This document shows, one piece after another, positions 1-64,000 of a stretch of DNA of 64,000 bases. A program made the position numbers and the translations under genes. Under the pieces are notes generated by a model, which saw nothing but the letters and a program-made list of their open reading frames with translations, searched no databases and was not told the origin of the DNA. The stretch comes from Pseudomaricurvus alkylphenolicus. Its GTDB lineage: Bacteria; Pseudomonadota; Gammaproteobacteria; Pseudomonadales; Cellvibrionaceae. How positions within the stretch are numbered: position 1 is the stretch's first letter; each line of letters starts with the position of its first letter. The stretch lies in contig NZ_JAAQPI010000001.1 in assembly GCF_011683955.1 (NCBI RefSeq), positions 372,001-436,000 on the forward strand, given 5' to 3'.

Positions 1-552
1 CTGCGCAATCAAATGCGCATCGAACTGCGTCGCCTGCACGAGCTGCACGGCACCACCACCGTTTACGTCACCCACGACCAGGTGGAGGCCATGACCCTGG
101 CCGACCGCATCGCCATTATGCACGGAGGTATACTTCAACAACACGCCCCCCCACTGGAGGCCTATCACAATCCCAACAACCCGTTTGTAGCGTCTTTTCT
201 GGGAACTCCGGCTATGAATCTGATTCAAGGGAAAGTTGAGAACCAGAAGTTCAAGGCCGGTGATCTGTGCTTTGAGCTGCCGGATCACCTGAAAGACACC
301 CAATGCGGAAACTATACCTTTGGCATTCGCCCGGAAAACGTCAATGTGGTCAGCCAGGGCGGCCTGCGTTGCGACGTCAGAGGCGTAGAGCGGCTTGGTG
401 ATCAGACCATCTACCACTTAAACGCGGCGGGGCAGGAAGTGACCGCCTTACGCCATCAGCAGATTGACGAGGGGTTTACATCAACGACAGTGGATACATC
501 TTATGTGCATATTTCACTGACGGAGCCTGCTACGGTGCTTTTCCCTCAATAA
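1..552 (+). CDS. Sugar ABC transporter ATP-binding protein, C-terminal part (5' truncated by window edge)
   Basis: The reading frame is open from the first base, so the gene starts before the window; the Walker A and signature motifs are missing. What remains starts just before the H-loop/switch region (VTHDQVEAMTLADRIAIM) and continues into a C-terminal TOBE-like regulatory domain ending near LTEPATVLF. This arrangement is typical of MalK/UgpC/MsmX-type ATPases of CUT1 sugar importers. It would energise uptake of an oligosaccharide at the inner membrane, and the next gene downstream is a cytoplasmic glycosidase on the same strand. The substrate cannot be read from this fragment. An inverted repeat lies 48 bp after the stop codon. 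Confidence 0.9.
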   Translation: MRNQMRIELRRLHELHGTTTVYVTHDQVEAMTLADRIAIMHGGILQQHAPPLEAYHNPNNPFVASFLGTPAMNLIQGKVENQKFKAGDLCFELPDHLKDTQCGNYTFGIRPENVNVVSQGGLRCDVRGVERLGDQTIYHLNAAGQEVTALRHQQIDEGFTSTTVDTSYVHISLTEPATVLFPQ

Positions 553-600
553 TCCGGCGCGGCTACACCTGTAACAACACCTGCAACCACACCACCCAAA

Positions 601-637
601 TGTAACGCAAAATTCCATTGATAAATTTTGCGTTACA
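601..637. promoter_or_regulatory. Perfect 14-bp inverted repeat between ABC ATPase and glycosidase genes
   Basis: Arms TGTAACGCAAAATT (601-614) and AATTTTGCGTTACA (624-637) pair perfectly around a 9-nt loop. No T-run follows on either strand, so a classical intrinsic terminator is unlikely. It lies 76 bp before the glycosidase start and could be an operator or an mRNA-processing hairpin. Confidence 0.5.
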
Positions 638-712
638 AGAGCCAATATCGGAGAAGCTCATCACCGTATTGTCTCTTACCATGGTCACTCGTCAAAAGAG
701 TTTAGAAAGACC

Positions 713-3412
713 ATGCCAAAATATCAGAAAAGTCACGACCTTCGCCTGCCCGACTGGGGGCCCTATTCCAAACACTACGCGGGAATCGCGCATATTGCAG
801 ACGTTTGCTCCGGCCTGCGGTTCGACCTGTCGGTAATGCCGGGTCATTACCGCCGCCAGATGCTGGTACCCAATGAAAAGTGGGCGTCGGGTCATCACGC
901 CTGGGAAGCGGCATCGGATTTAAGTTACTACAGTTATCGCTACGAGATCGAATGGAAAGACCAGGTCCTTTGTGATGTATCGTTTTCCGCCTTGAGTGAC
1001 AGCGCCCGACTGGTGCGCTGTGACTTCGTCAATAATACCGATACCCCGCAAGATCTGAAGTTGCATCTTGTCGCCAATATGAACTTCCCTACCCTGGGGG
1101 TGGAATCCGACGAACCCATTCGGTTGGCAAAGGTCGACCTGCCCGACGGCGGTGTCTGGATCGACGCGCTTGACTATGTGGACCTCGGATTTGCCACTCC
1201 TCGCCACGACGACGGGCTGGTAACCGACGGTCTGATGCGAGCGGAGATCCGTGACCACGGTTTGGTAAACGGCACCGGTATCGGCTGCGGTTTTGGTGGT
1301 GAGCCCGGCGACTGGGTCACTTTTTCATTCGAGCTGGAACATGGGCTTCAACACCCTGTAGTCACTCTTCGCTATGCACTGGACGGCTCTGGCCCGACAC
1401 GCTTGCTGCTGGAGGGTGCCGTACAAATGGAGCTTACGCTCGATGGTAACTCCCCCGATCAACGGGGACTCTGCCAATTACGCATACCGACCCATATGAT
1501 CCCCGCCGGAGAGCACAACCTGCGGATCACGGCGTTGACTGATGCGGCAATAAAACTGGACGGGTTTTCGTTGACGGAGAGTCATCAACGGGTGGAATTC
1601 GAAACCCACCAATGGTCCCCGGTACCACAAATACTTAGCGGCCCCCAACCCAACAGTCTGATATTGAAGTACGCGGATTCTGCCACAGTCTACGGGCTGG
1701 CCTGGCATCATCCGGACTTTTGGCTACGGCAGATTCTGAACCATGAACTCGACACCTGCATGAGACTTCTGGTTCCCAATAACTATACAGAAATCAAGGA
1801 CGGTCCCGGAGAAGGCCACTTCACCGATGTCTTTATTCGGCCCATATCAGCACCTCCCCAAAGCAGTAACACCCAGTTTGCCTTTGTCTGCTCAGGAACT
1901 CAGGAGCAGGTTGAAGAGCAATTGTCGGAGTTCTTCCAACGAACCAAACAGGAGCTTGACGCCGCCTGCGAAGCCGCTCGTCAAAGAGTCATTTCTCCCC
2001 CTTGCTTACCATCCGGAAAGCGTTATCAATTCAGCCAGGCGCGCATGGCGGCGACCGAAATGTTAAACGTGGTTTATCCGGTCTATACGAAGCGTCAGTT
2101 TATTCGCCACAGCACCCCCGGCAAGTGGTGGGACAGTCTCTATACCTGGGATTCGGGGTTTATTGGTCTGGCGTTGCGGCACTATGACGTTGAACGGGCC
2201 ATTGACAACCTCAATGCCTACCTCACGGAAGCAGGGGATAAGCACGCCGCCTTTGTCTACCACGGCAGTCCGGTTCCCACCCAGATGTATCTGTTCCAGG
2301 AAATCTGGAATCAAACCCAGGATCTGAACACTCTTAAGCGCTTCTACCCGAGCCTGCGCCAATATTACCGATTCCTGGCCGGACACAGCCAGGGTTCGAC
2401 GACACGAGCGCTTGGCTCCAACCTGATTCGCACCTGGGAGTACTTCTGGGAATCCGGAGGTTGGGATGATTATCCAGCGCAGTTGCACACACTTGAGAGC
2501 GGCATTGAATCTCGAATCACTTGCTCGGCTATTACCGCCCACGTCATTAGAAGCGCCAAAATACTGCTGAGCGCCGCAGAGGCCTTGGGCATTAAAGAAG
2601 ATCAAATACTCTATCAGGCAGATATCGAAACGTTCTCTGCTGCCCTGCAGGATTTTGCCTGGGATGAAAAGGCAGGGTACTTCAGTTACGTCGTCCATGA
2701 TGAATCCGGTAAGGCCGATGCCCCTCTGCTCCATAGCAGTGGCTGCAATTACAATATGGGCTTGGATGGCGTCATGCCGCTCATGGCCGGAGTATGCACC
2801 CCTGAGCAGGAAAAGTTATTGCTCAAACGCCTTGCTGATCCGGATCGATTCTGGACCCCCATCGGTCTGTCAACCATGGATCAGTCGGCCCCCTACTATC
2901 GCAAGGACGGCTACTGGAACGGCGCTGTGTGGATGCCGCATCAGTGGTTTATGTGGAAAACGGCACTCGATCTGGGACAGGGAGATTTTGCCTACGGGAT
3001 TGCCCGCACTGCGCTGGATCTGTGGCAGCGGGAAGTTGAGACCTCTTACTATTGCTTCGAGCATTTTATTATTGAGTCAGGTCGCGGTGCCGGCTGGCAT
3101 CAATTCAGCGGTTTGTCCTCACCGGTTGTCAACTGGTTCTACGCCTATCACTGCGCCGGACAGCTGACCACAGGGTTTGATGTCTGGGTGGAGAAGCAGG
3201 TATTTAGCAACGACAACCGAAAGTTTGTCGGACAACTGAAGAAAAACGGCAGGAAGCGAAACGCCACGGTGATCGTCAATATGCAGGAGGGACAGCGATA
3301 CGCAGTGCGCTGGAACGGAGAACCCCTTTCCTACCAACAGCGCAATCCCGGTTCTCTGGAGATTGATATTCCCTTTGCAGACGGGCAAGGGATCTTGGAA
3401 GTCGATTCTTGA
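713..3412 (+). CDS. Large cytoplasmic (alpha/alpha)6-barrel glycosidase, GH63/MGH1-like (copy 1)
   Basis: Protein of 899 residues without a signal peptide. Residues 1 to about 430 are beta-rich, with a CBM-like stretch around 200-290. Residues about 430-830 form a toroid glycosidase domain related to GH63/trehalase-like enzymes (mannosylglycerate-hydrolase-like): KWWDSLYTWDSGF near 472-484, GGWDDYPAQ, KDGYWNGAVWMPHQW, and FEHFIIESGRGAGWHQF near the C-terminal end of the domain. In GH63 enzymes an Asp of the WD motif and a late Glu act as acid and base; I infer the same here. A small C-terminal beta domain follows. A close paralogue is encoded at 14890-17634. The substrate is unknown; an alpha-linked disaccharide or glycoside delivered by the upstream ABC transporter is likely. 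The ATG has only a weak purine-rich RBS. Confidence 0.8.
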   Translation: MPKYQKSHDLRLPDWGPYSKHYAGIAHIADVCSGLRFDLSVMPGHYRRQMLVPNEKWASGHHAWEAASDLSYYSYRYEIEWKDQVLCDVSFSALSDSARLVRCDFVNNTDTPQDLKLHLVANMNFPTLGVESDEPIRLAKVDLPDGGVWIDALDYVDLGFATPRHDDGLVTDGLMRAEIRDHGLVNGTGIGCGFGGEPGDWVTFSFELEHGLQHPVVTLRYALDGSGPTRLLLEGAVQMELTLDGNSPDQRGLCQLRIPTHMIPAGEHNLRITALTDAAIKLDGFSLTESHQRVEFETHQWSPVPQILSGPQPNSLILKYADSATVYGLAWHHPDFWLRQILNHELDTCMRLLVPNNYTEIKDGPGEGHFTDVFIRPISAPPQSSNTQFAFVCSGTQEQVEEQLSEFFQRTKQELDAACEAARQRVISPPCLPSGKRYQFSQARMAATEMLNVVYPVYTKRQFIRHSTPGKWWDSLYTWDSGFIGLALRHYDVERAIDNLNAYLTEAGDKHAAFVYHGSPVPTQMYLFQEIWNQTQDLNTLKRFYPSLRQYYRFLAGHSQGSTTRALGSNLIRTWEYFWESGGWDDYPAQLHTLESGIESRITCSAITAHVIRSAKILLSAAEALGIKEDQILYQADIETFSAALQDFAWDEKAGYFSYVVHDESGKADAPLLHSSGCNYNMGLDGVMPLMAGVCTPEQEKLLLKRLADPDRFWTPIGLSTMDQSAPYYRKDGYWNGAVWMPHQWFMWKTALDLGQGDFAYGIARTALDLWQREVETSYYCFEHFIIESGRGAGWHQFSGLSSPVVNWFYAYHCAGQLTTGFDVWVEKQVFSNDNRKFVGQLKKNGRKRNATVIVNMQEGQRYAVRWNGEPLSYQQRNPGSLEIDIPFADGQGILEVDS

Positions 3413-3428
3413 TTACCTTCAGGTATCC

Positions 3429-3454
3429 AAAAAAAAGCCCCGAAGATCGGGGCT
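3429..3454 (-). terminator. Rho-independent terminator, mainly minus strand
   Basis: Stem AGCCCCGA/TCGGGGCT (3436-3443 and 3447-3454) with a 3-nt loop. The run of eight A on the plus strand (3429-3436) becomes a T-tract on the minus strand. It therefore terminates the TBDR gene that ends at 3493, and it also separates the convergent glycosidase transcript. Confidence 0.85.
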
Positions 3455-3492
3455 CAAGCACTTAACGATGGATGTTGGAGACCGTTAAGCTG

Positions 3493-6153
3493 TCACAGGT
3501 TGTAATGCACACCCAACCCAATGATTCTGCCGAAATTCATAATGCTTTCCGTACGCTGAGGTACACCACCGGTATACTTGTTGCGTTCTTCGTCCGTCAG
3601 GTTATTAACGAAGAGATTGACCCTCAAATCTTTATTAAAGTTATAGGCCACACTGGTGCTGACGATAGTGACGTCATTGACCGTCAGGAAGTTACCAAAG
3701 CCATCAATGTCTTCATATTCGCTTCGGTAATCCGCACCCAGACGCGCTTCCAGGTGTTCACCCGCCCACCACACTGATGCATTAGCGACATCCCTGGACA
3801 GCCCGATCAAACCAAACGGATCGTCAGGTGATGGGTCCACGTTGGTTTCAGTGTAGGAATAGTTGGCACTGACGCCCAGGCCATTAAAGGGTGCCGGCAA
3901 TTGATCAAAGCTCTTGAGCAGAGTCACTTCCAGTCCGCGGATATAACCGCCCTCACCGTTACCCACACCGGCGACTTGTGCGGCCTGACCGTTGAAAGTG
4001 GTCTGGCGGGTAAATTCAGCCACAAAGGACTCCAGGTCCGAATAGTGAGCGGCCAGCACCAGCGAGGTGCCCTCTTGCGGATACCATTCATAGGACAAAC
4101 TGGCTTGCTCAGCGATGGTGGGATCGAGTTCCGGATTACCACCGGAACCCTCATAGCGATCGGCCAACGAGTTATAAAACACCGCTGAAGAAGAACGCAT
4201 GTCGTCGATATTGGGGCGGTTGAGAACCTTGGCCCATCCCAGACGCAACACCTGCTCGTCGGTAAGATCAAAACTCAGGTTAAGGCTGGGCAGCACTTCG
4301 GTATAGCTGTTGCCCGCACTGGTTGCCACGGCCGGATTACCATCGGAGAAATCCACCCAACCGGGTGACTGACTGTCTGTGTCAATATAGCGTAAACCGA
4401 TGTTGCCACTATAGGGAAAAAACCATTCTCCACTGAAGTCCAACTGTACGTAGAAGGACAGCGAATCCTCCTGTACCTCCCATGATGCTGTTCTCTCACG
4501 ATTGAGATTGGCCACGCTGTCCACACGCCGATAACCACCCAGGCGATCCACGATACGATCAAAGTCCCACATAATCATGTCCGGCGCGTTATCAGCACTC
4601 ATAATGCCGGCTACATAGGAACTGTCCAACGGACTCACATCCAGAGAACCATCGTTATTGGGACTGAAAGGATGGCCGCTGACGTAGGATGCCTCCGAAG
4701 AAATCACATCCAGACTCTTTTCCCGGTCATAGTAACGTGTTCCGACTTTCAAGGTTTTTAACTGGAAATTGCCGAACTCCATATCCAGATGGTGTTCTCC
4801 ATCAAGGCGCAGAGCGATCATTTCGTCGTCTGTAATGCCCTCACTGACCCCTAATGTAAACCACCCGGTTGGACTCCATAAAGTGGGATCGGTAATGTCC
4901 GAACCCGATACCGCCAACGAGGGAGAATCGCCATAAGCCTGGTAATCAAAAACCAGTTCACTGGCTTGATCCATATTCAGATTGAAGCTGTTCCAGGTGT
5001 AATGCTGCTCCGCTTTGGAGTAACTCAGATCACCCACAAGTGTCCACTGTTCGAGATTCCATTTTATATTGTAGCCACCGGCAACGACTTCTTCGTCGAT
5101 GCTGTATTCCTGACCGTTGGCCGCCACAGCATTAGGCACAGCCCAAGGATTGAGATCAATGGTAGCCGCAGCCAAATCATCACCGACAAAATCCAGATTG
5201 CTGAAACGTTCGGCTGAGTTCCACATAAAACCGCCGTACTGAGTATGCTGAGCCTCCCCCTCGATGCTTTTGTCGGAATACAAGATATCGAAATTGGTTT
5301 CCACATTGTCTGAGGCGATCCACTGGACATCAAAGAAGACACCCATGCGTTCTTCTTCACCACCCTGGTGTCTGGCAATAAAGCCCCAGGGGAGATGTTC
5401 GTCCCCGATTTCCCCATCGCCATCCAAATCCTGACCCGGTCCATAGGTGCCCCAACTGAACGGTGACAAGCTGCCCTCACGGGCCACCGGTTCGTTCGCG
5501 TAGGACAGAGAAGCCACCACACCCAGGCTGTCGCTCAATTGATCGATGTAAGTGAGACTGCCACGAGCGCCTTCGGCGTCGGCCATGGGAACGTCATCAG
5601 CCCCTTGGGCGTCGGAGGCCTGTCCAGTGATCACTACCCGGGTTTCTTCAAAGTCAAATGGTTTGAGGGTGTCCATATTGACTACCCCCGACAGACCGCC
5701 TTCAATCAGGCTGGCCTTGGAAGATTTGTGTACCTGAGCCTGCGAAACCACGGTGCTGGGGTACAGGCCGAAATTGACAGTACGAGACGCGGAGCCGGAG
5801 ACCAGCTCGCGGCCGTTAAGGGTAGACAAAGCCAGATCCTGAGCGCCACGGATAGACAGCTTGGAGATAGAACCGTCATCGTTCCGTGCACCGGCCACAC
5901 CAGGAAGTGCAATCAGGCTCTCTGCAATGGATTTACCCGGCAACACACCAATGTCTTCCATCGAGATCGCTTCGATCACTGTGTCAGCAAACCGCTTCTG
6001 TTCCACAGAATTCACCAGACTCTTTTTGAGCTTCGCTGTCACGATTATCTCTTCCAGCAGGACTTCATCACCAGATGCGTAGGTCTGAGAACTCGCACTG
6101 ATTACCGCAGCGACAGCCATTGCCAATGCAGCAGGTTTGAATGCGTTCTTCAT
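3493..6153 (-). CDS. TonB-dependent receptor, Caulobacter/Xanthomonas type, maltodextrin-cluster associated
   Basis: Outer-membrane receptor of 886 residues. I chose the ATG at 6153 because GAAGGAG lies just upstream and the protein then opens with a proper signal peptide (MKNAFKPAALAMAVAAVISASSQ, cleavage near TYASG). The longer frame to 6195 lacks an RBS. A TonB box-like LLEEIIVTA follows, then a plug domain with SIRGAQDLALSTLNGRELVSG, then a beta barrel ending in the aromatic-terminal strand IIGLGVHYNL. The EAISMEDIGVLPGKSIAESL stretch is typical of the TonB-Xanth-Caul subfamily, many of which import plant or algal oligosaccharides. It lies downstream of two GH13 genes on the same strand, so maltodextrin or another alpha-glucan is the likely ligand (inference from context). 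Confidence 0.9.
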   Translation of the reverse strand: MKNAFKPAALAMAVAAVISASSQTYASGDEVLLEEIIVTAKLKKSLVNSVEQKRFADTVIEAISMEDIGVLPGKSIAESLIALPGVAGARNDDGSISKLSIRGAQDLALSTLNGRELVSGSASRTVNFGLYPSTVVSQAQVHKSSKASLIEGGLSGVVNMDTLKPFDFEETRVVITGQASDAQGADDVPMADAEGARGSLTYIDQLSDSLGVVASLSYANEPVAREGSLSPFSWGTYGPGQDLDGDGEIGDEHLPWGFIARHQGGEEERMGVFFDVQWIASDNVETNFDILYSDKSIEGEAQHTQYGGFMWNSAERFSNLDFVGDDLAAATIDLNPWAVPNAVAANGQEYSIDEEVVAGGYNIKWNLEQWTLVGDLSYSKAEQHYTWNSFNLNMDQASELVFDYQAYGDSPSLAVSGSDITDPTLWSPTGWFTLGVSEGITDDEMIALRLDGEHHLDMEFGNFQLKTLKVGTRYYDREKSLDVISSEASYVSGHPFSPNNDGSLDVSPLDSSYVAGIMSADNAPDMIMWDFDRIVDRLGGYRRVDSVANLNRERTASWEVQEDSLSFYVQLDFSGEWFFPYSGNIGLRYIDTDSQSPGWVDFSDGNPAVATSAGNSYTEVLPSLNLSFDLTDEQVLRLGWAKVLNRPNIDDMRSSSAVFYNSLADRYEGSGGNPELDPTIAEQASLSYEWYPQEGTSLVLAAHYSDLESFVAEFTRQTTFNGQAAQVAGVGNGEGGYIRGLEVTLLKSFDQLPAPFNGLGVSANYSYTETNVDPSPDDPFGLIGLSRDVANASVWWAGEHLEARLGADYRSEYEDIDGFGNFLTVNDVTIVSTSVAYNFNKDLRVNLFVNNLTDEERNKYTGGVPQRTESIMNFGRIIGLGVHYNL

Positions 6154-6264
6154 TGAGCTTCTCCTTCGATACTTCTTATAAGTTTTATTTGCCAAATTTG
6201 AAAGGTTTTGTTACGTCTGTAGATTCTTCAATGTTCGTAAATTATGTTATGAAGATTGCCTGTC

Positions 6265-6323
6265 CGGGGCTACGCGGGAATTGCCCCGAACTTTGCCGAT
6301 ATTGCCTTCCGCAGGTTCGGCAA
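6265..6323 (-). other. Two hairpins between amylase and TBDR genes
   Basis: CGGGGC...GCCCCG (6265-6270/6283-6288) and TTGCCGA...TCGGCAA (6293-6299/6317-6323) lie in the 190-bp gap between the amylase stop and the TBDR start. Neither has a T-tract. They could be mRNA-stability or attenuation elements that set different levels for the two genes. Confidence 0.35.
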
Positions 6324-6343
6324 TTAACCCTTTTAGCTTAACT

Positions 6344-9034
6344 TTAGCCTCCCCTTGTAGGGACTGTTATCAGAACCTCATCCATAATCTTGGCGGCATT
6401 GGTTTCCGCCCCTGAAAATCCCCAGGAAGACGGTTCTGGCAAAATTGGCGCGTAGGTTGCCTCTCCGTTCACATCCCATGTGGTGATATAAAACTTGACG
6501 CCGGCCCAATCTTTCACACCGATTTTTTCTCCGCTGTAGCGGATACTGATTCTACGGAGCTCCTTGTCAACGCCGACATCCGGCGCACCACTCACGATAT
6601 CTCCGCGGTGGTCGATGGTGGCGCCATCGGAGGAGAAGATGAAATTGTTCCAACCAGTAACAAAATGCCCCAAATCCCAGTTTCCGCCGGCAGGCATTTC
6701 AGCATTGATCAACGGCAACTTGGAGGCACCCTGTTTCGCCGGAATATCCACAAAGATACTAAACGCCACGTTGTCAAAGCCATTGGGCGGCAACCAGATA
6801 TCGGTGAGATTTTTCATCACCAGATTGAGTTCCAGATTGGCGCCACCTCCCCTCAGACTCACCGTTTCGATCTCCAGCTGATGCCTGGCGTCTTTGTGCT
6901 GGGGCGGTGTATAACGCCCGTTGGGGCCTTTAGCATCGGCTGTGCCGTCTTTCAGCTGCTTGGTGTATGTAGGTTCACTGATTTTAGCCACATAGCTCTG
7001 AATGGCGGTCAGATATCGATATTCCGGTGCATATATCTGAAAGTGATTTGATGACTCGCCAAAATTCCTGACAGGAATCGATGTCTTCCAGTGACCTTTC
7101 GCGTCTGCGGAAAACTCCTTGGCGTCGTCCAGATTTCCATTGATAACCAGCTTTAATTTGCTGCCAGGGACGCTGACCGAACCGTACAGGGGAATATCAC
7201 TGGAATAACTGTCGTTGGTAAGTACCGAATCCACAGTAACTGAAAAATTCTCCTGTTTATTGTCTGCTTCAGCCCTTACAAACTGCGATCCCTTATCGCT
7301 GACCACCACCAGAGCTCTTCCCGGTAACTTCAAGGAAACAGTACCATCACCTGCTGTCACGACGCTCTCGTCAAACTTTTCGCTGAACAGGGTTTTCAGC
7401 TGTGTATCGCCGGCAAACCCGGCATCCAGATCTTTCACCAAAATACTGTGTTCAGCACTATTCAACAGCACCAACACCGATTCCCCCTGATACTCCCGCT
7501 GATAGGCGAAAATACCCTTACCGACGGATGTCGAGGCTATCTGAGTCATAGTGCCCCGGGTGAATACCTTATTCTCTTTACGCAGAGAAGTGAGTGATTT
7601 CAAATAGCGGAAATATTCTGATTCGGGCTTAAAATTGTCCTCCCTGGAACCATAGGCCGGGCCAAACATAGTCTGCCGGGTCTCCTTTAACCCCTGCTCG
7701 GTACCCTGCAAGATGATGGGAATTCCCGGTATCGTCATCAACACCGCCAGCGCTTGCTTGAACGCAGCCTTGCTGCCGCCGTTAAGAAAACGCTGGGTAT
7801 CGTGATTATCCACAAAGTTGGGGATCACATAAGGATCCGGATAAGCCTTCATAAAGGTATCCAACCGGAACGCCAGTTCATGGGTGGGACGCCCTTCTGA
7901 AAGCACCTGCTTGAGTTCAAAATAGAGGGGATAACCCAACATTGAGTTCAGCGCAGGCTCGGCCTCAGTTCCCAGATATCCGATTACCTTCTCTTCACCG
8001 GATACTTCAAAAGGTGGATTGGAAGCCACCACCTCCCCAAATGTCAAAAAGTGGTCCTTGCCCAGAGACTTGGCGCGGGAATAAATGCCGTCATCATCGT
8101 GCAGAAATTTCTGAAAAAACTGCACTGGAACCATCATCACCGTATCCATACGGAAACCATCGATGCCTACCTCTTCAATCCAATAGTTGTAGGTTTTCTT
8201 GAAGGTGTCGATCACCAGGGGGTTCTCCGTATTGATATCGGAGATGGTACCCAAACCGTAGTAGAGCTCCTGATGACGATCGGCATAGTCGCTGATCGGC
8301 GGAGTCCAATGATAGATGTCCGCTTTGGCGTGTTCAGGATTCAACCGATTGATCATGTTGAAAGGGTACTGAGCCGGCGCCTCCTGGGTGGGATGTCCCT
8401 CTTCGAGCAGAAAGAAGTTTTTGGCTGTATCCTTGGGATCGTAATCACCATCGTAGTTGTAGAAGTTGCCGACGTGATTCACCACCATGTCCTGTATCAG
8501 ATACATGTCTTTACAGTGCAATTCATGGGAAAGTCGCTTGTAGTCTTCGATGGTGCCAAAATGTTGATCAACCTCCATAAAATGGGTCGCCCAGTATCCG
8601 TGCCAACCGGCAGCCTGATACTCCCGACTCCACCACTGGTTGGCGACCGGCGGCGTGATCCAGAGTGCCGTCGCCCCCAGATCCTTCAAGTAATCCAGCT
8701 TATCGATGAGCCCTGCGAAATCTCCACCGTTGAAATAATTTCCCTGGTAGCGGTTGTACTCGCCGGCCCCAAAATCATTGTTGTCGGGGTCACCATCATT
8801 AAAACGGTCGATCATCAACATATAGATCACTTGATCCTGCCAGTCCGGAGATGGAACGTGCAGGGCCAGCTCACCGCGTTGCGGACCGGTGGCGCAGAGT
8901 TCTTCAATGGAGCTGGTGTTTTGGCCCGCGGTTGAAGGCACCGCAGGCTGTTCGCTACAACCCATAGTAATGGTTGTGAAGACACAAAATGCTGTTGCCC
9001 GGTTCAGGCTCTTTTTTATTTTCTTGATAACCAC
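6344..9034 (-). CDS. Exported GH13 alpha-amylase-like lipoprotein with C-terminal glucodextranase-type module
   Basis: Protein of 896 residues. It starts at GTG (9034), preceded by GAGAGGAAG at good spacing. The N-terminus is a signal sequence with a lipobox-like TMGC (Cys26; Thr at -3 is unusual). GH13 catalytic residues are Asp297 (DGFRMD), Glu334 (FGEV) and Asp412 (VDNHD). Residues about 730-890 (WLPPNGFDNVAFSIF..., GGNWDLGHFVTGWNN) match the C-terminal module of glucodextranase-like enzymes. The enzyme probably cuts alpha-glucan in the periplasm or at the outer membrane for the TBDR downstream, and the GH13 alpha-glucosidase 14 bp upstream finishes the oligomers. Alternatives are a neopullulanase or a glucodextranase-like exo-enzyme; the exact bond specificity is not visible. 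Confidence 0.85.
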   Translation of the reverse strand: MVIKKIKKSLNRATAFCVFTTITMGCSEQPAVPSTAGQNTSSIEELCATGPQRGELALHVPSPDWQDQVIYMLMIDRFNDGDPDNNDFGAGEYNRYQGNYFNGGDFAGLIDKLDYLKDLGATALWITPPVANQWWSREYQAAGWHGYWATHFMEVDQHFGTIEDYKRLSHELHCKDMYLIQDMVVNHVGNFYNYDGDYDPKDTAKNFFLLEEGHPTQEAPAQYPFNMINRLNPEHAKADIYHWTPPISDYADRHQELYYGLGTISDINTENPLVIDTFKKTYNYWIEEVGIDGFRMDTVMMVPVQFFQKFLHDDDGIYSRAKSLGKDHFLTFGEVVASNPPFEVSGEEKVIGYLGTEAEPALNSMLGYPLYFELKQVLSEGRPTHELAFRLDTFMKAYPDPYVIPNFVDNHDTQRFLNGGSKAAFKQALAVLMTIPGIPIILQGTEQGLKETRQTMFGPAYGSREDNFKPESEYFRYLKSLTSLRKENKVFTRGTMTQIASTSVGKGIFAYQREYQGESVLVLLNSAEHSILVKDLDAGFAGDTQLKTLFSEKFDESVVTAGDGTVSLKLPGRALVVVSDKGSQFVRAEADNKQENFSVTVDSVLTNDSYSSDIPLYGSVSVPGSKLKLVINGNLDDAKEFSADAKGHWKTSIPVRNFGESSNHFQIYAPEYRYLTAIQSYVAKISEPTYTKQLKDGTADAKGPNGRYTPPQHKDARHQLEIETVSLRGGGANLELNLVMKNLTDIWLPPNGFDNVAFSIFVDIPAKQGASKLPLINAEMPAGGNWDLGHFVTGWNNFIFSSDGATIDHRGDIVSGAPDVGVDKELRRISIRYSGEKIGVKDWAGVKFYITTWDVNGEATYAPILPEPSSWGFSGAETNAAKIMDEVLITVPTRGG

Positions 9035-9048
9035 TTGCAGTCTTCCTC

Positions 9049-10668
9049 TCAGTCTTCAAGTAAAGAAATATAGCCCGATTGGGGGGGTAACACCCTGGGT
9101 ATTGTCTCCATCGATTCGTTGACCCCCAACGAATGCAATCTGCGGCCTTTTTCCAATTCACGGGGTTCCCATTCAATAGATTCGCCGGACAAGTTAAACA
9201 CACACAGCAATTGCTGCTGTTCAGTCTTGCGCACAAACGCCAACAACTGTTCGGGAGCCTCCACCAGCTCTAAAGCACCCCTACGAAGTGCTTCATATTG
9301 CCGCCTTATCGACATGCTGCGTTTAAAGAAGCTGAGAATTGAATTTGACTGATCCAATTGCGTTTCCACAGACATTGCCCGCTGCGCGGCATCCACCGGC
9401 AGCCAGGTGGACGACTCGGAAAAACCGGCGTTGAGAGTGGATGAATTCCAGGGAAAGGGGGTTCTTGAGCCATCCCGACCCAGGGTATCCGGCCAGTTGG
9501 CAATAGCCTCCGGATCCTGAAGTGCCTCGAAGGGAACCTCTCCCTGTGGAAGACCCAATTCTTCGCCCTGGTAAATGAACAGATTTCCGCGCAGGCAACT
9601 CAATAACAGCAGATAGAGTTTGGATTGTTCTGCTGTCTTTTCTCCCTTACCCCAGCGGCTGGCGACCCTGGGTACATCGTGGTTGGAAAACGCCCACGAA
9701 GGCCAACCCTCATCAGGTTCACCCGGCCACAGCTGTAACAGAGACTTGACGGCCCCCGCGATCGGTTCAGGTAACCCCAGGAATTCAAAGCTATAGGCTG
9801 AACTAAGTGCATCACTGCCTTTGGTATAACTCTTCATCACTGGCACGGGATTCATGCCGCCGACCTCAGCAACGGTAAAAATATCACCATAACTGTTGGT
9901 TGTTTCGCGAACCTTTTTTAGAAATTCCGGTACCCCGGGATGAGACAGGTTGTACCTTTGTTCCTGCATCATAAATGGCCGGCTCGCCAAAAGGTCAGTA
10001 TTTTCGACGGCGGGATTATCGCGCAGCGATTCGTCGTGCATAGCGTGATTGATGGCGTCAAGCCTGAAACCATCGACGCCCCGATTCAACCAAAAACGGG
10101 CAACATCCAGAATGGCGTCCTGCACCTCAGGATTGTGTAAATTCAGATCGGGCTGAGTGGACAAAAAGTTGTGTAAATAATACTGCTTGCGACGGTTGTC
10201 CCAAGTCCAGGCTGGGCCACTGAAGTTCGACTGCCAGTTGGTGGGGGGCGTTCCGTCGGGCTTCGCGTCTGCCCAAACGTACCAATCGGATTTGGTACCC
10301 GTTTTACTGGTGCGACTTTCCTGAAACCAGGGATGTTCGCTCGACGTGTGGGAGTACACCTGATCGATGATCACCCTCAGGTCCAACTGGTGCGCCTTGG
10401 CCACCAAATCATCAAAGTCTTCCAGGCTGCCGAATATGGGATCGACATCACAGTAATCAGAGACATCGTAACCAAAATCATGCATGGGAGAGGTAAAGAA
10501 TGGCGAGATCCAGATGCCGTCGACGCCGAGTTCGGCAATGTAGTCCAGCTTTCGGGTTATGCCGCGCAGATCCCCGACACCATCATTATTGGAATCGCTA
10601 AAACTGCGAGGATAGATCTGATAGATGGTTGCGCCTCGCCACCACTGGTCGCTTTGAACTTTCTGCAT
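9049..10668 (-). CDS. GH13 alpha-glucosidase (oligo-1,6-glucosidase/maltase type)
   Basis: Protein of 539 residues, no signal peptide, so cytoplasmic. The opening WWRGATIYQIYPRSF and GVGDLRGI are typical of GH13 exo-alpha-glucosidases (subfamily 23/31-like). Catalytic residues are Asp204 (GFRLDA), Glu268 (VAEVGG) and Asp331 (SNHDVPR). ATG start with AGGGG about 10 bp upstream. It hydrolyses terminal alpha-glucose units from maltose- or isomaltose-type oligosaccharides. Only 14 bp separate it from the exported GH13 gene, so the two form an operon with the TBDR behind them; the AraC regulator gene lies 110 bp upstream on the same strand. The subfamily assignment is from memory of motifs and not tested. 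Confidence 0.88.
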   Translation of the reverse strand: MQKVQSDQWWRGATIYQIYPRSFSDSNNDGVGDLRGITRKLDYIAELGVDGIWISPFFTSPMHDFGYDVSDYCDVDPIFGSLEDFDDLVAKAHQLDLRVIIDQVYSHTSSEHPWFQESRTSKTGTKSDWYVWADAKPDGTPPTNWQSNFSGPAWTWDNRRKQYYLHNFLSTQPDLNLHNPEVQDAILDVARFWLNRGVDGFRLDAINHAMHDESLRDNPAVENTDLLASRPFMMQEQRYNLSHPGVPEFLKKVRETTNSYGDIFTVAEVGGMNPVPVMKSYTKGSDALSSAYSFEFLGLPEPIAGAVKSLLQLWPGEPDEGWPSWAFSNHDVPRVASRWGKGEKTAEQSKLYLLLLSCLRGNLFIYQGEELGLPQGEVPFEALQDPEAIANWPDTLGRDGSRTPFPWNSSTLNAGFSESSTWLPVDAAQRAMSVETQLDQSNSILSFFKRSMSIRRQYEALRRGALELVEAPEQLLAFVRKTEQQQLLCVFNLSGESIEWEPRELEKGRRLHSLGVNESMETIPRVLPPQSGYISLLED

Positions 10669-10778
10669 CTGGTACTGCCCCTGGGTACGGTTTCAACAGT
10701 ATGTGATTATAAAAAGGGCAGAAATTTCGAACTATTCGAGAATTACCACAAGCCATTCCGATATTAACCGACGAATCA

Positions 10779-11627
10779 TCACGCCGGAGTGGTTTGCTTT
10801 CGGTATTCACTCGGCGTCATATGTTTGTGTTTACTGAAACAGCGATTGAAGTTACTGAAGCTCTCAAAGCCACAGCTGCTGGCCACTTCAGAAACGGGCA
10901 ACTCGGTCACCAACAGCATCCGACAAGCCTCCTCTATGCGGCGGCGATTAAGATAGGTCACAAAGCTGCAACCCAGCGAGCGCTTAAACCATCGACAAAA
11001 GGATGGCACTGTCATACAGGTGAATTCTGCCACCTCTTTCAGCTCAATCGGACGACGGATATTGTTGTTGACAAACTCAATAACGTCCCGAAGGCGGCTA
11101 TGGGTTTTTTCGCCTAGCATATCGTCGCTGAACTCCACGCTGGACAGGCTCTCCAGGGCGTCCTCGGGTATTTCTGACAGGTCGTTAAGGACATCCAGCA
11201 GGGTAATCAAGCGTTGCGAGTGGCTTAAGCGTTTGAAACTCATCAGCTTTTCGACGGTAGCCACATCCACATCACTAAACAGCGTTCCGAATTTTGCCGC
11301 CTTTAACATGCCTCCTATTTTCTCCAGCTCGGGAAAGCCCTGGATGATGCTTTTGGGAAAACGAACCGTCATCAAAATCACATCGCTGCCATCATCGGTG
11401 ATGTTGAAATCATGGGGAAGGTTTTCACCCAACAGCATCAGGTCACCGCACTTCAAGTGGCCTAGGTGATCTCCGACAGCTCGAATGCCATGGCCCTCAA
11501 CGATGTAAGTCAGTTCAAACTCGGCATGAAAATGCCAATAGCTGGGTTTGCCGCTCAGCGACAAGTGATAATACTGATATGACCGACCGGTGGGTTCACC
11601 GTTGACGATTTCAAGGAAAGGTTTCAT
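10779..11627 (-). CDS. AraC-family transcriptional regulator of the alpha-glucan cluster
   Basis: Protein of 282 residues. N-terminal cupin-like effector domain (FHAEFELTYIVEGHG, CGDLMLLGENLPHDF). C-terminal AraC double helix-turn-helix from about residue 185 (LKEVAEFTCMTVPSFCRWFKRSLG; VSEVASSCGFESFSNFNRCFSKHKHMTPSEYRK). I chose the ATG at 11627 (AGGA upstream, though close); a longer frame would need a TTG at 11666. It reads in the same direction as the GH13 genes and is divergent from the SDR operon across a 300-bp gap, so it could control either. The effector is presumably a sugar. Confidence 0.88.
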   Translation of the reverse strand: MKPFLEIVNGEPTGRSYQYYHLSLSGKPSYWHFHAEFELTYIVEGHGIRAVGDHLGHLKCGDLMLLGENLPHDFNITDDGSDVILMTVRFPKSIIQGFPELEKIGGMLKAAKFGTLFSDVDVATVEKLMSFKRLSHSQRLITLLDVLNDLSEIPEDALESLSSVEFSDDMLGEKTHSRLRDVIEFVNNNIRRPIELKEVAEFTCMTVPSFCRWFKRSLGCSFVTYLNRRRIEEACRMLLVTELPVSEVASSCGFESFSNFNRCFSKHKHMTPSEYRKQTTPA

Positions 11628-11853
11628 ATTCCTGGAGCAAACATCTGCAGTTATTGCTAATAACAATCAGCTATTATTCAGCCGTTTATTAACCTGAATT
11701 CGGTAAGAGCATAGTAATCAAAGACAATATTTTCAAGTTTTCCAGCAGTCCTACCCTCGCAGGGCCACCGTAATATTCTGCATCGGGTGAACATTGGCCA
11801 GGAATCGCTTTGGGGCAATTTTGAGCCATCATAGGTCAAGTTCTGCATAGTTT

Positions 11854-11868
11854 GCTCGCGGCGCGAGC
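11854..11868. promoter_or_regulatory. GC-rich palindrome in divergent AraC/SDR intergenic region
   Basis: GCTCGCG-G-CGCGAGC is a perfect 15-bp palindrome with a central G, 60 bp before the SDR start. The 11628-11928 gap separates divergent genes, so an operator for the catabolic operon is plausible. The rest of the gap shows no other clear element. Confidence 0.4.
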
Positions 11869-11928
11869 TCTATTCTCTGTGTCACCGGCTTGCGAAATAC
11901 GCCGCAAGTATCCACTAGAGAGTTTGTT

Positions 11929-12669
11929 ATGAGAGAGAAGTTTGCGGTGATTACCGGTGGTACATCCGGTATTGGTTTGGAGACCGTTAAGACCTTAGTC
12001 CGAGACGGTTTCAAGGTGGTTGTGATTGGCCTTGCCTCCTCACCTGAACTTGTGGCAAATGGCGCCGATTTTATTCAGTGCGATCTGTTGCAACCTGAGG
12101 AAATAGAAAACTGCTTTGCTAATATCAGCAATGAATATGGTCCGATTGACTGTCTGATCAACAACGCAGGTGTCCTGTCCTATGGATCCGTGACCGACCT
12201 GAGCGAGGAAGAATGGGACAAGGTGCTCGGAATTAATGTCAAGGCACCCTTTCTCTGTGCCAAACATACCATCCCCTTGATGCCGCCGGGTGGCATCGTT
12301 GTCAATGTCGCCAGTGTACAATCGTTTGTTGCCCAACCCAACGTCGCTGCCTATGCCACCAGCAAAGCCGCCATTCTGGGGTTGACGCGCTCTATTGCCA
12401 TCGACTTTTCCCCCGATATCCGCTGTGTGGCCGTATGCCCGGGCACCATTGACACCCCTATGTTGCATACAGCCATGGAGCAGGCCTCAAACCCTCAGGC
12501 AATGATGGATGAACTCAACGCGACTCATTTGACAGGTCGAATCGGAAAACCCGAGGAGGTGGCGGAATTGATTGCTTTCTTGTGCGGCGACAAATGCCGT
12601 TTTATTAACGGTCAGGCGATACGTGTTGATGGTGGTCTCGGTGTCAACATCGGCGGAAGTGCGAACTAG
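11929..12669 (+). CDS. SDR-family sugar/sugar-acid dehydrogenase
   Basis: Classical short-chain dehydrogenase of 246 residues: NAD(P)-binding TGGTSGIG at 9-16, NNAG at 78-81, catalytic Ser129, Tyr142 and Lys146 (YATSK), and CPGTIDTPM after the active site. I chose the ATG at 11929; the longer frame begins with TTG and only adds residues before the beta-1 strand. It heads a plus-strand operon with an enolase-superfamily dehydratase and an SMP-30 lactonase. Dehydrogenase, lactonase and dehydratase are the first three steps of non-phosphorylative sugar oxidation (Entner-Doudoroff/Weimberg-like), so a sugar 1-dehydrogenase is likely; a 2-keto-3-deoxy-acid dehydrogenase is the alternative. Confidence 0.85.
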   Translation: MREKFAVITGGTSGIGLETVKTLVRDGFKVVVIGLASSPELVANGADFIQCDLLQPEEIENCFANISNEYGPIDCLINNAGVLSYGSVTDLSEEEWDKVLGINVKAPFLCAKHTIPLMPPGGIVVNVASVQSFVAQPNVAAYATSKAAILGLTRSIAIDFSPDIRCVAVCPGTIDTPMLHTAMEQASNPQAMMDELNATHLTGRIGKPEEVAELIAFLCGDKCRFINGQAIRVDGGLGVNIGGSAN

Positions 12670-12695
12670 TCGCGCAAATTCAGGAGCTGCTCACA

Positions 12696-13895
12696 ATGAA
12701 AATCACCAAGGTAGAAACACTTCGCTTAAAGGAATTCGGTAACCTCTGTTGGGTATTGGTTCACACTGACGAAGGCGTCACCGGCCTGGGAGAAACATTT
12801 TCCGGCCCCTCTGCGGTAGAAGCTTACATACACGAAACCGCAGCCCCCTATCTTATTGGGAAAGACCCTTTGCAAATCGACAAACACTGGAGAGAGCTGT
12901 ACGGATACCTCGGTTTTCGCAGCAGTGGTGTTGAAATGCGAGGCAACTCGGCGATCGATATCGCTTTATGGGATATCTGGGGCAAGTCCACAAACCAGCC
13001 CATCTACCAGTTGTTGGGGGGAAGATTCCGCGACCGCATCAGGACCTACAATACCTGTGCCGGTTATAGTTATATTCGCTCCGCAGAAGGACAAAAGGCG
13101 AGTAACTTCGGCATACCCGCGGGTAAAGCCGAGGGGCCTTACGAAGATCTGGCAGCCTTTCTGGAGCGCGCCGATGAACTTGCGATCAGTTTGCTGGAAC
13201 AAGGCATTACCGCCATGAAAATCTGGCCCTTTGATTACGCAGCTGAAGCATCCAATGGTCAGTACATTAGCTCACAGGATTTGAAAACCGCGCTGGAACC
13301 GTTTGAGAAAATCCGCAAGGCGGTGGGTGACAAAATGGATATCATGGTGGAATGCCATTCTCTCTGGAACTTGCCCACAGCCATTAAGATTTCAAAAGCA
13401 CTGGAACCCTACGACCCCTTCTGGATTGAAGACCCGGTAAAAATGGACAGTTTCTCCGTCGTAGAAGAGTTTCGCAATCGCACCAGCATTCCGGTCACCG
13501 CCAGCGAAACCATTGCCACCCGCTGGGGTTACAAAGACCTTCTGGAAAAGCGTGCGGTTGACTTTGTGATGCCGGATATCGGCTGGGTAGGCGGGATTTC
13601 TGAAGCCAAGAAAATCGCCACCATGGCCGAAACCTATCAGTTGCCGATTGCACCGCACGACTGTACCGGCCCGGTAGTACTGACGGCCTCCTGCCATCTC
13701 TCCGTCAACGCCCCCAATGCGGTGATACAGGAGTCAGTCCGAGCCCTATATACGGGCTGGTACACAGAAGTCATGGAAACCCTGCCGGCGGTGATTGACG
13801 GCACCATCGCCCCACCGGAGGGCCCGGGTCTGGGCACCGCGTTGAAACGGGAGGTTTTTGACCGGCCCGATGCCGTATTGCGAATCAGCGAATGA
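12696..13895 (+). CDS. Enolase-superfamily (mandelate racemase type) sugar-acid dehydratase
   Basis: Protein of 399 residues. N-terminal capping domain begins MKITKVETLRLKEFG. In the barrel Lys175 (AMKIWP), metal ligands Glu219 (VECHS), Glu245 (WIEDP) and Glu271 (SETI), Asp294 and His321 (APHDCTG) are visible. The Asp294/His321 dyad is that of the mandelate racemase group, and the E-C-H arrangement with His221 recalls D-galactonate/D-mannonate-type dehydratases, where a His two residues after the metal ligand acts as catalyst. It would dehydrate an aldonate to a 2-keto-3-deoxy acid. It lies 26 bp after the SDR and 10 bp before the lactonase. Specificity is not predictable from motifs. Confidence 0.87.
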   Translation: MKITKVETLRLKEFGNLCWVLVHTDEGVTGLGETFSGPSAVEAYIHETAAPYLIGKDPLQIDKHWRELYGYLGFRSSGVEMRGNSAIDIALWDIWGKSTNQPIYQLLGGRFRDRIRTYNTCAGYSYIRSAEGQKASNFGIPAGKAEGPYEDLAAFLERADELAISLLEQGITAMKIWPFDYAAEASNGQYISSQDLKTALEPFEKIRKAVGDKMDIMVECHSLWNLPTAIKISKALEPYDPFWIEDPVKMDSFSVVEEFRNRTSIPVTASETIATRWGYKDLLEKRAVDFVMPDIGWVGGISEAKKIATMAETYQLPIAPHDCTGPVVLTASCHLSVNAPNAVIQESVRALYTGWYTEVMETLPAVIDGTIAPPEGPGLGTALKREVFDRPDAVLRISE

Positions 13896-13905
13896 TGGCG
13901 GAACC

Positions 13906-14832
13906 ATGCAATCCGAATTAGTCGAAACGATCCCTGTCAGTAATACACTGGGTGAGTGTGTTATCTGGGATGAAAGAGATCATTCGCTCTGGTGGACGGA
14001 TATTCAGGAGCGTAAACTTTACCGGCTCCTGTGGGAAAATCGGCGACTGTCCGAATTTTCCACACCAGAGCGAGTGGCGTCCTTTGGCCTCACCGACATA
14101 CCAGGGACATTACTGGTGGCGTTTGAAACCGGCCTGGCGCTTTATCGGCCTGTGGAAGCATCCAATATTGTGCACTGGATTGATCGGTTTCTCCCTATCA
14201 ATGGTGGTGTGAGACTGAATGACGGCCGTGTTGATCGTCAGGGAAGGTTCTGGGTCGGCTCTATGGCGGAATCTGATGAACACAGGCACTCAGGGCAATT
14301 GTATTCTCTGGACAGCGACGGCAAGCTGAAGTCTCATTTGTCCGGAATTGAGGTGACTAACAGTATCTGCTGGTCACCAGACTCTCGATACCTGTATTTC
14401 GCCGACTCGCCGTCTTGTACCATACAACGTTATAGGTACGACTCAATCAACGGCCGCCTGTCAGAAGCCGAGATATTTGCTCGAACCAATCCAGACATAT
14501 TTCCTGATGGTTCCGATGTCGATGCCTGCGGAAATCTATGGAACGCAGAGTGGAACGGTGGTCGGGTCAGCTGCTATGACTCCGACGGTAAGAGCATTTA
14601 TCAATTGCAGGTTCCGGTTCAACAACCCACCTGTATCACCTTTGGTGGTCCGAATTACGACCTGCTGTTCGTCACGACGGCTCGCTACGGACTGAGAAGT
14701 GAGGAACTGGCAGCACAGCCTGAAGCCGGCAACCTGTTCGTTTACCGTGTACAGACCCAGGGACTTCCGGCGCCGCTTTTTACAGCACACAAGCAGTTTG
14801 CTGCTCTGAACCTGGAGCAGCTCAATGATTAA
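13906..14832 (+). CDS. SMP-30/gluconolactonase-family sugar lactonase
   Basis: Six-bladed beta-propeller protein of 308 residues. Metal-binding residues typical of SMP-30 lactonases are present: the Glu in LGECVIW, Asn in RLNDGRVD, Asn in VTNSICWSPD and Asp in FPDGSDVD. No signal peptide. The ATG at 13906 follows the enolase stop by 10 bp; the longer frame would overlap the dehydratase. It hydrolyses the aldonolactone made by the SDR to the acid used by the dehydratase. A 17-codon frame starts inside its last codons (see the entry at 14825). Confidence 0.87.
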   Translation: MQSELVETIPVSNTLGECVIWDERDHSLWWTDIQERKLYRLLWENRRLSEFSTPERVASFGLTDIPGTLLVAFETGLALYRPVEASNIVHWIDRFLPINGGVRLNDGRVDRQGRFWVGSMAESDEHRHSGQLYSLDSDGKLKSHLSGIEVTNSICWSPDSRYLYFADSPSCTIQRYRYDSINGRLSEAEIFARTNPDIFPDGSDVDACGNLWNAEWNGGRVSCYDSDGKSIYQLQVPVQQPTCITFGGPNYDLLFVTTARYGLRSEELAAQPEAGNLFVYRVQTQGLPAPLFTAHKQFAALNLEQLND

Positions 14833-14878
14833 GATTGCAGATGTGATGGGCCTTGAAGTACCCGTCATCCTATTTTAG
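14825..14878 (+). pseudogene. Possible remnant of an enolase-superfamily N-terminus
   Basis: An ATG overlapping the end of the lactonase gene opens a 17-codon frame, MIKIADVMGLEVPVILF, then a stop. The opening resembles the start of mandelate-racemase-type proteins (M-K-I-x-D-V-x...VP). It could be the scar of a deleted dehydratase gene, or just a translationally coupled leader for the next gene, whose ATG is 12 bp further on. The match is short and could be chance. Confidence 0.25.
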
Positions 14879-14889
14879 AGGGAAACCCC

Positions 14890-17634
14890 ATGCCCACATC
14901 CACAAAATGCCACGACCTGCAACTGCCGGACTGGGGACCTTATTCTCCCTGCTATGCCGGCACTTCGCATCTGTCCGATCCGCAGCAAGGACTGAGATTC
15001 GACCTGTCAGTGATGCCAGGCTATTTCCGTCAGTCGATGATTGTACCCAACGAACGCTATGCCTCCGGCCACCATGCCTGGGAAGCCGCCGCGGACCTGA
15101 GTCACTACGCGTTCCGTTATGAAATCGAGTGGAAGGATCAGGTGTACTGTGATGTGTCTTACACAGCGCTGGAAAAAAACGCGCGCCTTATTCGCTGCCA
15201 GTTCGTCAACAACACCGAACTGTTTCAGAATCTGAAGATGCATCTGGTGGCAAACATGAACTTCCCTCCACGGGGGACAGATCCGAATGGTGTTCACCAG
15301 GTTGACAATATCATTGAATTAGCAAGAGTTTCCGTACCTGAAGGCGGAGTATGGATCGATGCTCTCGACTATCAGGACCTGAATTATGCCGTCGCCCGCC
15401 CCACCGACAGTTTGGTGGAGGACGGCTTTTTCCGCGGCGAGATTCGCGACAATGGTCTGGTGAATGGCAATGCCATTGGCTGCGGTTTCGGACGTGATAC
15501 CGGTGATCGAGTGATGTTCCGAATCCGTCTGGAAAACAGCATCAGTGACGCGGCCTTGCTTTTTCGTTTCCGGCTACCCGATAACAATCCGGCAGCCTTC
15601 TCGGTACAAGGTATGGCGGAAACCGAACTCTCATTATCTGAAGACTACATCGCCGGTGACGGTATGGGGCAAGTGGCTCTCAATGTTGGCGATTTGTCAG
15701 CCGGCGAGCATGAAGTGATACTGACCTCCCTGGGTACAGCGCCCATCGAGCTGGACGGCTTTGCCATTACCCCGGCCGATGAGGCCGACAAGGTGGAATT
15801 TACACCGCACCAGTGGTCTCACACACCTGAGATTTCCGAAAGAATTGGTAATAACAGCCTGATACTTAAATATGCGGACAGCGACAACTATTACGGAATT
15901 GCCTGGGACCACCCCGACGTCTGGCTGCGAGAGTTTCTCACCGACCATCTCGACACCACCATGCGCAATGTGGTGCCCAACAATTACACCGGTTATATTG
16001 ATACCGAAGGTACCAGACATTATACCGACGTTTTTCTAGGCCCGATCGAAGTCAAGCCCCATACCCAACGCATTCACTATGCCATTACCTGTTCCGGTAC
16101 CCGGGAAGAGGTAGAAACGGCGCTGACCCAGTTCGAACAGCAGTCATCGGATGCACTTGAGTCTGTATATAGCATCGCGCGCCGGAAAGTTGTGCACCTG
16201 GACTCTCTTCCCTCTGGTGAAACCTACCGCTTTAGCCAGGAGCGGATGGCCGCCACGGAACTGCTAAATGTTATTTACCCCATCTACACCCGCAAGCAGT
16301 TTGTTCGTTATTTTTGCCCTGGCAAGTGGTGGGAAACCCTGTACACCTGGGACGCCGGTTTTATCGGCCTGGCTCTGCTTGAATACGATACCGCCCTGTC
16401 GCTGGACAATCTGGAAACCGCTCTCACCAACGCCGGCGATGAGCACGCAGCGTTTATCAATCACGGCACACTGATTCCGACACAGATCTACCAGTTTCAC
16501 GAATTGTGGAACCGAACCCAGGATCGAGCCATGTTGGCATCGATCTACCCCAGGCTGCGACAGTACTATTTGTTTCTCGCCGGGCGCTGGGGTAGCTCAA
16601 CAACTCGCGACATGGCATCCAACCTGATCAGAACCTGGAATATATTTCGTTGGGATTCCGGCGGTTGGGACGACTATCCGGCGCAACTTCATACCATACA
16701 CAATGATCTGGACTCCAAGGTCGCTTGTGCCGCCTTGACGGCCCATGTCATTCGTGCGGCCAAAATCATGTTGTCAGCCGCCGAGTCCTTGGATATTGCT
16801 GAAGACGTGGGTGGCTATACGGAGGATATCGAGGTCTTGACCAACGCCCTGCAACAACATGCCTGGGATAAGGAGGCCGGCTATTTCAGCTATGTAGTGC
16901 ACGACGATAAAGGGGCACCGAAAGAGTTTCTGCGAGACGAGAACGGGGTTAACTTCAATATGGGCCTCGATGGCGTAATGCCGCTCTTTGCTGGAGCCTG
17001 TACTTCGGAGCAAGCAGCGCTGTTCCTGGATAGACTGGCGGATCCTAAACATTTCTGGACCCGTATTGGCCTTTCCACTGTCGATCAATCGGCCCCCTAC
17101 TACCGCACTGACGGCTACTGGAATGGGGCCGTCTGGATGCCACATCAGTGGTTTATCTGGAAAACGGCACTGGATCTCGGCCAGGGTGATTTCGCCTACC
17201 AAATCGCCAGAACCGCTCTGGATCTGTGGAAGGCGGAAGTGGAAGCCTCTTACTACTGCTTTGAACATTTCCTTATTCAATCCGGTCGTGGCGCCGGCTG
17301 GCATCAATTTGGCGCCCTGTCTTCACCTGTCGTGTCCTGGTTCAGTGCCTACCACTGCCCGGGCAGGATATCGACAGGTATGGATATCTGGATCGAAGCG
17401 CAGAGTTTTTCTGACGACTTCAGCTCCTTCGAAGGAAACCTTAGATTAACAACGGCCTTAAAAACCGTTACCGTCATTGTCAATCTACAGCCTTCAAAAG
17501 AATACTGCGTGCAGTGGAACGGTAAGGCGATAGATTACAAGGAAATCAATCCCGGTTCCCTGCAGATCGATCTGTCTTTCGAGTCGTCCATAGGGGAACT
17601 CAAGATAAATATCCTGCCAACTGGCAGGGAATAA
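14890..17634 (+). CDS. Large cytoplasmic (alpha/alpha)6-barrel glycosidase, GH63/MGH1-like (copy 2)
   Basis: Protein of 914 residues, full-length paralogue of the enzyme at 713-3412. Shared blocks include LPDWGPYS, RFDLSVMPG, SGHHAWEAA, KWWETLYTWDAGFIGLAL, GGWDDYPAQLHT, DGYWNGAVWMPHQWF and ESG/QSGRGAGWHQF. Where copy 1 has IIESGRG this copy has LIQSGRG: if that Glu is the catalytic base of copy 1, copy 2 has Gln at the position, which would change or abolish activity unless another acid serves. No signal peptide. GAGGG RBS before the ATG. It lies in the sugar-oxidation operon, 10 bp before the SGNH hydrolase gene. The substrate is unknown. Confidence 0.8.
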   Translation: MPTSTKCHDLQLPDWGPYSPCYAGTSHLSDPQQGLRFDLSVMPGYFRQSMIVPNERYASGHHAWEAAADLSHYAFRYEIEWKDQVYCDVSYTALEKNARLIRCQFVNNTELFQNLKMHLVANMNFPPRGTDPNGVHQVDNIIELARVSVPEGGVWIDALDYQDLNYAVARPTDSLVEDGFFRGEIRDNGLVNGNAIGCGFGRDTGDRVMFRIRLENSISDAALLFRFRLPDNNPAAFSVQGMAETELSLSEDYIAGDGMGQVALNVGDLSAGEHEVILTSLGTAPIELDGFAITPADEADKVEFTPHQWSHTPEISERIGNNSLILKYADSDNYYGIAWDHPDVWLREFLTDHLDTTMRNVVPNNYTGYIDTEGTRHYTDVFLGPIEVKPHTQRIHYAITCSGTREEVETALTQFEQQSSDALESVYSIARRKVVHLDSLPSGETYRFSQERMAATELLNVIYPIYTRKQFVRYFCPGKWWETLYTWDAGFIGLALLEYDTALSLDNLETALTNAGDEHAAFINHGTLIPTQIYQFHELWNRTQDRAMLASIYPRLRQYYLFLAGRWGSSTTRDMASNLIRTWNIFRWDSGGWDDYPAQLHTIHNDLDSKVACAALTAHVIRAAKIMLSAAESLDIAEDVGGYTEDIEVLTNALQQHAWDKEAGYFSYVVHDDKGAPKEFLRDENGVNFNMGLDGVMPLFAGACTSEQAALFLDRLADPKHFWTRIGLSTVDQSAPYYRTDGYWNGAVWMPHQWFIWKTALDLGQGDFAYQIARTALDLWKAEVEASYYCFEHFLIQSGRGAGWHQFGALSSPVVSWFSAYHCPGRISTGMDIWIEAQSFSDDFSSFEGNLRLTTALKTVTVIVNLQPSKEYCVQWNGKAIDYKEINPGSLQIDLSFESSIGELKINILPTGRE

Positions 17635-17644
17635 TGGGTATTTT

Positions 17645-18343
17645 ATGAAGAAAGGAAAGAGTCTTGCACTTGCGGCAACCTTGGCAGTGACCGGGTATTC
17701 TCTGGCTGGAACGAACGATATGGAAGTATCTTTAACCGGACACGATTACTACATGAAAGTCCAACGTGAGTATCTGGTTCAGAAAATGGAGACCATGAAC
17801 CCCGGAGCAGGTCTGGTCTTTATCGGTGACAGCATTACCAATTCCCTGAACGTGGAGTCTCAATTCCAGGCGATCAATTTGGGCATTGCGGGCAACAAAG
17901 TGGCTATAGAGAAAGACCGCGTTCATCTATACAGCAATCTTGACGACAAGACCATTGTCGTTGCTCTTGGCACCAATGATTTACCGGGTAATATTGAAAG
18001 CATTGCGGAAAACTACAAAGCTCTACTGGAGAAGCTGCCGTCGTCTGCGAGCATACTCATATCCTCTGTATTGCCAGTGGACGAAGCTGAATATGCCAAA
18101 CGCTGGGGTACCAAAAGCAACCAATCCATCGAGCAGCTCAACCGGATGCTGCAAAATCTGGCAGAAAAGTTCGACAATGCTGTCTTCTATAACTCCGCAA
18201 GATACCTGCTTGATGGCCGTGGTCAATTATGTGAAGCGTGCCATTACGATGGGATACACCTCAGTAGATACGGCTACCTGAAGTGGGTTCGTGCACTGCG
18301 GGAAGGTCTGGGCAAACTTGAGTCAGAAAACGGAATATTATAG
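17645..18343 (+). CDS. Exported SGNH/GDSL-family hydrolase
   Basis: Protein of 232 residues with a signal peptide (MKKGKSLALAATLAVTGYSLAG). SGNH blocks are visible: Ser63 in FIGDSIT, the Gly block around INLGIAGN, Asn111 in ALGTNDL and the Asp202/His205 pair in YDGIHLS. Such enzymes remove acyl (often acetyl) groups from carbohydrates or lipids. It lies 10 bp after the glycosidase and 9 bp before a second esterase, so two exported deacylases serve the same operon. Activity on an acetylated saccharide is an inference from context. Confidence 0.82.
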   Translation: MKKGKSLALAATLAVTGYSLAGTNDMEVSLTGHDYYMKVQREYLVQKMETMNPGAGLVFIGDSITNSLNVESQFQAINLGIAGNKVAIEKDRVHLYSNLDDKTIVVALGTNDLPGNIESIAENYKALLEKLPSSASILISSVLPVDEAEYAKRWGTKSNQSIEQLNRMLQNLAEKFDNAVFYNSARYLLDGRGQLCEACHYDGIHLSRYGYLKWVRALREGLGKLESENGIL

Positions 18344-18352
18344 GAGAAAATC

Positions 18353-19261
18353 ATGTCGTCATTGGTAAGAGTTCTTTTTCCGCTAGCAGCCCTCCTGTTT
18401 TCCCAGATCATGTCTGCGGATACTTACCAGCTGTATTTTCTGGGGGGACAATCCAATATGGTCGGATTTGGATTTAACGACAAACTTCCGGACAAGTACC
18501 GCTTTGCCAGTAATAACATCTTGATCTTTAACGGCCACCCCGCCACGGACAATAATCCCGAGGGCGGCGATGGAATATGGCAACCGCTGCAGCCGGGGTT
18601 TGGATTGAACTTTTCCTTCGATGGCAAAGAAAACAAGCTCTCCGATCGATTCGGACCGGAAATCAGCTTCGGCTATGAAATGCTCCGCCGCAAGCCCGAC
18701 ACCAAAATCGCTATCATTAAATACGCTATGGGGGGCACATCGCTTGTTGACGGAGTATCCGGCTACGGCTCCTGGGACCCCAACAGCCACAATACCAACC
18801 AGTACAATTATTTCCTGCGCACCGTCAAGACAGCATTGTCAGACCACGATATCGACGGAGACGGCGTCAAGGACCGATTGATCCCGTCCGGCATGGTATG
18901 GATGCAAGGCGAAGCGGACGCATATGATAATAAGGCGGCTTCTGATGCCTACCTGGAAAACCTCAAGACCATTATCGGTCTGTTCAGGTCAGCATTACAG
19001 GACAGTAATTTGCCAGTAGTCATCGGGCAAATTACCGATGCCAAAGCCGGCGAGACCAAAACCGTGATGCAGTATTCCAAAGCCGTTCAAGCCGCTCAGC
19101 ATCAATTCGTCGAGCAGGACCGGTGCTCGGATATTTCTGTGGTCACGGAGGAAATTGGCTATTTGGAAGGAGACGATTGGCATTACAACAGTGAGGGTTA
19201 TTTGAGAATGGGAACAGACTTTGCTCACAAAATAACCAGCCTGCAGGATGCCTGCCTATAG
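18353..19261 (+). CDS. Exported CE6/SASA-type carbohydrate acetylesterase
   Basis: Protein of 302 residues with a signal peptide ending near QIMSA-D. The sialate O-acetylesterase/acetyl-xylan-esterase (CE6) fold is shown by LGGQSNM (Ser34 nucleophile), GGTSL, the WMQGEAD block and a C-terminal DDWHYNSEGY carrying the His. A DxDxDG-type loop (DIDGDGVKD) may bind calcium. It removes O-acetyl groups from sugars in the periplasm or outside. Last gene of the operon; AGGAG RBS. Together with the SGNH enzyme it suggests that the natural substrate is acetylated. Confidence 0.85.
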   Translation: MSSLVRVLFPLAALLFSQIMSADTYQLYFLGGQSNMVGFGFNDKLPDKYRFASNNILIFNGHPATDNNPEGGDGIWQPLQPGFGLNFSFDGKENKLSDRFGPEISFGYEMLRRKPDTKIAIIKYAMGGTSLVDGVSGYGSWDPNSHNTNQYNYFLRTVKTALSDHDIDGDGVKDRLIPSGMVWMQGEADAYDNKAASDAYLENLKTIIGLFRSALQDSNLPVVIGQITDAKAGETKTVMQYSKAVQAAQHQFVEQDRCSDISVVTEEIGYLEGDDWHYNSEGYLRMGTDFAHKITSLQDACL

Positions 19262-19324
19262 AGTATTCTCGGAACTGATATCAACGCCGAGCCCGCCAAC
19301 GGAGTTGCCGGTTCCAGAATGGGG

Positions 19325-19330
19325 TATAAT
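19325..19330 (+). promoter_or_regulatory. Consensus -10 box for the MFS gene
   Basis: TATAAT lies 32 bp before the TTG at 19362. The best upstream -35 candidate (TTGCCG, 19305-19310) is only 14 bp away, so spacing is short. The box argues for an own transcript starting near 19337 and against the ATG at 19248 as the MFS start. Confidence 0.5.
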
Positions 19331-19361
19331 AGCGGCCGATTATCACTCCAGGCCCCAAGCA

Positions 19362-20618
19362 TTGACCAGCTCAACAACGCACAAACCCACCACCAACCGA
19401 TCCGCTTTTGCCGAACCCCAATTCCGCCGCTATTTTATCTCCATGTGTTTTTCCACCCTGGCGGGCTGGCTGGTGCGCTTTTTGTTCGGCTGGAACGCCT
19501 GGGAGTTCACCCACTCGGCGTTTTGGGTCGGTGTGGTGGCGGGCTCCCTGCTGCTGCCCATCATCTTCTTCTCGCCCTTCTTCGGCATCATTTCCGATCG
19601 TATCAATCCACGCAAAGGCCTGGTGGTTACCGTCGGTGCCCAGTCACTGGTGGCCGCGCTTGCAAGCCTTGCCAGTGCAATGGACATGCTGAATTTGTGG
19701 TCGCTGATCGCCCTGTCCGCCTGCCTGGGCGTGGCCAGCTCCGCCCATACACCGATCCGGCTGGCGCTGGTACCCAAGCTGGTCAAACGCGAAGCCTTGC
19801 CCAACGCCATCGGCTATGCCGCCATTGTGTTTAATACCTCACGGGTTCTGGGGCCGGCCCTGGGTGCCTGGCTGGTGGCGGTGTTGTCCGTGCCGTCCGC
19901 CTTTTTTTCGGCCACCCTGTTGTGCGTTGTCGCCGCGATACCACTGCTGTTGATTACCGGCGTTCGTGGAGGCAGCCATAAGTCCTCAGCTGGTATGTTC
20001 AGCGATTTGAAGCAAGGTTTTGTCTACGCGGCCTCCAACCGCGTGATTCGACTGATTCTCAGCCTGACCCTGCTCAACGCCCTGTTGGGACGCACCCTGC
20101 TGGAGCTGTTACCGGCGTTTTCCGGGCAGTTGCTTAACGGCACCGCTGAAACCCTCGCCACCCTGACGGCGGCCGCAGGCACCGGTTCGATTCTCGGCGG
20201 ACTGTTGGTGACCCGGCAAAGTGGCCATGAGCGAGTCCTGTTTCGTATGGTGGGTATCGCCCTCACCCTGGCAGCGCTATGCCTGTTTTCTATCCAGTGG
20301 CTGCAGGGGCTCTATGCCTTATGTGGGCTTATTTTTGTTCTCAGCATGCTCAGCACCATTGCCGGTATCAGCAGCCAGGCGCTGGCCCAGTTAACGGTGG
20401 ATGAGGACTACCGGGGCAGAGTATTGAGCCTGTGGAGTATGCTGGCCATGGGCGCACCGGCGTTAGGGGCCGTGGGGATAGGGGCACTGGCCCAAAGCTG
20501 GGGTTTTCCCGCGGTTACCGCTGTGACGGGTGTCATCGTCTTGATCATACTGGCGGTACTGCGCATAAGTTCAAACCGCGCTGCGGTTTCTGACCAACAC
20601 TTGAGTAGAGTGGATTAG
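19362..20618 (+). CDS. MFS transporter, EntS/MFS_3-type exporter
   Basis: Twelve hydrophobic segments in about 418 residues; the loop between TM2 and TM3 reads FGIISDRINPRKG, the MFS signature (G-x3-D-R-x-x-R/K-x-G). It resembles the enterobactin-exporter-like MFS_3 family. The frame is open back to an ATG at 19248 that overlaps the esterase gene, but residues before 19362 do not look like MFS sequence and a TATAAT lies at 19325, so I prefer the TTG at 19362; the ATG at 19443 would cut into TM1. The stop codon lies inside a REP-like palindrome. The exported substrate is unknown. Confidence 0.78.
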   Translation: MTSSTTHKPTTNRSAFAEPQFRRYFISMCFSTLAGWLVRFLFGWNAWEFTHSAFWVGVVAGSLLLPIIFFSPFFGIISDRINPRKGLVVTVGAQSLVAALASLASAMDMLNLWSLIALSACLGVASSAHTPIRLALVPKLVKREALPNAIGYAAIVFNTSRVLGPALGAWLVAVLSVPSAFFSATLLCVVAAIPLLLITGVRGGSHKSSAGMFSDLKQGFVYAASNRVIRLILSLTLLNALLGRTLLELLPAFSGQLLNGTAETLATLTAAAGTGSILGGLLVTRQSGHERVLFRMVGIALTLAALCLFSIQWLQGLYALCGLIFVLSMLSTIAGISSQALAQLTVDEDYRGRVLSLWSMLAMGAPALGAVGIGALAQSWGFPAVTAVTGVIVLIILAVLRISSNRAAVSDQHLSRVD

Positions 20619-20634
20619 CACAAATCCACTCTAC
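20605..20634. repeat. REP-like palindrome, copy A; convergent-gene hairpin
   Basis: GTAGAGTGGATT (20605-20616) and AATCCACTCTAC (20623-20634) pair perfectly around 6 nt. It lies between two convergent genes and contains the MFS stop codon, so it may serve as a bidirectional transcription-end hairpin. It shares the GTGGATT/AATCCAC core with the elements at 25632, 35703 and 36299. Confidence 0.7.
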
Positions 20635-20640
20635 GACAAA

Positions 20641-21645
20641 TCATTCCATCAGATTAGCTACTGCTTTTTCTATGGTCTCCTTCGAGGGGATATACAACGT
20701 CTCCAGATTCGGTGCCGCCGGTACCGGTGTGTGTGGGGCGGAAATCTTAATAGGCCTTGCCTTCAGATATTGCAGTGCTTCTGTCGCCACCAGGCTGATC
20801 ACCTCAGAAGCCATATTGCAGATCGGATTGGCTTCATCGACAACCACCAGTCGACCGGTGTGCTTGACGCTTTCCAGAATCACTTCGGTATCCAGCGGCG
20901 ATGTGGTTCGAGGATCGAGGACTTCCACGGAAATGTTTCCGGTCAGTTTGTCCGCCACTTCGTTGGCAAAGTTCACCATGCGTCCAAAGGCCACAATAGT
21001 GACGTCGTCGCCTTCGCGGGTGATATTGGCTTCGCCGAATGGAATGGCGTAGGGCTCTTCCGGCACTTCGCCCTTGGTATCGTATAGCACCTTATGTTCC
21101 AAAAAGATCACCGGATCGTCATCGCGGATGGCTTGGATCATTAACCCTTTGGCATCGTGGGGGGAGGATGGCAACACTACTTTGAGTCCGGGAATATGGG
21201 AGAAAATGGGCCACAGTGCCTGAGAGTGCTGGGCCGCGGAACCAAAGCCGGCACCTACCATGCCGCGCACCACCATGGGCGTGGTGCAGTTGCCCCCAAA
21301 CATATAGCGGAACTTGGCCGCCTGGTTATAGATCTGGTCAAAACAAACGCCAAAGAAGTCCATAAACATCAGCTCGGCCACTGGGCGCAGGCCGGTCATG
21401 GCCGCTCCGGCAGCTGCGCCGACGATGGCGCTTTCAGAAATTGGCGTATCGATAACACGCTCGGGTCCATAGTCGTGATACAGCCCCTTGGTGACGCCGA
21501 GCATACCTCCGGAAGACCCGGCAGCGCCCTCGACGCCGCCGTTGCCTCCGGCAATATCCTCACCGATCAGGATCACCGACGGATCATTGGCCATTTCCTG
21601 GCATAACGCTTCATTGATGGCTTCGCGAAAACTCTTAAGCGGCAT
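20641..21645 (-). CDS. acoB: 2-oxo acid (acetoin-type) dehydrogenase E1 beta subunit
   Basis: Protein of 334 residues, transketolase pyrimidine-binding plus C-terminal domains. Motifs: VILIGEDIA near the N-terminus, RVIDTPISESAIVGAAAG, ELMFMDFFGVCFDQIYNQAAKFRYM, and the C-terminal VVVDEANPICNMASEV. With the alpha subunit it forms the thiamine-diphosphate E1 that decarboxylates the substrate and acylates the E2 lipoyl arm. Last gene of the operon E2-E3-E1alpha-E1beta. Acetoin is the likely substrate by family resemblance; pyruvate or a branched 2-oxo acid is possible, since acoR/acoX and a butanediol dehydrogenase are absent here. Confidence 0.85.
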   Translation of the reverse strand: MPLKSFREAINEALCQEMANDPSVILIGEDIAGGNGGVEGAAGSSGGMLGVTKGLYHDYGPERVIDTPISESAIVGAAAGAAMTGLRPVAELMFMDFFGVCFDQIYNQAAKFRYMFGGNCTTPMVVRGMVGAGFGSAAQHSQALWPIFSHIPGLKVVLPSSPHDAKGLMIQAIRDDDPVIFLEHKVLYDTKGEVPEEPYAIPFGEANITREGDDVTIVAFGRMVNFANEVADKLTGNISVEVLDPRTTSPLDTEVILESVKHTGRLVVVDEANPICNMASEVISLVATEALQYLKARPIKISAPHTPVPAAPNLETLYIPSKETIEKAVANLME

Positions 21646-21671
21646 TGCGGATTCTCCTGTAAGCCCTTGTT

Positions 21672-22637
21672 TCAGTAAGACACATAAACATCAGTCAGCA
21701 ACTCTTCGGGCGCTGGCTGAGGCGCCTCCAGTGCCGCATCCACCGCGTTGGTCACCTCGGTGAGAATTTCTTCGTCGAGCTGATCCAGGTCCGCTGCAAC
21801 GAGATCGCCCTTGGCCAACACCTTGTCTCGAAAAATCTTCAACGGGTCAGCGGTGTCGCGCAGTCGTTTAACTTCATCCTTGGGGCGATAATGCTGAGGA
21901 TCGCCCTCAAAATGGCCGTGCCAGCGCATGGCCACACACTCAATCGCCGTAGGACCTTCTCCGCGATTGGCCCTTGCGATAGCTTCCTGCATGGCTTGAT
22001 ACACGGCAAAAAAATCAGTGCCATCCACTTTTACGGCGGCCATGCCAAACGCGGCTGAGCGCTCAGTCAAATCATTGCCCTGGGCGTAACCGCTGCCAGT
22101 GTGTTCGCCATAACCGTTGCTTTCGATGGCAAAGATCACCGGCAATTTCAGTACCACGGCCATGTTCATGGCTTCAAAGGTGGTGCCCTGATTGGTGGCG
22201 CCATCTCCGGCAAAGGCCACCGCCACATTGTTCTTGCCACGGGTCTTGGCCGTCAGTGCCGCGCCACAGGCCAGCGGTGAGGCACCGCCAACAATCGCAT
22301 TGGCCCCGAGCATGCCCTTGCTGACATCGGCGATATGCATGGAGCCGCCCTTGCCTTTACACAGGCCACCCTCTTTGCGAAACAATTCCAGCGCCATACC
22401 GGCAATATCACAGCCTTTGGCAATGCAGTGACCGTGACCGCGATGGGTCGAGGCAATATAATCCTCATCGCTCAGTGTCAGGCAAATACCCGCAGCAACG
22501 GCTTCCTGACCGATATACAAATGGGTCATGCCCGGCACAGTGCCAGCGGCAAATTCATAGGAAATTCGGGTTTCAAATTCTCTGATGCGGCGCATAATTC
22601 GATATGCCTGCAACAGTTGTTGTTTATCCAGATTCAC
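21672..22637 (-). CDS. acoA: 2-oxo acid (acetoin-type) dehydrogenase E1 alpha subunit
   Basis: Protein of 321 residues with the thiamine-diphosphate motif GDGATNQGTTFEAMNMAVVLKLPVIFAIESN, split here as GDGATNQG followed by the NN-type end. RGHGH and GGSMH blocks near residues 70-105 are typical of E1 alpha. Two GTG codons could start it: 22649 and 22637. I prefer 22637, because GGAGAA lies at ideal spacing before it, whereas GTG 22649 would overlap that RBS. It pairs with the E1 beta encoded 26 bp downstream. Confidence 0.87.
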   Translation of the reverse strand: MNLDKQQLLQAYRIMRRIREFETRISYEFAAGTVPGMTHLYIGQEAVAAGICLTLSDEDYIASTHRGHGHCIAKGCDIAGMALELFRKEGGLCKGKGGSMHIADVSKGMLGANAIVGGASPLACGAALTAKTRGKNNVAVAFAGDGATNQGTTFEAMNMAVVLKLPVIFAIESNGYGEHTGSGYAQGNDLTERSAAFGMAAVKVDGTDFFAVYQAMQEAIARANRGEGPTAIECVAMRWHGHFEGDPQHYRPKDEVKRLRDTADPLKIFRDKVLAKGDLVAADLDQLDEEILTEVTNAVDAALEAPQPAPEELLTDVYVSY

Positions 22638-22682
22638 GTCGTTCTCCACTGTCTTGACTGGTCAGCGCTATCACTAAATTTC

Positions 22683-24080
22683 TTATTGATGAATCGCCCG
22701 GTTCATCGCATCGAGCACTGATTCGTGCATGGCTTCCGACAAAGTCGGATGGGCAAATACCGTATGAATCAATTCCGCTTCCGTGGCCTCCAGAGTCTGG
22801 GCAATGCCGAAGCCCTGAATCTGCTCGGTGACTTCAGGGCCGATCATATGGGCCCCTAACAGTTCACCGGTATCAGCATCGAACAGCGTTTTCACAAAGC
22901 CCTCACTGTCGACGATGGCCAGGGCCTTACCGTTGCCCTGTAAATTAAAACGCCCCACTTTGACAGCCCTGCCCGCCGCTTTCGCATCGGCCTCGGTCAT
23001 GCCCACACTGGCCACCTGGGGTGTGCAATAGGTGCAGCCCGGTACACGGTTCTTATCCAACGGATGAACACCGCTGACACCGGCCAGTTTTTCTACACAG
23101 ATGATCGCCTCATGACTGGCTTTGTGCGCCAGACAGGGAGGACCGGCGACATCGCCGATGGCGTAGAGACCCACCACGTTGGTCTGACACCAGTCGTCGG
23201 TGCGGATAAAACTACCCTCGGTGGCGACGCCAAGAGACTCCAGACCGATATCCTCAATATTGCCCTGTATGCCCGCTGCAAGAATCACACGCTCGACCGC
23301 AATCGTCTCGCTCTCACCTTGGTTGCTTTCCAACGTGCAGGTCACGCTGTCATCGTGTCGATTCAGCTCAGTCACTTTGGTTGCGGTTCGAACGTCCATG
23401 CCCTGCTGTCGAAAACGGCGTTCAGCCAATGCTGATACTTCTGCATCTTCCACCGGCATCACCTGCTCCTGAACCTCCACCAAAGTGACTTCGGAACCGA
23501 GACTGCGGTATAAGCTGGCAAATTCGACGCCAATGGCACCAGATCCAATCACCAGCAGTGACTTGGGCAGACTTTCAGGCACCATGGCCTCGAAATAGCT
23601 CCACACTCGTTTTCCATCTGGGCTGATACCGGGCAGACTCCGCGGGCGAGCGCCGGTGGCCAGAATAATGTGACTCGCACTCAGTGCTGTTTCACCCTGT
23701 TCACCTGAAACACTCAGCTTGCCCACGTCGGTCAGACGGGCAAAACCCTCAAACACAGTGACCTTATTTTTCTTTAACAGAAAACCGATACCGTCTCGCA
23801 ATCGAGCTGAAACGTCGCGACTGTGTTTCACCAGTTTTTGAATATCAAACTGAATCTGGCTGAGTTCAAAGCCGAAGTCTGCCGCGTGCGCCAAAGTGTG
23901 AGCCACCTCGGCGCCCTTAAGTAACGCCTTGGTGGGAATACACCCCCAGTTCAGGCAGATACCACCCAGGTGCTGCTTTTCCACCAGCGCTGTTTTTAAA
24001 CCCAATTGCGCTGCGCGAATCGCCGCCACATAACCACCGGGACCTCCGCCTACGACCACTACATCAAATTTATTGTTCAC
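22683..24080 (-). CDS. lpdA: Dihydrolipoyl dehydrogenase (E3)
   Basis: Flavoprotein disulfide reductase of 465 residues. FAD-binding GGGPGGYVAA at the N-terminus, redox-active Cys42 and Cys47 (GGICLNWGCIPTKAL), NAD-binding GSGAIGVEFA, second FAD motif LYAIGDVAG and the C-terminal HPTLSEAMHE with the catalytic His-Glu. It reoxidises the dihydrolipoyl arm of the E2 encoded 10 bp upstream, passing electrons to NAD+. GTG start with TAGGAG 7 bp upstream. Confidence 0.93.
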   Translation of the reverse strand: MNNKFDVVVVGGGPGGYVAAIRAAQLGLKTALVEKQHLGGICLNWGCIPTKALLKGAEVAHTLAHAADFGFELSQIQFDIQKLVKHSRDVSARLRDGIGFLLKKNKVTVFEGFARLTDVGKLSVSGEQGETALSASHIILATGARPRSLPGISPDGKRVWSYFEAMVPESLPKSLLVIGSGAIGVEFASLYRSLGSEVTLVEVQEQVMPVEDAEVSALAERRFRQQGMDVRTATKVTELNRHDDSVTCTLESNQGESETIAVERVILAAGIQGNIEDIGLESLGVATEGSFIRTDDWCQTNVVGLYAIGDVAGPPCLAHKASHEAIICVEKLAGVSGVHPLDKNRVPGCTYCTPQVASVGMTEADAKAAGRAVKVGRFNLQGNGKALAIVDSEGFVKTLFDADTGELLGAHMIGPEVTEQIQGFGIAQTLEATEAELIHTVFAHPTLSEAMHESVLDAMNRAIHQ

Positions 24081-24090
24081 TGGCCGTCTC

Positions 24091-25533
24091 CTAGGCGATC
24101 ATCAACGCCGGATGTTCGAGAAAGTTTTTCAACTCCTGCATAAAGCTCGCCGCTACAGAACCGTCGATGACTCGATGATCCGAAGACAGTGACAGAGTCA
24201 TGACCGTCGCCTTGCTCAGCTCGCCACCCTTGATCACCGGGCGCTCTTCACCCGCACCGACCGCCAGAATCGCGCATTGGGGCGGGTTGACGATGGCGTC
24301 GAATTGTTTAACACCGAACATACCGAGATTGGAAATGGTAAAGGTGCCGCCCTGAAATTCGTCCGGTTGCAAGGTTTTGGCCTTGGCCTTGGTGGCCAGG
24401 TGACGCATGTCATTGGAGATCTCACTCAGCCCTTTGCGGTTTGCCTGTTTGACAATAGGTGTAATCAGACCATCCGGCATGGCCACCGCCACTGAAATGT
24501 CCGCATCAGTAAAACGCAGAATCGACTGGCTGCCTTCATCAAACTGAACATTGACCTCCGGTACCTTACTCAGCGCGCTGGCACAGGCCTTGATCACAAA
24601 ATCATTGACCGACAACTTCGCGCCACTATTAATGCCATTGATTTTTTTGCGCAACGCCAACAGATTATCCAGCTCCACATCCACCACCACGCGGAAGTGG
24701 GGCATCTCCTGTTTGGCCGCCTGCAGACGTTGGGCGATGGTGCGACGCATGGCGGTCATGGGAATAACCTCAGCATTGGCATTCGCCGACGCCTGACTCA
24801 AGGCCAACACATCGGCCTTGGTTACCTTTCCGGCGGAGCCACTGTTGTTGCAATCACCGAGATTGACACCCTGCTGTTGCGCCAGTCGGCGCGCCAGGGG
24901 CGTGGCCGCGACCGAGGCGTCATCCATGCCCTGGGTTCCCAGTGAACCGCCGGCGGCCAGGATAGCGTTTTCCACATCGGTGCGGGTCACACGACCGCCA
25001 CGCCCTGTCGCCGTGACCTGGTTAAGGTTAACCCCATGTTGTTGCGCAAACTTGCGACCGTGCAGCGTGGCCTTGATCGCGCTGTCGTCGGCGCCGGAGG
25101 TTAATGCCGACGGAATCTCCGTGCCCCCACTGGTCACAGCCGAAGCCGATGAGATTGGTTCAAGCGTCGCGGCGGCGGATGTCGGGGCCGCGGCAGCGCC
25201 CGCAACCAGTACTTCATTGGGCGCCTCGTTAGCACCCTGCCCACCCGCAAGTTCGTTCAAGAAGGTAGAAATCGCAACCTCATCGGTATCACCTTCGGCC
25301 GAAACCGCAATCGGCGCGCCCACCGGCAGCGTCTCACCGGGCTGTGCCAGAATCTTGCGCAGGGTGCCGTCGAAGGGCGCTTCCACCACATTGGCAATTT
25401 TGCTGGTTTCGATTTCACAGATTTCATCGCCGGCGGCAAAGCTGTCGCCTTCGGCGATCAACCAGGCGTTAACCGTACCTTCCTGCATAGAGAGGCCCCA
25501 TTTGGGCACTTCGAGTAATTTAATATCGCTCAC
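24091..25533 (-). CDS. acoC: Dihydrolipoamide acyltransferase (E2) with tandem subunit-binding domains
   Basis: Protein of 480 residues. One lipoyl domain (1-80, lipoyl-Lys45 in ETSKIANV); an Ala/Ser-rich linker; two peripheral subunit-binding domains in tandem (about 153-193 with GVNLNQVTATGRGGRVTRTDV, and 209-246 with GVNLGDCNNSGSAGKVTKADV); catalytic domain about 255-480 with His453 and Asp457 (SSDHRVIDG). It carries the acyl group from E1 to CoA and scaffolds the complex. Most E2 chains have a single subunit-binding domain, so the pair is unusual. GTG start with an AGGT-type RBS. First gene of the operon. Confidence 0.9.
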   Translation of the reverse strand: MSDIKLLEVPKWGLSMQEGTVNAWLIAEGDSFAAGDEICEIETSKIANVVEAPFDGTLRKILAQPGETLPVGAPIAVSAEGDTDEVAISTFLNELAGGQGANEAPNEVLVAGAAAAPTSAAATLEPISSASAVTSGGTEIPSALTSGADDSAIKATLHGRKFAQQHGVNLNQVTATGRGGRVTRTDVENAILAAGGSLGTQGMDDASVAATPLARRLAQQQGVNLGDCNNSGSAGKVTKADVLALSQASANANAEVIPMTAMRRTIAQRLQAAKQEMPHFRVVVDVELDNLLALRKKINGINSGAKLSVNDFVIKACASALSKVPEVNVQFDEGSQSILRFTDADISVAVAMPDGLITPIVKQANRKGLSEISNDMRHLATKAKAKTLQPDEFQGGTFTISNLGMFGVKQFDAIVNPPQCAILAVGAGEERPVIKGGELSKATVMTLSLSSDHRVIDGSVAASFMQELKNFLEHPALMIA

Positions 25534-25631
25534 GTTGTTACCTGTTGATCAGTTTATTTAGAAACCTTTAACCAAGTGGAATGCCATTAACGGTTTTCAT
25601 ATCTTCCACACCAATACACGTCGCTGTGTAG

Positions 25632-25659
25632 GGTGGATTAGGCGTAGCCGTAATCCACC
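25632..25659. repeat. REP-like palindrome, copy B
   Basis: GGTGGATTA (25632-25640) pairs with TAATCCACC (25651-25659); the 10-nt centre can pair further as GGC/GCC. It lies between the aminotransferase stop and the E2 start and may separate the two transcripts. Confidence 0.75.
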
Positions 25660-25692
25660 AATTACCGGTAAAGCAGTGTTTCTGGATGGGCA

Positions 25693-27081
25693 CTAGCCAA
25701 TTTGAAAACCGTCTCTGACGAGTTCGTCGGCCACTTTGCGCCCCGCCTGCCGCAGCGATTCGACAATGGTGTCGATCTCTTCGCGCGTTAACGTCAGCGG
25801 CGGTGAAATCAGAGCAAAATTTTTCAGTGGTCGCACCAATACGCCGGTTTTGCGAATTTCCCGCGACATGCGCTCGGCGAATTTCGCTTCTGCCGGCAAC
25901 AGATTTTTGTCCTGTTTGTTCTGCACATACTCCACCGCGATCATAAACCCCTTGCCGCGCGCGTCACCCACCAATGGTTCATCTTTCAGACTCTCGATGC
26001 GCTCCACAAAATAAGGGCCAAGCTCCTGAATCCTTTGCGGGATTTTTTCATCGCGCAAAATATCCAGATTCTTGATTGCTGCCGCACAGGCCACCGCGTG
26101 GCCGGTATAGGTAAAACCGTGGGCGAACGGGGAATTATTGCCGCACTGGGCAATGGTTTCGAAGACATGGTCAGCAACCATAACCGCTCCCAGTGGCACG
26201 TATCCCGAGGTAATGCCCTTGGCACAACAGGTCAGGTCCGGCACCACATCAAACACTTCCGGCGCAGCAAACATTCCACCCAAGCGACCGAAGGCGGTAA
26301 TCACTTCGTCGGCGATAAACAGGATGTCGTACTTTTTGCACAGTGCGTAAACACGTTGGGTGTATCCAGGTGGAGGGACATGCACACCACCGGCACCCAC
26401 CACTGGCTCGTTAACAAAGCAGGCGATTTTTTCCGGGCCCACTGCAAGAACTTTCTGTTCAAACTCTTCCACCAGATAATCGCTGAATTGTTCCAGACTC
26501 AGGCCTTCAGGCCGGCGGTAAGCATCGGGAGAGGTCACGCAGTGAATGGTGTCACGAACATACTGAAAAGCGCCATCGCGAACCGGCTGTTGTCCGCTCA
26601 TGGAGGCGGTCAGGTAGCTCATGCCGTGGTAACCGTCGCCGCGGGTAATTATGTGCTTTTTCTCCGGCATACCGCGCATCACAAAATAGTGGTGGGCCAT
26701 ACGCACGGCGCTGTCGTTGGAGGCGGTACCGGTGGTGGTGTAGAACACTTTGTTGACCGACGCCGGCGCCAACTCCGCAAGCCGCTGAGACAACTCCACT
26801 GACGGTACCGTAGAGACATCACCAAAAATCGGAAAGTGATTGAGCTTCCTGACCTGGGCGGCTATGGCCTCAGCCATGTCTTCGCGGCCATAGCCGATAT
26901 TGGCGGTCCACAAGCCGCCGGTGGCATCCAGGTAGCGATTACCCTCAACATCCGTGACATAGGCGCCGTCCGCGCTTTCGATGATCAGGTTGTTGCTCTG
27001 GCCATTTTGGCTCCAGACAGACCAGGGGTGGACCAGATAGTCCTGGTCCTGCTGATAGAGAGAAGAGTGGCTCAGATTCAT
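25693..27081 (-). CDS. Class III omega-aminotransferase (PLP)
   Basis: Protein of 462 residues of the omega-amino acid:pyruvate/taurine aminotransferase class. N-terminal HPWSVWSQNG, Gly-rich ATGGLWTANIGYG, phosphate-binding TTTGTASNDSA, aromatic GDGYHGMSY, the Asp of FIADEVITAFGRLG binding the pyridine nitrogen, and the PLP lysine in CCAKGITSGY. It transfers an amino group from an amine or beta/omega-amino acid to pyruvate. It lies upstream of the acetoin-type dehydrogenase operon on the same strand but is separated by a REP hairpin, so co-transcription is doubtful. The donor substrate cannot be read from sequence. Confidence 0.88.
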   Translation of the reverse strand: MNLSHSSLYQQDQDYLVHPWSVWSQNGQSNNLIIESADGAYVTDVEGNRYLDATGGLWTANIGYGREDMAEAIAAQVRKLNHFPIFGDVSTVPSVELSQRLAELAPASVNKVFYTTTGTASNDSAVRMAHHYFVMRGMPEKKHIITRGDGYHGMSYLTASMSGQQPVRDGAFQYVRDTIHCVTSPDAYRRPEGLSLEQFSDYLVEEFEQKVLAVGPEKIACFVNEPVVGAGGVHVPPPGYTQRVYALCKKYDILFIADEVITAFGRLGGMFAAPEVFDVVPDLTCCAKGITSGYVPLGAVMVADHVFETIAQCGNNSPFAHGFTYTGHAVACAAAIKNLDILRDEKIPQRIQELGPYFVERIESLKDEPLVGDARGKGFMIAVEYVQNKQDKNLLPAEAKFAERMSREIRKTGVLVRPLKNFALISPPLTLTREEIDTIVESLRQAGRKVADELVRDGFQIG

Positions 27082-27176
27082 GCCTTGTATTCCTGTTGCT
27101 ATGGGCCATGGTTCAAGATACCCATTAATGTACTACAATAAATCCATAAAAACAATGATTTGGGCTTATTATGACT

Positions 27177-27195
27177 ATTATTGTAGAACAATAAT
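27177..27195. promoter_or_regulatory. Inverted repeat upstream of the aminotransferase
   Basis: ATTATTGT-AGA-ACAATAAT is a perfect inverted repeat of 8-bp arms about 96 bp upstream of the aminotransferase start. It looks like an operator for a helix-turn-helix dimer. No regulator is obviously paired with it. Confidence 0.4.
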
Positions 27196-27323
27196 GTCTT
27201 TTGGCCCAATGTGACTTGATTGGACACGTTCAGCAAGGTGGTGGAATTGGGTGTCGTACAGACACTGGTGCCCCTCCCCCAACAGGAGAGCCACAGACAG
27301 GAATCCGGGGCGGCAGGTTAACG

Positions 27324-28217
27324 TCAGGAAAAGTGATTCTGCTTGCGATAATCTCTGGGGCCAACCGACTCCAGTCGTTTGAAAAAGCGGGAAAAATAGG
27401 CCGGGTCCTTAAACCCGAGATGGTAGGCGATGGTCTCCAGAGAATCGCCGGTATAAAGCAGCAGACGCTTGGCCTCCAACAACAGACGATCCTGAATTAC
27501 ATTTTTGGTGGTTGAACCCAATGTCGTCTGACACAAGCGATTGAGACTGGAAACCGACGTGTGCAAAGCCTCAGCATATTGTTGTACAGACCAATGTTCG
27601 AGGTAATGCTCTTCCAACAGGTCTTTGAATCGACTGACTGTCTGCACAGTTGAGCCGCTCGCGGCGTCCTCCGCATGGCGATGTTGCGATTGGCGTTTGA
27701 GGGTCATGAGCGACATGCGCAGCAGCCATTTCAACATTAACTCGTGGTCCTGATAACCACGGGAAAATTCCTTTTGCATCAGCTGCAGGTACTGCTTCCA
27801 CTCGTCGAACAAGAGATCATGGTTCTCAAAATGTACCAGTCTCGGTACCGATGACAGCCGATCAAAATGACTGACAGACTGGTAACCCTCCTCCCGCAGT
27901 AAAGCTTCCGCCACAGTCAACACCACTCCCGTCACATTGGCGTGAAAGCGAAAACCGTGAACAATACCCGGTGGAACACACACCACCCAGCGCCCCTGAA
28001 GGGAATGACGCTGCTCTTCCAGTAACACATCGAAATCGCCACAGTAAACTGCCACCAGCTGAAACATAGCCCCGTGTCTGTGGGGGCGAATGTCCCAACC
28101 CTCGCGGTGCTCTTCCACCGGCAAATCCTTGATATGGACGTAGCCGGGATCAGGCCGGAAACTGGACTCGCCATAGAGTCCGAACTTGGGAATGGTGGTT
28201 TCTGTTGTCTGCGTCAT
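27324..28217 (-). CDS. AraC-family regulator (PobR/HpaA-like), divergent from the gentisate operon
   Basis: Protein of 297 residues. N-terminal cupin (IRPHRHGAMFQLVAVYCGDFDVLLEE, VPPGIVHGFRF) and a C-terminal AraC DNA-binding domain (VQQYAEALHTSVSSLNRLCQTTLG; LETIAYHLGFKDPAYFSRFFKRLESVGPRDYRK). The form resembles the PobR and HpaA activators of hydroxybenzoate and hydroxyphenylacetate pathways. It is divergent, across 141 bp, from the 3-hydroxybenzoate 6-monooxygenase gene, so activation of that operon by 3-hydroxybenzoate or gentisate is the natural inference. ATG start. Confidence 0.87.
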   Translation of the reverse strand: MTQTTETTIPKFGLYGESSFRPDPGYVHIKDLPVEEHREGWDIRPHRHGAMFQLVAVYCGDFDVLLEEQRHSLQGRWVVCVPPGIVHGFRFHANVTGVVLTVAEALLREEGYQSVSHFDRLSSVPRLVHFENHDLLFDEWKQYLQLMQKEFSRGYQDHELMLKWLLRMSLMTLKRQSQHRHAEDAASGSTVQTVSRFKDLLEEHYLEHWSVQQYAEALHTSVSSLNRLCQTTLGSTTKNVIQDRLLLEAKRLLLYTGDSLETIAYHLGFKDPAYFSRFFKRLESVGPRDYRKQNHFS

Positions 28218-28358
28218 CGTTCAACCTCGGTTCAGCGATTGAAGCCTGCTTTAAAAGTACAAGTTTTTGCCAAATTAGTGAATTACTTTCGTCGCTCCAA
28301 TCTTCGATCATTTGCTCCAGAGATACCTAAAACCCATTCATCGCCCCGGGAGAATCAC

Positions 28359-29546
28359 ATGTCCACAAAACCTCAAGTTCTGATTGCAGGCGCCGGAATC
28401 GGCGGTCTGACCGCCGCCGCCAGCCTGCTCAACGCCGGTTATACCGTTAAAGTTTTCGAAGCCGCTCCCGAACTGGGCGAGGTGGGTGCAGGCATCCAGA
28501 ACAGCGCCAACGCCGTCAAGGTTTTGTATCACCTGGGGTTAAAAGAGGCGTTGGACAAGGTTGTTGTCCGTCCCAAGGCCTACAACTTCCGCGTACACAG
28601 CACCGGCGAGGTGATCCAGAGCATGCCACTGGGTGAAAGCCACGAACAGCGTTTCGGCGCACCCTACGTGCAGATTCATCGCGCCGATATTCACAGCATA
28701 CTCGTGGACAAGGTGCGCGAACTGGATCCCAATTGTATAGAACTCAACGCGCAGGCGACCGGTTTTGAGGAAGACGAAAACGGAGTCACTTTATTGCTGG
28801 CGGACGGTCGTCGTATCAGCGGCGATGTATTGGTGGGCGCCGATGGCATCAAGTCCAATATTCGCAAACAAATCCATGGAGATCAGCCCGCAAATTATAC
28901 CGGTCAGGTAGCCTGGCGCGCGCTGATTCCCGTCGAAAATCTACCGGAAAACTTTCTGGAGGCCAATGTTGATGTCTGGTGCGGCCCTGGCAACCACGCC
29001 GTCATTTATTACCTGCGCGGCGGCGAAGTATTGAATTTCGTGGGGCTGGTGGCACATGAGGGTTGGACCGAAGAAGGCTGGACAATCAAGTGTCCGTGGG
29101 AAGAGCTGAAGGCCGACTACGAGGGATGGCATCCCACCATCCAGACCATCATCGATGCTGCCGATAAAGATCAGTGCTACCGCTGGGCACTGAATAATCG
29201 CGCCGCCCTGCCCTTCTGGAGCACCAAACGCGTCACCCTGTTAGGTGATTCGGCTCACCCGACTCTGCCCTACCTGGCCCAGGGTGCAGTCATGGCCATT
29301 GAGGACAGCTGCGTATTGACCCGTTGCCTGGACCAGTGCGACAACATTGGCGATGCACTGGATTTGTATCAACGCAATCGCATCGAGCGAACCACTCGCA
29401 TCGTGAACGAGTCCACCGCCAACGCCGAGTTATTCCAGCATTCCAGCGAGGATGAACTGAAGGCGGCATTTGCGGCACGCAATATCGATAAGGAACGCAC
29501 CCACTGGCTGTACTCCTACGATGCCCTGAATGTTGAACTGGTGTAA
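28359..29546 (+). CDS. 3-hydroxybenzoate 6-monooxygenase
   Basis: Single-component FAD hydroxylase of 395 residues. [10 protein letters not shown] near 10-19 binds [11 protein letters not shown] is the DG motif and [21 protein letters not shown] the GD motif near 290-310. This Pro-x-x-AQGA form is that of salicylate/3-hydroxybenzoate hydroxylases. The frame is open 285 bp further upstream, but the ATG at 28359 has GGGAGA at good spacing and starts right before the FAD fold. It para-hydroxylates 3-hydroxybenzoate to gentisate, as the three next genes complete the gentisate pathway. Salicylate 5-hydroxylation is less likely, because that normally uses a multicomponent Rieske enzyme. Confidence 0.88.
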
Positions 29547-29560
29547 CGGAGGAATCCGCC

Positions 29561-30601
29561 ATGACTGAACTGGGAACCCTGGACGAATTGCCGCAGCGTT
29601 ATATCCAGGAACTGAGTGATCTGGATCTAGTCCCCCTGTGGCCTTTTTTGCGCGGCTTTTTGCCTTACGGCAAACCCGAACGCAAGACGCAACCCGCCCA
29701 CTGGAGCTATGAGACCATTCGGCCACTACTGATGGAAGCCGGTGAGCTGACCCCCATTGAAAAAGCCGAGCGCCGGGTGCTGGTACTCTGCAACCCGGGG
29801 CACGATCCCGAAGATGCACTGGTCACGCCTTCCATCTACGCGGGCCTGCAATTGATCAAACCCGGCGAAACCGCTCCTAACCATAAACACAGTCCCTCTG
29901 CGGTACGATTGGTGGTGGAAGGCAACGGAGGTTTTACCACAGTACGCGGTGAAAAACTGCCGATGGAGCCCGGCGACCTGATCCTGACGCCGCCGCATCT
30001 GTGGCACGAACACGGCCACGAAGGCGACGGCCCCATCGTCTGGATGGACGCGCTGGATCTGCCGCTGATCTACAACCTGGAAGCGTCCTACTCCATTGAG
30101 GGAGACAGCCAGGAAGTACGACCGGGACCGGACAGTTCTCAGACACTGTATCGTCGCAGTGGTGTTTTGCCCTACAGTGCGCTCGACAATCGCGACCCGA
30201 AGTTCCCACTGTTGCGTTTTCCCTGGCAGGAGGTCAAAACAGCCCTAAACGATATGAGTCGCGGGGTTAGTCTTGGTCAACCGGTACGTCTGGCCTATGT
30301 GAATCCACAGACCGGACAAGAATGCATGCCTGTACTGGGATTCTCGGCACTGATGCTGCGCCCTGGCGAAGAAGTACTGCTGCCGCGGCGTTCCGCATCG
30401 GGCCTGCTGAAAGTGGTTGAGGGTCGGGGGCAAGCGGATATCGATGGCCAGTGCTTTGACTGGGAGCAGCACGATATGATGGCCGTGCCCACCCACAGCC
30501 CGGTCAAGCTCGCCAATCGCTCCAACAGCCAACCGGCGTATTTGTTTATCGTTGACGACGCCCCCCTGCACCGCAAGCTCGGCATCTACGAAGAATATTA
30601 A
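29561..30601 (+). CDS. Gentisate 1,2-dioxygenase
   Basis: Bicupin of 346 residues. The N-terminal cupin holds the Fe(II) ligands, His108/His110 (PNHKHSPSA) and His149/His151 (LWHEHGH); the second cupin (residues about 255-340) includes [20 protein letters not shown]. It cleaves gentisate between carboxyl and hydroxyl to maleylpyruvate. RBS GGAGGAA, 14 bp after the monooxygenase stop. Length and motifs are standard for the family. Confidence 0.93.
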
Positions 30602-30629
30602 TTGAATTGGATAACCAAAGAGGTCTCAC

Positions 30630-31319
30630 ATGTCTGCCATTTTTGATCTGGGCGAACGCCCTGCCGTCGCCATTCACAACAGCGACGATGTTTACCCCGT
30701 ACGTCGCATTTACTGTGTCGGTCGTAACTACGAAGCCCATGCGCGAGAAATGGGTAAAGACCCCCAGCGTGACCCGCCGTTTTTCTTTACCAAACCCGCT
30801 GACTCCCTGGTAGCCAATGGTGTTGATGTGCCCTACCCGCCACGAACGGAAAACTTCCATCACGAAATCGAACTGGTCATCGCTATCGGCAAAGGCGGTC
30901 GAGATATTAACGTGGAAGATGCCGAAGACCATATCTACGGCTATGCAGTGGGCAACGATCTCACCCGTCGTGACCTGCAACTGGCCGCTCGCGAACAGGG
31001 CCGCCCCTGGGACACCGGCAAAGCCTTTGACCTGTCCGCACCCATCACCGCCATCTATCCTGTGGCGGACAACGGTCATATTCGCGAAGGCGAGATCTCC
31101 ATCAAGGTCAACGGCGAAATTCGCCAGCAGGCGGATATCAAAGACCTTATCTGGAATGTGCCGGAAATTGTTGCCGAGTTGTCTACCTTGTTTGAATTGC
31201 AGCCCGGCGACCTGATCTACACCGGCACCCCCGCGGGTGTTGGTGCGGTAGAGCGCGGTGATCTGATGGAAGGCTATATCGCCGGACTCGGCACCCTGAC
31301 CACACGCGTCAGCGAGTAA
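30630..31319 (+). CDS. nagK: Fumarylpyruvate hydrolase (FAH family)
   Basis: Protein of 229 residues of the fumarylacetoacetase C-terminal family. VGRNYEAHAREMG near the N-terminus, metal ligands in FHHEIELVIAIG and the downstream Asp in YAVGNDLTRRDLQ, and DLIYTGTPAGVGAVERGD. It cleaves fumarylpyruvate to fumarate and pyruvate, the last step of the gentisate route. It lies 28 bp after the dioxygenase and 22 bp before the isomerase. Confidence 0.9.
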   Translation: MSAIFDLGERPAVAIHNSDDVYPVRRIYCVGRNYEAHAREMGKDPQRDPPFFFTKPADSLVANGVDVPYPPRTENFHHEIELVIAIGKGGRDINVEDAEDHIYGYAVGNDLTRRDLQLAAREQGRPWDTGKAFDLSAPITAIYPVADNGHIREGEISIKVNGEIRQQADIKDLIWNVPEIVAELSTLFELQPGDLIYTGTPAGVGAVERGDLMEGYIAGLGTLTTRVSE

Positions 31320-31341
31320 GTCGACGCCAGGAGGCCTTCCC

Positions 31342-31989
31342 ATGCACAAACTCTATACCTTCTGGCGCAGCTCCGCATCCTACCGGGTGCGGATTGCGTT
31401 AAACCTGAAAGGACTGGACTACGAGTCAATCCCCATTCACTTTCGCAAGGATGGCGGACAACACAAACAGCCCGACTTTCTCGTCAAGAACCCACAGGGG
31501 CTGTTACCGGTTTTGCAAACGGATGGAGAGCATCTGCTGCAGTCGCTGGCCATCATCCAGTATCTGGATGAAACGCATCCCGATGTCCCATTGATTCCGC
31601 GGGCCCCTCTGGCCAGAGCCAGGGTCAATGCCATGGCGCAACTGATTGCCTGCGAGATTCATCCCGTCAATAACCTGCGAGTTTTGCAATACCTGCGCCA
31701 GCAATTGGGGCAGGATGATGAAGGTGTGAAACGCTGGGTTCAGCATTGGGTGGGCGAGGGTTTACGTGCACTGGAAACATTGGTGTGTGAACAGGGCGAT
31801 GGCAAACACTGTTTTGGCGATAGTATTACCCTGGCCGATGTTTGCCTGGTGCCCCAGGTGTACAATGCCGAGCGTTTTGGTTGCGACTTGAGTCAATATC
31901 CGACATTGTGCGGTATCACCGAGCACCTGCGGGGATTGCAGAGCTTTGCCAGGGCGGCGCCGGAACAACAAGCGGATGCTGAACTCTAA
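31342..31989 (+). CDS. nagL: Maleylpyruvate isomerase (zeta-class GST)
   Basis: Protein of 215 residues of the MaiA/zeta GST family; the active-site motif SSASYRVRIAL lies near residues 11-21, with the family-typical LLQSLAIIQYLDETHP. It uses glutathione to isomerise maleylpyruvate to fumarylpyruvate. AGGAGG RBS. A homologous enzyme acts on maleylacetoacetate, but the gentisate neighbours favour maleylpyruvate. Confidence 0.9.
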   Translation: MHKLYTFWRSSASYRVRIALNLKGLDYESIPIHFRKDGGQHKQPDFLVKNPQGLLPVLQTDGEHLLQSLAIIQYLDETHPDVPLIPRAPLARARVNAMAQLIACEIHPVNNLRVLQYLRQQLGQDDEGVKRWVQHWVGEGLRALETLVCEQGDGKHCFGDSITLADVCLVPQVYNAERFGCDLSQYPTLCGITEHLRGLQSFARAAPEQQADAEL

Positions 31990-32875
31990 CGCCCTCGGCC
32001 AATCCTGCTCCCGCAATTTGCCAAAAGCGGTGGCCATCAGCCTGATGGCCGCAGTGATCAACGCGCTGGTGACGGCTGGCACTAAGATTCTTGGCGACGA
32101 CATGGCTGTGTTTACCATCGTCTGCTGTCAATATGCTGTTGGGCTGCTGCTTTGCCTGCCTTTACTGGGAGGGGTTCGGGGAGCAAAAAACGAAATTTTT
32201 CGCCTCACTCCCAGCCTGTTTCGCCTGCATTTATTGCGGGGCGTCAGCGGTGTCGCTGCTTTTTACGCGTTTTACTTCGCCATTCTCCAAATTCCATTGG
32301 CGGAGGCCACATTGCTGCGCTTCGCCGCCCCTCTTTTTGTTCCACTATTGGTACTGATCTGGAAAAATAAAGTCGTGCCCGCCAGTCGCTGGCCGTCTCT
32401 GATTGTGGGGTTCTGCGGCGTACTGGTGATTCTTCGGCCATTTGGTGCGCAGCTGAGTCATTGGCATCTATTGGGTTTATTATCCGCGTTGGGGCTGGCC
32501 GTCTCAATGGTGTCCACCCGTGAACTGGTGGGCCGCACATCCAGCACCGCGATCATCTTCTTTTATTTTCTCCTCGGTTGTATTTGCAGTCTGCCTCTGG
32601 CGATTGTGCACTGGACACCCCTATCTCCCTTCAACTGGCCGATATTACTGACCGTCGGGTTGGGATTCTTCGCCGCCATGCAGATGAACACCCGTGCGTT
32701 GAAGTTCGCCAAACCCAGTGAGGTGTCACCGGTGGGTTACTGCAATGTGGTGTTTGCCGGCTTTTTGGGATGGTGGATATGGGGACAGGTCCCGGATGTT
32801 TGGGCGTGGCTGGGAAGCCTGCTGGTGGTTGTGGGTGCACTGCTGATATTCAGGTCCGATAGCGGCAATGTGTAG
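31976..32875 (+). CDS. EamA/DMT-superfamily permease
   Basis: About 299 residues with ten hydrophobic segments in two EamA repeats (for example LLRFAAPLFVPLLVLIW and GLLSALGLAVSMVS). The ATG at 31976 overlaps the end of the isomerase gene by 14 bp, so translation is coupled; an upstream TTG at 31946 is less likely. Its place in the gentisate operon suggests transport of an aromatic acid or a related metabolite, but DMT family members have many substrates and none is proved here. Confidence 0.82.
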   Translation: MLNSNALGQSCSRNLPKAVAISLMAAVINALVTAGTKILGDDMAVFTIVCCQYAVGLLLCLPLLGGVRGAKNEIFRLTPSLFRLHLLRGVSGVAAFYAFYFAILQIPLAEATLLRFAAPLFVPLLVLIWKNKVVPASRWPSLIVGFCGVLVILRPFGAQLSHWHLLGLLSALGLAVSMVSTRELVGRTSSTAIIFFYFLLGCICSLPLAIVHWTPLSPFNWPILLTVGLGFFAAMQMNTRALKFAKPSEVSPVGYCNVVFAGFLGWWIWGQVPDVWAWLGSLLVVVGALLIFRSDSGNV

Positions 32876-33002
32876 GCGGACAACGTTTCAGATTTTCTGA
32901 TGTGCAGTTTTGTGTTTTAGCGCGAGGCATAGTAGCCGCAAGAACACTTCCCAATTCTGGGGTATAGTGAGAATCCATTTCCACTACCGGATAAAAGCCA
33001 TT

Positions 33003-34721
33003 ATGGCCAATGAAGTCGTTCTGCCAGATGACTACTACCTGACCAATTTCCAGTCATTGCTGGATTTTGTCTACCGGTGCTACGATCACTTGCTGTCCGA
33101 GGAGGAGCTGGGTTTCTACCGCTCCTTCCAGGCGTTGGATCATCACAGCCAGCTTTTGTACGTGCGCCTGCTGTCCCGCAAAGGGGTGCCCTCCTCGGCG
33201 GGGGCATTGTTTCGGCTGAGCAAATTGCATTACAACGAGATCGAGAACATTCCCGCGACCGCAGAGCGATTGCAGGCGTGTGGTTTGCTGTGCCGAGATC
33301 CGCAATTGCCACTGACGCAATACCTGCCGCTCTACACAAAAGCCGAGCTGCTGTCCTTTTGTGGGGAGTCTTTTCCCAAAAATATCAAGCGTGAGCAATT
33401 GCTGGAGGCTCTTTTGGAAAAAGATGCCGCTGAGTTTCTGTCTCGCCTTCGCCACCTCGACACAGCCTATGGGGTACAGGGCGGACAGCACTTCGACACC
33501 TTCAAGTTGTGCTTTTTTGGAAATCTTCGCCAGGATCTCACCGAGTATGTGTTGAGAGACCTGGGATTAACGCGCTATGAAAACTACCCGCTGGACCACG
33601 GCAACCTGCCGTTTCAGTCGCGGCATCAAGTACAACAACATCTGCAGTATTATCAATGCCTGGAACAACTGGAACAGATGCCCCTGGATAACCTTGAGGC
33701 GGTCCTGGAACTGAACTCACAGCTGCCCGAGGGAATTGATGGCGACAGAACCCTGCAACGTCGTTTGGAGCGCTTGCGCTTGACCCTGGCACGACAACTG
33801 GAACGACTCAATGCACTGTCGGAAGCTGAACACTTATACCGCCAGTGCCAGCTGCCTCCGGCCCGAGAGCGGCTGGCGCGGATCGCGGTGCAGCGAGGGG
33901 AAGTCGACGCCGGGCTGGCCATATGTAGGGACATACTGGCCGAGCCCCACAACGAAGAAGAGCGGGTGTTTGCCAAGAGTTTTGGTCATCGCACCGCCAG
34001 ACGCACGGAAGTGGCAACGGATTGGCCGGCCCCAAAGACTGCCAAGCCCAATTCAGAGACCCTGGTGCTGCCCCCCTCCGACCAACGGGTCGAACTTCTG
34101 GTTGCCAACCATCTGCAATATAAGCAGCTTGAGCTGTCCAATCAAAACATCGAAACCACCACTGACAAACAATGCTGCTTCTACGTTGAAAACAGCCTGT
34201 TCACAGGAATGCTTGGCTTGTATCTCTGGGATATTGTCTTTGCCCCGATAGCAGGTGCATTCTTCAATCCCTTTCAAAGCGCCCCCGCCGACTTCCACAC
34301 CCCGGACTTCTATCGCTTACGCGCAGATCACATAGACCAGCGTCTGGCGGAGCTGAACAGCCAATCCCTGAGCGAGCGGATCTGGCGGACCTATCGGGAA
34401 AAACGTGGCATTGCCAACCCTCTGGTAAACTGGACAGTCATCTCGGAGCCGCTAATGGAACTGGCATTAACCCGCATATCGGCGGCTCACTGGACCAGCC
34501 TGTTTGAGCGTCTACTCAGTGATCTGCGCCATCACCGCAGCGGCCTGCCGGATTTGATTCTGTTCCCAGCCGCAGGCGGCTACGAACTGATCGAAGTCAA
34601 GGGTCCAGGAGACCGCCTGCAGAAAAACCAGCTGCGCTGGATGGCGTTTTTTGAACGACAGGGAATTCCCCACCGCGTTATTCACGTACAGTGGGGGAAT
34701 GGCTCCAGAAAAGCGCTTTAG
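33003..34721 (+). CDS. FAN1-like VRR-NUC DNA repair nuclease
   Basis: Protein of 572 residues with the bacterial FAN1 layout: N-terminal DNA-binding helices (residues about 1-130), a helical TPR-like middle (about 190-340) and a C-terminal VRR-NUC domain with GLPDLILFP, LIEVKGPGDRLQKNQLRWM, the PD-(D/E)xK core. Such enzymes cut flap DNA and unhook interstrand cross-links. The ATG at 33003 is chosen: the frame extends to 32910, but those residues have no family resemblance. It stands alone with no repair gene next to it. Confidence 0.88.
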   Translation: MANEVVLPDDYYLTNFQSLLDFVYRCYDHLLSEEELGFYRSFQALDHHSQLLYVRLLSRKGVPSSAGALFRLSKLHYNEIENIPATAERLQACGLLCRDPQLPLTQYLPLYTKAELLSFCGESFPKNIKREQLLEALLEKDAAEFLSRLRHLDTAYGVQGGQHFDTFKLCFFGNLRQDLTEYVLRDLGLTRYENYPLDHGNLPFQSRHQVQQHLQYYQCLEQLEQMPLDNLEAVLELNSQLPEGIDGDRTLQRRLERLRLTLARQLERLNALSEAEHLYRQCQLPPARERLARIAVQRGEVDAGLAICRDILAEPHNEEERVFAKSFGHRTARRTEVATDWPAPKTAKPNSETLVLPPSDQRVELLVANHLQYKQLELSNQNIETTTDKQCCFYVENSLFTGMLGLYLWDIVFAPIAGAFFNPFQSAPADFHTPDFYRLRADHIDQRLAELNSQSLSERIWRTYREKRGIANPLVNWTVISEPLMELALTRISAAHWTSLFERLLSDLRHHRSGLPDLILFPAAGGYELIEVKGPGDRLQKNQLRWMAFFERQGIPHRVIHVQWGNGSRKAL

Positions 34722-34752
34722 CTCAGTATTTTAAACGGGTGAATGAACCCAA

Positions 34753-34766
34753 CATGATATATCATG
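34753..34766. promoter_or_regulatory. 14-bp perfect palindrome upstream of the GDT1-like gene
   Basis: CATGATATATCATG is a perfect palindrome 54 bp upstream of the transporter start. It could bind a metal-sensing repressor. No yybP-ykoY riboswitch-like fold was recognised in the 98-bp gap. Confidence 0.35.
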
Positions 34767-34819
34767 ACCCCTTGTAATTGGCATAGTGCAGGCCCGTCGA
34801 TCAGTGGCCAGCTGAATTT

Positions 34820-35446
34820 ATGGACGATTTGATCAGGCTGACGTCAACTTTGAACGGATTGGATATTCTTACCATTTCAAGTACGAGTTACTTATTGATA
34901 TTTGCAGCAGAGATGGGCGATAAAAGCCAATTGGTCTGTATGGCACTCGCCGCCAGATACCGTGCAGCCCCCGTGATGCTGGGCTCCGGCTTGGCATTCC
35001 TGTTCCTCAATACAATTGCGGTCGTATTCGGCGTGGCAATAGCCAGCTGGATTCCCAATGTCATTATCGCTGCAAGCGTTGCCATTCTATTTACAGCGTT
35101 CGGCATTCATGCGGTACTTGCAGAAGATCATCAAGACGATAAACCTGTCGACGTACGTAATGACCGCAGTATTCTGCTGGCGACGTTCATGCTCATCACC
35201 ATCGCTGAATTTGGCGATAAGACTCAGTTGGCAGTCGTGGCTTTAACCAGCACGAGCACACCCATTGCCGTATGGATTGGTTCAACCCTTGCGCTTGTAA
35301 CGACATCAGCGCTGGGCGTTTGGGCTGGGCGTACCCTGTTGCAAAGGATCTCCATCACATTATTGCATCGTATCAGTGGCATGCTGTTTCTTGTGTTGGC
35401 CCTATTGGCGATGTACAAAACCTACGTGGCTTATCTAAATACGTGA
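34820..35446 (+). CDS. GDT1/TMEM165 (UPF0016) family Mn2+/Ca2+ transporter
   Basis: Membrane protein of 208 residues, six to seven hydrophobic segments. Both family signature motifs are present: EMGDKSQ at 31-37 and EFGDKTQ at 130-136. Members (MneA, Mnx, GDT1) export manganese or exchange cations for protons. The short acidic loop AEDHQDD lies between the repeats. Manganese efflux is the likely role from family knowledge; regulation could be through the palindrome upstream. Confidence 0.85.
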   Translation: MDDLIRLTSTLNGLDILTISSTSYLLIFAAEMGDKSQLVCMALAARYRAAPVMLGSGLAFLFLNTIAVVFGVAIASWIPNVIIAASVAILFTAFGIHAVLAEDHQDDKPVDVRNDRSILLATFMLITIAEFGDKTQLAVVALTSTSTPIAVWIGSTLALVTTSALGVWAGRTLLQRISITLLHRISGMLFLVLALLAMYKTYVAYLNT

Positions 35447-35698
35447 CGTGTGTTGGATTCGTCGCAGTAGTTTGTGAGGGCTCGCTGCATTCGTAAATGG
35501 GAGGAGGTATTAGTGGGCTTTTGGGAAGGGATATATCTTGGAATCCTCTAAAGCAGACATTCGAACTAAGAGATAGGGAATAATCGAAAGACTGATGTCT
35601 ACCCAACCCGGTCTTTCACGACTTCTAAAGTTCAGTGATTTCTCTGGAAAATTAAGTTCAGCTATAGAGCCAACACCTGATATTAACTCCATAGCTTG
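35447..35698. other. Intergenic region without recognisable content
   Basis: I see no gene, RNA or repeat in this part of the 369-bp gap between the transporter and the transposase. The remainder of the gap holds REP copy C. Confidence 0.5.
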
Positions 35699-35702
35699 GT
35701 AG

Positions 35703-35729
35703 GGTGGATTAGCGACAGCGTAATCCACC
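35703..35729. repeat. REP-like palindrome, copy C (flanks the RAYT)
   Basis: GGTGGATTA (35703-35711) pairs with TAATCCACC (35721-35729) around GCGACAGCG. It lies 87 bp from the 3' end of the transposase gene and matches copy B in stem and in flanking GTAGG-type bases. Confidence 0.8.
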
Positions 35730-35815
35730 AATCACTCTCCGGTTGCTCCGATATCCATCGCTACATCTCCACCCCAGTCAATTGGCAACACGCCCCCCTT
35801 TACATACCGGTGAAA

Positions 35816-36262
35816 TTATGAATAAGGCCAATCCTTCACCCGAGAAACCAACCCGTGTTTAACGGGATTGACATGCACATAATCAACATGAGCATTAAAA
35901 TCAGATTGATCCCGAATCGCATGTTCCCAAAAACGCCGCTGCCAAACTCCTGCCTCTCTTCGCCCTTTACGATTGAGCGGACATAACAGGCTTTCAGGTA
36001 AAGCCTTTGAAAACGCTGTTTTCAGCAAGCGCAATCTCAAGGAAAAATCGGAATCACCTTCTGGAAGCGTCCAAACACAGTGGAAGTGATCTGGCAAGAT
36101 AACGCAGGCGTCAATTTGAAATGGGTAACGAAGACGAACAGTTCTTGTCACGTCTCGAAGTAAATCGATGTTGTCTACCAACAGGTTTCGGCTTCTGTCT
36201 TTTATATTTACGGTGAAGAAATAGCTACCGCCGGAGACTCGAAGCCTTTTGTAATACGGCAT
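35816..36262 (-). CDS. REP-associated tyrosine transposase (RAYT, Y1/HUH)
   Basis: Protein of 148 residues of the Y1 transposase group related to IS200/IS605 TnpA. The HUH motif is His59-Phe-His61 (ILPDHFHCVW) and the catalytic Tyr is likely Tyr128 (HVDYVHVNPVKHG). The N-terminus PYYKRLRVSGGSYFFT is typical of RAYTs. It is a lone gene flanked on both sides by REP-like palindromes, the organisation expected of a REPtron, in which the RAYT nicks and mobilises single-stranded REP DNA. Full length and apparently intact. Confidence 0.92.
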   Translation of the reverse strand: MPYYKRLRVSGGSYFFTVNIKDRSRNLLVDNIDLLRDVTRTVRLRYPFQIDACVILPDHFHCVWTLPEGDSDFSLRLRLLKTAFSKALPESLLCPLNRKGRREAGVWQRRFWEHAIRDQSDFNAHVDYVHVNPVKHGLVSRVKDWPYS

Positions 36263-36298
36263 ATAACACGTCCTTTTGTTGTAGCCTGAGAGTAGTTT

Positions 36299-36343
36299 GG
36301 TGGATTACGCTTCGCTCTTGTGCCCCTTGTGGGTAAATCCACC
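36299..36343. repeat. REP-like palindrome, copy D (flanks the RAYT)
   Basis: GGTGGATT (36299-36306) pairs with AATCCACC (36336-36343); the longer centre holds a further small hairpin (CCC/GGG). It lies 37 bp upstream of the RAYT start. Its right end continues as CTACGCC, like the flank of the other copies. The rest of the gap up to 36539 has no clear feature. Confidence 0.75.
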
Positions 36344-36539
36344 CTACGCCACTCCGTAAATTGGGTTTTGAAGTCCGCTAAGTATACCTCTCTTGCCAAT
36401 CTACTAACTGATGCGAAAGCATGAATTTTATGTCGGCTCATGTCTGACAGCTGAGTTAAAGCTTAACTTCCACTTTATCCGCAACTCCACAGACGTATGC
36501 ACTACCCCCAAATACAAATTGGATCAACGATTTCAGCCC

Positions 36540-37784
36540 CTACAGACTCTGATAAAGACTCTCAACCAATAGCGAACTCAGCCCCAGCGTCGCATCATAG
36601 TGGTTACGTACAAAACCACCGGCGATGCCGGCCTCTGGATCAGCAAAACCGTAGTTACCACCACCGCCGATCATCCCCACGGCCTTGGCATTGGGACCAA
36701 AGGGCGCCGGTAAGTCGGGAAAATAAGGAGTATTCGAATGATGGCTGCCCGGTGTCCAGCGGTTCTCCAGATTGATCAGCCTATCCTTGCCGCCGGGGCC
36801 CGCCGGGGTGATGAACTCTGTGACGGTCTCGGGTTTAAAGAACGGCTTTCCGAACTGAACACCCTCATTAGCTAGAGGCGTCCAGAGGCGCGCGAGACTG
36901 CGTGCATCCGAAGTGACATTGGCGGAACCGAATTCAGCGGCCAGTGCCTTCGGCTCGCTCCAGAGCTTTAAGAAACTCAAGGAGCGCAGGTGAAGGTCTG
37001 CACCAAATAAACCGTTAAAGTGAGCGTCGTATTTCCAATCGGCGGGGCTTTCCGCATCCCCCTCGCTGTCTCCGTTTTCCAGCAGCTCCTGCATCTTGGC
37101 CAGCGCATTGGTGCATTGCTCGGTCATCGGGGCCATAGGCCAGGGTTTGATTTGTGCCAGGTCCCGCTGCTCTTCGGGAGGGGTGCCTAACCAGCAGTTC
37201 AAACTCCAGGGTCCGAACAATTCAGTTCGCAGGAACTCGCCCGCCCGCTTGCCAATAATACGGTACACCAGTTCGCTGACGAGGTTGCCATAGGTATAAC
37301 CGTGATAACCCTCTGCCGTACCCGGCTCCCAGTCCGGTGCTGCCTGGGCCAGGCGCCTGGCAATTTCGTCGTATTGATCAAGGCCGTTGCCATCCAGGTC
37401 CAGTAGCTCAGTGTAGCCAGGCAATTGCGTGGAACCCGAAGCATGGCTTAGCAGCATTCGCACGGTGGTATTTTCTTTGCCATTGCATCCATATTCAGGC
37501 CAGTACTGGCTGACCCTTTCATCCAAGTCCAGCTCGCCCCGGTCGACCAGCAACATGGCGGCAAAGGCGGTTACCGCCTTACTGGTGGATTGTATATGCA
37601 CCTTGGTATTGCAGTTCCATGGACGCTTGTGATCCGCCTGCCCTGCCCACAGATCCACAATGGTTTCCCCACCCCTGGTCGCAGCAAAGGCAGCGCCGCC
37701 TGACCCCATTAGATGGGCTTGCCTGGAAAACGTGTCTCGAACGGCCTCATAGCCGGGCTTGGTGTAACCGTGAATCTGGGTCAT
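36540..37784 (-). CDS. Class C beta-lactamase-fold serine hydrolase (MlrB-like peptidase candidate)
   Basis: Protein of 414 residues of the beta-lactamase-related serine hydrolases. The S-x-x-K motif is Ser66-Lys69 (QSTSKA) and the Y-x-N motif Tyr165-Asn167 (TYGN). No signal peptide, so probably cytoplasmic. I chose the ATG at 37784 because AAGGAAG lies just upstream and it avoids overlapping the M81 gene. Members include esterases (EstB), D-aminopeptidases and MlrB of microcystin degradation. It is the last gene of a seven-gene operon and follows an MlrC-type peptidase, so a role in cleaving linear peptides or amides is inferred from context; an esterase is the main alternative. Confidence 0.82.
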   Translation of the reverse strand: MTQIHGYTKPGYEAVRDTFSRQAHLMGSGGAAFAATRGGETIVDLWAGQADHKRPWNCNTKVHIQSTSKAVTAFAAMLLVDRGELDLDERVSQYWPEYGCNGKENTTVRMLLSHASGSTQLPGYTELLDLDGNGLDQYDEIARRLAQAAPDWEPGTAEGYHGYTYGNLVSELVYRIIGKRAGEFLRTELFGPWSLNCWLGTPPEEQRDLAQIKPWPMAPMTEQCTNALAKMQELLENGDSEGDAESPADWKYDAHFNGLFGADLHLRSLSFLKLWSEPKALAAEFGSANVTSDARSLARLWTPLANEGVQFGKPFFKPETVTEFITPAGPGGKDRLINLENRWTPGSHHSNTPYFPDLPAPFGPNAKAVGMIGGGGNYGFADPEAGIAGGFVRNHYDATLGLSSLLVESLYQSL

Positions 37785-37822
37785 TCGCACTTCCTTCACT
37801 TTCGGAATATTTGTAAGCTTAG

Positions 37823-39364
37823 TCAACTTCTGTCCATCTCCGCCACGTCGATCTCAACGTCGTCCAGGGGCCAGATAGGACGGCGGATTTTTTGCCAGTG
37901 AAACTGTTGAAAGTTAAAACTGAAAATGCCACCGGCGTCCGGGTAGAGCAGACCTCGGCTGATGGGTTGGAGATCAGCACGCATGTGATTGAACGCTTTA
38001 CTCACAATCACATTCATCTCTTCAGCAATAACGCCAAACAGTTTTAGTTGTTCGCGATCATGGATCTGGCTTGGAAAACTATTGACGATAACATCAACGC
38101 CTTCGATGTTGAGCAGAGCACTTTTACCCAAGTCCCCGGCTTGCCCCTGAAGATAAGGTCCGCTGTGAACAAATTTGCCATCGGACAGGGCTCTCACGGC
38201 TGCGATTCCCGACACCGGTCCACCGCCAAAACGGGGATCGCACTTGCCACCCAGAGCAACCTCTATCTCAGCACCGACTCCGGCTGCGTGAGCCTGCTCG
38301 ACGGCAGCTTTGTCAAATAAGGGACCAAAGACAGCCCCGGCAACGCGGCGTGCAATCAGCGCCTGCAGCATTGCGGTACTGTCACCATAGCCACCGGCAT
38401 AGGGGCAATCACTGAAATCGCCTAGTAGAAACGGTCGCGGCTGAGCGGCCGTCGCTTCGACAGCGTCGAGGGCTTCGTCAATGGACACGATATCAATGGT
38501 TAACACGTCCCGCGTCCGCCAGATCTCTTCGCCCAGCTCGTTCAGGTAGGCATCCGCCCGATCCGATTCGCCGTCCATGACCAGAACGGCACTGGGGCCC
38601 GTCCAGGTCTGGTCCGCATGGGGAAAGGAGGCCATAAAACTCGCGTCCAGCAGCTGTGGATCGTCAGCCTGCAGTTGCCGCACCCGCTCCAATAGCGACC
38701 GCATTGGAGATGCCTCGGCCAGGGTGCGTCCATGATCAAGACCCGTGATCATGGGCGGGTGGATGGAGCAGCAATGTGGCTTGATTTCCCCCTTGAGGGT
38801 ACGCGCCAATAAGGTTGCCGATCTCAGTGACGCGGCTCGTATGTCTGTGTGGGGCGTCGTATGAAACCCGCAAATGATGTCACAATCGCGCACGAACTGT
38901 GGCGACAGGTTTGCATGGGGATCGAGATTAACGGCCAGGGGAACATCCCGCCCGAGACGCTGCCTGATTCGCCGTACAAACTCGCCTTCCGGATCATCCA
39001 GGTGCTCACAGGCCATGCCGCCGTGCAGCGGCAGCAACAACCCATCAAAAGGCCCTTCCGTCAACAGCTGTTTTTCAATGCGCGCCCACAGACTTTCAAA
39101 GGCATGCTCACTGACCGGGCCGGCTGGCCAGGCGAATGCACAAACGCCTACCACCAGCTCCCAACCCTCAACCTCCGCAACGTCGAGATAGCCGGCAAAG
39201 TAATGATCACTGTCTCGAAATTGCTGCAGATCACCGTGCTCTGGCACAAAGAAGAGTCCCTTCTCGGTAAACGCCTCCAGAGTGGTGGGGTATTTATTAA
39301 AGCCATGGGTTTCGGTGGCAATGCCACAGACAAAAATACGCGGCTTGAAATCAGTGGAGCTCAT
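37823..39364 (-). CDS. M81-family metallopeptidase (MlrC/microcystinase C-like)
   Basis: Protein of 513 residues with the two-domain M81 layout. Likely zinc residues are Glu18 (ATETHGFN), Asp148/His150 (NLDPHANLS) and a His in GFHTTPHTD (168-172); LPLHGGM at 112-117 and the C-terminal DFSDCPYAGGYGDST block are also typical. MlrC of sphingomonads cleaves the linear tetrapeptide from microcystin and releases Adda; other members occur outside that pathway. The start overlaps the end of the amidohydrolase gene by 14 bp, so the two are translationally coupled. 38 bp separate its stop from the beta-lactamase-fold gene. The substrate is unknown. Confidence 0.87.
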   Translation of the reverse strand: MSSTDFKPRIFVCGIATETHGFNKYPTTLEAFTEKGLFFVPEHGDLQQFRDSDHYFAGYLDVAEVEGWELVVGVCAFAWPAGPVSEHAFESLWARIEKQLLTEGPFDGLLLPLHGGMACEHLDDPEGEFVRRIRQRLGRDVPLAVNLDPHANLSPQFVRDCDIICGFHTTPHTDIRAASLRSATLLARTLKGEIKPHCCSIHPPMITGLDHGRTLAEASPMRSLLERVRQLQADDPQLLDASFMASFPHADQTWTGPSAVLVMDGESDRADAYLNELGEEIWRTRDVLTIDIVSIDEALDAVEATAAQPRPFLLGDFSDCPYAGGYGDSTAMLQALIARRVAGAVFGPLFDKAAVEQAHAAGVGAEIEVALGGKCDPRFGGGPVSGIAAVRALSDGKFVHSGPYLQGQAGDLGKSALLNIEGVDVIVNSFPSQIHDREQLKLFGVIAEEMNVIVSKAFNHMRADLQPISRGLLYPDAGGIFSFNFQQFHWQKIRRPIWPLDDVEIDVAEMDRS

Positions 39365-40589
39365 TGCGAATCAGGCTCCCACCTTTCATGATCAGCGGCA
39401 TCTGTTCCGGTCGCTGGAAGACCGACAGATCTTTGAGCGGATTGCCATCCAGCACGATCATGTCAGCGTAGGCACCGGCACTGATTTCACCCACTGCGCC
39501 CTTCATCTGCACAATCTCCGCATTGATGGAAGTTGCTGAGCGAAGGACATCGATGGCCGGTTGAACTTCAGCGCGATATTCAAACTCCTTACTCTGTAGA
39601 GGATGATACTGCGGACCAAACAAATCGGTTCCCATACCCATTTTGGCCCCGGCTCGGTGCATGTTTTCGACGGACGTCAGCACCTGATCCCACAGCGGTT
39701 TGATCTTTTCCAGACTCTCCGGGTACATGCCAAGCTCAGGGCCGTAATCCAGGATCTGGCGCATGACCGCCAGCGTGGGTACGGCGAACGTCTTGTCTGT
39801 CGCCGCTAACATTTCAGCCGTATCGGGAAGAATCTCGGTGGCGTGATCAATGGAGCGTACGCCGTTCGCAATACTGCGCTTTGCGCCTACATCTGTGTGG
39901 CAATGTACAACCACATATTTACGACGGGTCTCGCATTCGTAAACCGCCGCCCGAATCTCTTCATCGGTAAATTGAGGCATCCAGATCGGGTCTGTGGGGG
40001 ATGCCACACCGCCGGAAATAAACATCTTGATATGATCCGCACCTTTACGCAGTTCCTCACGAACCAGCTTGCGCACATCATCGACACCATCCACCACCTG
40101 GCAGATGGTGCCCGAATAAGCGCAACCGCAGGACATCTCTTCTTCATCGTGACGGCGCATATCGCCGTGACCACCGGTTTGCGATAGTGCCTGTCCCCCG
40201 TAGAGAAAACGCGGGCCATTGATCAGTCCCGCCTCGGTAGCCAGGCGCAGTCCTACATCACCACCGCCCGGATCCCTGACCGTGGTAAAACCCCGTTGCA
40301 GTGCGCCTTCAAGCAATTTGATGGAATGGCTGACCTTAAGCGGCTTGGGCATGCTGTCGAGCTTGGCCATGTTAAAACTGATGGAATAAGCGTGAAAATG
40401 CAGATCCAATAGACCGGGCATAAGAAATTTGCCCTTCAGATCAAGCACCTCGGCGTTGTCGATGTTGACGTTTTTATCGGTGACTTCACGAATACGTTCG
40501 CCCTCGACAACAACACTGCCACCTTCGATCAGCTCTTCATTAACACCGTCAAAAATAACGGCGTTCTTAAATATTTTTGGTTGGCTCAT
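39351..40589 (-). CDS. Metal-dependent amidohydrolase (imidazolonepropionase/prolidase-like)
   Basis: Protein of 412 residues, TIM-barrel amidohydrolase. Metal ligands: His64/His66 (DLHFHAY), the bridging Lys in HIKMFISGG, His in VVVHCHTD, His in RSIDHATEI and Asp in GMGTDLFG. Short beta domain at both ends (MPGLLDLHF; GAYADMIVLDGNPLKDL). The group includes Xaa-Arg and Xaa-Pro dipeptidases as well as other amide hydrolases. No signal peptide. GGGAG RBS. In this operon a dipeptidase or amidase acting on an internalised peptide is a reasonable inference. Confidence 0.85.
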   Translation of the reverse strand: MSQPKIFKNAVIFDGVNEELIEGGSVVVEGERIREVTDKNVNIDNAEVLDLKGKFLMPGLLDLHFHAYSISFNMAKLDSMPKPLKVSHSIKLLEGALQRGFTTVRDPGGGDVGLRLATEAGLINGPRFLYGGQALSQTGGHGDMRRHDEEEMSCGCAYSGTICQVVDGVDDVRKLVREELRKGADHIKMFISGGVASPTDPIWMPQFTDEEIRAAVYECETRRKYVVVHCHTDVGAKRSIANGVRSIDHATEILPDTAEMLAATDKTFAVPTLAVMRQILDYGPELGMYPESLEKIKPLWDQVLTSVENMHRAGAKMGMGTDLFGPQYHPLQSKEFEYRAEVQPAIDVLRSATSINAEIVQMKGAVGEISAGAYADMIVLDGNPLKDLSVFQRPEQMPLIMKGGSLIRNELH

Positions 40590-40620
40590 GCCAATCTCCC
40601 AGCTTAATGCTCTCTAATAT

Positions 40621-41535
40621 CTATAAACTCGCTGTTTCATCGTTTTCCAGCCGGGCAGTCAAACCCTCTGCATAACCCAATCCGGTGCCATAGAGTTTTC
40701 GAATACCGGTGGCGATAATATGGGGTATCACTGAAGCGTGATCTTCACCATCAAACACGTGCGTGGTGATATCGATACGTGGCAACTTCAAATCCTTGAG
40801 GCGTTCCAGCATCGGCAGGCCAATACCGGCCTGCGCAGATGCGGGTTCGTCCAGTTCAGCACCACCAACCGCGTGATACACTTTCCGGGCGACCCTATTG
40901 CTTGATGATTTTTGATTCTCCACAAAGGCTTTTTCCACCGCTTCGATGTCATCCCACCACTCGGTGCCAAAGGTGCCAATGAGGTAGCGCCGCAACAGCT
41001 GACTGTCTTCAAACAATGCGTAGGCGGCAAAAGCGCCGGCCGCTGAGTGACCAAACAGACCTATATCGTCAACCGCGACGGCATAACGGTCGGACAGCAC
41101 GGGCATCAGGTTTTTCTCAATAAAGCCCAGGAAGTCGGCTGCCCCCCCAAAGGTATCTTCAAAGTCCCAGCCCAGTTGATCAACCGCCTCTTTGTAAAGC
41201 TGAAACACTGGCTCAATATGTGGACCTCTTTGTGGACATCCCGGGGTTAAATATCGAAGCCGTTTCAGGCCACGCATGGCATTGCCTTCGTCCGGTGGTG
41301 TATCAATACCCACCACGATGATTTCTTCGATTCCGCCCAGCCCGCTTTGAGCGCGAACCGTCTCGAAGGCGGTTGCAAAGGTCAGACTGCCATCCAGAAC
41401 CAGCAACAGAGGGTAGTTCTTGCCCGGCTTTGGATAGCCGCCCGGCAGGCCCACCGTGATTTCGAACGTCATGTCGAAAGCACTCTGCAACTGAAAGCAT
41501 TCGCAGTCCGAAAGGGTTTTGTTGTAAATCCTCAT
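40621..41535 (-). CDS. Alpha/beta-hydrolase esterase (esterase D/Fes-like)
   Basis: Protein of 304 residues of the putative-esterase group (PF00756-like). The nucleophile is Ser164 in LFGHSAAGAF, and the C-terminal His is in DGEDHASVIPH. DGSLTFATAFE and the VVGIDTP block form the oxyanion-side strands. The gene starts within the stop of the acyl-CoA ligase (ATGA overlap), so translation is coupled. No signal peptide. It may hydrolyse an ester or a depsipeptide bond of the imported compound, or an acyl-CoA-derived ester; family enzymes also open cyclic siderophore esters. Confidence 0.82.
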   Translation of the reverse strand: MRIYNKTLSDCECFQLQSAFDMTFEITVGLPGGYPKPGKNYPLLLVLDGSLTFATAFETVRAQSGLGGIEEIIVVGIDTPPDEGNAMRGLKRLRYLTPGCPQRGPHIEPVFQLYKEAVDQLGWDFEDTFGGAADFLGFIEKNLMPVLSDRYAVAVDDIGLFGHSAAGAFAAYALFEDSQLLRRYLIGTFGTEWWDDIEAVEKAFVENQKSSSNRVARKVYHAVGGAELDEPASAQAGIGLPMLERLKDLKLPRIDITTHVFDGEDHASVIPHIIATGIRKLYGTGLGYAEGLTARLENDETASL

Positions 41536-43061
41536 TTGCTGCTTCTCATCGTTTTTAGTTGTGCTTTATCGATCTTGCCAATGGGCAGCATTGGCAGCTC
41601 CCGACGGATAAAAAACTGTTTGGGCACCTTGTAGTTCGCCAAGTGTTGTTTACAAAACTGTTTAATATCAGCCTCCTCCAGGCGGGCGCCTGCCTCGAGC
41701 AGGATATAGGCCACGCCCTTTTCCGTATAAACGGGATCAGGCACACCAAACACCGCGCTCATGGCGACGGCCGGATGCTGCTCCAGCGTTAACTCGATTT
41801 CCCTGGGGTAGATGTTATAGCCACCGGACTTATACATCTCCTTGATCCTGCCGGCGATGCGCCAGTAGCCACTGTCCGGATCGACTTCCGCGCAATCCCC
41901 GGTTTTGAGCCAGCCGTCTTCGGTAAACGCCTCCCGAGTTGCCTCCGGTTGGTTCAAATAGCCGGACATAACCGTCTTGGAACGCACCTGTATTTCATTG
42001 GAATCGGGATCAAGACGCACCTGGTAGCCGGCGGGCGGAATACCAACAAAGCTCGCCAGCGACTCATCACAGACATCATCCGGCATGTAAAGCGCTTCTC
42101 CACCCAGTTCGGTACTGCCATAGCTGGTATACAGTTGCGGCGTTATCTCACGCAACTTGCGAATCATATCCTGTGGGCAGGGTGATCCGCTCCAGACGAG
42201 CGATTGCACGCAGGCCATTCCCATCTCTCGGTATTGCGGGCATTCGAGTATTTTTTGGTACATCATGGGAATTTGATGCATAAAAGTCACATTCAGTTCG
42301 TTGACCACCTTGACGACATCCTCCGCGTCGAATCGAGGCATCAACACACTGGCGCCGCCGGCAACGATCGCCTGGCAACTCAATTGCACCGCCCCTCCCA
42401 CATGGTTTATGGGCAGATTATTGAGAATTCGCAGAGGCTCCGCCCACCAGTGCCGGCATTGGGTGCGGGCACTGGTGACCACACTGGCGTGGCTGAGCAG
42501 TGCGCCTTTCGGACGGCCTGTGCTGCCCGATGTATAAACCACCAGGCAGGGGTCTTCTGCGCGGACGCTGGCACATTCCCTGGAAAAATCTGTTTCATCA
42601 ACTTCAGCGCCAAGGGCAAGAAAATCACTGAAATCAGGTTCCCCAATCGTATGCAGCGACGCAATGCTGGAGCATTGCTGGAACAGATATCGCAGATCCT
42701 TACGGAAATCACGTCCCTCAAATTGTTCCATCCCCAGCAACACTTTTGGGCGCGAGTCCTGCAGCAGATAACTCAACTCGTCTCGGGTTTGACGCGGATT
42801 CAAGCCCTGCCAGATTGCCCCCAGGCGCGCCGTCGCCATAAATAGGATCAAGTATTCAGCCTGTGGTACCGACAACAGGGCCACCCGCTCACCCCGCCTG
42901 ACGCCGCAGGTATAAAGAGCACGCGCACAGCGATCAACAGCCCGCTCGAATTGCAGCCAGTTGTAGCTCCGCTTCTGCTCGACCAACGCATCGGCGTTCG
43001 GCGTCGCAGCCGCATAGTGCCTCGGGTAATCGCTGATCAGCGCCAACTCGGGGACTCTCAT
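41532..43061 (-). CDS. AMP-forming acyl-CoA ligase
   Basis: Adenylate-forming enzyme of 509 residues. P-loop YTSGSTGRPKG near 176-186, adenine-binding YGSTELGG, hinge IAGRIKEMYKSGGYNIYP and the C-terminal catalytic Lys in LPIGKID. It activates a carboxylate as acyl-AMP and then acyl-CoA. The ATG at 43061 is chosen over the preceding TTG. It lies 4 bp after the MaoC stop and overlaps the esterase start. In this operon it probably activates a fatty- or aryl-type side chain released from the imported compound for beta-oxidation-like breakdown. Confidence 0.87.
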   Translation of the reverse strand: MRVPELALISDYPRHYAAATPNADALVEQKRSYNWLQFERAVDRCARALYTCGVRRGERVALLSVPQAEYLILFMATARLGAIWQGLNPRQTRDELSYLLQDSRPKVLLGMEQFEGRDFRKDLRYLFQQCSSIASLHTIGEPDFSDFLALGAEVDETDFSRECASVRAEDPCLVVYTSGSTGRPKGALLSHASVVTSARTQCRHWWAEPLRILNNLPINHVGGAVQLSCQAIVAGGASVLMPRFDAEDVVKVVNELNVTFMHQIPMMYQKILECPQYREMGMACVQSLVWSGSPCPQDMIRKLREITPQLYTSYGSTELGGEALYMPDDVCDESLASFVGIPPAGYQVRLDPDSNEIQVRSKTVMSGYLNQPEATREAFTEDGWLKTGDCAEVDPDSGYWRIAGRIKEMYKSGGYNIYPREIELTLEQHPAVAMSAVFGVPDPVYTEKGVAYILLEAGARLEEADIKQFCKQHLANYKVPKQFFIRRELPMLPIGKIDKAQLKTMRSSK

Positions 43062-43065
43062 CAAT

Positions 43066-43554
43066 TCAGGCCTCGCGATCTTTCAGCCACATAATCAAGT
43101 ATTCAGCCACCAACGCCGGTTTTTCCTGCCCCTCGATTTCGACCACCTTTTCGAACGTATATAGAGTTTTGTTGTCGCCCTTGCTTTCAATGTTCTTCAG
43201 GGTGATTTTCCCGCGAATACGAGAGTCGACCAGTACCGGTGCGATCAGGCGCATGCGATTAAATCCGTAGCTGGCAGGATAGCCATAGCTTACAGGGTCG
43301 CCATCGAGCTGATAACGAAACACCTCATAGAGCATTGACGTCGTCAGGGAAGTCGTCAGCCAGCCAAACGCTATGGTCTTACCCCAAGGGCTGTGAACGG
43401 ATGCCCATTGAGGATTGATGTGGTGTGGATCGGGATCGTTGATCGCCTCTCCAAAGGCGTTAATTCGTTCCTGGGTAATGGTTGTCCAGCTGGAATAAAA
43501 CGTCTCACCAACGTGTTGGTGGCAATTTTCCAGAGTCATAAAGTGTTCGGTCAT
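43066..43554 (-). CDS. MaoC-like hot-dog dehydratase/hydratase
   Basis: Single hot-dog protein of 162 residues. The hydratase-2 motif appears as NDPDPHHINPQWA, with the catalytic Asp and His conserved, followed by KTIAFGWLTTSL. It hydrates or dehydrates an enoyl-/3-hydroxyacyl-CoA. The ATG at 43554 has GGAA upstream; residues before it in the frame look non-coding. It sits between the TBDR and the acyl-CoA ligase of the same operon, consistent with side-chain beta-oxidation. Confidence 0.85.
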   Translation of the reverse strand: MTEHFMTLENCHQHVGETFYSSWTTITQERINAFGEAINDPDPHHINPQWASVHSPWGKTIAFGWLTTSLTTSMLYEVFRYQLDGDPVSYGYPASYGFNRMRLIAPVLVDSRIRGKITLKNIESKGDNKTLYTFEKVVEIEGQEKPALVAEYLIMWLKDREA

Positions 43555-43590
43555 TGCAGATTTCCAGAGTCTTGGTTGAGCAGGCTGGTG

Positions 43591-43614
43591 GCGAGGCACC
43601 TGGGAGTGCCCCGC
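43591..43614 (-). other. Hairpin between TBDR and MaoC genes
   Basis: GCGAGGCAC and GTGCCCCGC form a 9-bp stem with one mismatch around CTGGGA. No T-tract follows, so transcription probably continues; it may protect or process the mRNA. Confidence 0.3.
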
Positions 43615-43632
43615 TCAAGCGGTGTTTGACGT

Positions 43633-45867
43633 TCAGAAACGCAGACTGGCTTCGACACCGAGGGTTCGTGGACGCATGCGACTGGCCGGCACGCCGGCTA
43701 TTGCGGTCTGCGCAAACAGACTGATGCGGCCATCTTCGTCGGTGAGGTTTTCGCCCGTCAGATACAGCGACCAGTGTTCCGCTTCTACCCCGAGGCGTGC
43801 ATTAAGCACTGCAAAGGAGTCCGACTCCGTACTGAACCCGACCGTGTAATCCGGTCGTGAATCGGTGTATTGATAGGCCGTATAGAAACGGCCGTTGAGC
43901 CCGGTATCTGCCAATGGCCATTGGTAGGCGGCCGATACCGACATTGTGGCCTCGGGCACCTGGGTGACGGTATCCCCGTCAGCAATATTGGCCAGGGGCA
44001 GATCGTCTCCGTATTCTGTACTGTTGAAGTTGGCTGCGATCTGCAGAGTCAAACCGGGAACCCCGCGGTAGAGAACGCCGATGTCGACGCCAACGGCGTC
44101 CGCTTCGCCCACATTCTCAGCGTAGGAAATGGGCAGGCCACTGTTCGGATCCACCGTGCCCAACAGGGTGATGATGTCATCCCACTGCAGGTAATACAGC
44201 GCCGCTTCCAGAGTCAGGGCATCATCCATAAAGCTCAATTTGGTACCCAGCTCGTAGCTGATCAGATCTTCCGACTCGGAAAATTCAGGAGCGGCGATAC
44301 CTGCGGCCACTGCCGACAGCAGAGAGATACCTTGCTGCGCCACGCCACTGCGAAATCCCTGAGCCACGTTCAGGTAATAGAGACTGTCGCCGTCGGGCGC
44401 GTAGGCCAGGTTCACGCGACCAGTCACCTTGTCAAGGTCCTGTGAACGTTTGGCGTCAAAACCCAGCGCATTCAGCCCGGCAATGGTGAGCGCCCCCAGG
44501 TCTTCTTCCTCCCGCTCATCTTCAAAGTAACGGCTGCCCAGTGTCAGCGTCCATTCGTCACTCAGTTCGTAGTGCAATTCTCCGAACACCGCCCATTGCG
44601 TGGATCGTTTCTCCTGATCGGCGACGACGGTTAACACCGGGTCGGGCAGCCCCGCCAGCAAAGTTCCGGCAATGACCTGCTGCTCTTGCCTGGCGTCCAT
44701 AAAGAACACACCGGCCGTCCAGGACAAACTGCCTTCGCCAGTGTAAGCCAGACGCAGCTCCTGATTCAGCGTGCGGTTTTCAATCGGCAGCAATACTGGA
44801 GCGCCCAACACATTTTGATCCAGCTGCTGTTTGTTCTCGATCAGCGATGTGGTGCTGTAGAGGGAGACCTGCTCGAAATCGTATTCCAGCACCAGATTGT
44901 ATAAATCGAATTCTATACGGTTCGTCAGATCATCGGCTGTAACGGGCCTCACCCCGGCCGGAATCGGCAATGGCAACGCCGCAGGATCGAACTCGATAAA
45001 GACCGGCGAAAACTCATAATCTTTATCGGCATAGGGAACCGCGCTTGCCACCTCACTGTGCCAGGCCGTCAGTTTTATGCTCAGGTTGTCTGTCGGCGTA
45101 AACAACAACTTGGCTCGATAGCTTTCGTCTTCGCTGTCGTTGTAGTCGTTTTCGCCCGTCAGGGGTAAGTCGATAAAGCCAGCCTGATCCACACGAGAGG
45201 CAACAACACGCGCAGACAGCACGTCCTCTATCAATGGCAGGTTTATTGCGGCCTGTGCCTTCCAGCTGTCGCCATGCCCACTGGTCGATGAAATACCGCC
45301 ATTGGCCTTGAATTCAAACTCGTTGTGCTCTGGACTACGCGTCAGCACACGCACCGTACCCCCCTGGGAGCTGGCCCCGTAGAGCGTACCCTGCGGGCCG
45401 CGCAGCACCTCAATGCGCTCAAGATCATAGGGGTTCATATCGGGTACAAACTGTTGTCCCACTTGGGTGTAGGGTAAATCATCCATGTAATAACCCACTG
45501 TCGCGTCGCCAAACAACGAACTCACACCGCGAATTTGAACCGTATTGGAACCCCCGAACAGTTCAACGCTGGATACTCCTGGGTTGCCGGCAATCGCGTC
45601 GGCAACGGAAACCACACCCTGGTCTTCCAATTGCTCCCCGGTCATGGCACTGATGGAGAAAGAGGTATCCATAATGCTCTTGGCTCCAATCTTTTCGGCC
45701 GTGACTATAATTTCCTCTAGCATGAGCCTGGCGACATCTTCCGCCACGGCATGGCCACAAGGTATGGCCAGAAAAGCGGCCGCCAAGGCTGTCTTCTTGC
45801 AAAATCCAAGTTTTGTACCAGTAATCCAGCTGTCTGCACTAGCCTTTCTAGAAAATGATGTCTTCAT
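43633..45867 (-). CDS. TonB-dependent receptor heading the peptide/acyl-compound operon
   Basis: Outer-membrane receptor of about 744 residues. Signal peptide with hydrophobic TALAAAFLAIPCGHAVA, then LEEIIVTAEK (TonB box region), plug with SVELFGGSNTVQIRGVSSLFGDATVGYYMDDLPY, the RIEVLRGPQGTLYGASSQGGTVRVLT block and a barrel ending in RTLGVEASLRF. The plug and GPQGTLYG block resemble FecA/CirA-like receptors used for small natural products. I chose the ATG at 45867; an in-frame ATG at 45903 adds 12 residues. Divergent from a TetR gene with three operator-like sites between, so repression and induction by the imported compound are likely. Confidence 0.9.
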   Translation of the reverse strand: MKTSFSRKASADSWITGTKLGFCKKTALAAAFLAIPCGHAVAEDVARLMLEEIIVTAEKIGAKSIMDTSFSISAMTGEQLEDQGVVSVADAIAGNPGVSSVELFGGSNTVQIRGVSSLFGDATVGYYMDDLPYTQVGQQFVPDMNPYDLERIEVLRGPQGTLYGASSQGGTVRVLTRSPEHNEFEFKANGGISSTSGHGDSWKAQAAINLPLIEDVLSARVVASRVDQAGFIDLPLTGENDYNDSEDESYRAKLLFTPTDNLSIKLTAWHSEVASAVPYADKDYEFSPVFIEFDPAALPLPIPAGVRPVTADDLTNRIEFDLYNLVLEYDFEQVSLYSTTSLIENKQQLDQNVLGAPVLLPIENRTLNQELRLAYTGEGSLSWTAGVFFMDARQEQQVIAGTLLAGLPDPVLTVVADQEKRSTQWAVFGELHYELSDEWTLTLGSRYFEDEREEEDLGALTIAGLNALGFDAKRSQDLDKVTGRVNLAYAPDGDSLYYLNVAQGFRSGVAQQGISLLSAVAAGIAAPEFSESEDLISYELGTKLSFMDDALTLEAALYYLQWDDIITLLGTVDPNSGLPISYAENVGEADAVGVDIGVLYRGVPGLTLQIAANFNSTEYGDDLPLANIADGDTVTQVPEATMSVSAAYQWPLADTGLNGRFYTAYQYTDSRPDYTVGFSTESDSFAVLNARLGVEAEHWSLYLTGENLTDEDGRISLFAQTAIAGVPASRMRPRTLGVEASLRF

Positions 45868-45944
45868 CAGTTCGCTCTCGTTATTGGATATCTCTTTCAG
45901 CATTTATAACCAGCTGCAATTAAGTCAGGCTTTTTAACTACCAA

Positions 45945-46025
45945 GGTGCACAAGCATGCACCCCACACCCCTATGGTGCACAAGCATGCACCTGATGTCA
46001 ACAAAAAGGTGCTCGCCCGTGCACC
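45945..46025. promoter_or_regulatory. Three 18-bp operator-like inverted repeats between TBDR and TetR genes
   Basis: GGTGCACAAGCATGCACC occurs twice, identically, at 45945-45962 and 45975-45992; a third site GGTGC-N8-GCACC lies at 46008-46025. Each is a GGTGC/GCACC inverted repeat of 18 bp. Spacing of 30 and 33 bp puts them close to three helical turns apart. They lie in the 219-bp divergent gap and are the natural binding sites of the TetR protein. Confidence 0.8.
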
Positions 46026-46086
46026 CCTCGCTGTTATTGGCTACAATGGCCGCTGGATTGGCATCAGCAAGTATAGGAGAGTGGCA

Positions 46087-46752
46087 ATGCCCACCAACTC
46101 AGGCGGCGGCAAGCAGCCGCAGCATGAAGAACATGCGACGACGGAAAATAGCGGGCGGCAAAAGCTGATCAACGCCGCCATGAAGCTGTTTGGCGAAAAA
46201 GGCCATGATAAGACCAGCCTCGATGAGTTGGCGGCAGAAGCGGGTGTCTCCAAGGGGCTGGTACACAAGTACTTTGGCGGTAAATCCGGGCTGCGCGATG
46301 CCACCGACCACTATGTCGCCGGTCGCCGGCGGGCTATGTTCGAAACACCGCTACACACCATACGCAATGGACACATCGGGGACGCCTTTGGACAGAACAA
46401 TCCGGAGTTCGCCGAAGAGGAACAGCTTACCGCCAACTATATGCGCGGCCGACTATGGGAGCCTCCCAGCCAGGCCACCAGGGACTACCTGAAAAACGTT
46501 TTTGACATGTATCGGGAAGAATTGGATCACCTTCATCAGCAAGGCTTGCTGCGCGATGGTGTTGAGGATTTCGATGCTTATGCGATGTCGCTGGCGTACC
46601 TTGGCTTGGGGCGGCTACTGTTTCATCCCTTGGGGCTGGAAATATTGAATGTCGATAGTAAAGAGAAACGTGTTGCCTTTGACGATATCCAGCAATCGAT
46701 TTTGGATCATTTGCTGCTACGAGCAGACTCAGGCAAAAGCTCGATTAATTGA
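46087..46752 (+). CDS. TetR-family regulator of the divergent operon
   Basis: Protein of 221 residues. N-terminal TetR HTH near residues 20-65 (KLINAAMKLFGEKGHDKTSLDELAAEAGVSKGLVHKYFGGKSGL); the C-terminal ligand domain is not assignable. The ATG at 46087 has AGGAGAG at ideal distance; the longer frame would run through the operator sites and is rejected. A TACAAT at 46042-46047 could be its -10, with the third operator over the -35 region, which suits autorepression. Confidence 0.9.
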   Translation: MPTNSGGGKQPQHEEHATTENSGRQKLINAAMKLFGEKGHDKTSLDELAAEAGVSKGLVHKYFGGKSGLRDATDHYVAGRRRAMFETPLHTIRNGHIGDAFGQNNPEFAEEEQLTANYMRGRLWEPPSQATRDYLKNVFDMYREELDHLHQQGLLRDGVEDFDAYAMSLAYLGLGRLLFHPLGLEILNVDSKEKRVAFDDIQQSILDHLLLRADSGKSSIN

Positions 46753-46845
46753 AGTTTGGTAGCGGTGACCAGAGGTGAACAGACATATTGTATTGAGACG
46801 AGAGTCTCCGATACAGCCAATGCGAGCAGCCCATTCGTAGCAACC

Positions 46846-48165
46846 TCACATTCGCAAAAAAAAGCGCATCAAAGAAAATAGTTGAGGCTGATCGAACACG
46901 GGTTGTGCCCCTTCGGGCGGCATAAAATTCATCATCAAGGGCACTTGTGTGCCTGTGTGCTCCTCGTAAGCGGCGTTATTGGTGGCGTAGCTAACCCCCA
47001 TCAGACCACCCTCCGGGGTTTTGATGACTGCCAAACGACCAATACTGAAGGCATTTTCACTCTTTGGTAACATACTCGGGTAAGGCACTAATTGCGCGGC
47101 CTGGCCGTGATCCGCTGTGACCAGTACCAGAGTATTGGTATCTCCAGCTGCAAATTCGAGGGCGACTCCAAGAGCCTCATCCAACTGTTCCAGCTCACCG
47201 ATGCTTCCGCAGGGCTGTCGGCGGTGGGCCTGTTTGTCAATGGATGCCGACTCCACCATCAGGAAAAATCCGCGCTCGTTGTTTCTATCCAGATGCGCAA
47301 TGGCCTTCTCGGTCATTGTCTTCAGGCTGGGCACATTCCTGGCTAAAGGATTGGGGATGCAGCTAAACGCGGGAGGCGCCACAATGGATTGACCGTCAAA
47401 GTCGAGAAATTCCGCTTTGTGGTTGTTCTCACCCCTCAGTTGAACGGGCAGATCCCCCTCTGAAAAAAGCCCCAGGACCTTTCCGTTGTAGGGCAGATGC
47501 TCCAATGCCTCTTTTGATTCCACAAGGTGAAAGCCTTGGCTTTTAAGTATTGAAGCATCAAAATGTTGTCTGCCACCACCCAGCAGAATATCGATGGACG
47601 ATGTGGAGATCTGATGGGCAATCGAGCCTTTGCCACCCCGCTCTAAACGGTCCACAGTACACTTTTCCTTCCGCATATTGATTGCACCTTGGCAACCTCG
47701 ATTCACAGAATGAGCTAAAAAAGACGCGGGAGTGGCGTCGGTGACAGAAGCCGTTGTAACCGCACCGGTACGAACTCCATTTTCGATCGCGATTTCAGTA
47801 ATGGACTTCAACGCCAGATTGGATTGCGCAGCTGTTGCAATGCGACCTCGGCTGGTCACCACACCGGTTGCCATCGCCGTGGCGCTGTTGGCGGAATCGG
47901 CGACATAGACGGGCTTTTCCGGATTTGACTCGTCAACCGTAAGTACTTGAACCGCGCTCCTGATCGGCAACCTGTCGATGGCAAGACGCCCGCCGGCACC
48001 CCTTAAGTAATTGCGTGCGATGGTGATCTGTTGATCATCCATACCATCACCAATAATCAGAATGACGTTTTTGGGATTTTCCTGAGCATGAAGCCTGAGC
48101 GGCAAACTCAGAATGGCAAACAACAGAACGACGCCCAAAAGCCGTTTCTCTACAGAAAGCAACAT
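46846..48165 (-). CDS. Alkaline phosphatase (PhoA superfamily), exported
   Basis: Protein of 439 residues with a signal peptide (LLGVVLLFAILSLPLRLHA-QE). The fold is shown by ILIIGDGM (metal Asp), VADSANSATAMATG (catalytic Ser), TDATPASFLAHS, MVESASID, TADHG and EEHTGTQVP with the metal His. It hydrolyses phosphomonoesters in the periplasm. The ATG at 48165 has AAAGGAAG upstream. It lies 80 bp after a TBDR on the same strand. Phosphate scavenging or dephosphorylation of a TBDR substrate are both possible; no Pho box was recognised. Confidence 0.9.
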   Translation of the reverse strand: MLLSVEKRLLGVVLLFAILSLPLRLHAQENPKNVILIIGDGMDDQQITIARNYLRGAGGRLAIDRLPIRSAVQVLTVDESNPEKPVYVADSANSATAMATGVVTSRGRIATAAQSNLALKSITEIAIENGVRTGAVTTASVTDATPASFLAHSVNRGCQGAINMRKEKCTVDRLERGGKGSIAHQISTSSIDILLGGGRQHFDASILKSQGFHLVESKEALEHLPYNGKVLGLFSEGDLPVQLRGENNHKAEFLDFDGQSIVAPPAFSCIPNPLARNVPSLKTMTEKAIAHLDRNNERGFFLMVESASIDKQAHRRQPCGSIGELEQLDEALGVALEFAAGDTNTLVLVTADHGQAAQLVPYPSMLPKSENAFSIGRLAVIKTPEGGLMGVSYATNNAAYEEHTGTQVPLMMNFMPPEGAQPVFDQPQLFSLMRFFLRM

Positions 48166-48189
48166 CTGTCTTCCTTTTTCGAATAGGTT

Positions 48190-48221
48190 CACCAGGATTG
48201 CTGCCTGAGGCCATCCTGGTG
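48190..48221 (-). other. Hairpin between TBDR and alkaline phosphatase genes
   Basis: CACCAGGAT and ATCCTGGTG (9 bp, perfect) enclose a second small stem GCC/GGC. No T-tract follows in the minus direction, so read-through into the phosphatase gene is possible. Confidence 0.4.
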
Positions 48222-48245
48222 AAATCGGTGAGAATGGCGGTAGAT

Positions 48246-50525
48246 CTACTGCCAGTTATATCTCAGGTTAATGCCGTATGTTCTCGGTGCACCGTACCAG
48301 GTCCAACTGGAACCGGGCTCCCCATTTAACGTCTCAAACCGGTTTACGACGTACTCTTCATCGGCCAGGTTTTTGCCCCATAGCGCAATCTGCCAGTTAT
48401 CTTCCGGGTCCGACAAGGCAAGGCGACCATCAACCACCCAGTAGGAGTCTGCGGCGAATGCCGGGGTGTTATAAATGTCCTTAAAGGTGTCATCCACAAA
48501 GTTAAAGTTTGTTGACGCCGTCAGGTTGAGTCCGTTGGCAAGCTCCCAGGCGTACTGTATACGCCCGTTGAATGTCAGCTCGGGTGCGTCGGGTGATTGA
48601 TTACCTTCGTTGGCTCGGCGTTCTGCAGGATTTACTGAGTTCCAGGTGACCACTTCGCTGTCGATCAGAGACACTCCTGCTCTGATATCCCAGCCTTCGC
48701 CAGGAAGCCAGAGAATATCGAATTCCGCTCCGGTCATTTCAACATCGCCGGCATTGGTGCGAATCGATGACGGCAGTGGCACGCCGTCAACTATCGTTGT
48801 GACCGTCGCCTCTGCCTGCATATCCTGGTAGTCGTAGAAGAATACTGCACCGTTAAACTGCAGAGAGTTTTCAAATAACGATGTCTTGAATCCCAGTTCA
48901 TAGGCCCATAATGTCTCTTCTTCGAATGGCGTCACGTCGGATGAGTCAAAGACGGTGGAACCATCGAATCCACCACTTTTGAATCCCTTACTGATAGAGC
49001 CATAGATCAGCACATCATTAGCAGGCGTCCAGTCCAGCGCAATTTTTCCCGATATATCTTGCGTATCGTAGTCCTCATCGGCTTCGGCGAAGGCGCCACC
49101 GCCTGGAAAAAAGATGGTAGCTCCGTAGGGGTCCAAATCGTAGGTGCCACCCCGATAGTCTTTCTCTTCTTCCGTATAGCGCAGGCCAAGCGTCAGCTTC
49201 CAGGCTTCCGAGAATTGCCATTCAGTATGGCCAAATACGGCCAACGATTCTCCGCCTTGCACGTATTCAGTATTGATATCGGTTAGTAACCAGTCCGCCG
49301 TAATGGCATTCTTTTGGAAGTCAATTTCCTCGTCTGAATAAAACACACCGGCAATCCAGTGCAAATCGCCGTCACCGTTGGAAGTCAACCGAAACTCCTG
49401 CGTAAACTGATACATATCCTCGTACCAATCCCACTCAAGCAACCTGAGCGGATGGCCATCACCGTCCACAACATTTCTGTCCAGTTCCTCGTAACCCGTA
49501 ATGGAAGAAAACGTCACACTTTCACCGTGTGCGTCGATACGCAGCTGCCCTCCCAGAGCCTCCGAATCGACGCGGGTATCGGAGTTATCATAGCGAGTGA
49601 AAGGATCTGAATCGGTGTCTATAAAACGGCTACTCTCTCCGGAAACCACACCGCCATCAAATGAACCAACGGGGCCGTCTACTTGAAGAATGTAGCCATT
49701 GGAATCGTCTTTGCTGCCGTGTATCGAGGCGAAGATGTCCAGATTATCATGGGGCTCTATTGTAAATGACGCTCGCCAGGCCACAGCATCGGTACTGCTG
49801 GCTTCGTCATCCGGATTCTTGAGCGGCAGTGGTTCAATTTTTCCCGGTGCCCCCGTGTATCCCTCAAATCCGACAGTACCCCGATTTTCGACATAGCCAT
49901 CACTTTGATCGACCATCAATGCCACACGACCGTTGATCGATTCCGTCAACTGCCCGCCAAACGCAAACTCGCCACTGAAGCTGTTGTAATTCCCGTAGCT
50001 GACATCAACACTCGCGTCAAATTCTTCTGTTGGTTTCTTGGTGATAAAGTTCACCGCACCCGCGGTGGTGTTGCGACCATAGAGCGTGCCTTGGGGGCCT
50101 TTTAATACCTCCACACGCTCCACATCGAACAACTGAAAAGACAAATAGGCCGACGACCCCAGATACACCTCATCGACGTGTACTGCCGTAGACGGGTTGT
50201 TGTTACTGTGGTAATCGTTTAATCCAACGCCGCGAATGGTGATGACCGGGTTAACCTTCCCCAAGGTGTTCTTAATATCAACTCCGGGTGTTTGGGCAGC
50301 AATATCGACGGGCTGTCGAATACCCATATCCTTCAGATCCTCGCCGCCAAAAGCGGTTATGGCAACACCGATATCCTGTGAGCTCTGTTCCCTTTTCTGG
50401 GCCGTGACGATTATCTCTTCGATTGTCGCAGACAATGAGGTTACGCTGAACGACGACAGCATCACTGTAGTCGCGAATAGGGCGGAATATCTGTGATTGT
50501 CTGTTGTAATTATTTTGGTTTTCAT
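48246..50525 (-). CDS. TonB-dependent receptor (FecA/CirA-like)
   Basis: Protein of 759 residues from the ATG at 50525 (GAGAGA upstream); the longer frame to 50732 is non-coding in look. Signal peptide ending near SLSA, then IEEIIVTAQKREQSSQDIGVAITAFG. Plug blocks are ITIRGVGLNDYHSNNNPSTAVHVDEVYLG and RVEVLKGPQGTLYGRNTTAGAVNFITKKP. The barrel ends in the aromatic strand YGINLRYNW. This QKREQS/GRNTTAGAVNF type is abundant in marine gammaproteobacteria that use steroids, lipids or polymers; the substrate is not deducible. It is similar to the receptor at 50626-52818 but is separated from it by a terminator. Confidence 0.9.
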   Translation of the reverse strand: MKTKIITTDNHRYSALFATTVMLSSFSVTSLSATIEEIIVTAQKREQSSQDIGVAITAFGGEDLKDMGIRQPVDIAAQTPGVDIKNTLGKVNPVITIRGVGLNDYHSNNNPSTAVHVDEVYLGSSAYLSFQLFDVERVEVLKGPQGTLYGRNTTAGAVNFITKKPTEEFDASVDVSYGNYNSFSGEFAFGGQLTESINGRVALMVDQSDGYVENRGTVGFEGYTGAPGKIEPLPLKNPDDEASSTDAVAWRASFTIEPHDNLDIFASIHGSKDDSNGYILQVDGPVGSFDGGVVSGESSRFIDTDSDPFTRYDNSDTRVDSEALGGQLRIDAHGESVTFSSITGYEELDRNVVDGDGHPLRLLEWDWYEDMYQFTQEFRLTSNGDGDLHWIAGVFYSDEEIDFQKNAITADWLLTDINTEYVQGGESLAVFGHTEWQFSEAWKLTLGLRYTEEEKDYRGGTYDLDPYGATIFFPGGGAFAEADEDYDTQDISGKIALDWTPANDVLIYGSISKGFKSGGFDGSTVFDSSDVTPFEEETLWAYELGFKTSLFENSLQFNGAVFFYDYQDMQAEATVTTIVDGVPLPSSIRTNAGDVEMTGAEFDILWLPGEGWDIRAGVSLIDSEVVTWNSVNPAERRANEGNQSPDAPELTFNGRIQYAWELANGLNLTASTNFNFVDDTFKDIYNTPAFAADSYWVVDGRLALSDPEDNWQIALWGKNLADEEYVVNRFETLNGEPGSSWTWYGAPRTYGINLRYNWQ

Positions 50526-50580
50526 AGGATTCTCTCTCAATATGATCTTTTTCAAAAACACACTTTGGGATTGTCGGAAG

Positions 50581-50605
50581 AAAAAATGCGCAGGTTTCCC
50601 TGCGC
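50581..50605 (-). terminator. Rho-independent terminator after the 50626-52818 receptor gene
   Basis: Stem GCGCAGG/CCTGCGC (50588-50594/50599-50605) with a 4-nt loop and six A on the plus strand at 50581-50586, giving a T-tract on the minus strand 20 bp after the stop codon. Confidence 0.85.
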
Positions 50606-50625
50606 CAAGTCTACGACAAGAAAAA

Positions 50626-52818
50626 TTAAAAATTGTACTCAACACTGACACCTGCCGTTCTCGGTGGCGCGTAGGCGTTTTGAATAAACCCCAGAGCGGA
50701 GACGTCCAGGTTGTAGACTCGGAATTCTTCATCCGTCAGGTTTTTGATGAAGCCTGTCAGTCTCCACTGGTCATTGTCGGTTCGATAGGAAATGTGGGCA
50801 TTGGCAATGGTATAGGCGTCTTCCAGCTCTTCCTGGCCATTGAAAACGGAGAAATAGGCCTCAGCGTTGTAGTTGGCATCAAGCTGTACCGCCATCTGTC
50901 CCCCCAACGCCTCCCATCCATAGCGCACAAGCGCATTGGCGGACAACTCAGGCGCTTGAGGCATTTCTCTGTTCTTGACTGTGCCGTCAGGCAGAACAAC
51001 GTCTTCGACCTCTGAATCCAGGAACGAGGCCCCTAGCAGAATTTCCAATCCCTCCACAGGGGTCAACCAGGTTACTTCGACTTCTCCACCCTTCAGACTC
51101 GCGTCTTTGTTAAAGATGGCCTGCTCCAGACCTTGTAGAGAAAATGCCTGGTAGTCCTTGTAGTCATAGTAAAAGATCGCACCATTTAACCTGAGAGAAC
51201 CATCGGCCATTTCGCCTTTGAATCCTATCTCATAGCTGACAAGTTCTTCTTCGTCGTGTGGCAGCAGCGAAAAGGTAGTCGCAAACACCGGCTGTGCAAA
51301 ATTACCCGCCTTGTGTCCTTTGGTCACGCTGGCGTAGTACAACCAGTCCTGATTGGGTCGCCAGTCGATTTCCAATTTTGCCGAATAGTTGCTCCAGTCC
51401 TGATCGGCTAAATCTGTGGTGTTGGGACTAAATACAATCGGCTCACCAGAGGTAAATAGGAAGTCGGTGAAGGCAGAGTCGATCTGCCGTTCGTCCTCCG
51501 TCCAACGCAAACCACCCAACAACATCCAGTCATCGGAAAGATCATATTCCACCTGGCCAAATACCGCGTAGCTTTCTGATTCAAGCTCGTAGGTTACGCC
51601 CGAGGGTATTGTCCCACTGCCATCCTGGAAGTTAATGTCAATAAATGAGCGATTTTCGGTGTCCATCTTTAAATAATATAACCCACCCACCCACCGATAC
51701 TGTTCACCTTCACCGTTTAATCGGAATTCTTGGGAGAATTGATCGTATTTCTGTTCCGTAAAAAACGCGAAGAAGTCAATCGGGGACCCATCGGCGTCTT
51801 CCTTGTAGTCTTTATCCAATGAGAGAAAGTCGGTCACGGAGTGAAAGCTTACCTTGTCCAGATCCCAGGATAGATTGGCGGTTATCCCGGATTGTTCCTT
51901 CTGGAAGTAACCAAGATCATTGACCGCCAAATTATGGGGATCATTGAAAGGTCTTTCGTATCCAGTGATGGGATTGGGGCCGCCTGTAATCACTGCAGTG
52001 CCGCCAACGCCAGTGGCCTCGGCCGTAATCACTTCATAGGTATTCCCAATTTCATCCGTTTCACTGTGCTGCAACTTGAGGTTCAGGGTAGCATCATCCG
52101 ACAGATCAAATTGCAATTGTCCCCGAACGGAGAAGGAATCCGACTGTTTGAAGTCCGTTCCTATCTGGTTTTTCTGCCACCCGTCCCCACGATTGGTAGC
52201 AAAGGAGAAGCGGCCGAGTAAGCCATCACTCAACTCGCCACTGATTGCGCCCTCGGTCTTAATCTGGCTGTACTCGCCCAAAGTGACCATGCCATAGCCT
52301 TCAAGCTCTTCTGTGGGCTTGCGGGTGACGAAGTGAATCAGCCCCCCGGTAGCGTTGCGTCCAAACAGTGTACCTTGTGGTCCACGCAAAACCTCTACCC
52401 GCTCCACATCGAACAAAGAACCGTGAATGGCACCCATCGCGCCGACGTATGCATCGTCGGTAAATACCGCAATGGGAGCCTCCAGTTGGTCTCCGAAATC
52501 GTTTTGCGATATCCCTCTGATATTAAATACGGTGATCGAAGGGTGAAATTGTTGCAGCTGCAAACCTGGAACCTGGGCTGCAATATCGATGGTGTCCGAA
52601 TACCCCAATTCCTTCAGCTGATCGCCAGAGAATGCTGAAACCGACAGGCCGACGTCCTGGAGGCTTTGCTCCCTCTTCTGAGCCGTAACTACTATTTCTT
52701 CCAGTACCGAGGAACTCACACTGGAGGATGCGCCAATAGCAAGGCAGGTCATCACTGGCACCAGCTTTTTGGGTAGACGAGCCAAATAGTCATTCGTATG
52801 CGTCATATTCATGTTCAT
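50626..52818 (-). CDS. TonB-dependent receptor in the flavoprotein/cupin operon
   Basis: Protein of 730 residues, AGGAGAG RBS before the ATG at 52818. A signal segment (LVPVMTCLAIGASSSVSSS) is followed by LEEIVVTAQKREQSLQDVGLSVSAFSG. The plug holds FNIRGISQNDFGDQLEAPIAVFTDDAYVG and RVEVLRGPQGTLFGRNATGGLIHFVTRKP; the barrel ends TAGVSVEYNF. It follows the Tat-exported flavoprotein by 46 bp and is closed by its own terminator. It probably imports the substrate or product of that enzyme. Confidence 0.9.
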   Translation of the reverse strand: MNMNMTHTNDYLARLPKKLVPVMTCLAIGASSSVSSSVLEEIVVTAQKREQSLQDVGLSVSAFSGDQLKELGYSDTIDIAAQVPGLQLQQFHPSITVFNIRGISQNDFGDQLEAPIAVFTDDAYVGAMGAIHGSLFDVERVEVLRGPQGTLFGRNATGGLIHFVTRKPTEELEGYGMVTLGEYSQIKTEGAISGELSDGLLGRFSFATNRGDGWQKNQIGTDFKQSDSFSVRGQLQFDLSDDATLNLKLQHSETDEIGNTYEVITAEATGVGGTAVITGGPNPITGYERPFNDPHNLAVNDLGYFQKEQSGITANLSWDLDKVSFHSVTDFLSLDKDYKEDADGSPIDFFAFFTEQKYDQFSQEFRLNGEGEQYRWVGGLYYLKMDTENRSFIDINFQDGSGTIPSGVTYELESESYAVFGQVEYDLSDDWMLLGGLRWTEDERQIDSAFTDFLFTSGEPIVFSPNTTDLADQDWSNYSAKLEIDWRPNQDWLYYASVTKGHKAGNFAQPVFATTFSLLPHDEEELVSYEIGFKGEMADGSLRLNGAIFYYDYKDYQAFSLQGLEQAIFNKDASLKGGEVEVTWLTPVEGLEILLGASFLDSEVEDVVLPDGTVKNREMPQAPELSANALVRYGWEALGGQMAVQLDANYNAEAYFSVFNGQEELEDAYTIANAHISYRTDNDQWRLTGFIKNLTDEEFRVYNLDVSALGFIQNAYAPPRTAGVSVEYNF

Positions 52819-52864
52819 ATTGCTCTCCTGTAACTTGTTGTTATTGATAGACGGGCGAATAAGA

Positions 52865-54823
52865 TCAGTATTTCAGTGCTTGCTGCGCGGCACGTTCACC
52901 TTCCATGGCGGCGGTTTGCCACAATTGTTCTCCAATCAGCTCTGAATGGGCGAATTGAATACGGCCAAAACCCTCCCGAATCACGTCACTGGCCGAAGGT
53001 TTTCCATTCTTGCCATGATGGAACCCGGGCGGAGTAACAACATAGGCATGCCCCCAGCGATTGGCGGTGATTCCGGCAATATCGCGCTTGGCATCAAATC
53101 CGGAAGCACCAAACATCTTGGTGAATTGCTCCCGGACTTTGTATTCGATGTCTTTGAATGCCAGGCTGAACATTTGCATGCGAGCTGCAGATGCCTGGTC
53201 GGCGGCGGCCAATCCCGGAATCGGGAACGGGATATAAAGCGTTAGTACCGTGGGTTTGTCAGGATCCAGCGGCATGGGTTCCTTGCCGTCGATAATCATC
53301 TGTCGACGCAAACTGGTCCACCAACCAAAACCGTCATCCCATCGGGCAGCCGTAATACCCAGTTTTTCCATGAAACGCCAGTTTCTGACGGCAACATTCA
53401 CGGTTAACATGGGCGCGTGCAAGAAGGTATCCATCGCGTTGTAGGTTGCATCTGGCAGGCCTTGCACAATGTACTTGTTTACGTGTTGCTCACAGGCCAT
53501 GATGACTTGCTTGGCTCTTAACTTGTGTAGTTTGCCATCTTTAAGGTAGGTAACCTGGACCGCATCACTCTTGTGAGGTCTACCCTCATGTACCACATTA
53601 ACAACGGTGGAACTCAGGCGAATTCGTACGGTCTGGTCTTTGTTGTCGAGCGAACTCCAATTGACCTCATGATTGAGAACATCACTAATCGACTTCGCTT
53701 TGGGAAAGACATCAGGAATCATCGCTTTGACAAAATGGCGGGCGATGCCACAATTACCGCCCGGCCAGCTGGCAAGACAAACGGTGTCGGTGAAGTCCCG
53801 CCCCCCTTTGGCAATATCAAACCCGGCGGTGGCAGGCTGAAAGAACCCTTTTGCCGTATAAGCCGATACCACATCCGACCCCAAGCCACACCCCATGGCC
53901 GCCATGGGCATGTCCACATGCTTTGCATACTCGGGTGATACACCCACAACCTGCGTCAAATATTCCAGATAGGTCATTGAGTCCAGGAAGGCCGATACAT
54001 CATCAACCTTGGGCGGCTGCCGAAACAATTCGGCTCTCGCCAGATCGTGTTTGAATTGATTCGAATAGGGCGCGTCCGCAAAGCCATTCTTCCAGGGATT
54101 GACGGCCCACTGTCCGCGGCCCTGAGTAGCACCATTGAAAAAATATCCCGTATCCGCTCTCTCCCAGGCGATGTTCATGGGGGAAAATCGATCAACAGGT
54201 ACGTTCAAGGGTTTGTTGGTTCCCCTTAACGACTGCCACTCAAATTCTTGAGGCAGCCCAAACTCGTCCCAATAACGAACGGACAGCCCCAGCTTTTTTT
54301 GGTCCGCGATAGGCCAGACATTGCCTTCAGAAGCCTGCGGCGCCCACAAATGAACTCCATCAACCTCGAATTCATTTTGCTTGGCGTGACCACCGAAAAT
54401 GGCATGATTGTCCAATATCAGAACCGATGCGTCGGGTCGCGACTTGGAGAAGTTATACGCGGCGGTCAGCCCGGAAAAACCCCCTCCGACAACCACCAGA
54501 TCCATTTCTTCCCCGGAGTCTTCAGCGGTATCGAGTCGTTTTCGAAACGCTCGATTTCGAATACTGTGGCCGGCATTCACCTCTCGGTATGTGTTGCCGT
54601 TCGCGTTTCCGTAGTCACCCATTCCGCCGGGGCCAGACCATTCAGGACCCAGCCCTTTCAGAGGCAGTGGAATGCGCTGCTCAAGTGCATGAGCATTGCC
54701 GCTGAAAAGCGAGGGGGCGGACATGGCTAACAGCGAGGCTCCCGCGCCCAAAAGACTGGACCCCACAAAGTCTCTACGGGAAATGTTGTTATCCATACCC
54801 AGGGATTTAGACGTTTTCTTCAT
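52865..54823 (-). CDS. Tat-exported FAD-dependent amine-oxidase/spermidine-dehydrogenase-like oxidoreductase
   Basis: Protein of 652 residues. The twin-arginine signal is SRRDFVG (Arg16, Arg17), followed by a hydrophobic stretch ending near NAHA. FAD is bound at VVVGGGFSGLTAAY (residues 111-124). Blocks IFGGHAKQNEF, GMGDYG and the C-terminal FGRIQFAHSELIGEQLWQTAAMEGERAAQQAL resemble the spermidine-dehydrogenase-like branch of flavin amine oxidases. The ATG at 54823 is preferred over GTG 54829, because AGAGGT then has correct spacing. It would act in the periplasm on an amine or alcohol substrate. It lies 22 bp after the cupin gene. The substrate is not known. Confidence 0.82.
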   Translation of the reverse strand: MKKTSKSLGMDNNISRRDFVGSSLLGAGASLLAMSAPSLFSGNAHALEQRIPLPLKGLGPEWSGPGGMGDYGNANGNTYREVNAGHSIRNRAFRKRLDTAEDSGEEMDLVVVGGGFSGLTAAYNFSKSRPDASVLILDNHAIFGGHAKQNEFEVDGVHLWAPQASEGNVWPIADQKKLGLSVRYWDEFGLPQEFEWQSLRGTNKPLNVPVDRFSPMNIAWERADTGYFFNGATQGRGQWAVNPWKNGFADAPYSNQFKHDLARAELFRQPPKVDDVSAFLDSMTYLEYLTQVVGVSPEYAKHVDMPMAAMGCGLGSDVVSAYTAKGFFQPATAGFDIAKGGRDFTDTVCLASWPGGNCGIARHFVKAMIPDVFPKAKSISDVLNHEVNWSSLDNKDQTVRIRLSSTVVNVVHEGRPHKSDAVQVTYLKDGKLHKLRAKQVIMACEQHVNKYIVQGLPDATYNAMDTFLHAPMLTVNVAVRNWRFMEKLGITAARWDDGFGWWTSLRRQMIIDGKEPMPLDPDKPTVLTLYIPFPIPGLAAADQASAARMQMFSLAFKDIEYKVREQFTKMFGASGFDAKRDIAGITANRWGHAYVVTPPGFHHGKNGKPSASDVIREGFGRIQFAHSELIGEQLWQTAAMEGERAAQQALKY

Positions 54824-54844
54824 GGTCACCTCTGAATTAAACTG

Positions 54845-55210
54845 CTAGAGAACAGCGCCTTCTCCACACGCTAAAAGGTACTTGCTGACGGTCTTCTTCA
54901 CATCCCAGGTAATGGTTGCCCCTTTGGGTACAAAATAGCTGTCCCCAGGCTTGAGACTTTGAGACTCTCCATTGACGGTTGCCTCGACCTCGCCGTCAAA
55001 CAGCGTGACGAACTCGTTAAAGGGTTGTACTTTGCGAATCTTACCGGGAGTACAACGCCATATGGCCAGTACCGGTCCATTTTCCAGGGAACCTTGGTCA
55101 AATCTCATAGACTGTATCGGACTGCCCTCCAGAACTTCCCAGCCGTCTTCCTCCAGTGGTAGATAAGGCTCAATGCCCTGCTGCACCGTCGCCTGCCGAT
55201 AGTCAATCAT
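54845..55210 (-). CDS. Small cupin (EutQ/DUF861-like)
   Basis: Single cupin of 121 residues, with LFDGEVEATVNGESQSLKPGDSYFVPKGATITWDV as the two conserved boxes; the usual metal His residues are mostly lacking. AGGAG RBS. It is the first gene of the minus-strand unit and is divergent from a TetR gene. A ligand-binding or isomerase-like helper for the flavoprotein is possible; the role is unknown. Confidence 0.75.
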   Translation of the reverse strand: MIDYRQATVQQGIEPYLPLEEDGWEVLEGSPIQSMRFDQGSLENGPVLAIWRCTPGKIRKVQPFNEFVTLFDGEVEATVNGESQSLKPGDSYFVPKGATITWDVKKTVSKYLLACGEGAVL

Positions 55211-55298
55211 AGTAAACTCCTATTTCCTCAATCAAATCAATAGCTTACAGAGAGCCGACGGGCCTCTGTCATGGTTACAACTTCAATGTATCAGTTTT

Positions 55299-55337
55299 TT
55301 TGTAGTGCTACAAATAATTTTTTTGTACTACTACAAA
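55299..55337. promoter_or_regulatory. Two tandem operator-like palindromes between cupin and TetR genes
   Basis: TTTGTAGTGCTACAAA (55299-55314) has 7-bp arms around TG. TTTGTACTACTACAAA (55322-55337) has 6-bp arms. They are 23 bp apart, about two helical turns, within the divergent gap. They probably bind the TetR protein encoded at 55492. Confidence 0.75.
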
Positions 55338-55491
55338 ATTTGTTATTGGTATGCCAACCAATTTTGTTTGTGGACGAGCGATGAAATGGAGGGGGATATC
55401 GGTTACACTGGCTTCTGCACACCCATCTTGGTTTTGTGAATCTCAGAACTGGGATACGAATGAAACCTGACAGGCACTTTGGATATATACT

Positions 55492-56115
55492 GTGAATGAA
55501 GCAATCCACGGACATAAACCCGGCACTGCGGTAAGAAAAAAAGGCCAGGAAAAAGTTCGCAAGATACTCAACGCCGCCCGTGAAATTCTCGCCAATGAAG
55601 ATGACACACGGCTTTCCATGAGCAGCATTGCCGCTCAGGCGGGCATGCATCTAGCCAATGTTCAGTATTATTTCCCCACTTGGAGCGACATGGTGGAAGC
55701 AATATGTAATGACACCGCCAGTCGATATGAGGAGGAATATCAGCGAATCTATGACTCTACAGACGAGCCCAGAGAAAAGCTGCTTCGAATTGTTGAATAT
55801 TTAACCTACGACAACTGGGAAGCAGAAACGATCGGCTTTTTTACCCATTTGTGGTCGTTGTCCAGCCATGATGAAACAGCAGCCCGACATCACCACAATA
55901 TGTACGAATGGCAAATCTCTCAACTTGCCCAGATGATCTCTGAAGCCCAACCGGACCTAACCAAAAGGGATGCCAGAGAACAAGCCACCTTATTGATCTC
56001 AATGATTGATGGACTCATTGTCACAACTCGACCCGACAGCCTTAAGCCGGCCGCCAGGCGTCGGATTGTTGATAAGATCAAGGCAACCACCCTGTTTTTG
56101 ATCAATATCGATTGA
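55492..56115 (+). CDS. TetR-family regulator of the cupin/flavoprotein/TBDR unit
   Basis: Protein of 207 residues. The TetR HTH lies near residues 22-68 (KVRKILNAAREILANEDD; MSSIAAQAGMHLANVQYYFPTWSDMVEAI). The C-terminal part has a His cluster (TAARHHHNMYEW). The GTG at 55492 is the best start; its RBS is weak. It is divergent from the cupin gene and the two operator-like sites lie between, so it probably represses that unit and itself. Confidence 0.87.
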   Translation: MNEAIHGHKPGTAVRKKGQEKVRKILNAAREILANEDDTRLSMSSIAAQAGMHLANVQYYFPTWSDMVEAICNDTASRYEEEYQRIYDSTDEPREKLLRIVEYLTYDNWEAETIGFFTHLWSLSSHDETAARHHHNMYEWQISQLAQMISEAQPDLTKRDAREQATLLISMIDGLIVTTRPDSLKPAARRRIVDKIKATTLFLINID

Positions 56116-56199
56116 AATCGGTGTCTGTTCTGATTAGGGTTCGATTGAGCCCGAGCTTCCTTTATAAAACCCATCGAAGATAGCAGAGTATTTTGGCAA

Positions 56200-56220
56200 T
56201 GCCATATCGATGGTATGGCA
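56200..56220. other. Hairpin between convergent TetR and VF530-type genes
   Basis: TGCCATA and TATGGCA (7 bp) enclose 7 nt. It may mark the end of both transcripts, although no T-tract is present. Confidence 0.3.
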
Positions 56221-56258
56221 CTCGTCGCGCTTTGGGTGATCCAGCGCTTTGAATCAAC

Positions 56259-56645
56259 TCAGTCCTGAGAATCTGAAGGCTTCTTGCTCCGCCAGTTGCT
56301 CCACACATCCTGCTCGGTTTTTTTCTCTTTTGCCTCGATCACCGCCGGACTGCGGGGTTTCTGATCCATAGGCACAATCCGATCGCGAGGGGGCAATTGG
56401 TACTGTACATCGTCGGGTTTGGGTAATCGCTTGTACTTATAGAGGTAGAAGCTCTCTACTTTCTCTCTTGCCCAGGCAGTGCGGCGGAGAAATTTGAGGC
56501 TGGATTTGATGCTGGGATTGCTTTTAAAGCAGTTGATATTGATCGACTGGGCCAATACTTCCCAGCCGTAGTGTTCGACCAGTTCGGTTAACAGGGCCTC
56601 CAGCTTGACGCCATGCAGGGGGTTGTTACGCTGTTGTTCGGTCAT
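56259..56645 (-). CDS. VF530/DUF2132-family DNA-binding-like protein
   Basis: Protein of 128 residues. The conserved part ([62 protein letters not shown], split here by meaning as the NPLHG start and the WAREKVE helix) is the VF530 fold, known only structurally and thought to bind DNA. A charged tail with [13 protein letters not shown] follows. The ATG at 56645 is preferred; the frame runs on to 56678 without an RBS. It lies next to a histone-like gene on the same strand. Function unknown. Confidence 0.82.
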
Positions 56646-56720
56646 AGAATCACCCAGTTTGGGGTCACCCCCATGCACACCACATTCGGCGGCACGGGGG
56701 CTACTTTATACCAAAACGGA

Positions 56721-57224
56721 TCAGGCAGCGGCTTTCGCAGCTTTGGCCTTACCCTTGGTACCGGTAGCAGCTTTGCGCTTCTTGGCAGCAGCAGCTTTCT
56801 TCTTCTCGGATGCAACAGCTTTCTTGGCCTGAGCGGCATCGTGCTTGGCAACGGCACCAGCGCGACCGGCAGCGACTTTTTGCGCACCTTTCACTTCAGT
56901 CAGAGCCTGCTTGGCGGCAGCCAGAGCTTGCTTGGCGACTTTAGCATCAGCGGTAGCAGCCTTTGCATCAGTACGCAGCTTGGCCAGCTGGTTCTTGGTC
57001 GCGGCAGTCGGCTTGGTCTTGTGCTTGGAACGAACGGCGTCCAGACGAGCCTTTACCTTGCTCTGCTTTTCACTCAGCTTCTTCGCAGCAGCCTGGGCCT
57101 TGGCAACGGCCTTCTCTCCTTCGGTAACCGCTTTGTCGCGGGCCTTACCGAGTTTGGCCTGGAGAGTCGCAATTTCTTTTTCCATTGCGGCGATTGGGTC
57201 TACTACTTTTTTTGCTTTTGGCAT
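56721..57224 (-). CDS. Histone H1-like Lys/Ala-rich protein (AlgP-like)
   Basis: Protein of 167 residues, almost all Ala, Lys, Val and Gln, with a predicted long coiled coil (residues about 10-100: KEIATLQAKLGKARDKAV...) and a Lys/Ala tail ending KGKAKAAKAAA. Such proteins (AlgP/AlgR3, H1-like) bind DNA without sequence specificity. AGGAA RBS before the ATG. It has its own promoter and NrdR-box-like sites upstream. The long plus-strand frame opposite is a composition shadow. Confidence 0.8.
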   Translation of the reverse strand: MPKAKKVVDPIAAMEKEIATLQAKLGKARDKAVTEGEKAVAKAQAAAKKLSEKQSKVKARLDAVRSKHKTKPTAATKNQLAKLRTDAKAATADAKVAKQALAAAKQALTEVKGAQKVAAGRAGAVAKHDAAQAKKAVASEKKKAAAAKKRKAATGTKGKAKAAKAAA

Positions 57225-57310
57225 GTAGGGTTCCTATGGGGTCCAAAAAGTTGAGTTTCTTTTAAACACATATTTACGGGCGACTACATCCAATCCGCCC
57301 GATGGCGCGG

Positions 57311-57339
57311 ATTATAGCCAGACCGGGCCCGATTGTGTA
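57311..57339 (-). promoter_or_regulatory. Promoter of the histone-like gene
   Basis: On the minus strand: -35 TACACA (57339-57334), 17-bp spacer, perfect -10 TATAAT (57316-57311). Start of transcription would be near 57304, giving a leader of about 80 nt. Confidence 0.65.
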
Positions 57340-57347
57340 GCTTTTGA

Positions 57348-57417
57348 ACACCATATATTGTGGTTAGGGGTGTTTAAAACCTCGATTTTTGGCAGACCCC
57401 ACCACTACATGTTGTGA
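57348..57417. promoter_or_regulatory. Two NrdR-box-like sites upstream of the histone-like gene
   Basis: ACACCATATATTGTGG (57348-57363) fits the NrdR consensus (CwATATwG-type core between ACA and TGT flanks) very well. CCACTACATGTTGTGA (57402-57417) fits less closely. The first lies 9 bp from the -35 box. They are 54 bp apart, which is longer than usual NrdR pairs. No ribonucleotide reductase gene is in the window. Confidence 0.4.
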
Positions 57418-57458
57418 TTTGCTCGAATTGCCGCTCTGATCAAGCAGCGACATTCTGT

Positions 57459-58370
57459 TTAATGCCAGCCTTCCAACAGATGGTGCAGCGGATCAGCCAA
57501 CCACAGCAGGGCAACGATGGTAATTGCCAATAACCCAAAGAGTCCGGGATTGGCTTTGGGAAACGGCGCCAGCAATGACTCCACTCGCAAGCGGGCATGG
57601 CTGTCGGCAAACGCACTGGCATGAGCGGGCGCCGCTTTTTGCCAACGCGCCAGTTTGACGATGACCTCAGCAACAGATTCCGGCCCGGCCTGGTCAGCTG
57701 CCGCCTGATCACAGGCTTTTTCACACAATAGCTGATGGTCGTCAAACAACCGACGAGACATGGGTTGCGGCAAAGGTGCCAGCAGCATGCCAATAAGGAT
57801 TCGACGCAAATTGTCGAGTCGTCGCTGGTGCGCTTTTTCATGGGCTAGAACAGTGACAACGTCCTGCTCACTGCATCGTTCGAGCAGCCCGCTGCTGAGA
57901 AAAATATCCGGCCGCCAGACACCCACGGTAAACGCGGCTACCTGAGAGTCTGGCAGTTCAAAAAAGCCCTGTCTCCGAACGCCGACGAACCGTAGCTGTT
58001 TGAGCAACCGCTGGGAGGGCAGATAAAGTTGTTGGATCTTCTGTATTAGCCGCCAAGCCACATAAAGTGCGACGCACAATGCCGGCCAAATCGCCAGGTT
58101 ATTCACAGGCCCGTGGGGTCGGCATAAACCGGAGTGGCAGTGTTCTACCACCAACCAACGGGCAACATCAGGCCAATAGAGGCTCGATACCAGCCAGACA
58201 CTGCCAACCAACGGTACAGCGGAATATAGCAGTAATAACAGACTGGCCTGGGGCGCGTGACCACCAATCACTGCCGATCGGATCACCGGATAGCACAAGC
58301 GTAGCAGGCAGGCCAACGCAAACCAGAGCCCCAATAACATCAGCGACACCGAGGCGAACCACTCAATCAT
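57459..58370 (-). CDS. M56-family membrane metallopeptidase (BlaR1/MecR1-like, no sensor domain)
   Basis: Protein of 303 residues with about four transmembrane segments (LMLLGLWFALACLLRL; LLLLLYSAVPLVGSVWLVS; LAIWPALCVALYVAW; GLLAITIVALLWLA). The zinc site is His177-Glu178-x-x-His181 (LAHEKAHQ) with Glu217 (CEKACDQ) as probable third ligand. BlaR1 carries a further extracellular penicillin-binding domain of about 250 residues, which is absent. The ATG at 58370 overlaps the BlaI stop by 8 bp; the frame before it reads through blaI and is not coding. It would cleave or trigger loss of the BlaI-type repressor on an unknown signal. Confidence 0.87.
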   Translation of the reverse strand: MIEWFASVSLMLLGLWFALACLLRLCYPVIRSAVIGGHAPQASLLLLLYSAVPLVGSVWLVSSLYWPDVARWLVVEHCHSGLCRPHGPVNNLAIWPALCVALYVAWRLIQKIQQLYLPSQRLLKQLRFVGVRRQGFFELPDSQVAAFTVGVWRPDIFLSSGLLERCSEQDVVTVLAHEKAHQRRLDNLRRILIGMLLAPLPQPMSRRLFDDHQLLCEKACDQAAADQAGPESVAEVIVKLARWQKAAPAHASAFADSHARLRVESLLAPFPKANPGLFGLLAITIVALLWLADPLHHLLEGWH

Positions 58371-58797
58371 GATCGCTCTCCTCCTGCTGTTCCAAGCGTT
58401 GCAGGCGCCGTTGGTGAATAAGCTGTTCCAACTGATCCAGCGTGTTGTCATCCATCCGATCCGCAAAGTCCACAAAGCTGGAAAGGATGGGTTCCAGACT
58501 GCCATTGTGCAGCTGCTTGATGACACCACCGATCAGGCGCCCCATCAATTCGGAGCGCTCGAGCTTGGGATGATAGAGATAGGCATGGCCCTGTTTTGTT
58601 CGAGTCAGTAAACCCTTGCGGAACAATCGCTCCAGAGTGGACTGCACCGTGCTGAGGCTGGAGCGTTGCTGCCGGGGCAGCGCAGCATGAATGTCTTTAG
58701 CCCCTTGACCAGGTGCGAGCCACAGGGCATCCATCACGGATAATTCCAACTCACCTAACTGCGGCAGAGCATTGACCTGGGTTTTACGTTTGAACAT
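58363..58797 (-). CDS. BlaI/MecI/CopY-family repressor
   Basis: Winged-helix repressor of 144 residues: LPQLGELELSVMDALWLAPGQGAKDIHAAL, RQQRSSLSTVQSTLERLFRKGLLTRTKQGHAYLYHP, then a helical dimerisation part. The ATG at 58797 follows AGAGAAAGAG; a GTG one codon earlier is possible. It forms a coupled pair with the M56 gene and is divergent from a TBDR gene, its probable target. The TACA-N-TGTA operators of classical BlaI were not found in the gap. Confidence 0.9.
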   Translation of the reverse strand: MFKRKTQVNALPQLGELELSVMDALWLAPGQGAKDIHAALPRQQRSSLSTVQSTLERLFRKGLLTRTKQGHAYLYHPKLERSELMGRLIGGVIKQLHNGSLEPILSSFVDFADRMDDNTLDQLEQLIHQRRLQRLEQQEESDHD

Positions 58798-59019
58798 CAC
58801 TCTTTCTCTATGACTGGCAATGACCGCCAGCTCTTAAAACCGATTGGCAATCGGCGCCGTCAAAACCCGACACACAAATCGAGAAATAACATAACCTATT
58901 GATAAATATACAATTTTTAATTGCCAACCAAAACAACGACATCTATGCTTTCAGTCCTTACCCGGCACCATAGCCGATTTTTGCTGCCCGTCAACCGGTA
59001 ACCACCTGTGGAGCACTTG

Positions 59020-61107
59020 ATGCGAACAACCCTACTCCGTTCAACGTTAGCCATAGCGGCTTTGAGCCACGGCCTGACTGCTCAGTCAGACTCGGCTCGC
59101 GACACTTCAGAATCCGACTCTATAGAGGAAATGGAGGTCACTGGCCGACAGGTTAATTTGATAGGTGCTTCGCAGAGTGCGTCCCAGGGTTTGGTGGGGC
59201 AGGAGGAAATCGCTATTCGCCCATTATTGCGTACCGGCGAAGTGCTTGAGCTGGTACCCGGTATGGTGGTGACACAGCACAGCGGCACCGGTAAAGCTAA
59301 TCAGTATTTTCTTCGCGGTTTCAATCTCGACCACGGTACCGACTTTGCCACCTTTATCGATGGCATGCCCATCAATATGCGCAGCCATGGCCACGGGCAG
59401 GGTTATACGGATCTGAACTTTGTTATCCCGGAGACCATCGAAACCCTTGCCTATAAAAAAGGCGCCTACTACGCCGATGTTGGAGATTTCAGTGGCGCCG
59501 GCAGCGCCGCCATGCAGACCTTCACACAACGGAATCAGGGGCAAGCGGAAATCTCGTTGGGAGAGGACAGTTACGGTCGTTTACTGCTCACCGATAGCAT
59601 GGCTGCCGCGGGTGGTCATCTGCTCTATGCAGTTGAGCACAATCGCTACCAGGGCCCCTGGAAGGATGTCGATGAGGATCTGGACAAAACCAATGTGTTG
59701 TTAAAACACACTCGGCCCTGGCTCAACGGCGAGTTGAGTCTCGCCTTTATGGGCTACGACAACCGCTGGAACAGTGCAGATCAAATTCCGCATAGAGCGG
59801 TCAGGCAACATATCATTGATGAGTTGGGGTCTATTGATGACTCTGCCGGCGGAGAGTCCAGTCGCTATAGTGTCAACGCCCAATGGAAAAACCAGCAGTG
59901 GCAGTGGTCGGCCTATGCCATTCGTTACGATATGAATTTATGGTCAAACTTTACCTACCACTTGGACGACTCTGTTAACGGTGATCAGTTTGAACAGGCG
60001 GACAAACGCTGGATCTACGGCGGAGCCATTCACTATCAATTTGAACTGCAATCGCTGTTCGGAAAACCGATGCGCAATCGGCTGGGAGTCGAACTTCGCT
60101 ACGACGATATCGACGAAGTTGCCCTGTACAAAACTCAAGGTCGGCAACGCCTGGGCACGGTAAGACGCGATGCCATCAATGAGTTCAGTATCGGTGCTTA
60201 CTGGGAAAATCAGCTGCAGTGGTCAAAAGATCTGAAGACAATTATCGGGCTGCGTCATGACCGTTTCGATTTTGAAGTGGACAACCTCGCCGGTAACAAT
60301 ACCTTCGGCATTGATCTCAATGGCAACAGTGGCAACGAACAGGACGCCTTGACCTCATTAAAAGCCAGCATCGTTTATACGCTGAATCGCAACTGGGAAA
60401 CCTATGCATCCATCGGCGAAGGATTTCACTCCAACGATGCCCGCGGCACAACCATTACGGTTGATCCCGCCAATGGCGCCGGGGTAGATGCCGTTGATCC
60501 CCTGGTTGGCTCACTGGGTTACGAAGTGGGTTTTCGTGGATTTATCACCGAGCGGCTGAATACCTCACTGGCGCTGTGGCATCTGGAACTCGACAACGAA
60601 CTGCTGTTTGTCGGCGATGCCGGTAATACTGAAACAAGCCGTGAATCCGAACGTCAGGGGCTGGAATTCACGGCTTATTTTCGCCTGAATGAGCATTGGA
60701 ATCTCGATCTGGAATACGCTTACACAGATGCCGAATTCTCCGATTCAAGTCCCGACGGCAATCATATTCCCGGTGCCGTTGAGCATGTGTGGCAAGCCGG
60801 CATTAATGCGCAGTTCCACAACGGCTGGTTTGGCAGCCTGCGTTTGCGATACTTCGGTGAGCGTCCCCTGGAAGAAAGCGGTGACATAACTTCGGACAGC
60901 ACAACCGTTGCCAACCTTCGGCTGGGCTACAAGCGCGGCCCCCTGACTCTGGAAGCTGATGTATTGAATCTGTTCGACAGCAATGATCACGACATCGACT
61001 ATTTTTACGAGTCACGGCTTTCCAATGAAGTGAACGCAGTGGAGGACGTTCACTACCATCCACTCGAACCCAGAACGGTGAGAGTGTCAGCCAAATATCG
61101 TTACTAG
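59020..61107 (+). CDS. TonB-dependent receptor, possibly BlaI/M56-controlled
   Basis: Protein of 695 residues; the ATG at 59020 is chosen over GTG 59008 because GGAG then sits at correct distance. Signal peptide LLRSTLAIAALSHGLTA-Q, then EEMEVTGRQ, plug with QYFLRGFNLDHGTDFATFIDGMPINMRSHGHGQGYTDLNF and ETIETLAYKKGAYYADVGDFSGAGSA; barrel ends VRVSAKYRY. The His-rich plug loop could bind a metal, but no known metal-receptor family was recognised. Divergent from blaI across 222 bp. Confidence 0.88.
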   Translation: MRTTLLRSTLAIAALSHGLTAQSDSARDTSESDSIEEMEVTGRQVNLIGASQSASQGLVGQEEIAIRPLLRTGEVLELVPGMVVTQHSGTGKANQYFLRGFNLDHGTDFATFIDGMPINMRSHGHGQGYTDLNFVIPETIETLAYKKGAYYADVGDFSGAGSAAMQTFTQRNQGQAEISLGEDSYGRLLLTDSMAAAGGHLLYAVEHNRYQGPWKDVDEDLDKTNVLLKHTRPWLNGELSLAFMGYDNRWNSADQIPHRAVRQHIIDELGSIDDSAGGESSRYSVNAQWKNQQWQWSAYAIRYDMNLWSNFTYHLDDSVNGDQFEQADKRWIYGGAIHYQFELQSLFGKPMRNRLGVELRYDDIDEVALYKTQGRQRLGTVRRDAINEFSIGAYWENQLQWSKDLKTIIGLRHDRFDFEVDNLAGNNTFGIDLNGNSGNEQDALTSLKASIVYTLNRNWETYASIGEGFHSNDARGTTITVDPANGAGVDAVDPLVGSLGYEVGFRGFITERLNTSLALWHLELDNELLFVGDAGNTETSRESERQGLEFTAYFRLNEHWNLDLEYAYTDAEFSDSSPDGNHIPGAVEHVWQAGINAQFHNGWFGSLRLRYFGERPLEESGDITSDSTTVANLRLGYKRGPLTLEADVLNLFDSNDHDIDYFYESRLSNEVNAVEDVHYHPLEPRTVRVSAKYRY

Positions 61108-61153
61108 TAGAGCCGCGAATTCTCCTTGAATGTTAAAGGAAAGCTACGGGGCA

Positions 61154-61960
61154 TTATTTGGAGATTGCACTTCGTTTGGAACGCGGCCTGACCATTAGTA
61201 GCCCCAGCACTAACAACACGATGGTTGAAGGTAAAGATACAGGTTCCACAGAATGGAACACAAATGGCATCTGGGACGGAGGATCGAATCCACCCGGAGA
61301 ACCCGAATTCGGGATGCCATTCGTCAAGGCAAAGGGTTCGGGGAAAAATATGCCTTCATCCAAACCAAACCAGTTGGCCGGAAACGCAGTTTGCAACAGG
61401 AAAGTGGATTGATCATGAAAAAGCTGCTCATTGTCACTTTGCCGTGTAAAAACCAACAAAGGCATGACTGGCAAGGTAGCCAAGAAAGTGCCTCCTTCGT
61501 TGGAGGTTCTTTCGATCGTCATTTGCCCTAAGGGCTGAGGGACGGACGACGGCAAAGTAATATCCAGCATCCAATCCTGAGTTTGTCCACCAACGTCAAC
61601 CTGAAAAGGCTCTACTGAACGCAAACTTAACGCGACTATCTCGATATCAACAGTGGCCGTATCACCAATATTGGAAAGAACGATATCTTCTTTTCGTCTC
61701 ACGATGGTGTCGGGGTCGCCCAAACCCTCCAGCTCAATAAGAGGGGGAGAGAAAGGACCAAAGAACGGATCCGCGAAGTTGGGGTTGGGAGCAAAAAAAC
61801 CGGCTGGAAGTTGAGGGGGATTGAACTCGATAAACGTGGGCGTCTGCGTATCCAGGTGCGTATTACCCATGGGGATAGTATTGGCAGAGGTCAACGTGGC
61901 CAGTCCCAACAGAATTATCGACAGCAACGTCGCGAGTATTCGTGTATTCCGCTTGCACAT
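61154..61960 (-). CDS. Secreted protein with PEP-CTERM-like C-terminal sorting signal
   Basis: Protein of 268 residues. N-terminal signal peptide (ILATLLSIILLGLATLTSA). The middle is Pro/Phe-rich, with a beta-sandwich look (TVDIEIVALSLRSVEPFQVDVGG) and no known catalytic motif. The C-terminus has the three-part form of PEP-CTERM-like anchors: EPVSLPST, hydrophobic IVLLVLGLLMV and basic RPRSKR. Such proteins are handled by an exosortase, which is not in the window. Role unknown; possible extracellular-matrix protein. Confidence 0.7.
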   Translation of the reverse strand: MCKRNTRILATLLSIILLGLATLTSANTIPMGNTHLDTQTPTFIEFNPPQLPAGFFAPNPNFADPFFGPFSPPLIELEGLGDPDTIVRRKEDIVLSNIGDTATVDIEIVALSLRSVEPFQVDVGGQTQDWMLDITLPSSVPQPLGQMTIERTSNEGGTFLATLPVMPLLVFTRQSDNEQLFHDQSTFLLQTAFPANWFGLDEGIFFPEPFALTNGIPNSGSPGGFDPPSQMPFVFHSVEPVSLPSTIVLLVLGLLMVRPRSKRSAISK

Positions 61961-62095
61961 GACCTATTCTCCGGAGTTTACCAGTTAGGTGTGGAAAACT
62001 ACGCATATTCCACACCGCAGAAAGGGTCCTGCTATCTAATGGTCTGTTTTCTTTTGAAAAGATTTTTTTACGACTTTTTCAGACTGGGGTTTATA

Positions 62096-62128
62096 CGGGA
62101 CAGTGTCAAATGTTTTGACACTGTCCCG
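62096..62128. repeat. Perfect 15-bp inverted repeat downstream of hcp
   Basis: CGGGACAGTGTCAAA and TTTGACACTGTCCCG pair perfectly around TGT. It lies 58 bp after the hcp stop and 136 bp before the PEP-CTERM-like gene, both on the minus strand. No T-tract follows, so it looks more like a mobile REP-type palindrome than a standard terminator. It is unrelated in sequence to copies A-D. Confidence 0.7.
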
Positions 62129-62185
62129 GAACATAACCACAAGGTTTTCTTATTTAGTTGGTACGTGAGTACAATTTAAAACCGT

Positions 62186-63847
62186 TCACGAGGCCTTGAG
62201 AATGGCCTCCATATCCTGCTGTGCATTACCGGTGGGTTTCAAATCAAACGTCTCCACCAGGAAGTTCACCACGGTCGGTGACAGATACGGTGGAAGCGAG
62301 GGGCCCAGATGGATATTCTTGATGCCCAACGCCAGCAGACTCAATAAAACGGCGGCCGCTTTTTGCTCAAACCAGCTCACGATCAAAGTCAGTGGCAAAT
62401 CATTCACCTCACAGTCGAACGCGTCCGCTAGAGCCACCGCGATTTGAATGGCTGAGTAGGCATCGTTGCACTGACCGACGTCCAGCAAACGGGGAATGCC
62501 ACCAATGTCGCCGTGCTGTTGTTTGTTAAAACGGAATTTACCGCAGCCAAGGGTGAGCATTACGGTGTCATCCGGCGTCTGCTCGGCAAACTCGGTAAAG
62601 TAATTGCGACCCGGTTTGGCACCGTCGCAGCCACCGATCAGGAAGAAGTGTTTGATGGCTCCGGATTTGACCCCGTCAATCACCTTGTCCGCCGCTCCTA
62701 AAACACTGTTGCGGGCAAAACCGACGGAAACAAATTGTTCGATCTGATCTTCCGCAAAACCCGGCTGCGCCACAGCCGCTTCGATCAGGGGAGCGAAGTT
62801 GCGGTTTTCGATATGACCAATACCGTTCCAGCCCACAGGCCCGGCAGTGAATATGCGCTCCTGATAGCCGCCGACGTTAGGGTTAAGCAAGCAGTTGGAC
62901 GTCATCAGTATTGCGCCGGGAAAGTTGGCAAACTCTTTTTGCTGATCTTGCCAGGCGCCACCGTAATTACCCACCAGATGAGAGTATGCCTTCAGTTCCG
63001 GGTAACCGTGAGCGGGTAGCATTTCACCGTGGGTGTAAATGTTAATACCTTTGCCTTCGATCTGCTTCAGCAGCTCGTGAAGATCTTGCAGATCGTGACC
63101 TGACACCAGAATCGCTTTGCCTTTTACCGGTGTGACACGAACTTGCGTCGGAACGGGATGACCAAAGCGATCAGTGTTGCCTTCGTCCAGCAACGCCATC
63201 ACTTTCAGATTCAGATTACCAATGCCCATCGCTGCTTCGATCAGCGCATTCAGCTCCTGGGATTTACTGGCGATAAAATCCATATACTGGTGAATGCCGG
63301 CATAGATTTCTTCGCTCTCTTTTCCAACCTCCAACGCGTGGGTGTAGTAGGCACAACACCCCTTGAGGCCGTAAATCAGCAGGCACTGCATAGCAAAAAT
63401 ATCTTCGTGGGTGTCGCCCTGGGCGATGCTGGCAATATGGGCCTGAGCCTGAAGCGCCTGGCGGTTAAGCGCGGTGGGCAACCAGGTGGCTGGTCCATGG
63501 AGTTCTTGCGCAGCCTGCCCTGCGGCTTCAGCAGCTTCGGTATAGAGGTTTCGGGCTTTGGCACGGACTTCGATCGCCTCTCCAATCAACTCGACAAAGC
63601 GGTCGGCGTCGAAGTTAACGTTTGTCAATGTGGTAAAAAACGCAGGCGCCACAAAGTGGTCGACGTCTGCATCGGCGGCGCCCAGGGCGCGGGCGCGATG
63701 GGCATACATACTGATCCCCATCAGAATGTAATTGAGCAGATCCTGCAGGTCGGCGGTTTCCGCTTCTTTGCCACACAACCCCCGGCTCAGCTGGCAACCC
63801 GGGTTATTATCACGATTCTGAGTTTGCTCGCATTGGATGCAAAACAT
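62186..63847 (-). CDS. hcp: Hybrid cluster protein/hydroxylamine reductase, class II
   Basis: Protein of 553 residues. The N-terminal cysteines Cys3, Cys6, Cys18 and Cys25 fit C-x2-C-x11-C-x6-C, the class II pattern that binds a [2Fe-2S] cluster. Hybrid-cluster residues lie in the second half (LIGGCDGAKPGRNYF, LGCGKFRF, VGQCNDAYSA). Hcp reduces NO to N2O and hydroxylamine to ammonia in nitrosative stress. The usual partner Hcr is not downstream. RBS-like AGAGAG; ATG start. An FNR/Dnr-type box lies upstream. Confidence 0.95.
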   Translation of the reverse strand: MFCIQCEQTQNRDNNPGCQLSRGLCGKEAETADLQDLLNYILMGISMYAHRARALGAADADVDHFVAPAFFTTLTNVNFDADRFVELIGEAIEVRAKARNLYTEAAEAAGQAAQELHGPATWLPTALNRQALQAQAHIASIAQGDTHEDIFAMQCLLIYGLKGCCAYYTHALEVGKESEEIYAGIHQYMDFIASKSQELNALIEAAMGIGNLNLKVMALLDEGNTDRFGHPVPTQVRVTPVKGKAILVSGHDLQDLHELLKQIEGKGINIYTHGEMLPAHGYPELKAYSHLVGNYGGAWQDQQKEFANFPGAILMTSNCLLNPNVGGYQERIFTAGPVGWNGIGHIENRNFAPLIEAAVAQPGFAEDQIEQFVSVGFARNSVLGAADKVIDGVKSGAIKHFFLIGGCDGAKPGRNYFTEFAEQTPDDTVMLTLGCGKFRFNKQQHGDIGGIPRLLDVGQCNDAYSAIQIAVALADAFDCEVNDLPLTLIVSWFEQKAAAVLLSLLALGIKNIHLGPSLPPYLSPTVVNFLVETFDLKPTGNAQQDMEAILKAS

Positions 63848-63953
63848 AATGCTTCTCTCTGTTGGCTAATACTTATTTAGTTGTATTCACTTTCTTTGAC
63901 GGAGAGCACCATATAGTCAAATCTTCGCTTTGCGTGCACAGATTGCTCCATTT

Positions 63954-63967
63954 TTGACCCAGATCAA
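63954..63967 (-). promoter_or_regulatory. FNR/Dnr-type box upstream of hcp
   Basis: On the minus strand TTGAT-CTGG-GTCAA, nine of ten consensus bases of TTGAT-N4-ATCAA. It is about 113 bp upstream of the hcp ATG. In E. coli and pseudomonads hcp is controlled by FNR- or Dnr-type regulators, so activation under oxygen limitation or by NO is expected. Confidence 0.7.
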
Positions 63968-64000
63968 ACGAGGACTTCAAATTAATCAGATCCCTGGTTT

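Follow-up and report, generated by a model that had tools for sequence, protein, structure and literature searches.

A receptor-led operon of Pseudomaricurvus alkylphenolicus with peptidase-type and esterase-type hydrolases and a proposed role in the use of acylated conjugates

Sugars, iron, and vitamins are familiar substrates of operons led by a TonB-dependent receptor (TBDR). For an operon in which such a receptor is joined to a TetR regulator, several hydrolases, and acyl-CoA enzymes, no description was recognized in the open-licence PMC literature except the bile-salt cluster bsd I. The bsd I side-chain cluster of Caenibius tardaugens is said, in the accessible part of its description, to be similar to its counterpart in Sphingobium sp. 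Chol11 (PMC12882949). In the mlr cluster of Sphingomonadaceae, MlrC cleaves the Adda-Glu amide, according to the portion of the source available (PMC12474180). The operon described here lies in a stretch of 64,000 nucleotides of the P. alkylphenolicus genome (contig NZ_JAAQPI010000001.1, positions 372,001 to 436,000; hereafter, the window), for which a sequence-only reading had proposed both MlrC-like hydrolysis and CoA-dependent oxidation of an imported substrate.

Operon layout and regulator

Seven contiguous genes on the minus strand (36540-45903) face a divergent TetR gene, as the sequence-only reading had described, and Pfam and NCBIfam profiles confirm every family that it had named. The first gene encodes the TBDR (43633..45903; PF00593 and PF07715), for which the top profile model is TonB-siderophor at 153 bits, under the cut-off of 223.5. 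It is followed by genes for a MaoC-like (hot-dog) hydratase (43066..43599; PF01575), an AMP-forming acyl-CoA ligase (41532..43064; PF00501, 2e-64), a BES/IroE-like PF00756 serine esterase (40621..41535; motif G-H-S-A-A-G), a cog1228-type amidohydrolase (39351..40589; PF01979; 3mkv at 6.5e-104), an M81 zinc metallohydrolase of the MlrC superfamily (37823..39364; PF07364, 2.4e-80; PF07171, 4.5e-47), and a carboxylesterase-like hydrolase of the beta-lactamase fold (36540..37826; PF00144, 5.8e-51). The listed GTG start of the MaoC gene is probably too early, the real start being an internal ATG, and the top PDB match of the shortened protein is Rv0130 (2c2i). Feruloyl-CoA and fatty-acyl-CoA synthetases are the best PDB matches of the ligase. 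The intergenic gaps (33, 1, -4, 31, -14, and -4 nt) fit one transcription unit, and co-expression of the seven genes is predicted from this geometry. Since neither an acyl-CoA dehydrogenase nor a thiolase is found among the operon genes, the oxidation pathway is incomplete as encoded. No candidate gene for an inner-membrane transporter lies within the operon.

The TetR-family gene (46087..46752, plus strand; PF00440, 6e-15) is likely to start at the ATG at 46087, which is preceded by AGGAGA and gives a protein of 221 aa; with the program-listed GTG start at 45946, the operators would fall within the gene. The three operator-like sites previously noticed in the promoter gap are real. Each spans 18 bp with GGTGC..GCACC arms: GGTGCACAAGCATGCACC at 45945..45962, an identical copy of GGTGCACAAGCATGCACC at 45975..45992, and GGTGCTCGCCCGTGCACC at 46008..46025, a 72% copy that keeps the arms, the spacing being 30 and 33 bp. 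The entire 8.88 Mb genome contains GGTGCA-N6-TGCACC only twice, both times in the TetR-receptor gap, against about 0.7 occurrences expected genome-wide from base composition, and has no instance of the reversed pattern. These palindromic sites, private to the locus, are thus putative operators of the adjoining TetR regulator. No Fur-like box is present in the gap (the best match, 11/19, is equalled in 186 of 500 shuffles), and a scan for sigma-70 promoters and terminators returned nothing above chance.

Hydrolases of the operon

By its domains (DUF1485 and MlrC_C) and metal site, the M81 protein is a member of the M81 family. Its zinc ligands E18, D148, H150, and H172 correspond to E39, D167, H169, and H191 of MlrC and are invariant in 56 of 56 alignment rows. 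A close link to MlrC is not supported. The two proteins are 28% identical and fall in different supported clades of the M81 tree (100/100), the window clade neighboring that of MlrC, the sole M81 member with literature-based activity considered. Against the refuting outcome named in the sequence-only reading, placement far from peptidase members, the tree is therefore ambiguous. At the MlrC substrate residues N41, W59, F67, E70, F96, D341, S392, Q468, S485, and R492, the window protein has H, F, Q, D, F, D, G, H, A, and F, so that eight of ten are changed and two kept; the NCBIfam MlrC model, whose cut-off is 999, gives the protein 184.8 bits. Orthology with MlrC is therefore rejected by clade and substrate residues, and the tie of the operon to microcystin-degrading enzymes is only distant. 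Three further M81 genes of the genome, outside the operon, do group in the MlrC clade. The closest relatives of the window M81 protein (70-73%) come from MAGs, six of Caldilineaceae and one of Rhodospirillaceae, in which the neighboring genes are not those of the operon. No other operon gene was found in the neighboring DNA of these seven loci, two of them on contigs of only about 12 kb, and within the seven genomes the amidohydrolase is matched at E<=1e-30 only in the Rhodospirillaceae MAG (two matches, 38% and 28%). Both plasmid contexts of M81 homologs that were read, among 15 matches listed of 493 matched, lie beside oligopeptide ABC transporters.

The beta-lactamase-fold protein, which we take to belong to family VIII and S12, carries the motifs S80-T-S-K83 and Y179-G-N and no signal peptide by eye. 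Its best solved chains are carboxylesterase-like, namely fenoxaprop-p-ethyl hydrolase (7y3z) and esterases. No MlrB model is among the NCBIfam matches of the operon proteins, and MlrC-bearing plasmids offered no close source of MlrB, the best plasmid match to MlrC being 41.8%. Solved relatives of the PF00756 esterase include siderophore esterases and IroE-like hydrolases.

The amidohydrolase is 44% identical to 3mkv, is also related to 3feq and 3n2c, and has a best plasmid homolog at 47%. The metal-ligand His pairs, Lys, Asp, and oxyanion-hole His are retained, while the Tyr that binds the alpha-carboxylate in 3mkv (HAY) is replaced by His231 (HCH). Because this Tyr is absent, the enzyme may be something other than a simple prolidase or aminoacylase. 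Assignment as a cog1228 prolidase or Xaa-Pro dipeptidase proper is not supported, given the Tyr replacement and an NCBIfam Xaa-Pro dipeptidase score of 217 bits where 500 is the cut-off. Nine plasmid contexts were read among 12 matches listed of 319 records matched, and seven of these are annotated. In three of the seven, homologs of 42-44% adjoin, or lie one gene from, a 4-hydroxyproline epimerase or proline racemase gene; in the other four no proline-metabolism neighbor was seen. One of those four has a Xaa-Pro dipeptidase gene about 4 kb away.

Sister loci and distribution

A sister operon on another contig of the genome (C68) has a related receptor (73-75%), esterase (69%), amidohydrolase (92%), and TetR regulator (30%), together with genes for a class III aminotransferase, a CoA ligase, an SCP2-type thiolase, and two S9 peptidases, one an S9A prolyl oligopeptidase and the other an S9C acyl-peptide-hydrolase/DPP5-like enzyme. 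The aminotransferase, thiolase, and S9 peptidases are present there instead of the M81 protein, the beta-lactamase-fold protein, and MaoC of the window operon. The common core thus consists of receptor, esterase, and amidohydrolase; the remaining genes differ and appear to have been exchanged to suit other cargo. Between the two loci dS is similar and saturated (1.8-2.1), and dN is 0.049 for the amidohydrolase, 0.21 for the esterase, and 0.20 for the TBDR. The low amidohydrolase value suggests that its substrate is probably common to both loci.

With the window TBDR as query, the receptor subfamily has at least eight members in the genome, and a same-strand CoA ligase gene lies within 1.7 kb of all eight found. 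In background stretches, which exclude the eight loci, such pairing is seen for 4 of 23 other receptors with full 2-kb flanks, and a ligase is present for three of the only eight background receptors left with full 5-kb flanks (P 0.013), a comparison that is descriptive only because the eight receptors are paralogs. A tree of 26 that took in the ligases of the first seven loci and left out the eighth requires six changes, at least five of them forced, which indicates that the pairing arose repeatedly. The eighth receptor locus agreed with a prediction fixed before it was read. Peptidases are encoded at C68 and C22, the two closest sister loci, and a prolyl oligopeptidase, an acyl-peptide hydrolase, and an M14 carboxypeptidase occur among the sister loci. 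At C1, C18, C11:294k, and, on the downstream side of the receptor, C11:304k, only esterase-type or alpha/beta hydrolases are found among the scanned genes. SCP2-type thiolases are encoded at C68 and C1, and a BAAT-family protein at C22. At C11:256k, a facing gene cut by the end of the stretch is AraC-like by eye and has no Pfam match.

Conservation of gene order, which the sequence-only reading had named as a check, was not seen: under the E-value limits applied, the receptor subfamily turned up in none of 144 relatives, 368 other genomes of the class, and 127 others of the phylum. With only 7, 2, and 8 TBDR candidates scored per genome in the relatives, class, and phylum searches, whose sets overlap, the eight receptors are a lower bound, the receptor candidates numbering roughly 329 in all, and the absence elsewhere is provisional. 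An M81 match of any kind occurs in four of the 144 other relatives (at most 32% identical), and matches at E<=1e-50 occur in 46 of 397 other phylum genomes (at most 36%). A search of the class with the esterase at E<=1e-25 gave no match in 368 other genomes, and in the relatives set the esterase ranked first by E-value, apart from those of this genome, is 31% identical.

Proposed function and relation to known systems

It is proposed, with about an even chance of being correct, that the operon imports, deconjugates, and oxidizes through CoA an acyl-amino-acid or acyl-peptide conjugate. The TetR regulator would occupy the three sites in the gap until released by substrate or product. The receptor would take up a conjugate too large for porins, as TBDR biology suggests, and the esterase, amidohydrolase, M81 protein, and beta-lactamase-fold esterase, whose families are established, would cut ester and amide bonds inside the cell. 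The ligase would then activate the freed carboxylic acid, and the acyl-CoA would enter beta-oxidation with the MaoC hydratase. The import of acyl amides or acyl esters, intracellular hydrolysis, and CoA-dependent oxidation envisaged in the sequence-only reading thus stand as the best inference, without the close MlrC link, and are strengthened by the two S9 peptidases of C68 and the eight receptor-ligase loci. A more speculative extension, held with low confidence, is that the eight or more paralogous loci are an acylated-natural-product counterpart of polysaccharide utilization loci, in which one TBDR subfamily leads, a CoA ligase is repeatedly recruited, and ester and amide hydrolases are swapped. 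Within this extension the window operon and C68 would both use acylated peptides, and the cargo of C68 might be an alpha-methyl-beta-amino fatty acid because aminotransferase, CoA ligase, and SCP2-type thiolase occur together; a beta-amino-acyl-CoA would be converted to a 3-oxo-acyl-CoA and then undergo thiolysis. Such fatty acids are found in Adda and in other cyanobacterial or marine lipopeptides.

Other cargoes would account for parts of the gene set. That the operon is a broad-specificity catabolic operon for esters or xenobiotics, its peptidase-like families being only esterases or detoxifying hydrolases, is rather unlikely: two of the four operon hydrolases are esterase-type, as are those scanned at the four sister loci with only esterase-type or alpha/beta hydrolases, yet no other protein of the shared core is as conserved as the amidohydrolase, and the two closest sister loci encode peptidases. 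A conjugated steroid or similar polycyclic acid of bile-salt type, from which the amidohydrolase or M81 protein would remove the amino acid and the esterases the O-acyl groups before the CoA ligase and MaoC begin side-chain degradation, is an unlikely cargo. The thiolases of C68 and C1 and the BAAT-family protein of C22 are consistent with such a cargo. In the accessible parts of the sources, EGO55_16295, the first locus of bsd I, is named among induced TBDR/ABC/MFS transport genes, its type unstated (PMC12882949), and deconjugation of taurine bile salts is described for a metal-dependent amidohydrolase that is secreted and falls in another subgroup (PMC13081902). However, Scd4AB and the monooxygenase of bsd I are absent from the window operon, the ligase matches another model better than CasG, the steroid-24-oyl-CoA synthetase model, for which its score of 231 falls short of the 750 required, and the prolyl oligopeptidase, acyl-peptide hydrolase, and M14 carboxypeptidase of the sister loci fit peptides better.

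Use of a xenosiderophore, with the receptor importing a ferric depsipeptide or lactone siderophore that the hydrolases open to free the iron, appears improbable. The solved relatives of the PF00756 esterase and the subthreshold TonB-siderophor match of the receptor point toward it, whereas the gap has no Fur-like box, the operon has neither a ferric reductase nor an inner-membrane iron transporter, CoA ligase and MaoC point to carbon use, and a ligase accompanies all eight subfamily receptors found. Degradation of microcystins, nodularins, or their linear fragments by an mlrB-mlrC counterpart in another lineage is very improbable. The adjacent M81 and beta-lactamase folds, the conserved zinc ligands, and the Adda-Glu amide as the cleavage point of MlrC would suit it, but the M81 protein differs from MlrC in clade and substrate residues, its closest relatives in Caldilineaceae have other neighbors, the three MlrC-clade genes of the genome sit outside the operon, and no MlrA-like or MlrD-like family was found among 20 window ORFs scanned. 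Under the preferred reading of an acyl-amino-acid or acyl-peptide conjugate, receptors of this subfamily, should they serve acyl conjugates, would mark loci degrading lipopeptides, conjugated bile acids, and similar natural products. If so, such loci would belong to a poorly charted part of the carbon cycle and would supply enzymes for removal of toxins or drug conjugates. The operators private to the locus and the amidohydrolase, conserved at 92%, offer direct handles towards the substrate.

Compared with the mlr cluster (MlrA-D), the operon shares an M81 superfamily enzyme with identical zinc ligands (PMC12474180, PMC9982164) and a beta-lactamase-fold partner, the fold of MlrB being taken from the sequence-only reading alone. 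It differs in the clade and substrate residues of its M81 protein and, as far as the available portions of the sources describe mlr, in its other genes, which encode a TBDR, CoA ligase, MaoC, esterase, and amidohydrolase where mlr has MlrA and MlrD (PMC12474180, PMC9982164). With the cog1228 prolidases Sgx9260b/c (3mkv, 3n2c) and M38 aminoacylases such as PmAcy, partly accessible in their descriptions, the amidohydrolase shares metal and oxyanion motifs, whereas it and its 92% paralog carry His for the carboxylate-binding Tyr (PMC10781821, PMC10699109). Four plasmid contexts of TBDR homologs were read among 12 matches listed of 970 matched. The nearest plasmid receptors among the matches listed (30-31%), on pHR1a and pKN1 of Novosphingobium and Sphingobium, are followed or flanked by genes typical of peptide loci (DPP IV-like, DUF885, aminopeptidase P, and leucyl aminopeptidase, or dipeptide epimerase, dipeptidase, and serine hydrolases), but unlike the window receptor they have no CoA ligase annotated beside them; the context on pTomRC1a has CoA ligases and no annotated peptidase, and that on p4 has neither. 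The operon is not of the bsd I type proper, given the missing acyl-CoA dehydrogenase and the subthreshold CasG score. In the accessible part of its description, genes for acyl-CoA dehydrogenase and a monooxygenase belong to bsd I, which spans more than one transcription unit, and no M81 or beta-lactamase-fold gene is mentioned there, the likeness being one of description, not sequence (PMC12882949). Within these bounds, bsd I may be regarded by analogy as a close published parallel, as it combines TetR, an amidohydrolase, an acyl-CoA ligase, a MaoC-like hydratase, an esterase-like alpha/beta hydrolase, and a transport gene, with the amidohydrolase and esterase likewise lacking secretion signals (PMC12882949).

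M81 protein and amidohydrolase

The sequence-only reading linked the M81 protein of the operon to the microcystin-degrading enzyme MlrC, but a close link is not supported by phylogenetic analysis. The protein contains both M81 domains and is matched in the PDB by MlrC (7ylq) and 3iuu. A phylogeny of 56 M81 sequences joins it (support 100/100) to proteins of 70-72% identity from six Caldilineaceae MAGs and one Rhodospirillaceae MAG; a Rhizobium plasmid protein comes next (99/98). MlrC falls in a separate clade (100/100), which also contains three further M81 genes of the window's own genome. All MlrC zinc ligands, as named in an excerpt of PMC9982164, are retained, but only two of ten substrate residues are kept (F96 and D341), with N41, W59, F67, E70, S392, Q468, S485 and R492 altered. 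The E70 position is Asp in the window protein and Glu in its seven close relatives. The separate clade and the eight changed substrate residues rule out the window protein as MlrC. Judged from sequence, the MlrC-side members of this genome are the three genes at C6:69712-72659 and C11:161154-162542 (stretches L220 and L221), two of which stand in tandem adjoining a TetR-like gene. In four Caldilineaceae MAGs (L006-L009), the close relative is accompanied at 7-8 kb by a second, distant M81 gene (~30% to the window one).

The amidohydrolase matches 3mkv (6.5e-104) and retains the metal-binding motifs and oxyanion-hole His. A Tyr is said to bind the substrate alpha-carboxylate in related enzymes (excerpts of PMC10781821 and PMC10699109), and this residue is replaced by His in both the window protein and its 92% paralogue. 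Membership in the cog1228 prolidases/Xaa-Pro dipeptidases is rejected since this Tyr, the third defining residue, is absent. Homologues that keep the Tyr (42-44%) lie adjacent to or one gene from a 4-hydroxyproline epimerase/proline racemase in three of seven annotated contexts opened, two being Burkholderia plasmids of identical local arrangement; in the other four no neighbour of this kind was seen. A third amidohydrolase, at C28:16461-17234 (L111), is also close to the window one (62% across 178 aa) but has lost its central part within one 263-aa open frame, and is probably a decayed copy.

Operon layout and sister locus

Seven minus-strand genes run from 45903 to 36540 in the order TonB-dependent receptor (TBDR), MaoC, CoA ligase, PF00756 esterase, amidohydrolase, M81 and beta-lactamase fold, separated from the TBDR end by 33, 1, -4, 31, -14 and -4 nt, and the TetR gene points in the opposite direction. 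ORFs, domain matches and these gaps (-14 to 33 nt) bear out the architecture first read from the sequence; its three operator-like sites in the promoter gap are confirmed too. The mechanically called TetR start at 45946 is unlikely, and an ATG at 46087 is preceded by AGGAGA. With the latter start, the gap holds two identical 18-bp sites and an imperfect third, at spacings of 30 and 33 bp. Across the 8.88 Mb genome, GGTGCA-N6-TGCACC has two occurrences, both in this gap, and its backward-read control has none. TetR appears to be a locus-private regulator, and the seven genes look like one transcription unit. The beta-lactamase-fold protein contains S-x-x-K and Y-x-N motifs and matches carboxylesterases, e.g. 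fenoxaprop-p-ethyl hydrolase.

Adjoining the TetR gene, 46846-54829 encodes an alkaline phosphatase-family protein, two further TBDRs and a FAD-dependent oxidoreductase-like protein. On the other side, a 148-aa ORF at 35816-36262, which has no Pfam match, resembles by eye a REP-associated transposase and is flanked by inverted copies of a ~33-bp element, within 36281-36360 and at 35711-35742; a similar inverted pair occurs in another stretch (L215) at 12109-12713.

The flanks examined around the seven close M81 relatives yielded no other operon gene. Three core genes recur on contig C68 of the window's own genome. This sister locus, found by genome search with the window esterase and amidohydrolase, comprises co-directional genes for TetR, TBDR (73-75%), a class III aminotransferase, CoA ligase, an SCP2-type thiolase, an S9A prolyl oligopeptidase, an S9C acyl-peptide-hydrolase/DPP5-like enzyme, esterase (69%) and amidohydrolase (92%), with no match to M81, beta-lactamase fold or MaoC. 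Receptor, esterase and amidohydrolase are thus common to both loci; the TetR proteins are 30% and the CoA ligases 26% identical. Upstream of the C68 receptor (L118:3209-3251) lies its own 18-bp palindrome pair, separated by 25 bp and dissimilar to the window operators: ATATACAATTGTATATAT and a second copy at 89%. Between the loci, dN is 0.049 for the amidohydrolase, 0.21 for the esterase and 0.20 for the receptor, at similar, saturated dS (1.81, 1.98 and 2.07). Because of this low dN, the amidohydrolase has most probably kept one function across the two loci as everything else changed; the other reading is that it is a generally slow-evolving enzyme.

Receptor subfamily and CoA ligases

Searches with the window receptor returned six further paralogues (41-75%) and later a seventh, all in this genome, giving at least eight loci. 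At the E-value limits used, the subfamily was found in 0/144 relatives, 0/368 others of the class and 0/127 others of the phylum (overlapping sets; seven, two and eight candidates per genome scored, respectively). The genome has 329 first-look TBDR candidate places, against 36-130 in five same-genus genomes searched.

In each of the first seven loci, the window operon included, the receptor's neighbours comprise a CoA ligase and one or more ester or amide hydrolases. The eighth (C18) has an alpha/beta hydrolase and CoA ligase directly downstream, fitting a prediction written before it was read. The ligase lies on the receptor strand, at most 1.7 kb away, in 8/8 loci. The background was drawn from three contigs as 37 spaced 20-kb stretches that leave out the eight loci; there, a same-strand ligase lies within 3, 5 and 8 kb of 4/34, 5/34 and 6/34 receptors. 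Among background receptors with full 2-kb flanks, 4/23 have a ligase (Fisher 6e-5 against 8/8, descriptive since the eight are paralogues), and with full 5-kb flanks 3/8 (Fisher 0.013). As the background receptor hits gave at most 32% to the window receptor (31/35 with a BLAST match), the subfamily is distinct. In a ligase tree (n=26), the first seven subfamily ligases require six changes, at least five of them forced; five either branch on their own or pair with, or fall closer to, ligases from elsewhere; the other two form a 74% pair. The receptor-ligase pairing was therefore made several times.

Likely cargo and comparison with known systems

That receptor, hydrolase and CoA ligase regularly occur together suggests a cargo whose hydrolysis releases a carboxylic acid. 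S9, M14 and M24 enzymes occur in sister loci, and together with the amidohydrolase and M81 protein they suggest cleavage of amide bonds adjacent to amino acids. On these two grounds, an acyl-amino-acid or acyl-peptide conjugate is favoured as the predicted cargo. More speculatively, an alpha-methyl-beta-amino acid would fit the C68 combination of aminotransferase, ligase and SCP2-type thiolase. The PF00756 esterase has BES and siderophore-esterase-like structures among its matches; uptake of a siderophore is less likely, given a carbon-catabolic gene set and no Fur-like box found in the TetR-operon gap.

The gene families of the operon are all known, and catabolic operons headed by a TBDR are already a known kind. 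Searches of open-licence PMC papers found no description of this gene combination, of a modular core that recurs in a peptidase-bearing sister, or of an eight-locus subfamily with repeatedly recruited ligases. The main rival to an acyl-amino-acid or acyl-peptide cargo is a bile-salt-like conjugate, in favour of which the bile-salt cluster bsd I of Caenibius tardaugens, according to an excerpt of PMC12882949, resembles the window operon in combining TetR, amidohydrolase, CoA ligase, MaoC and esterase.
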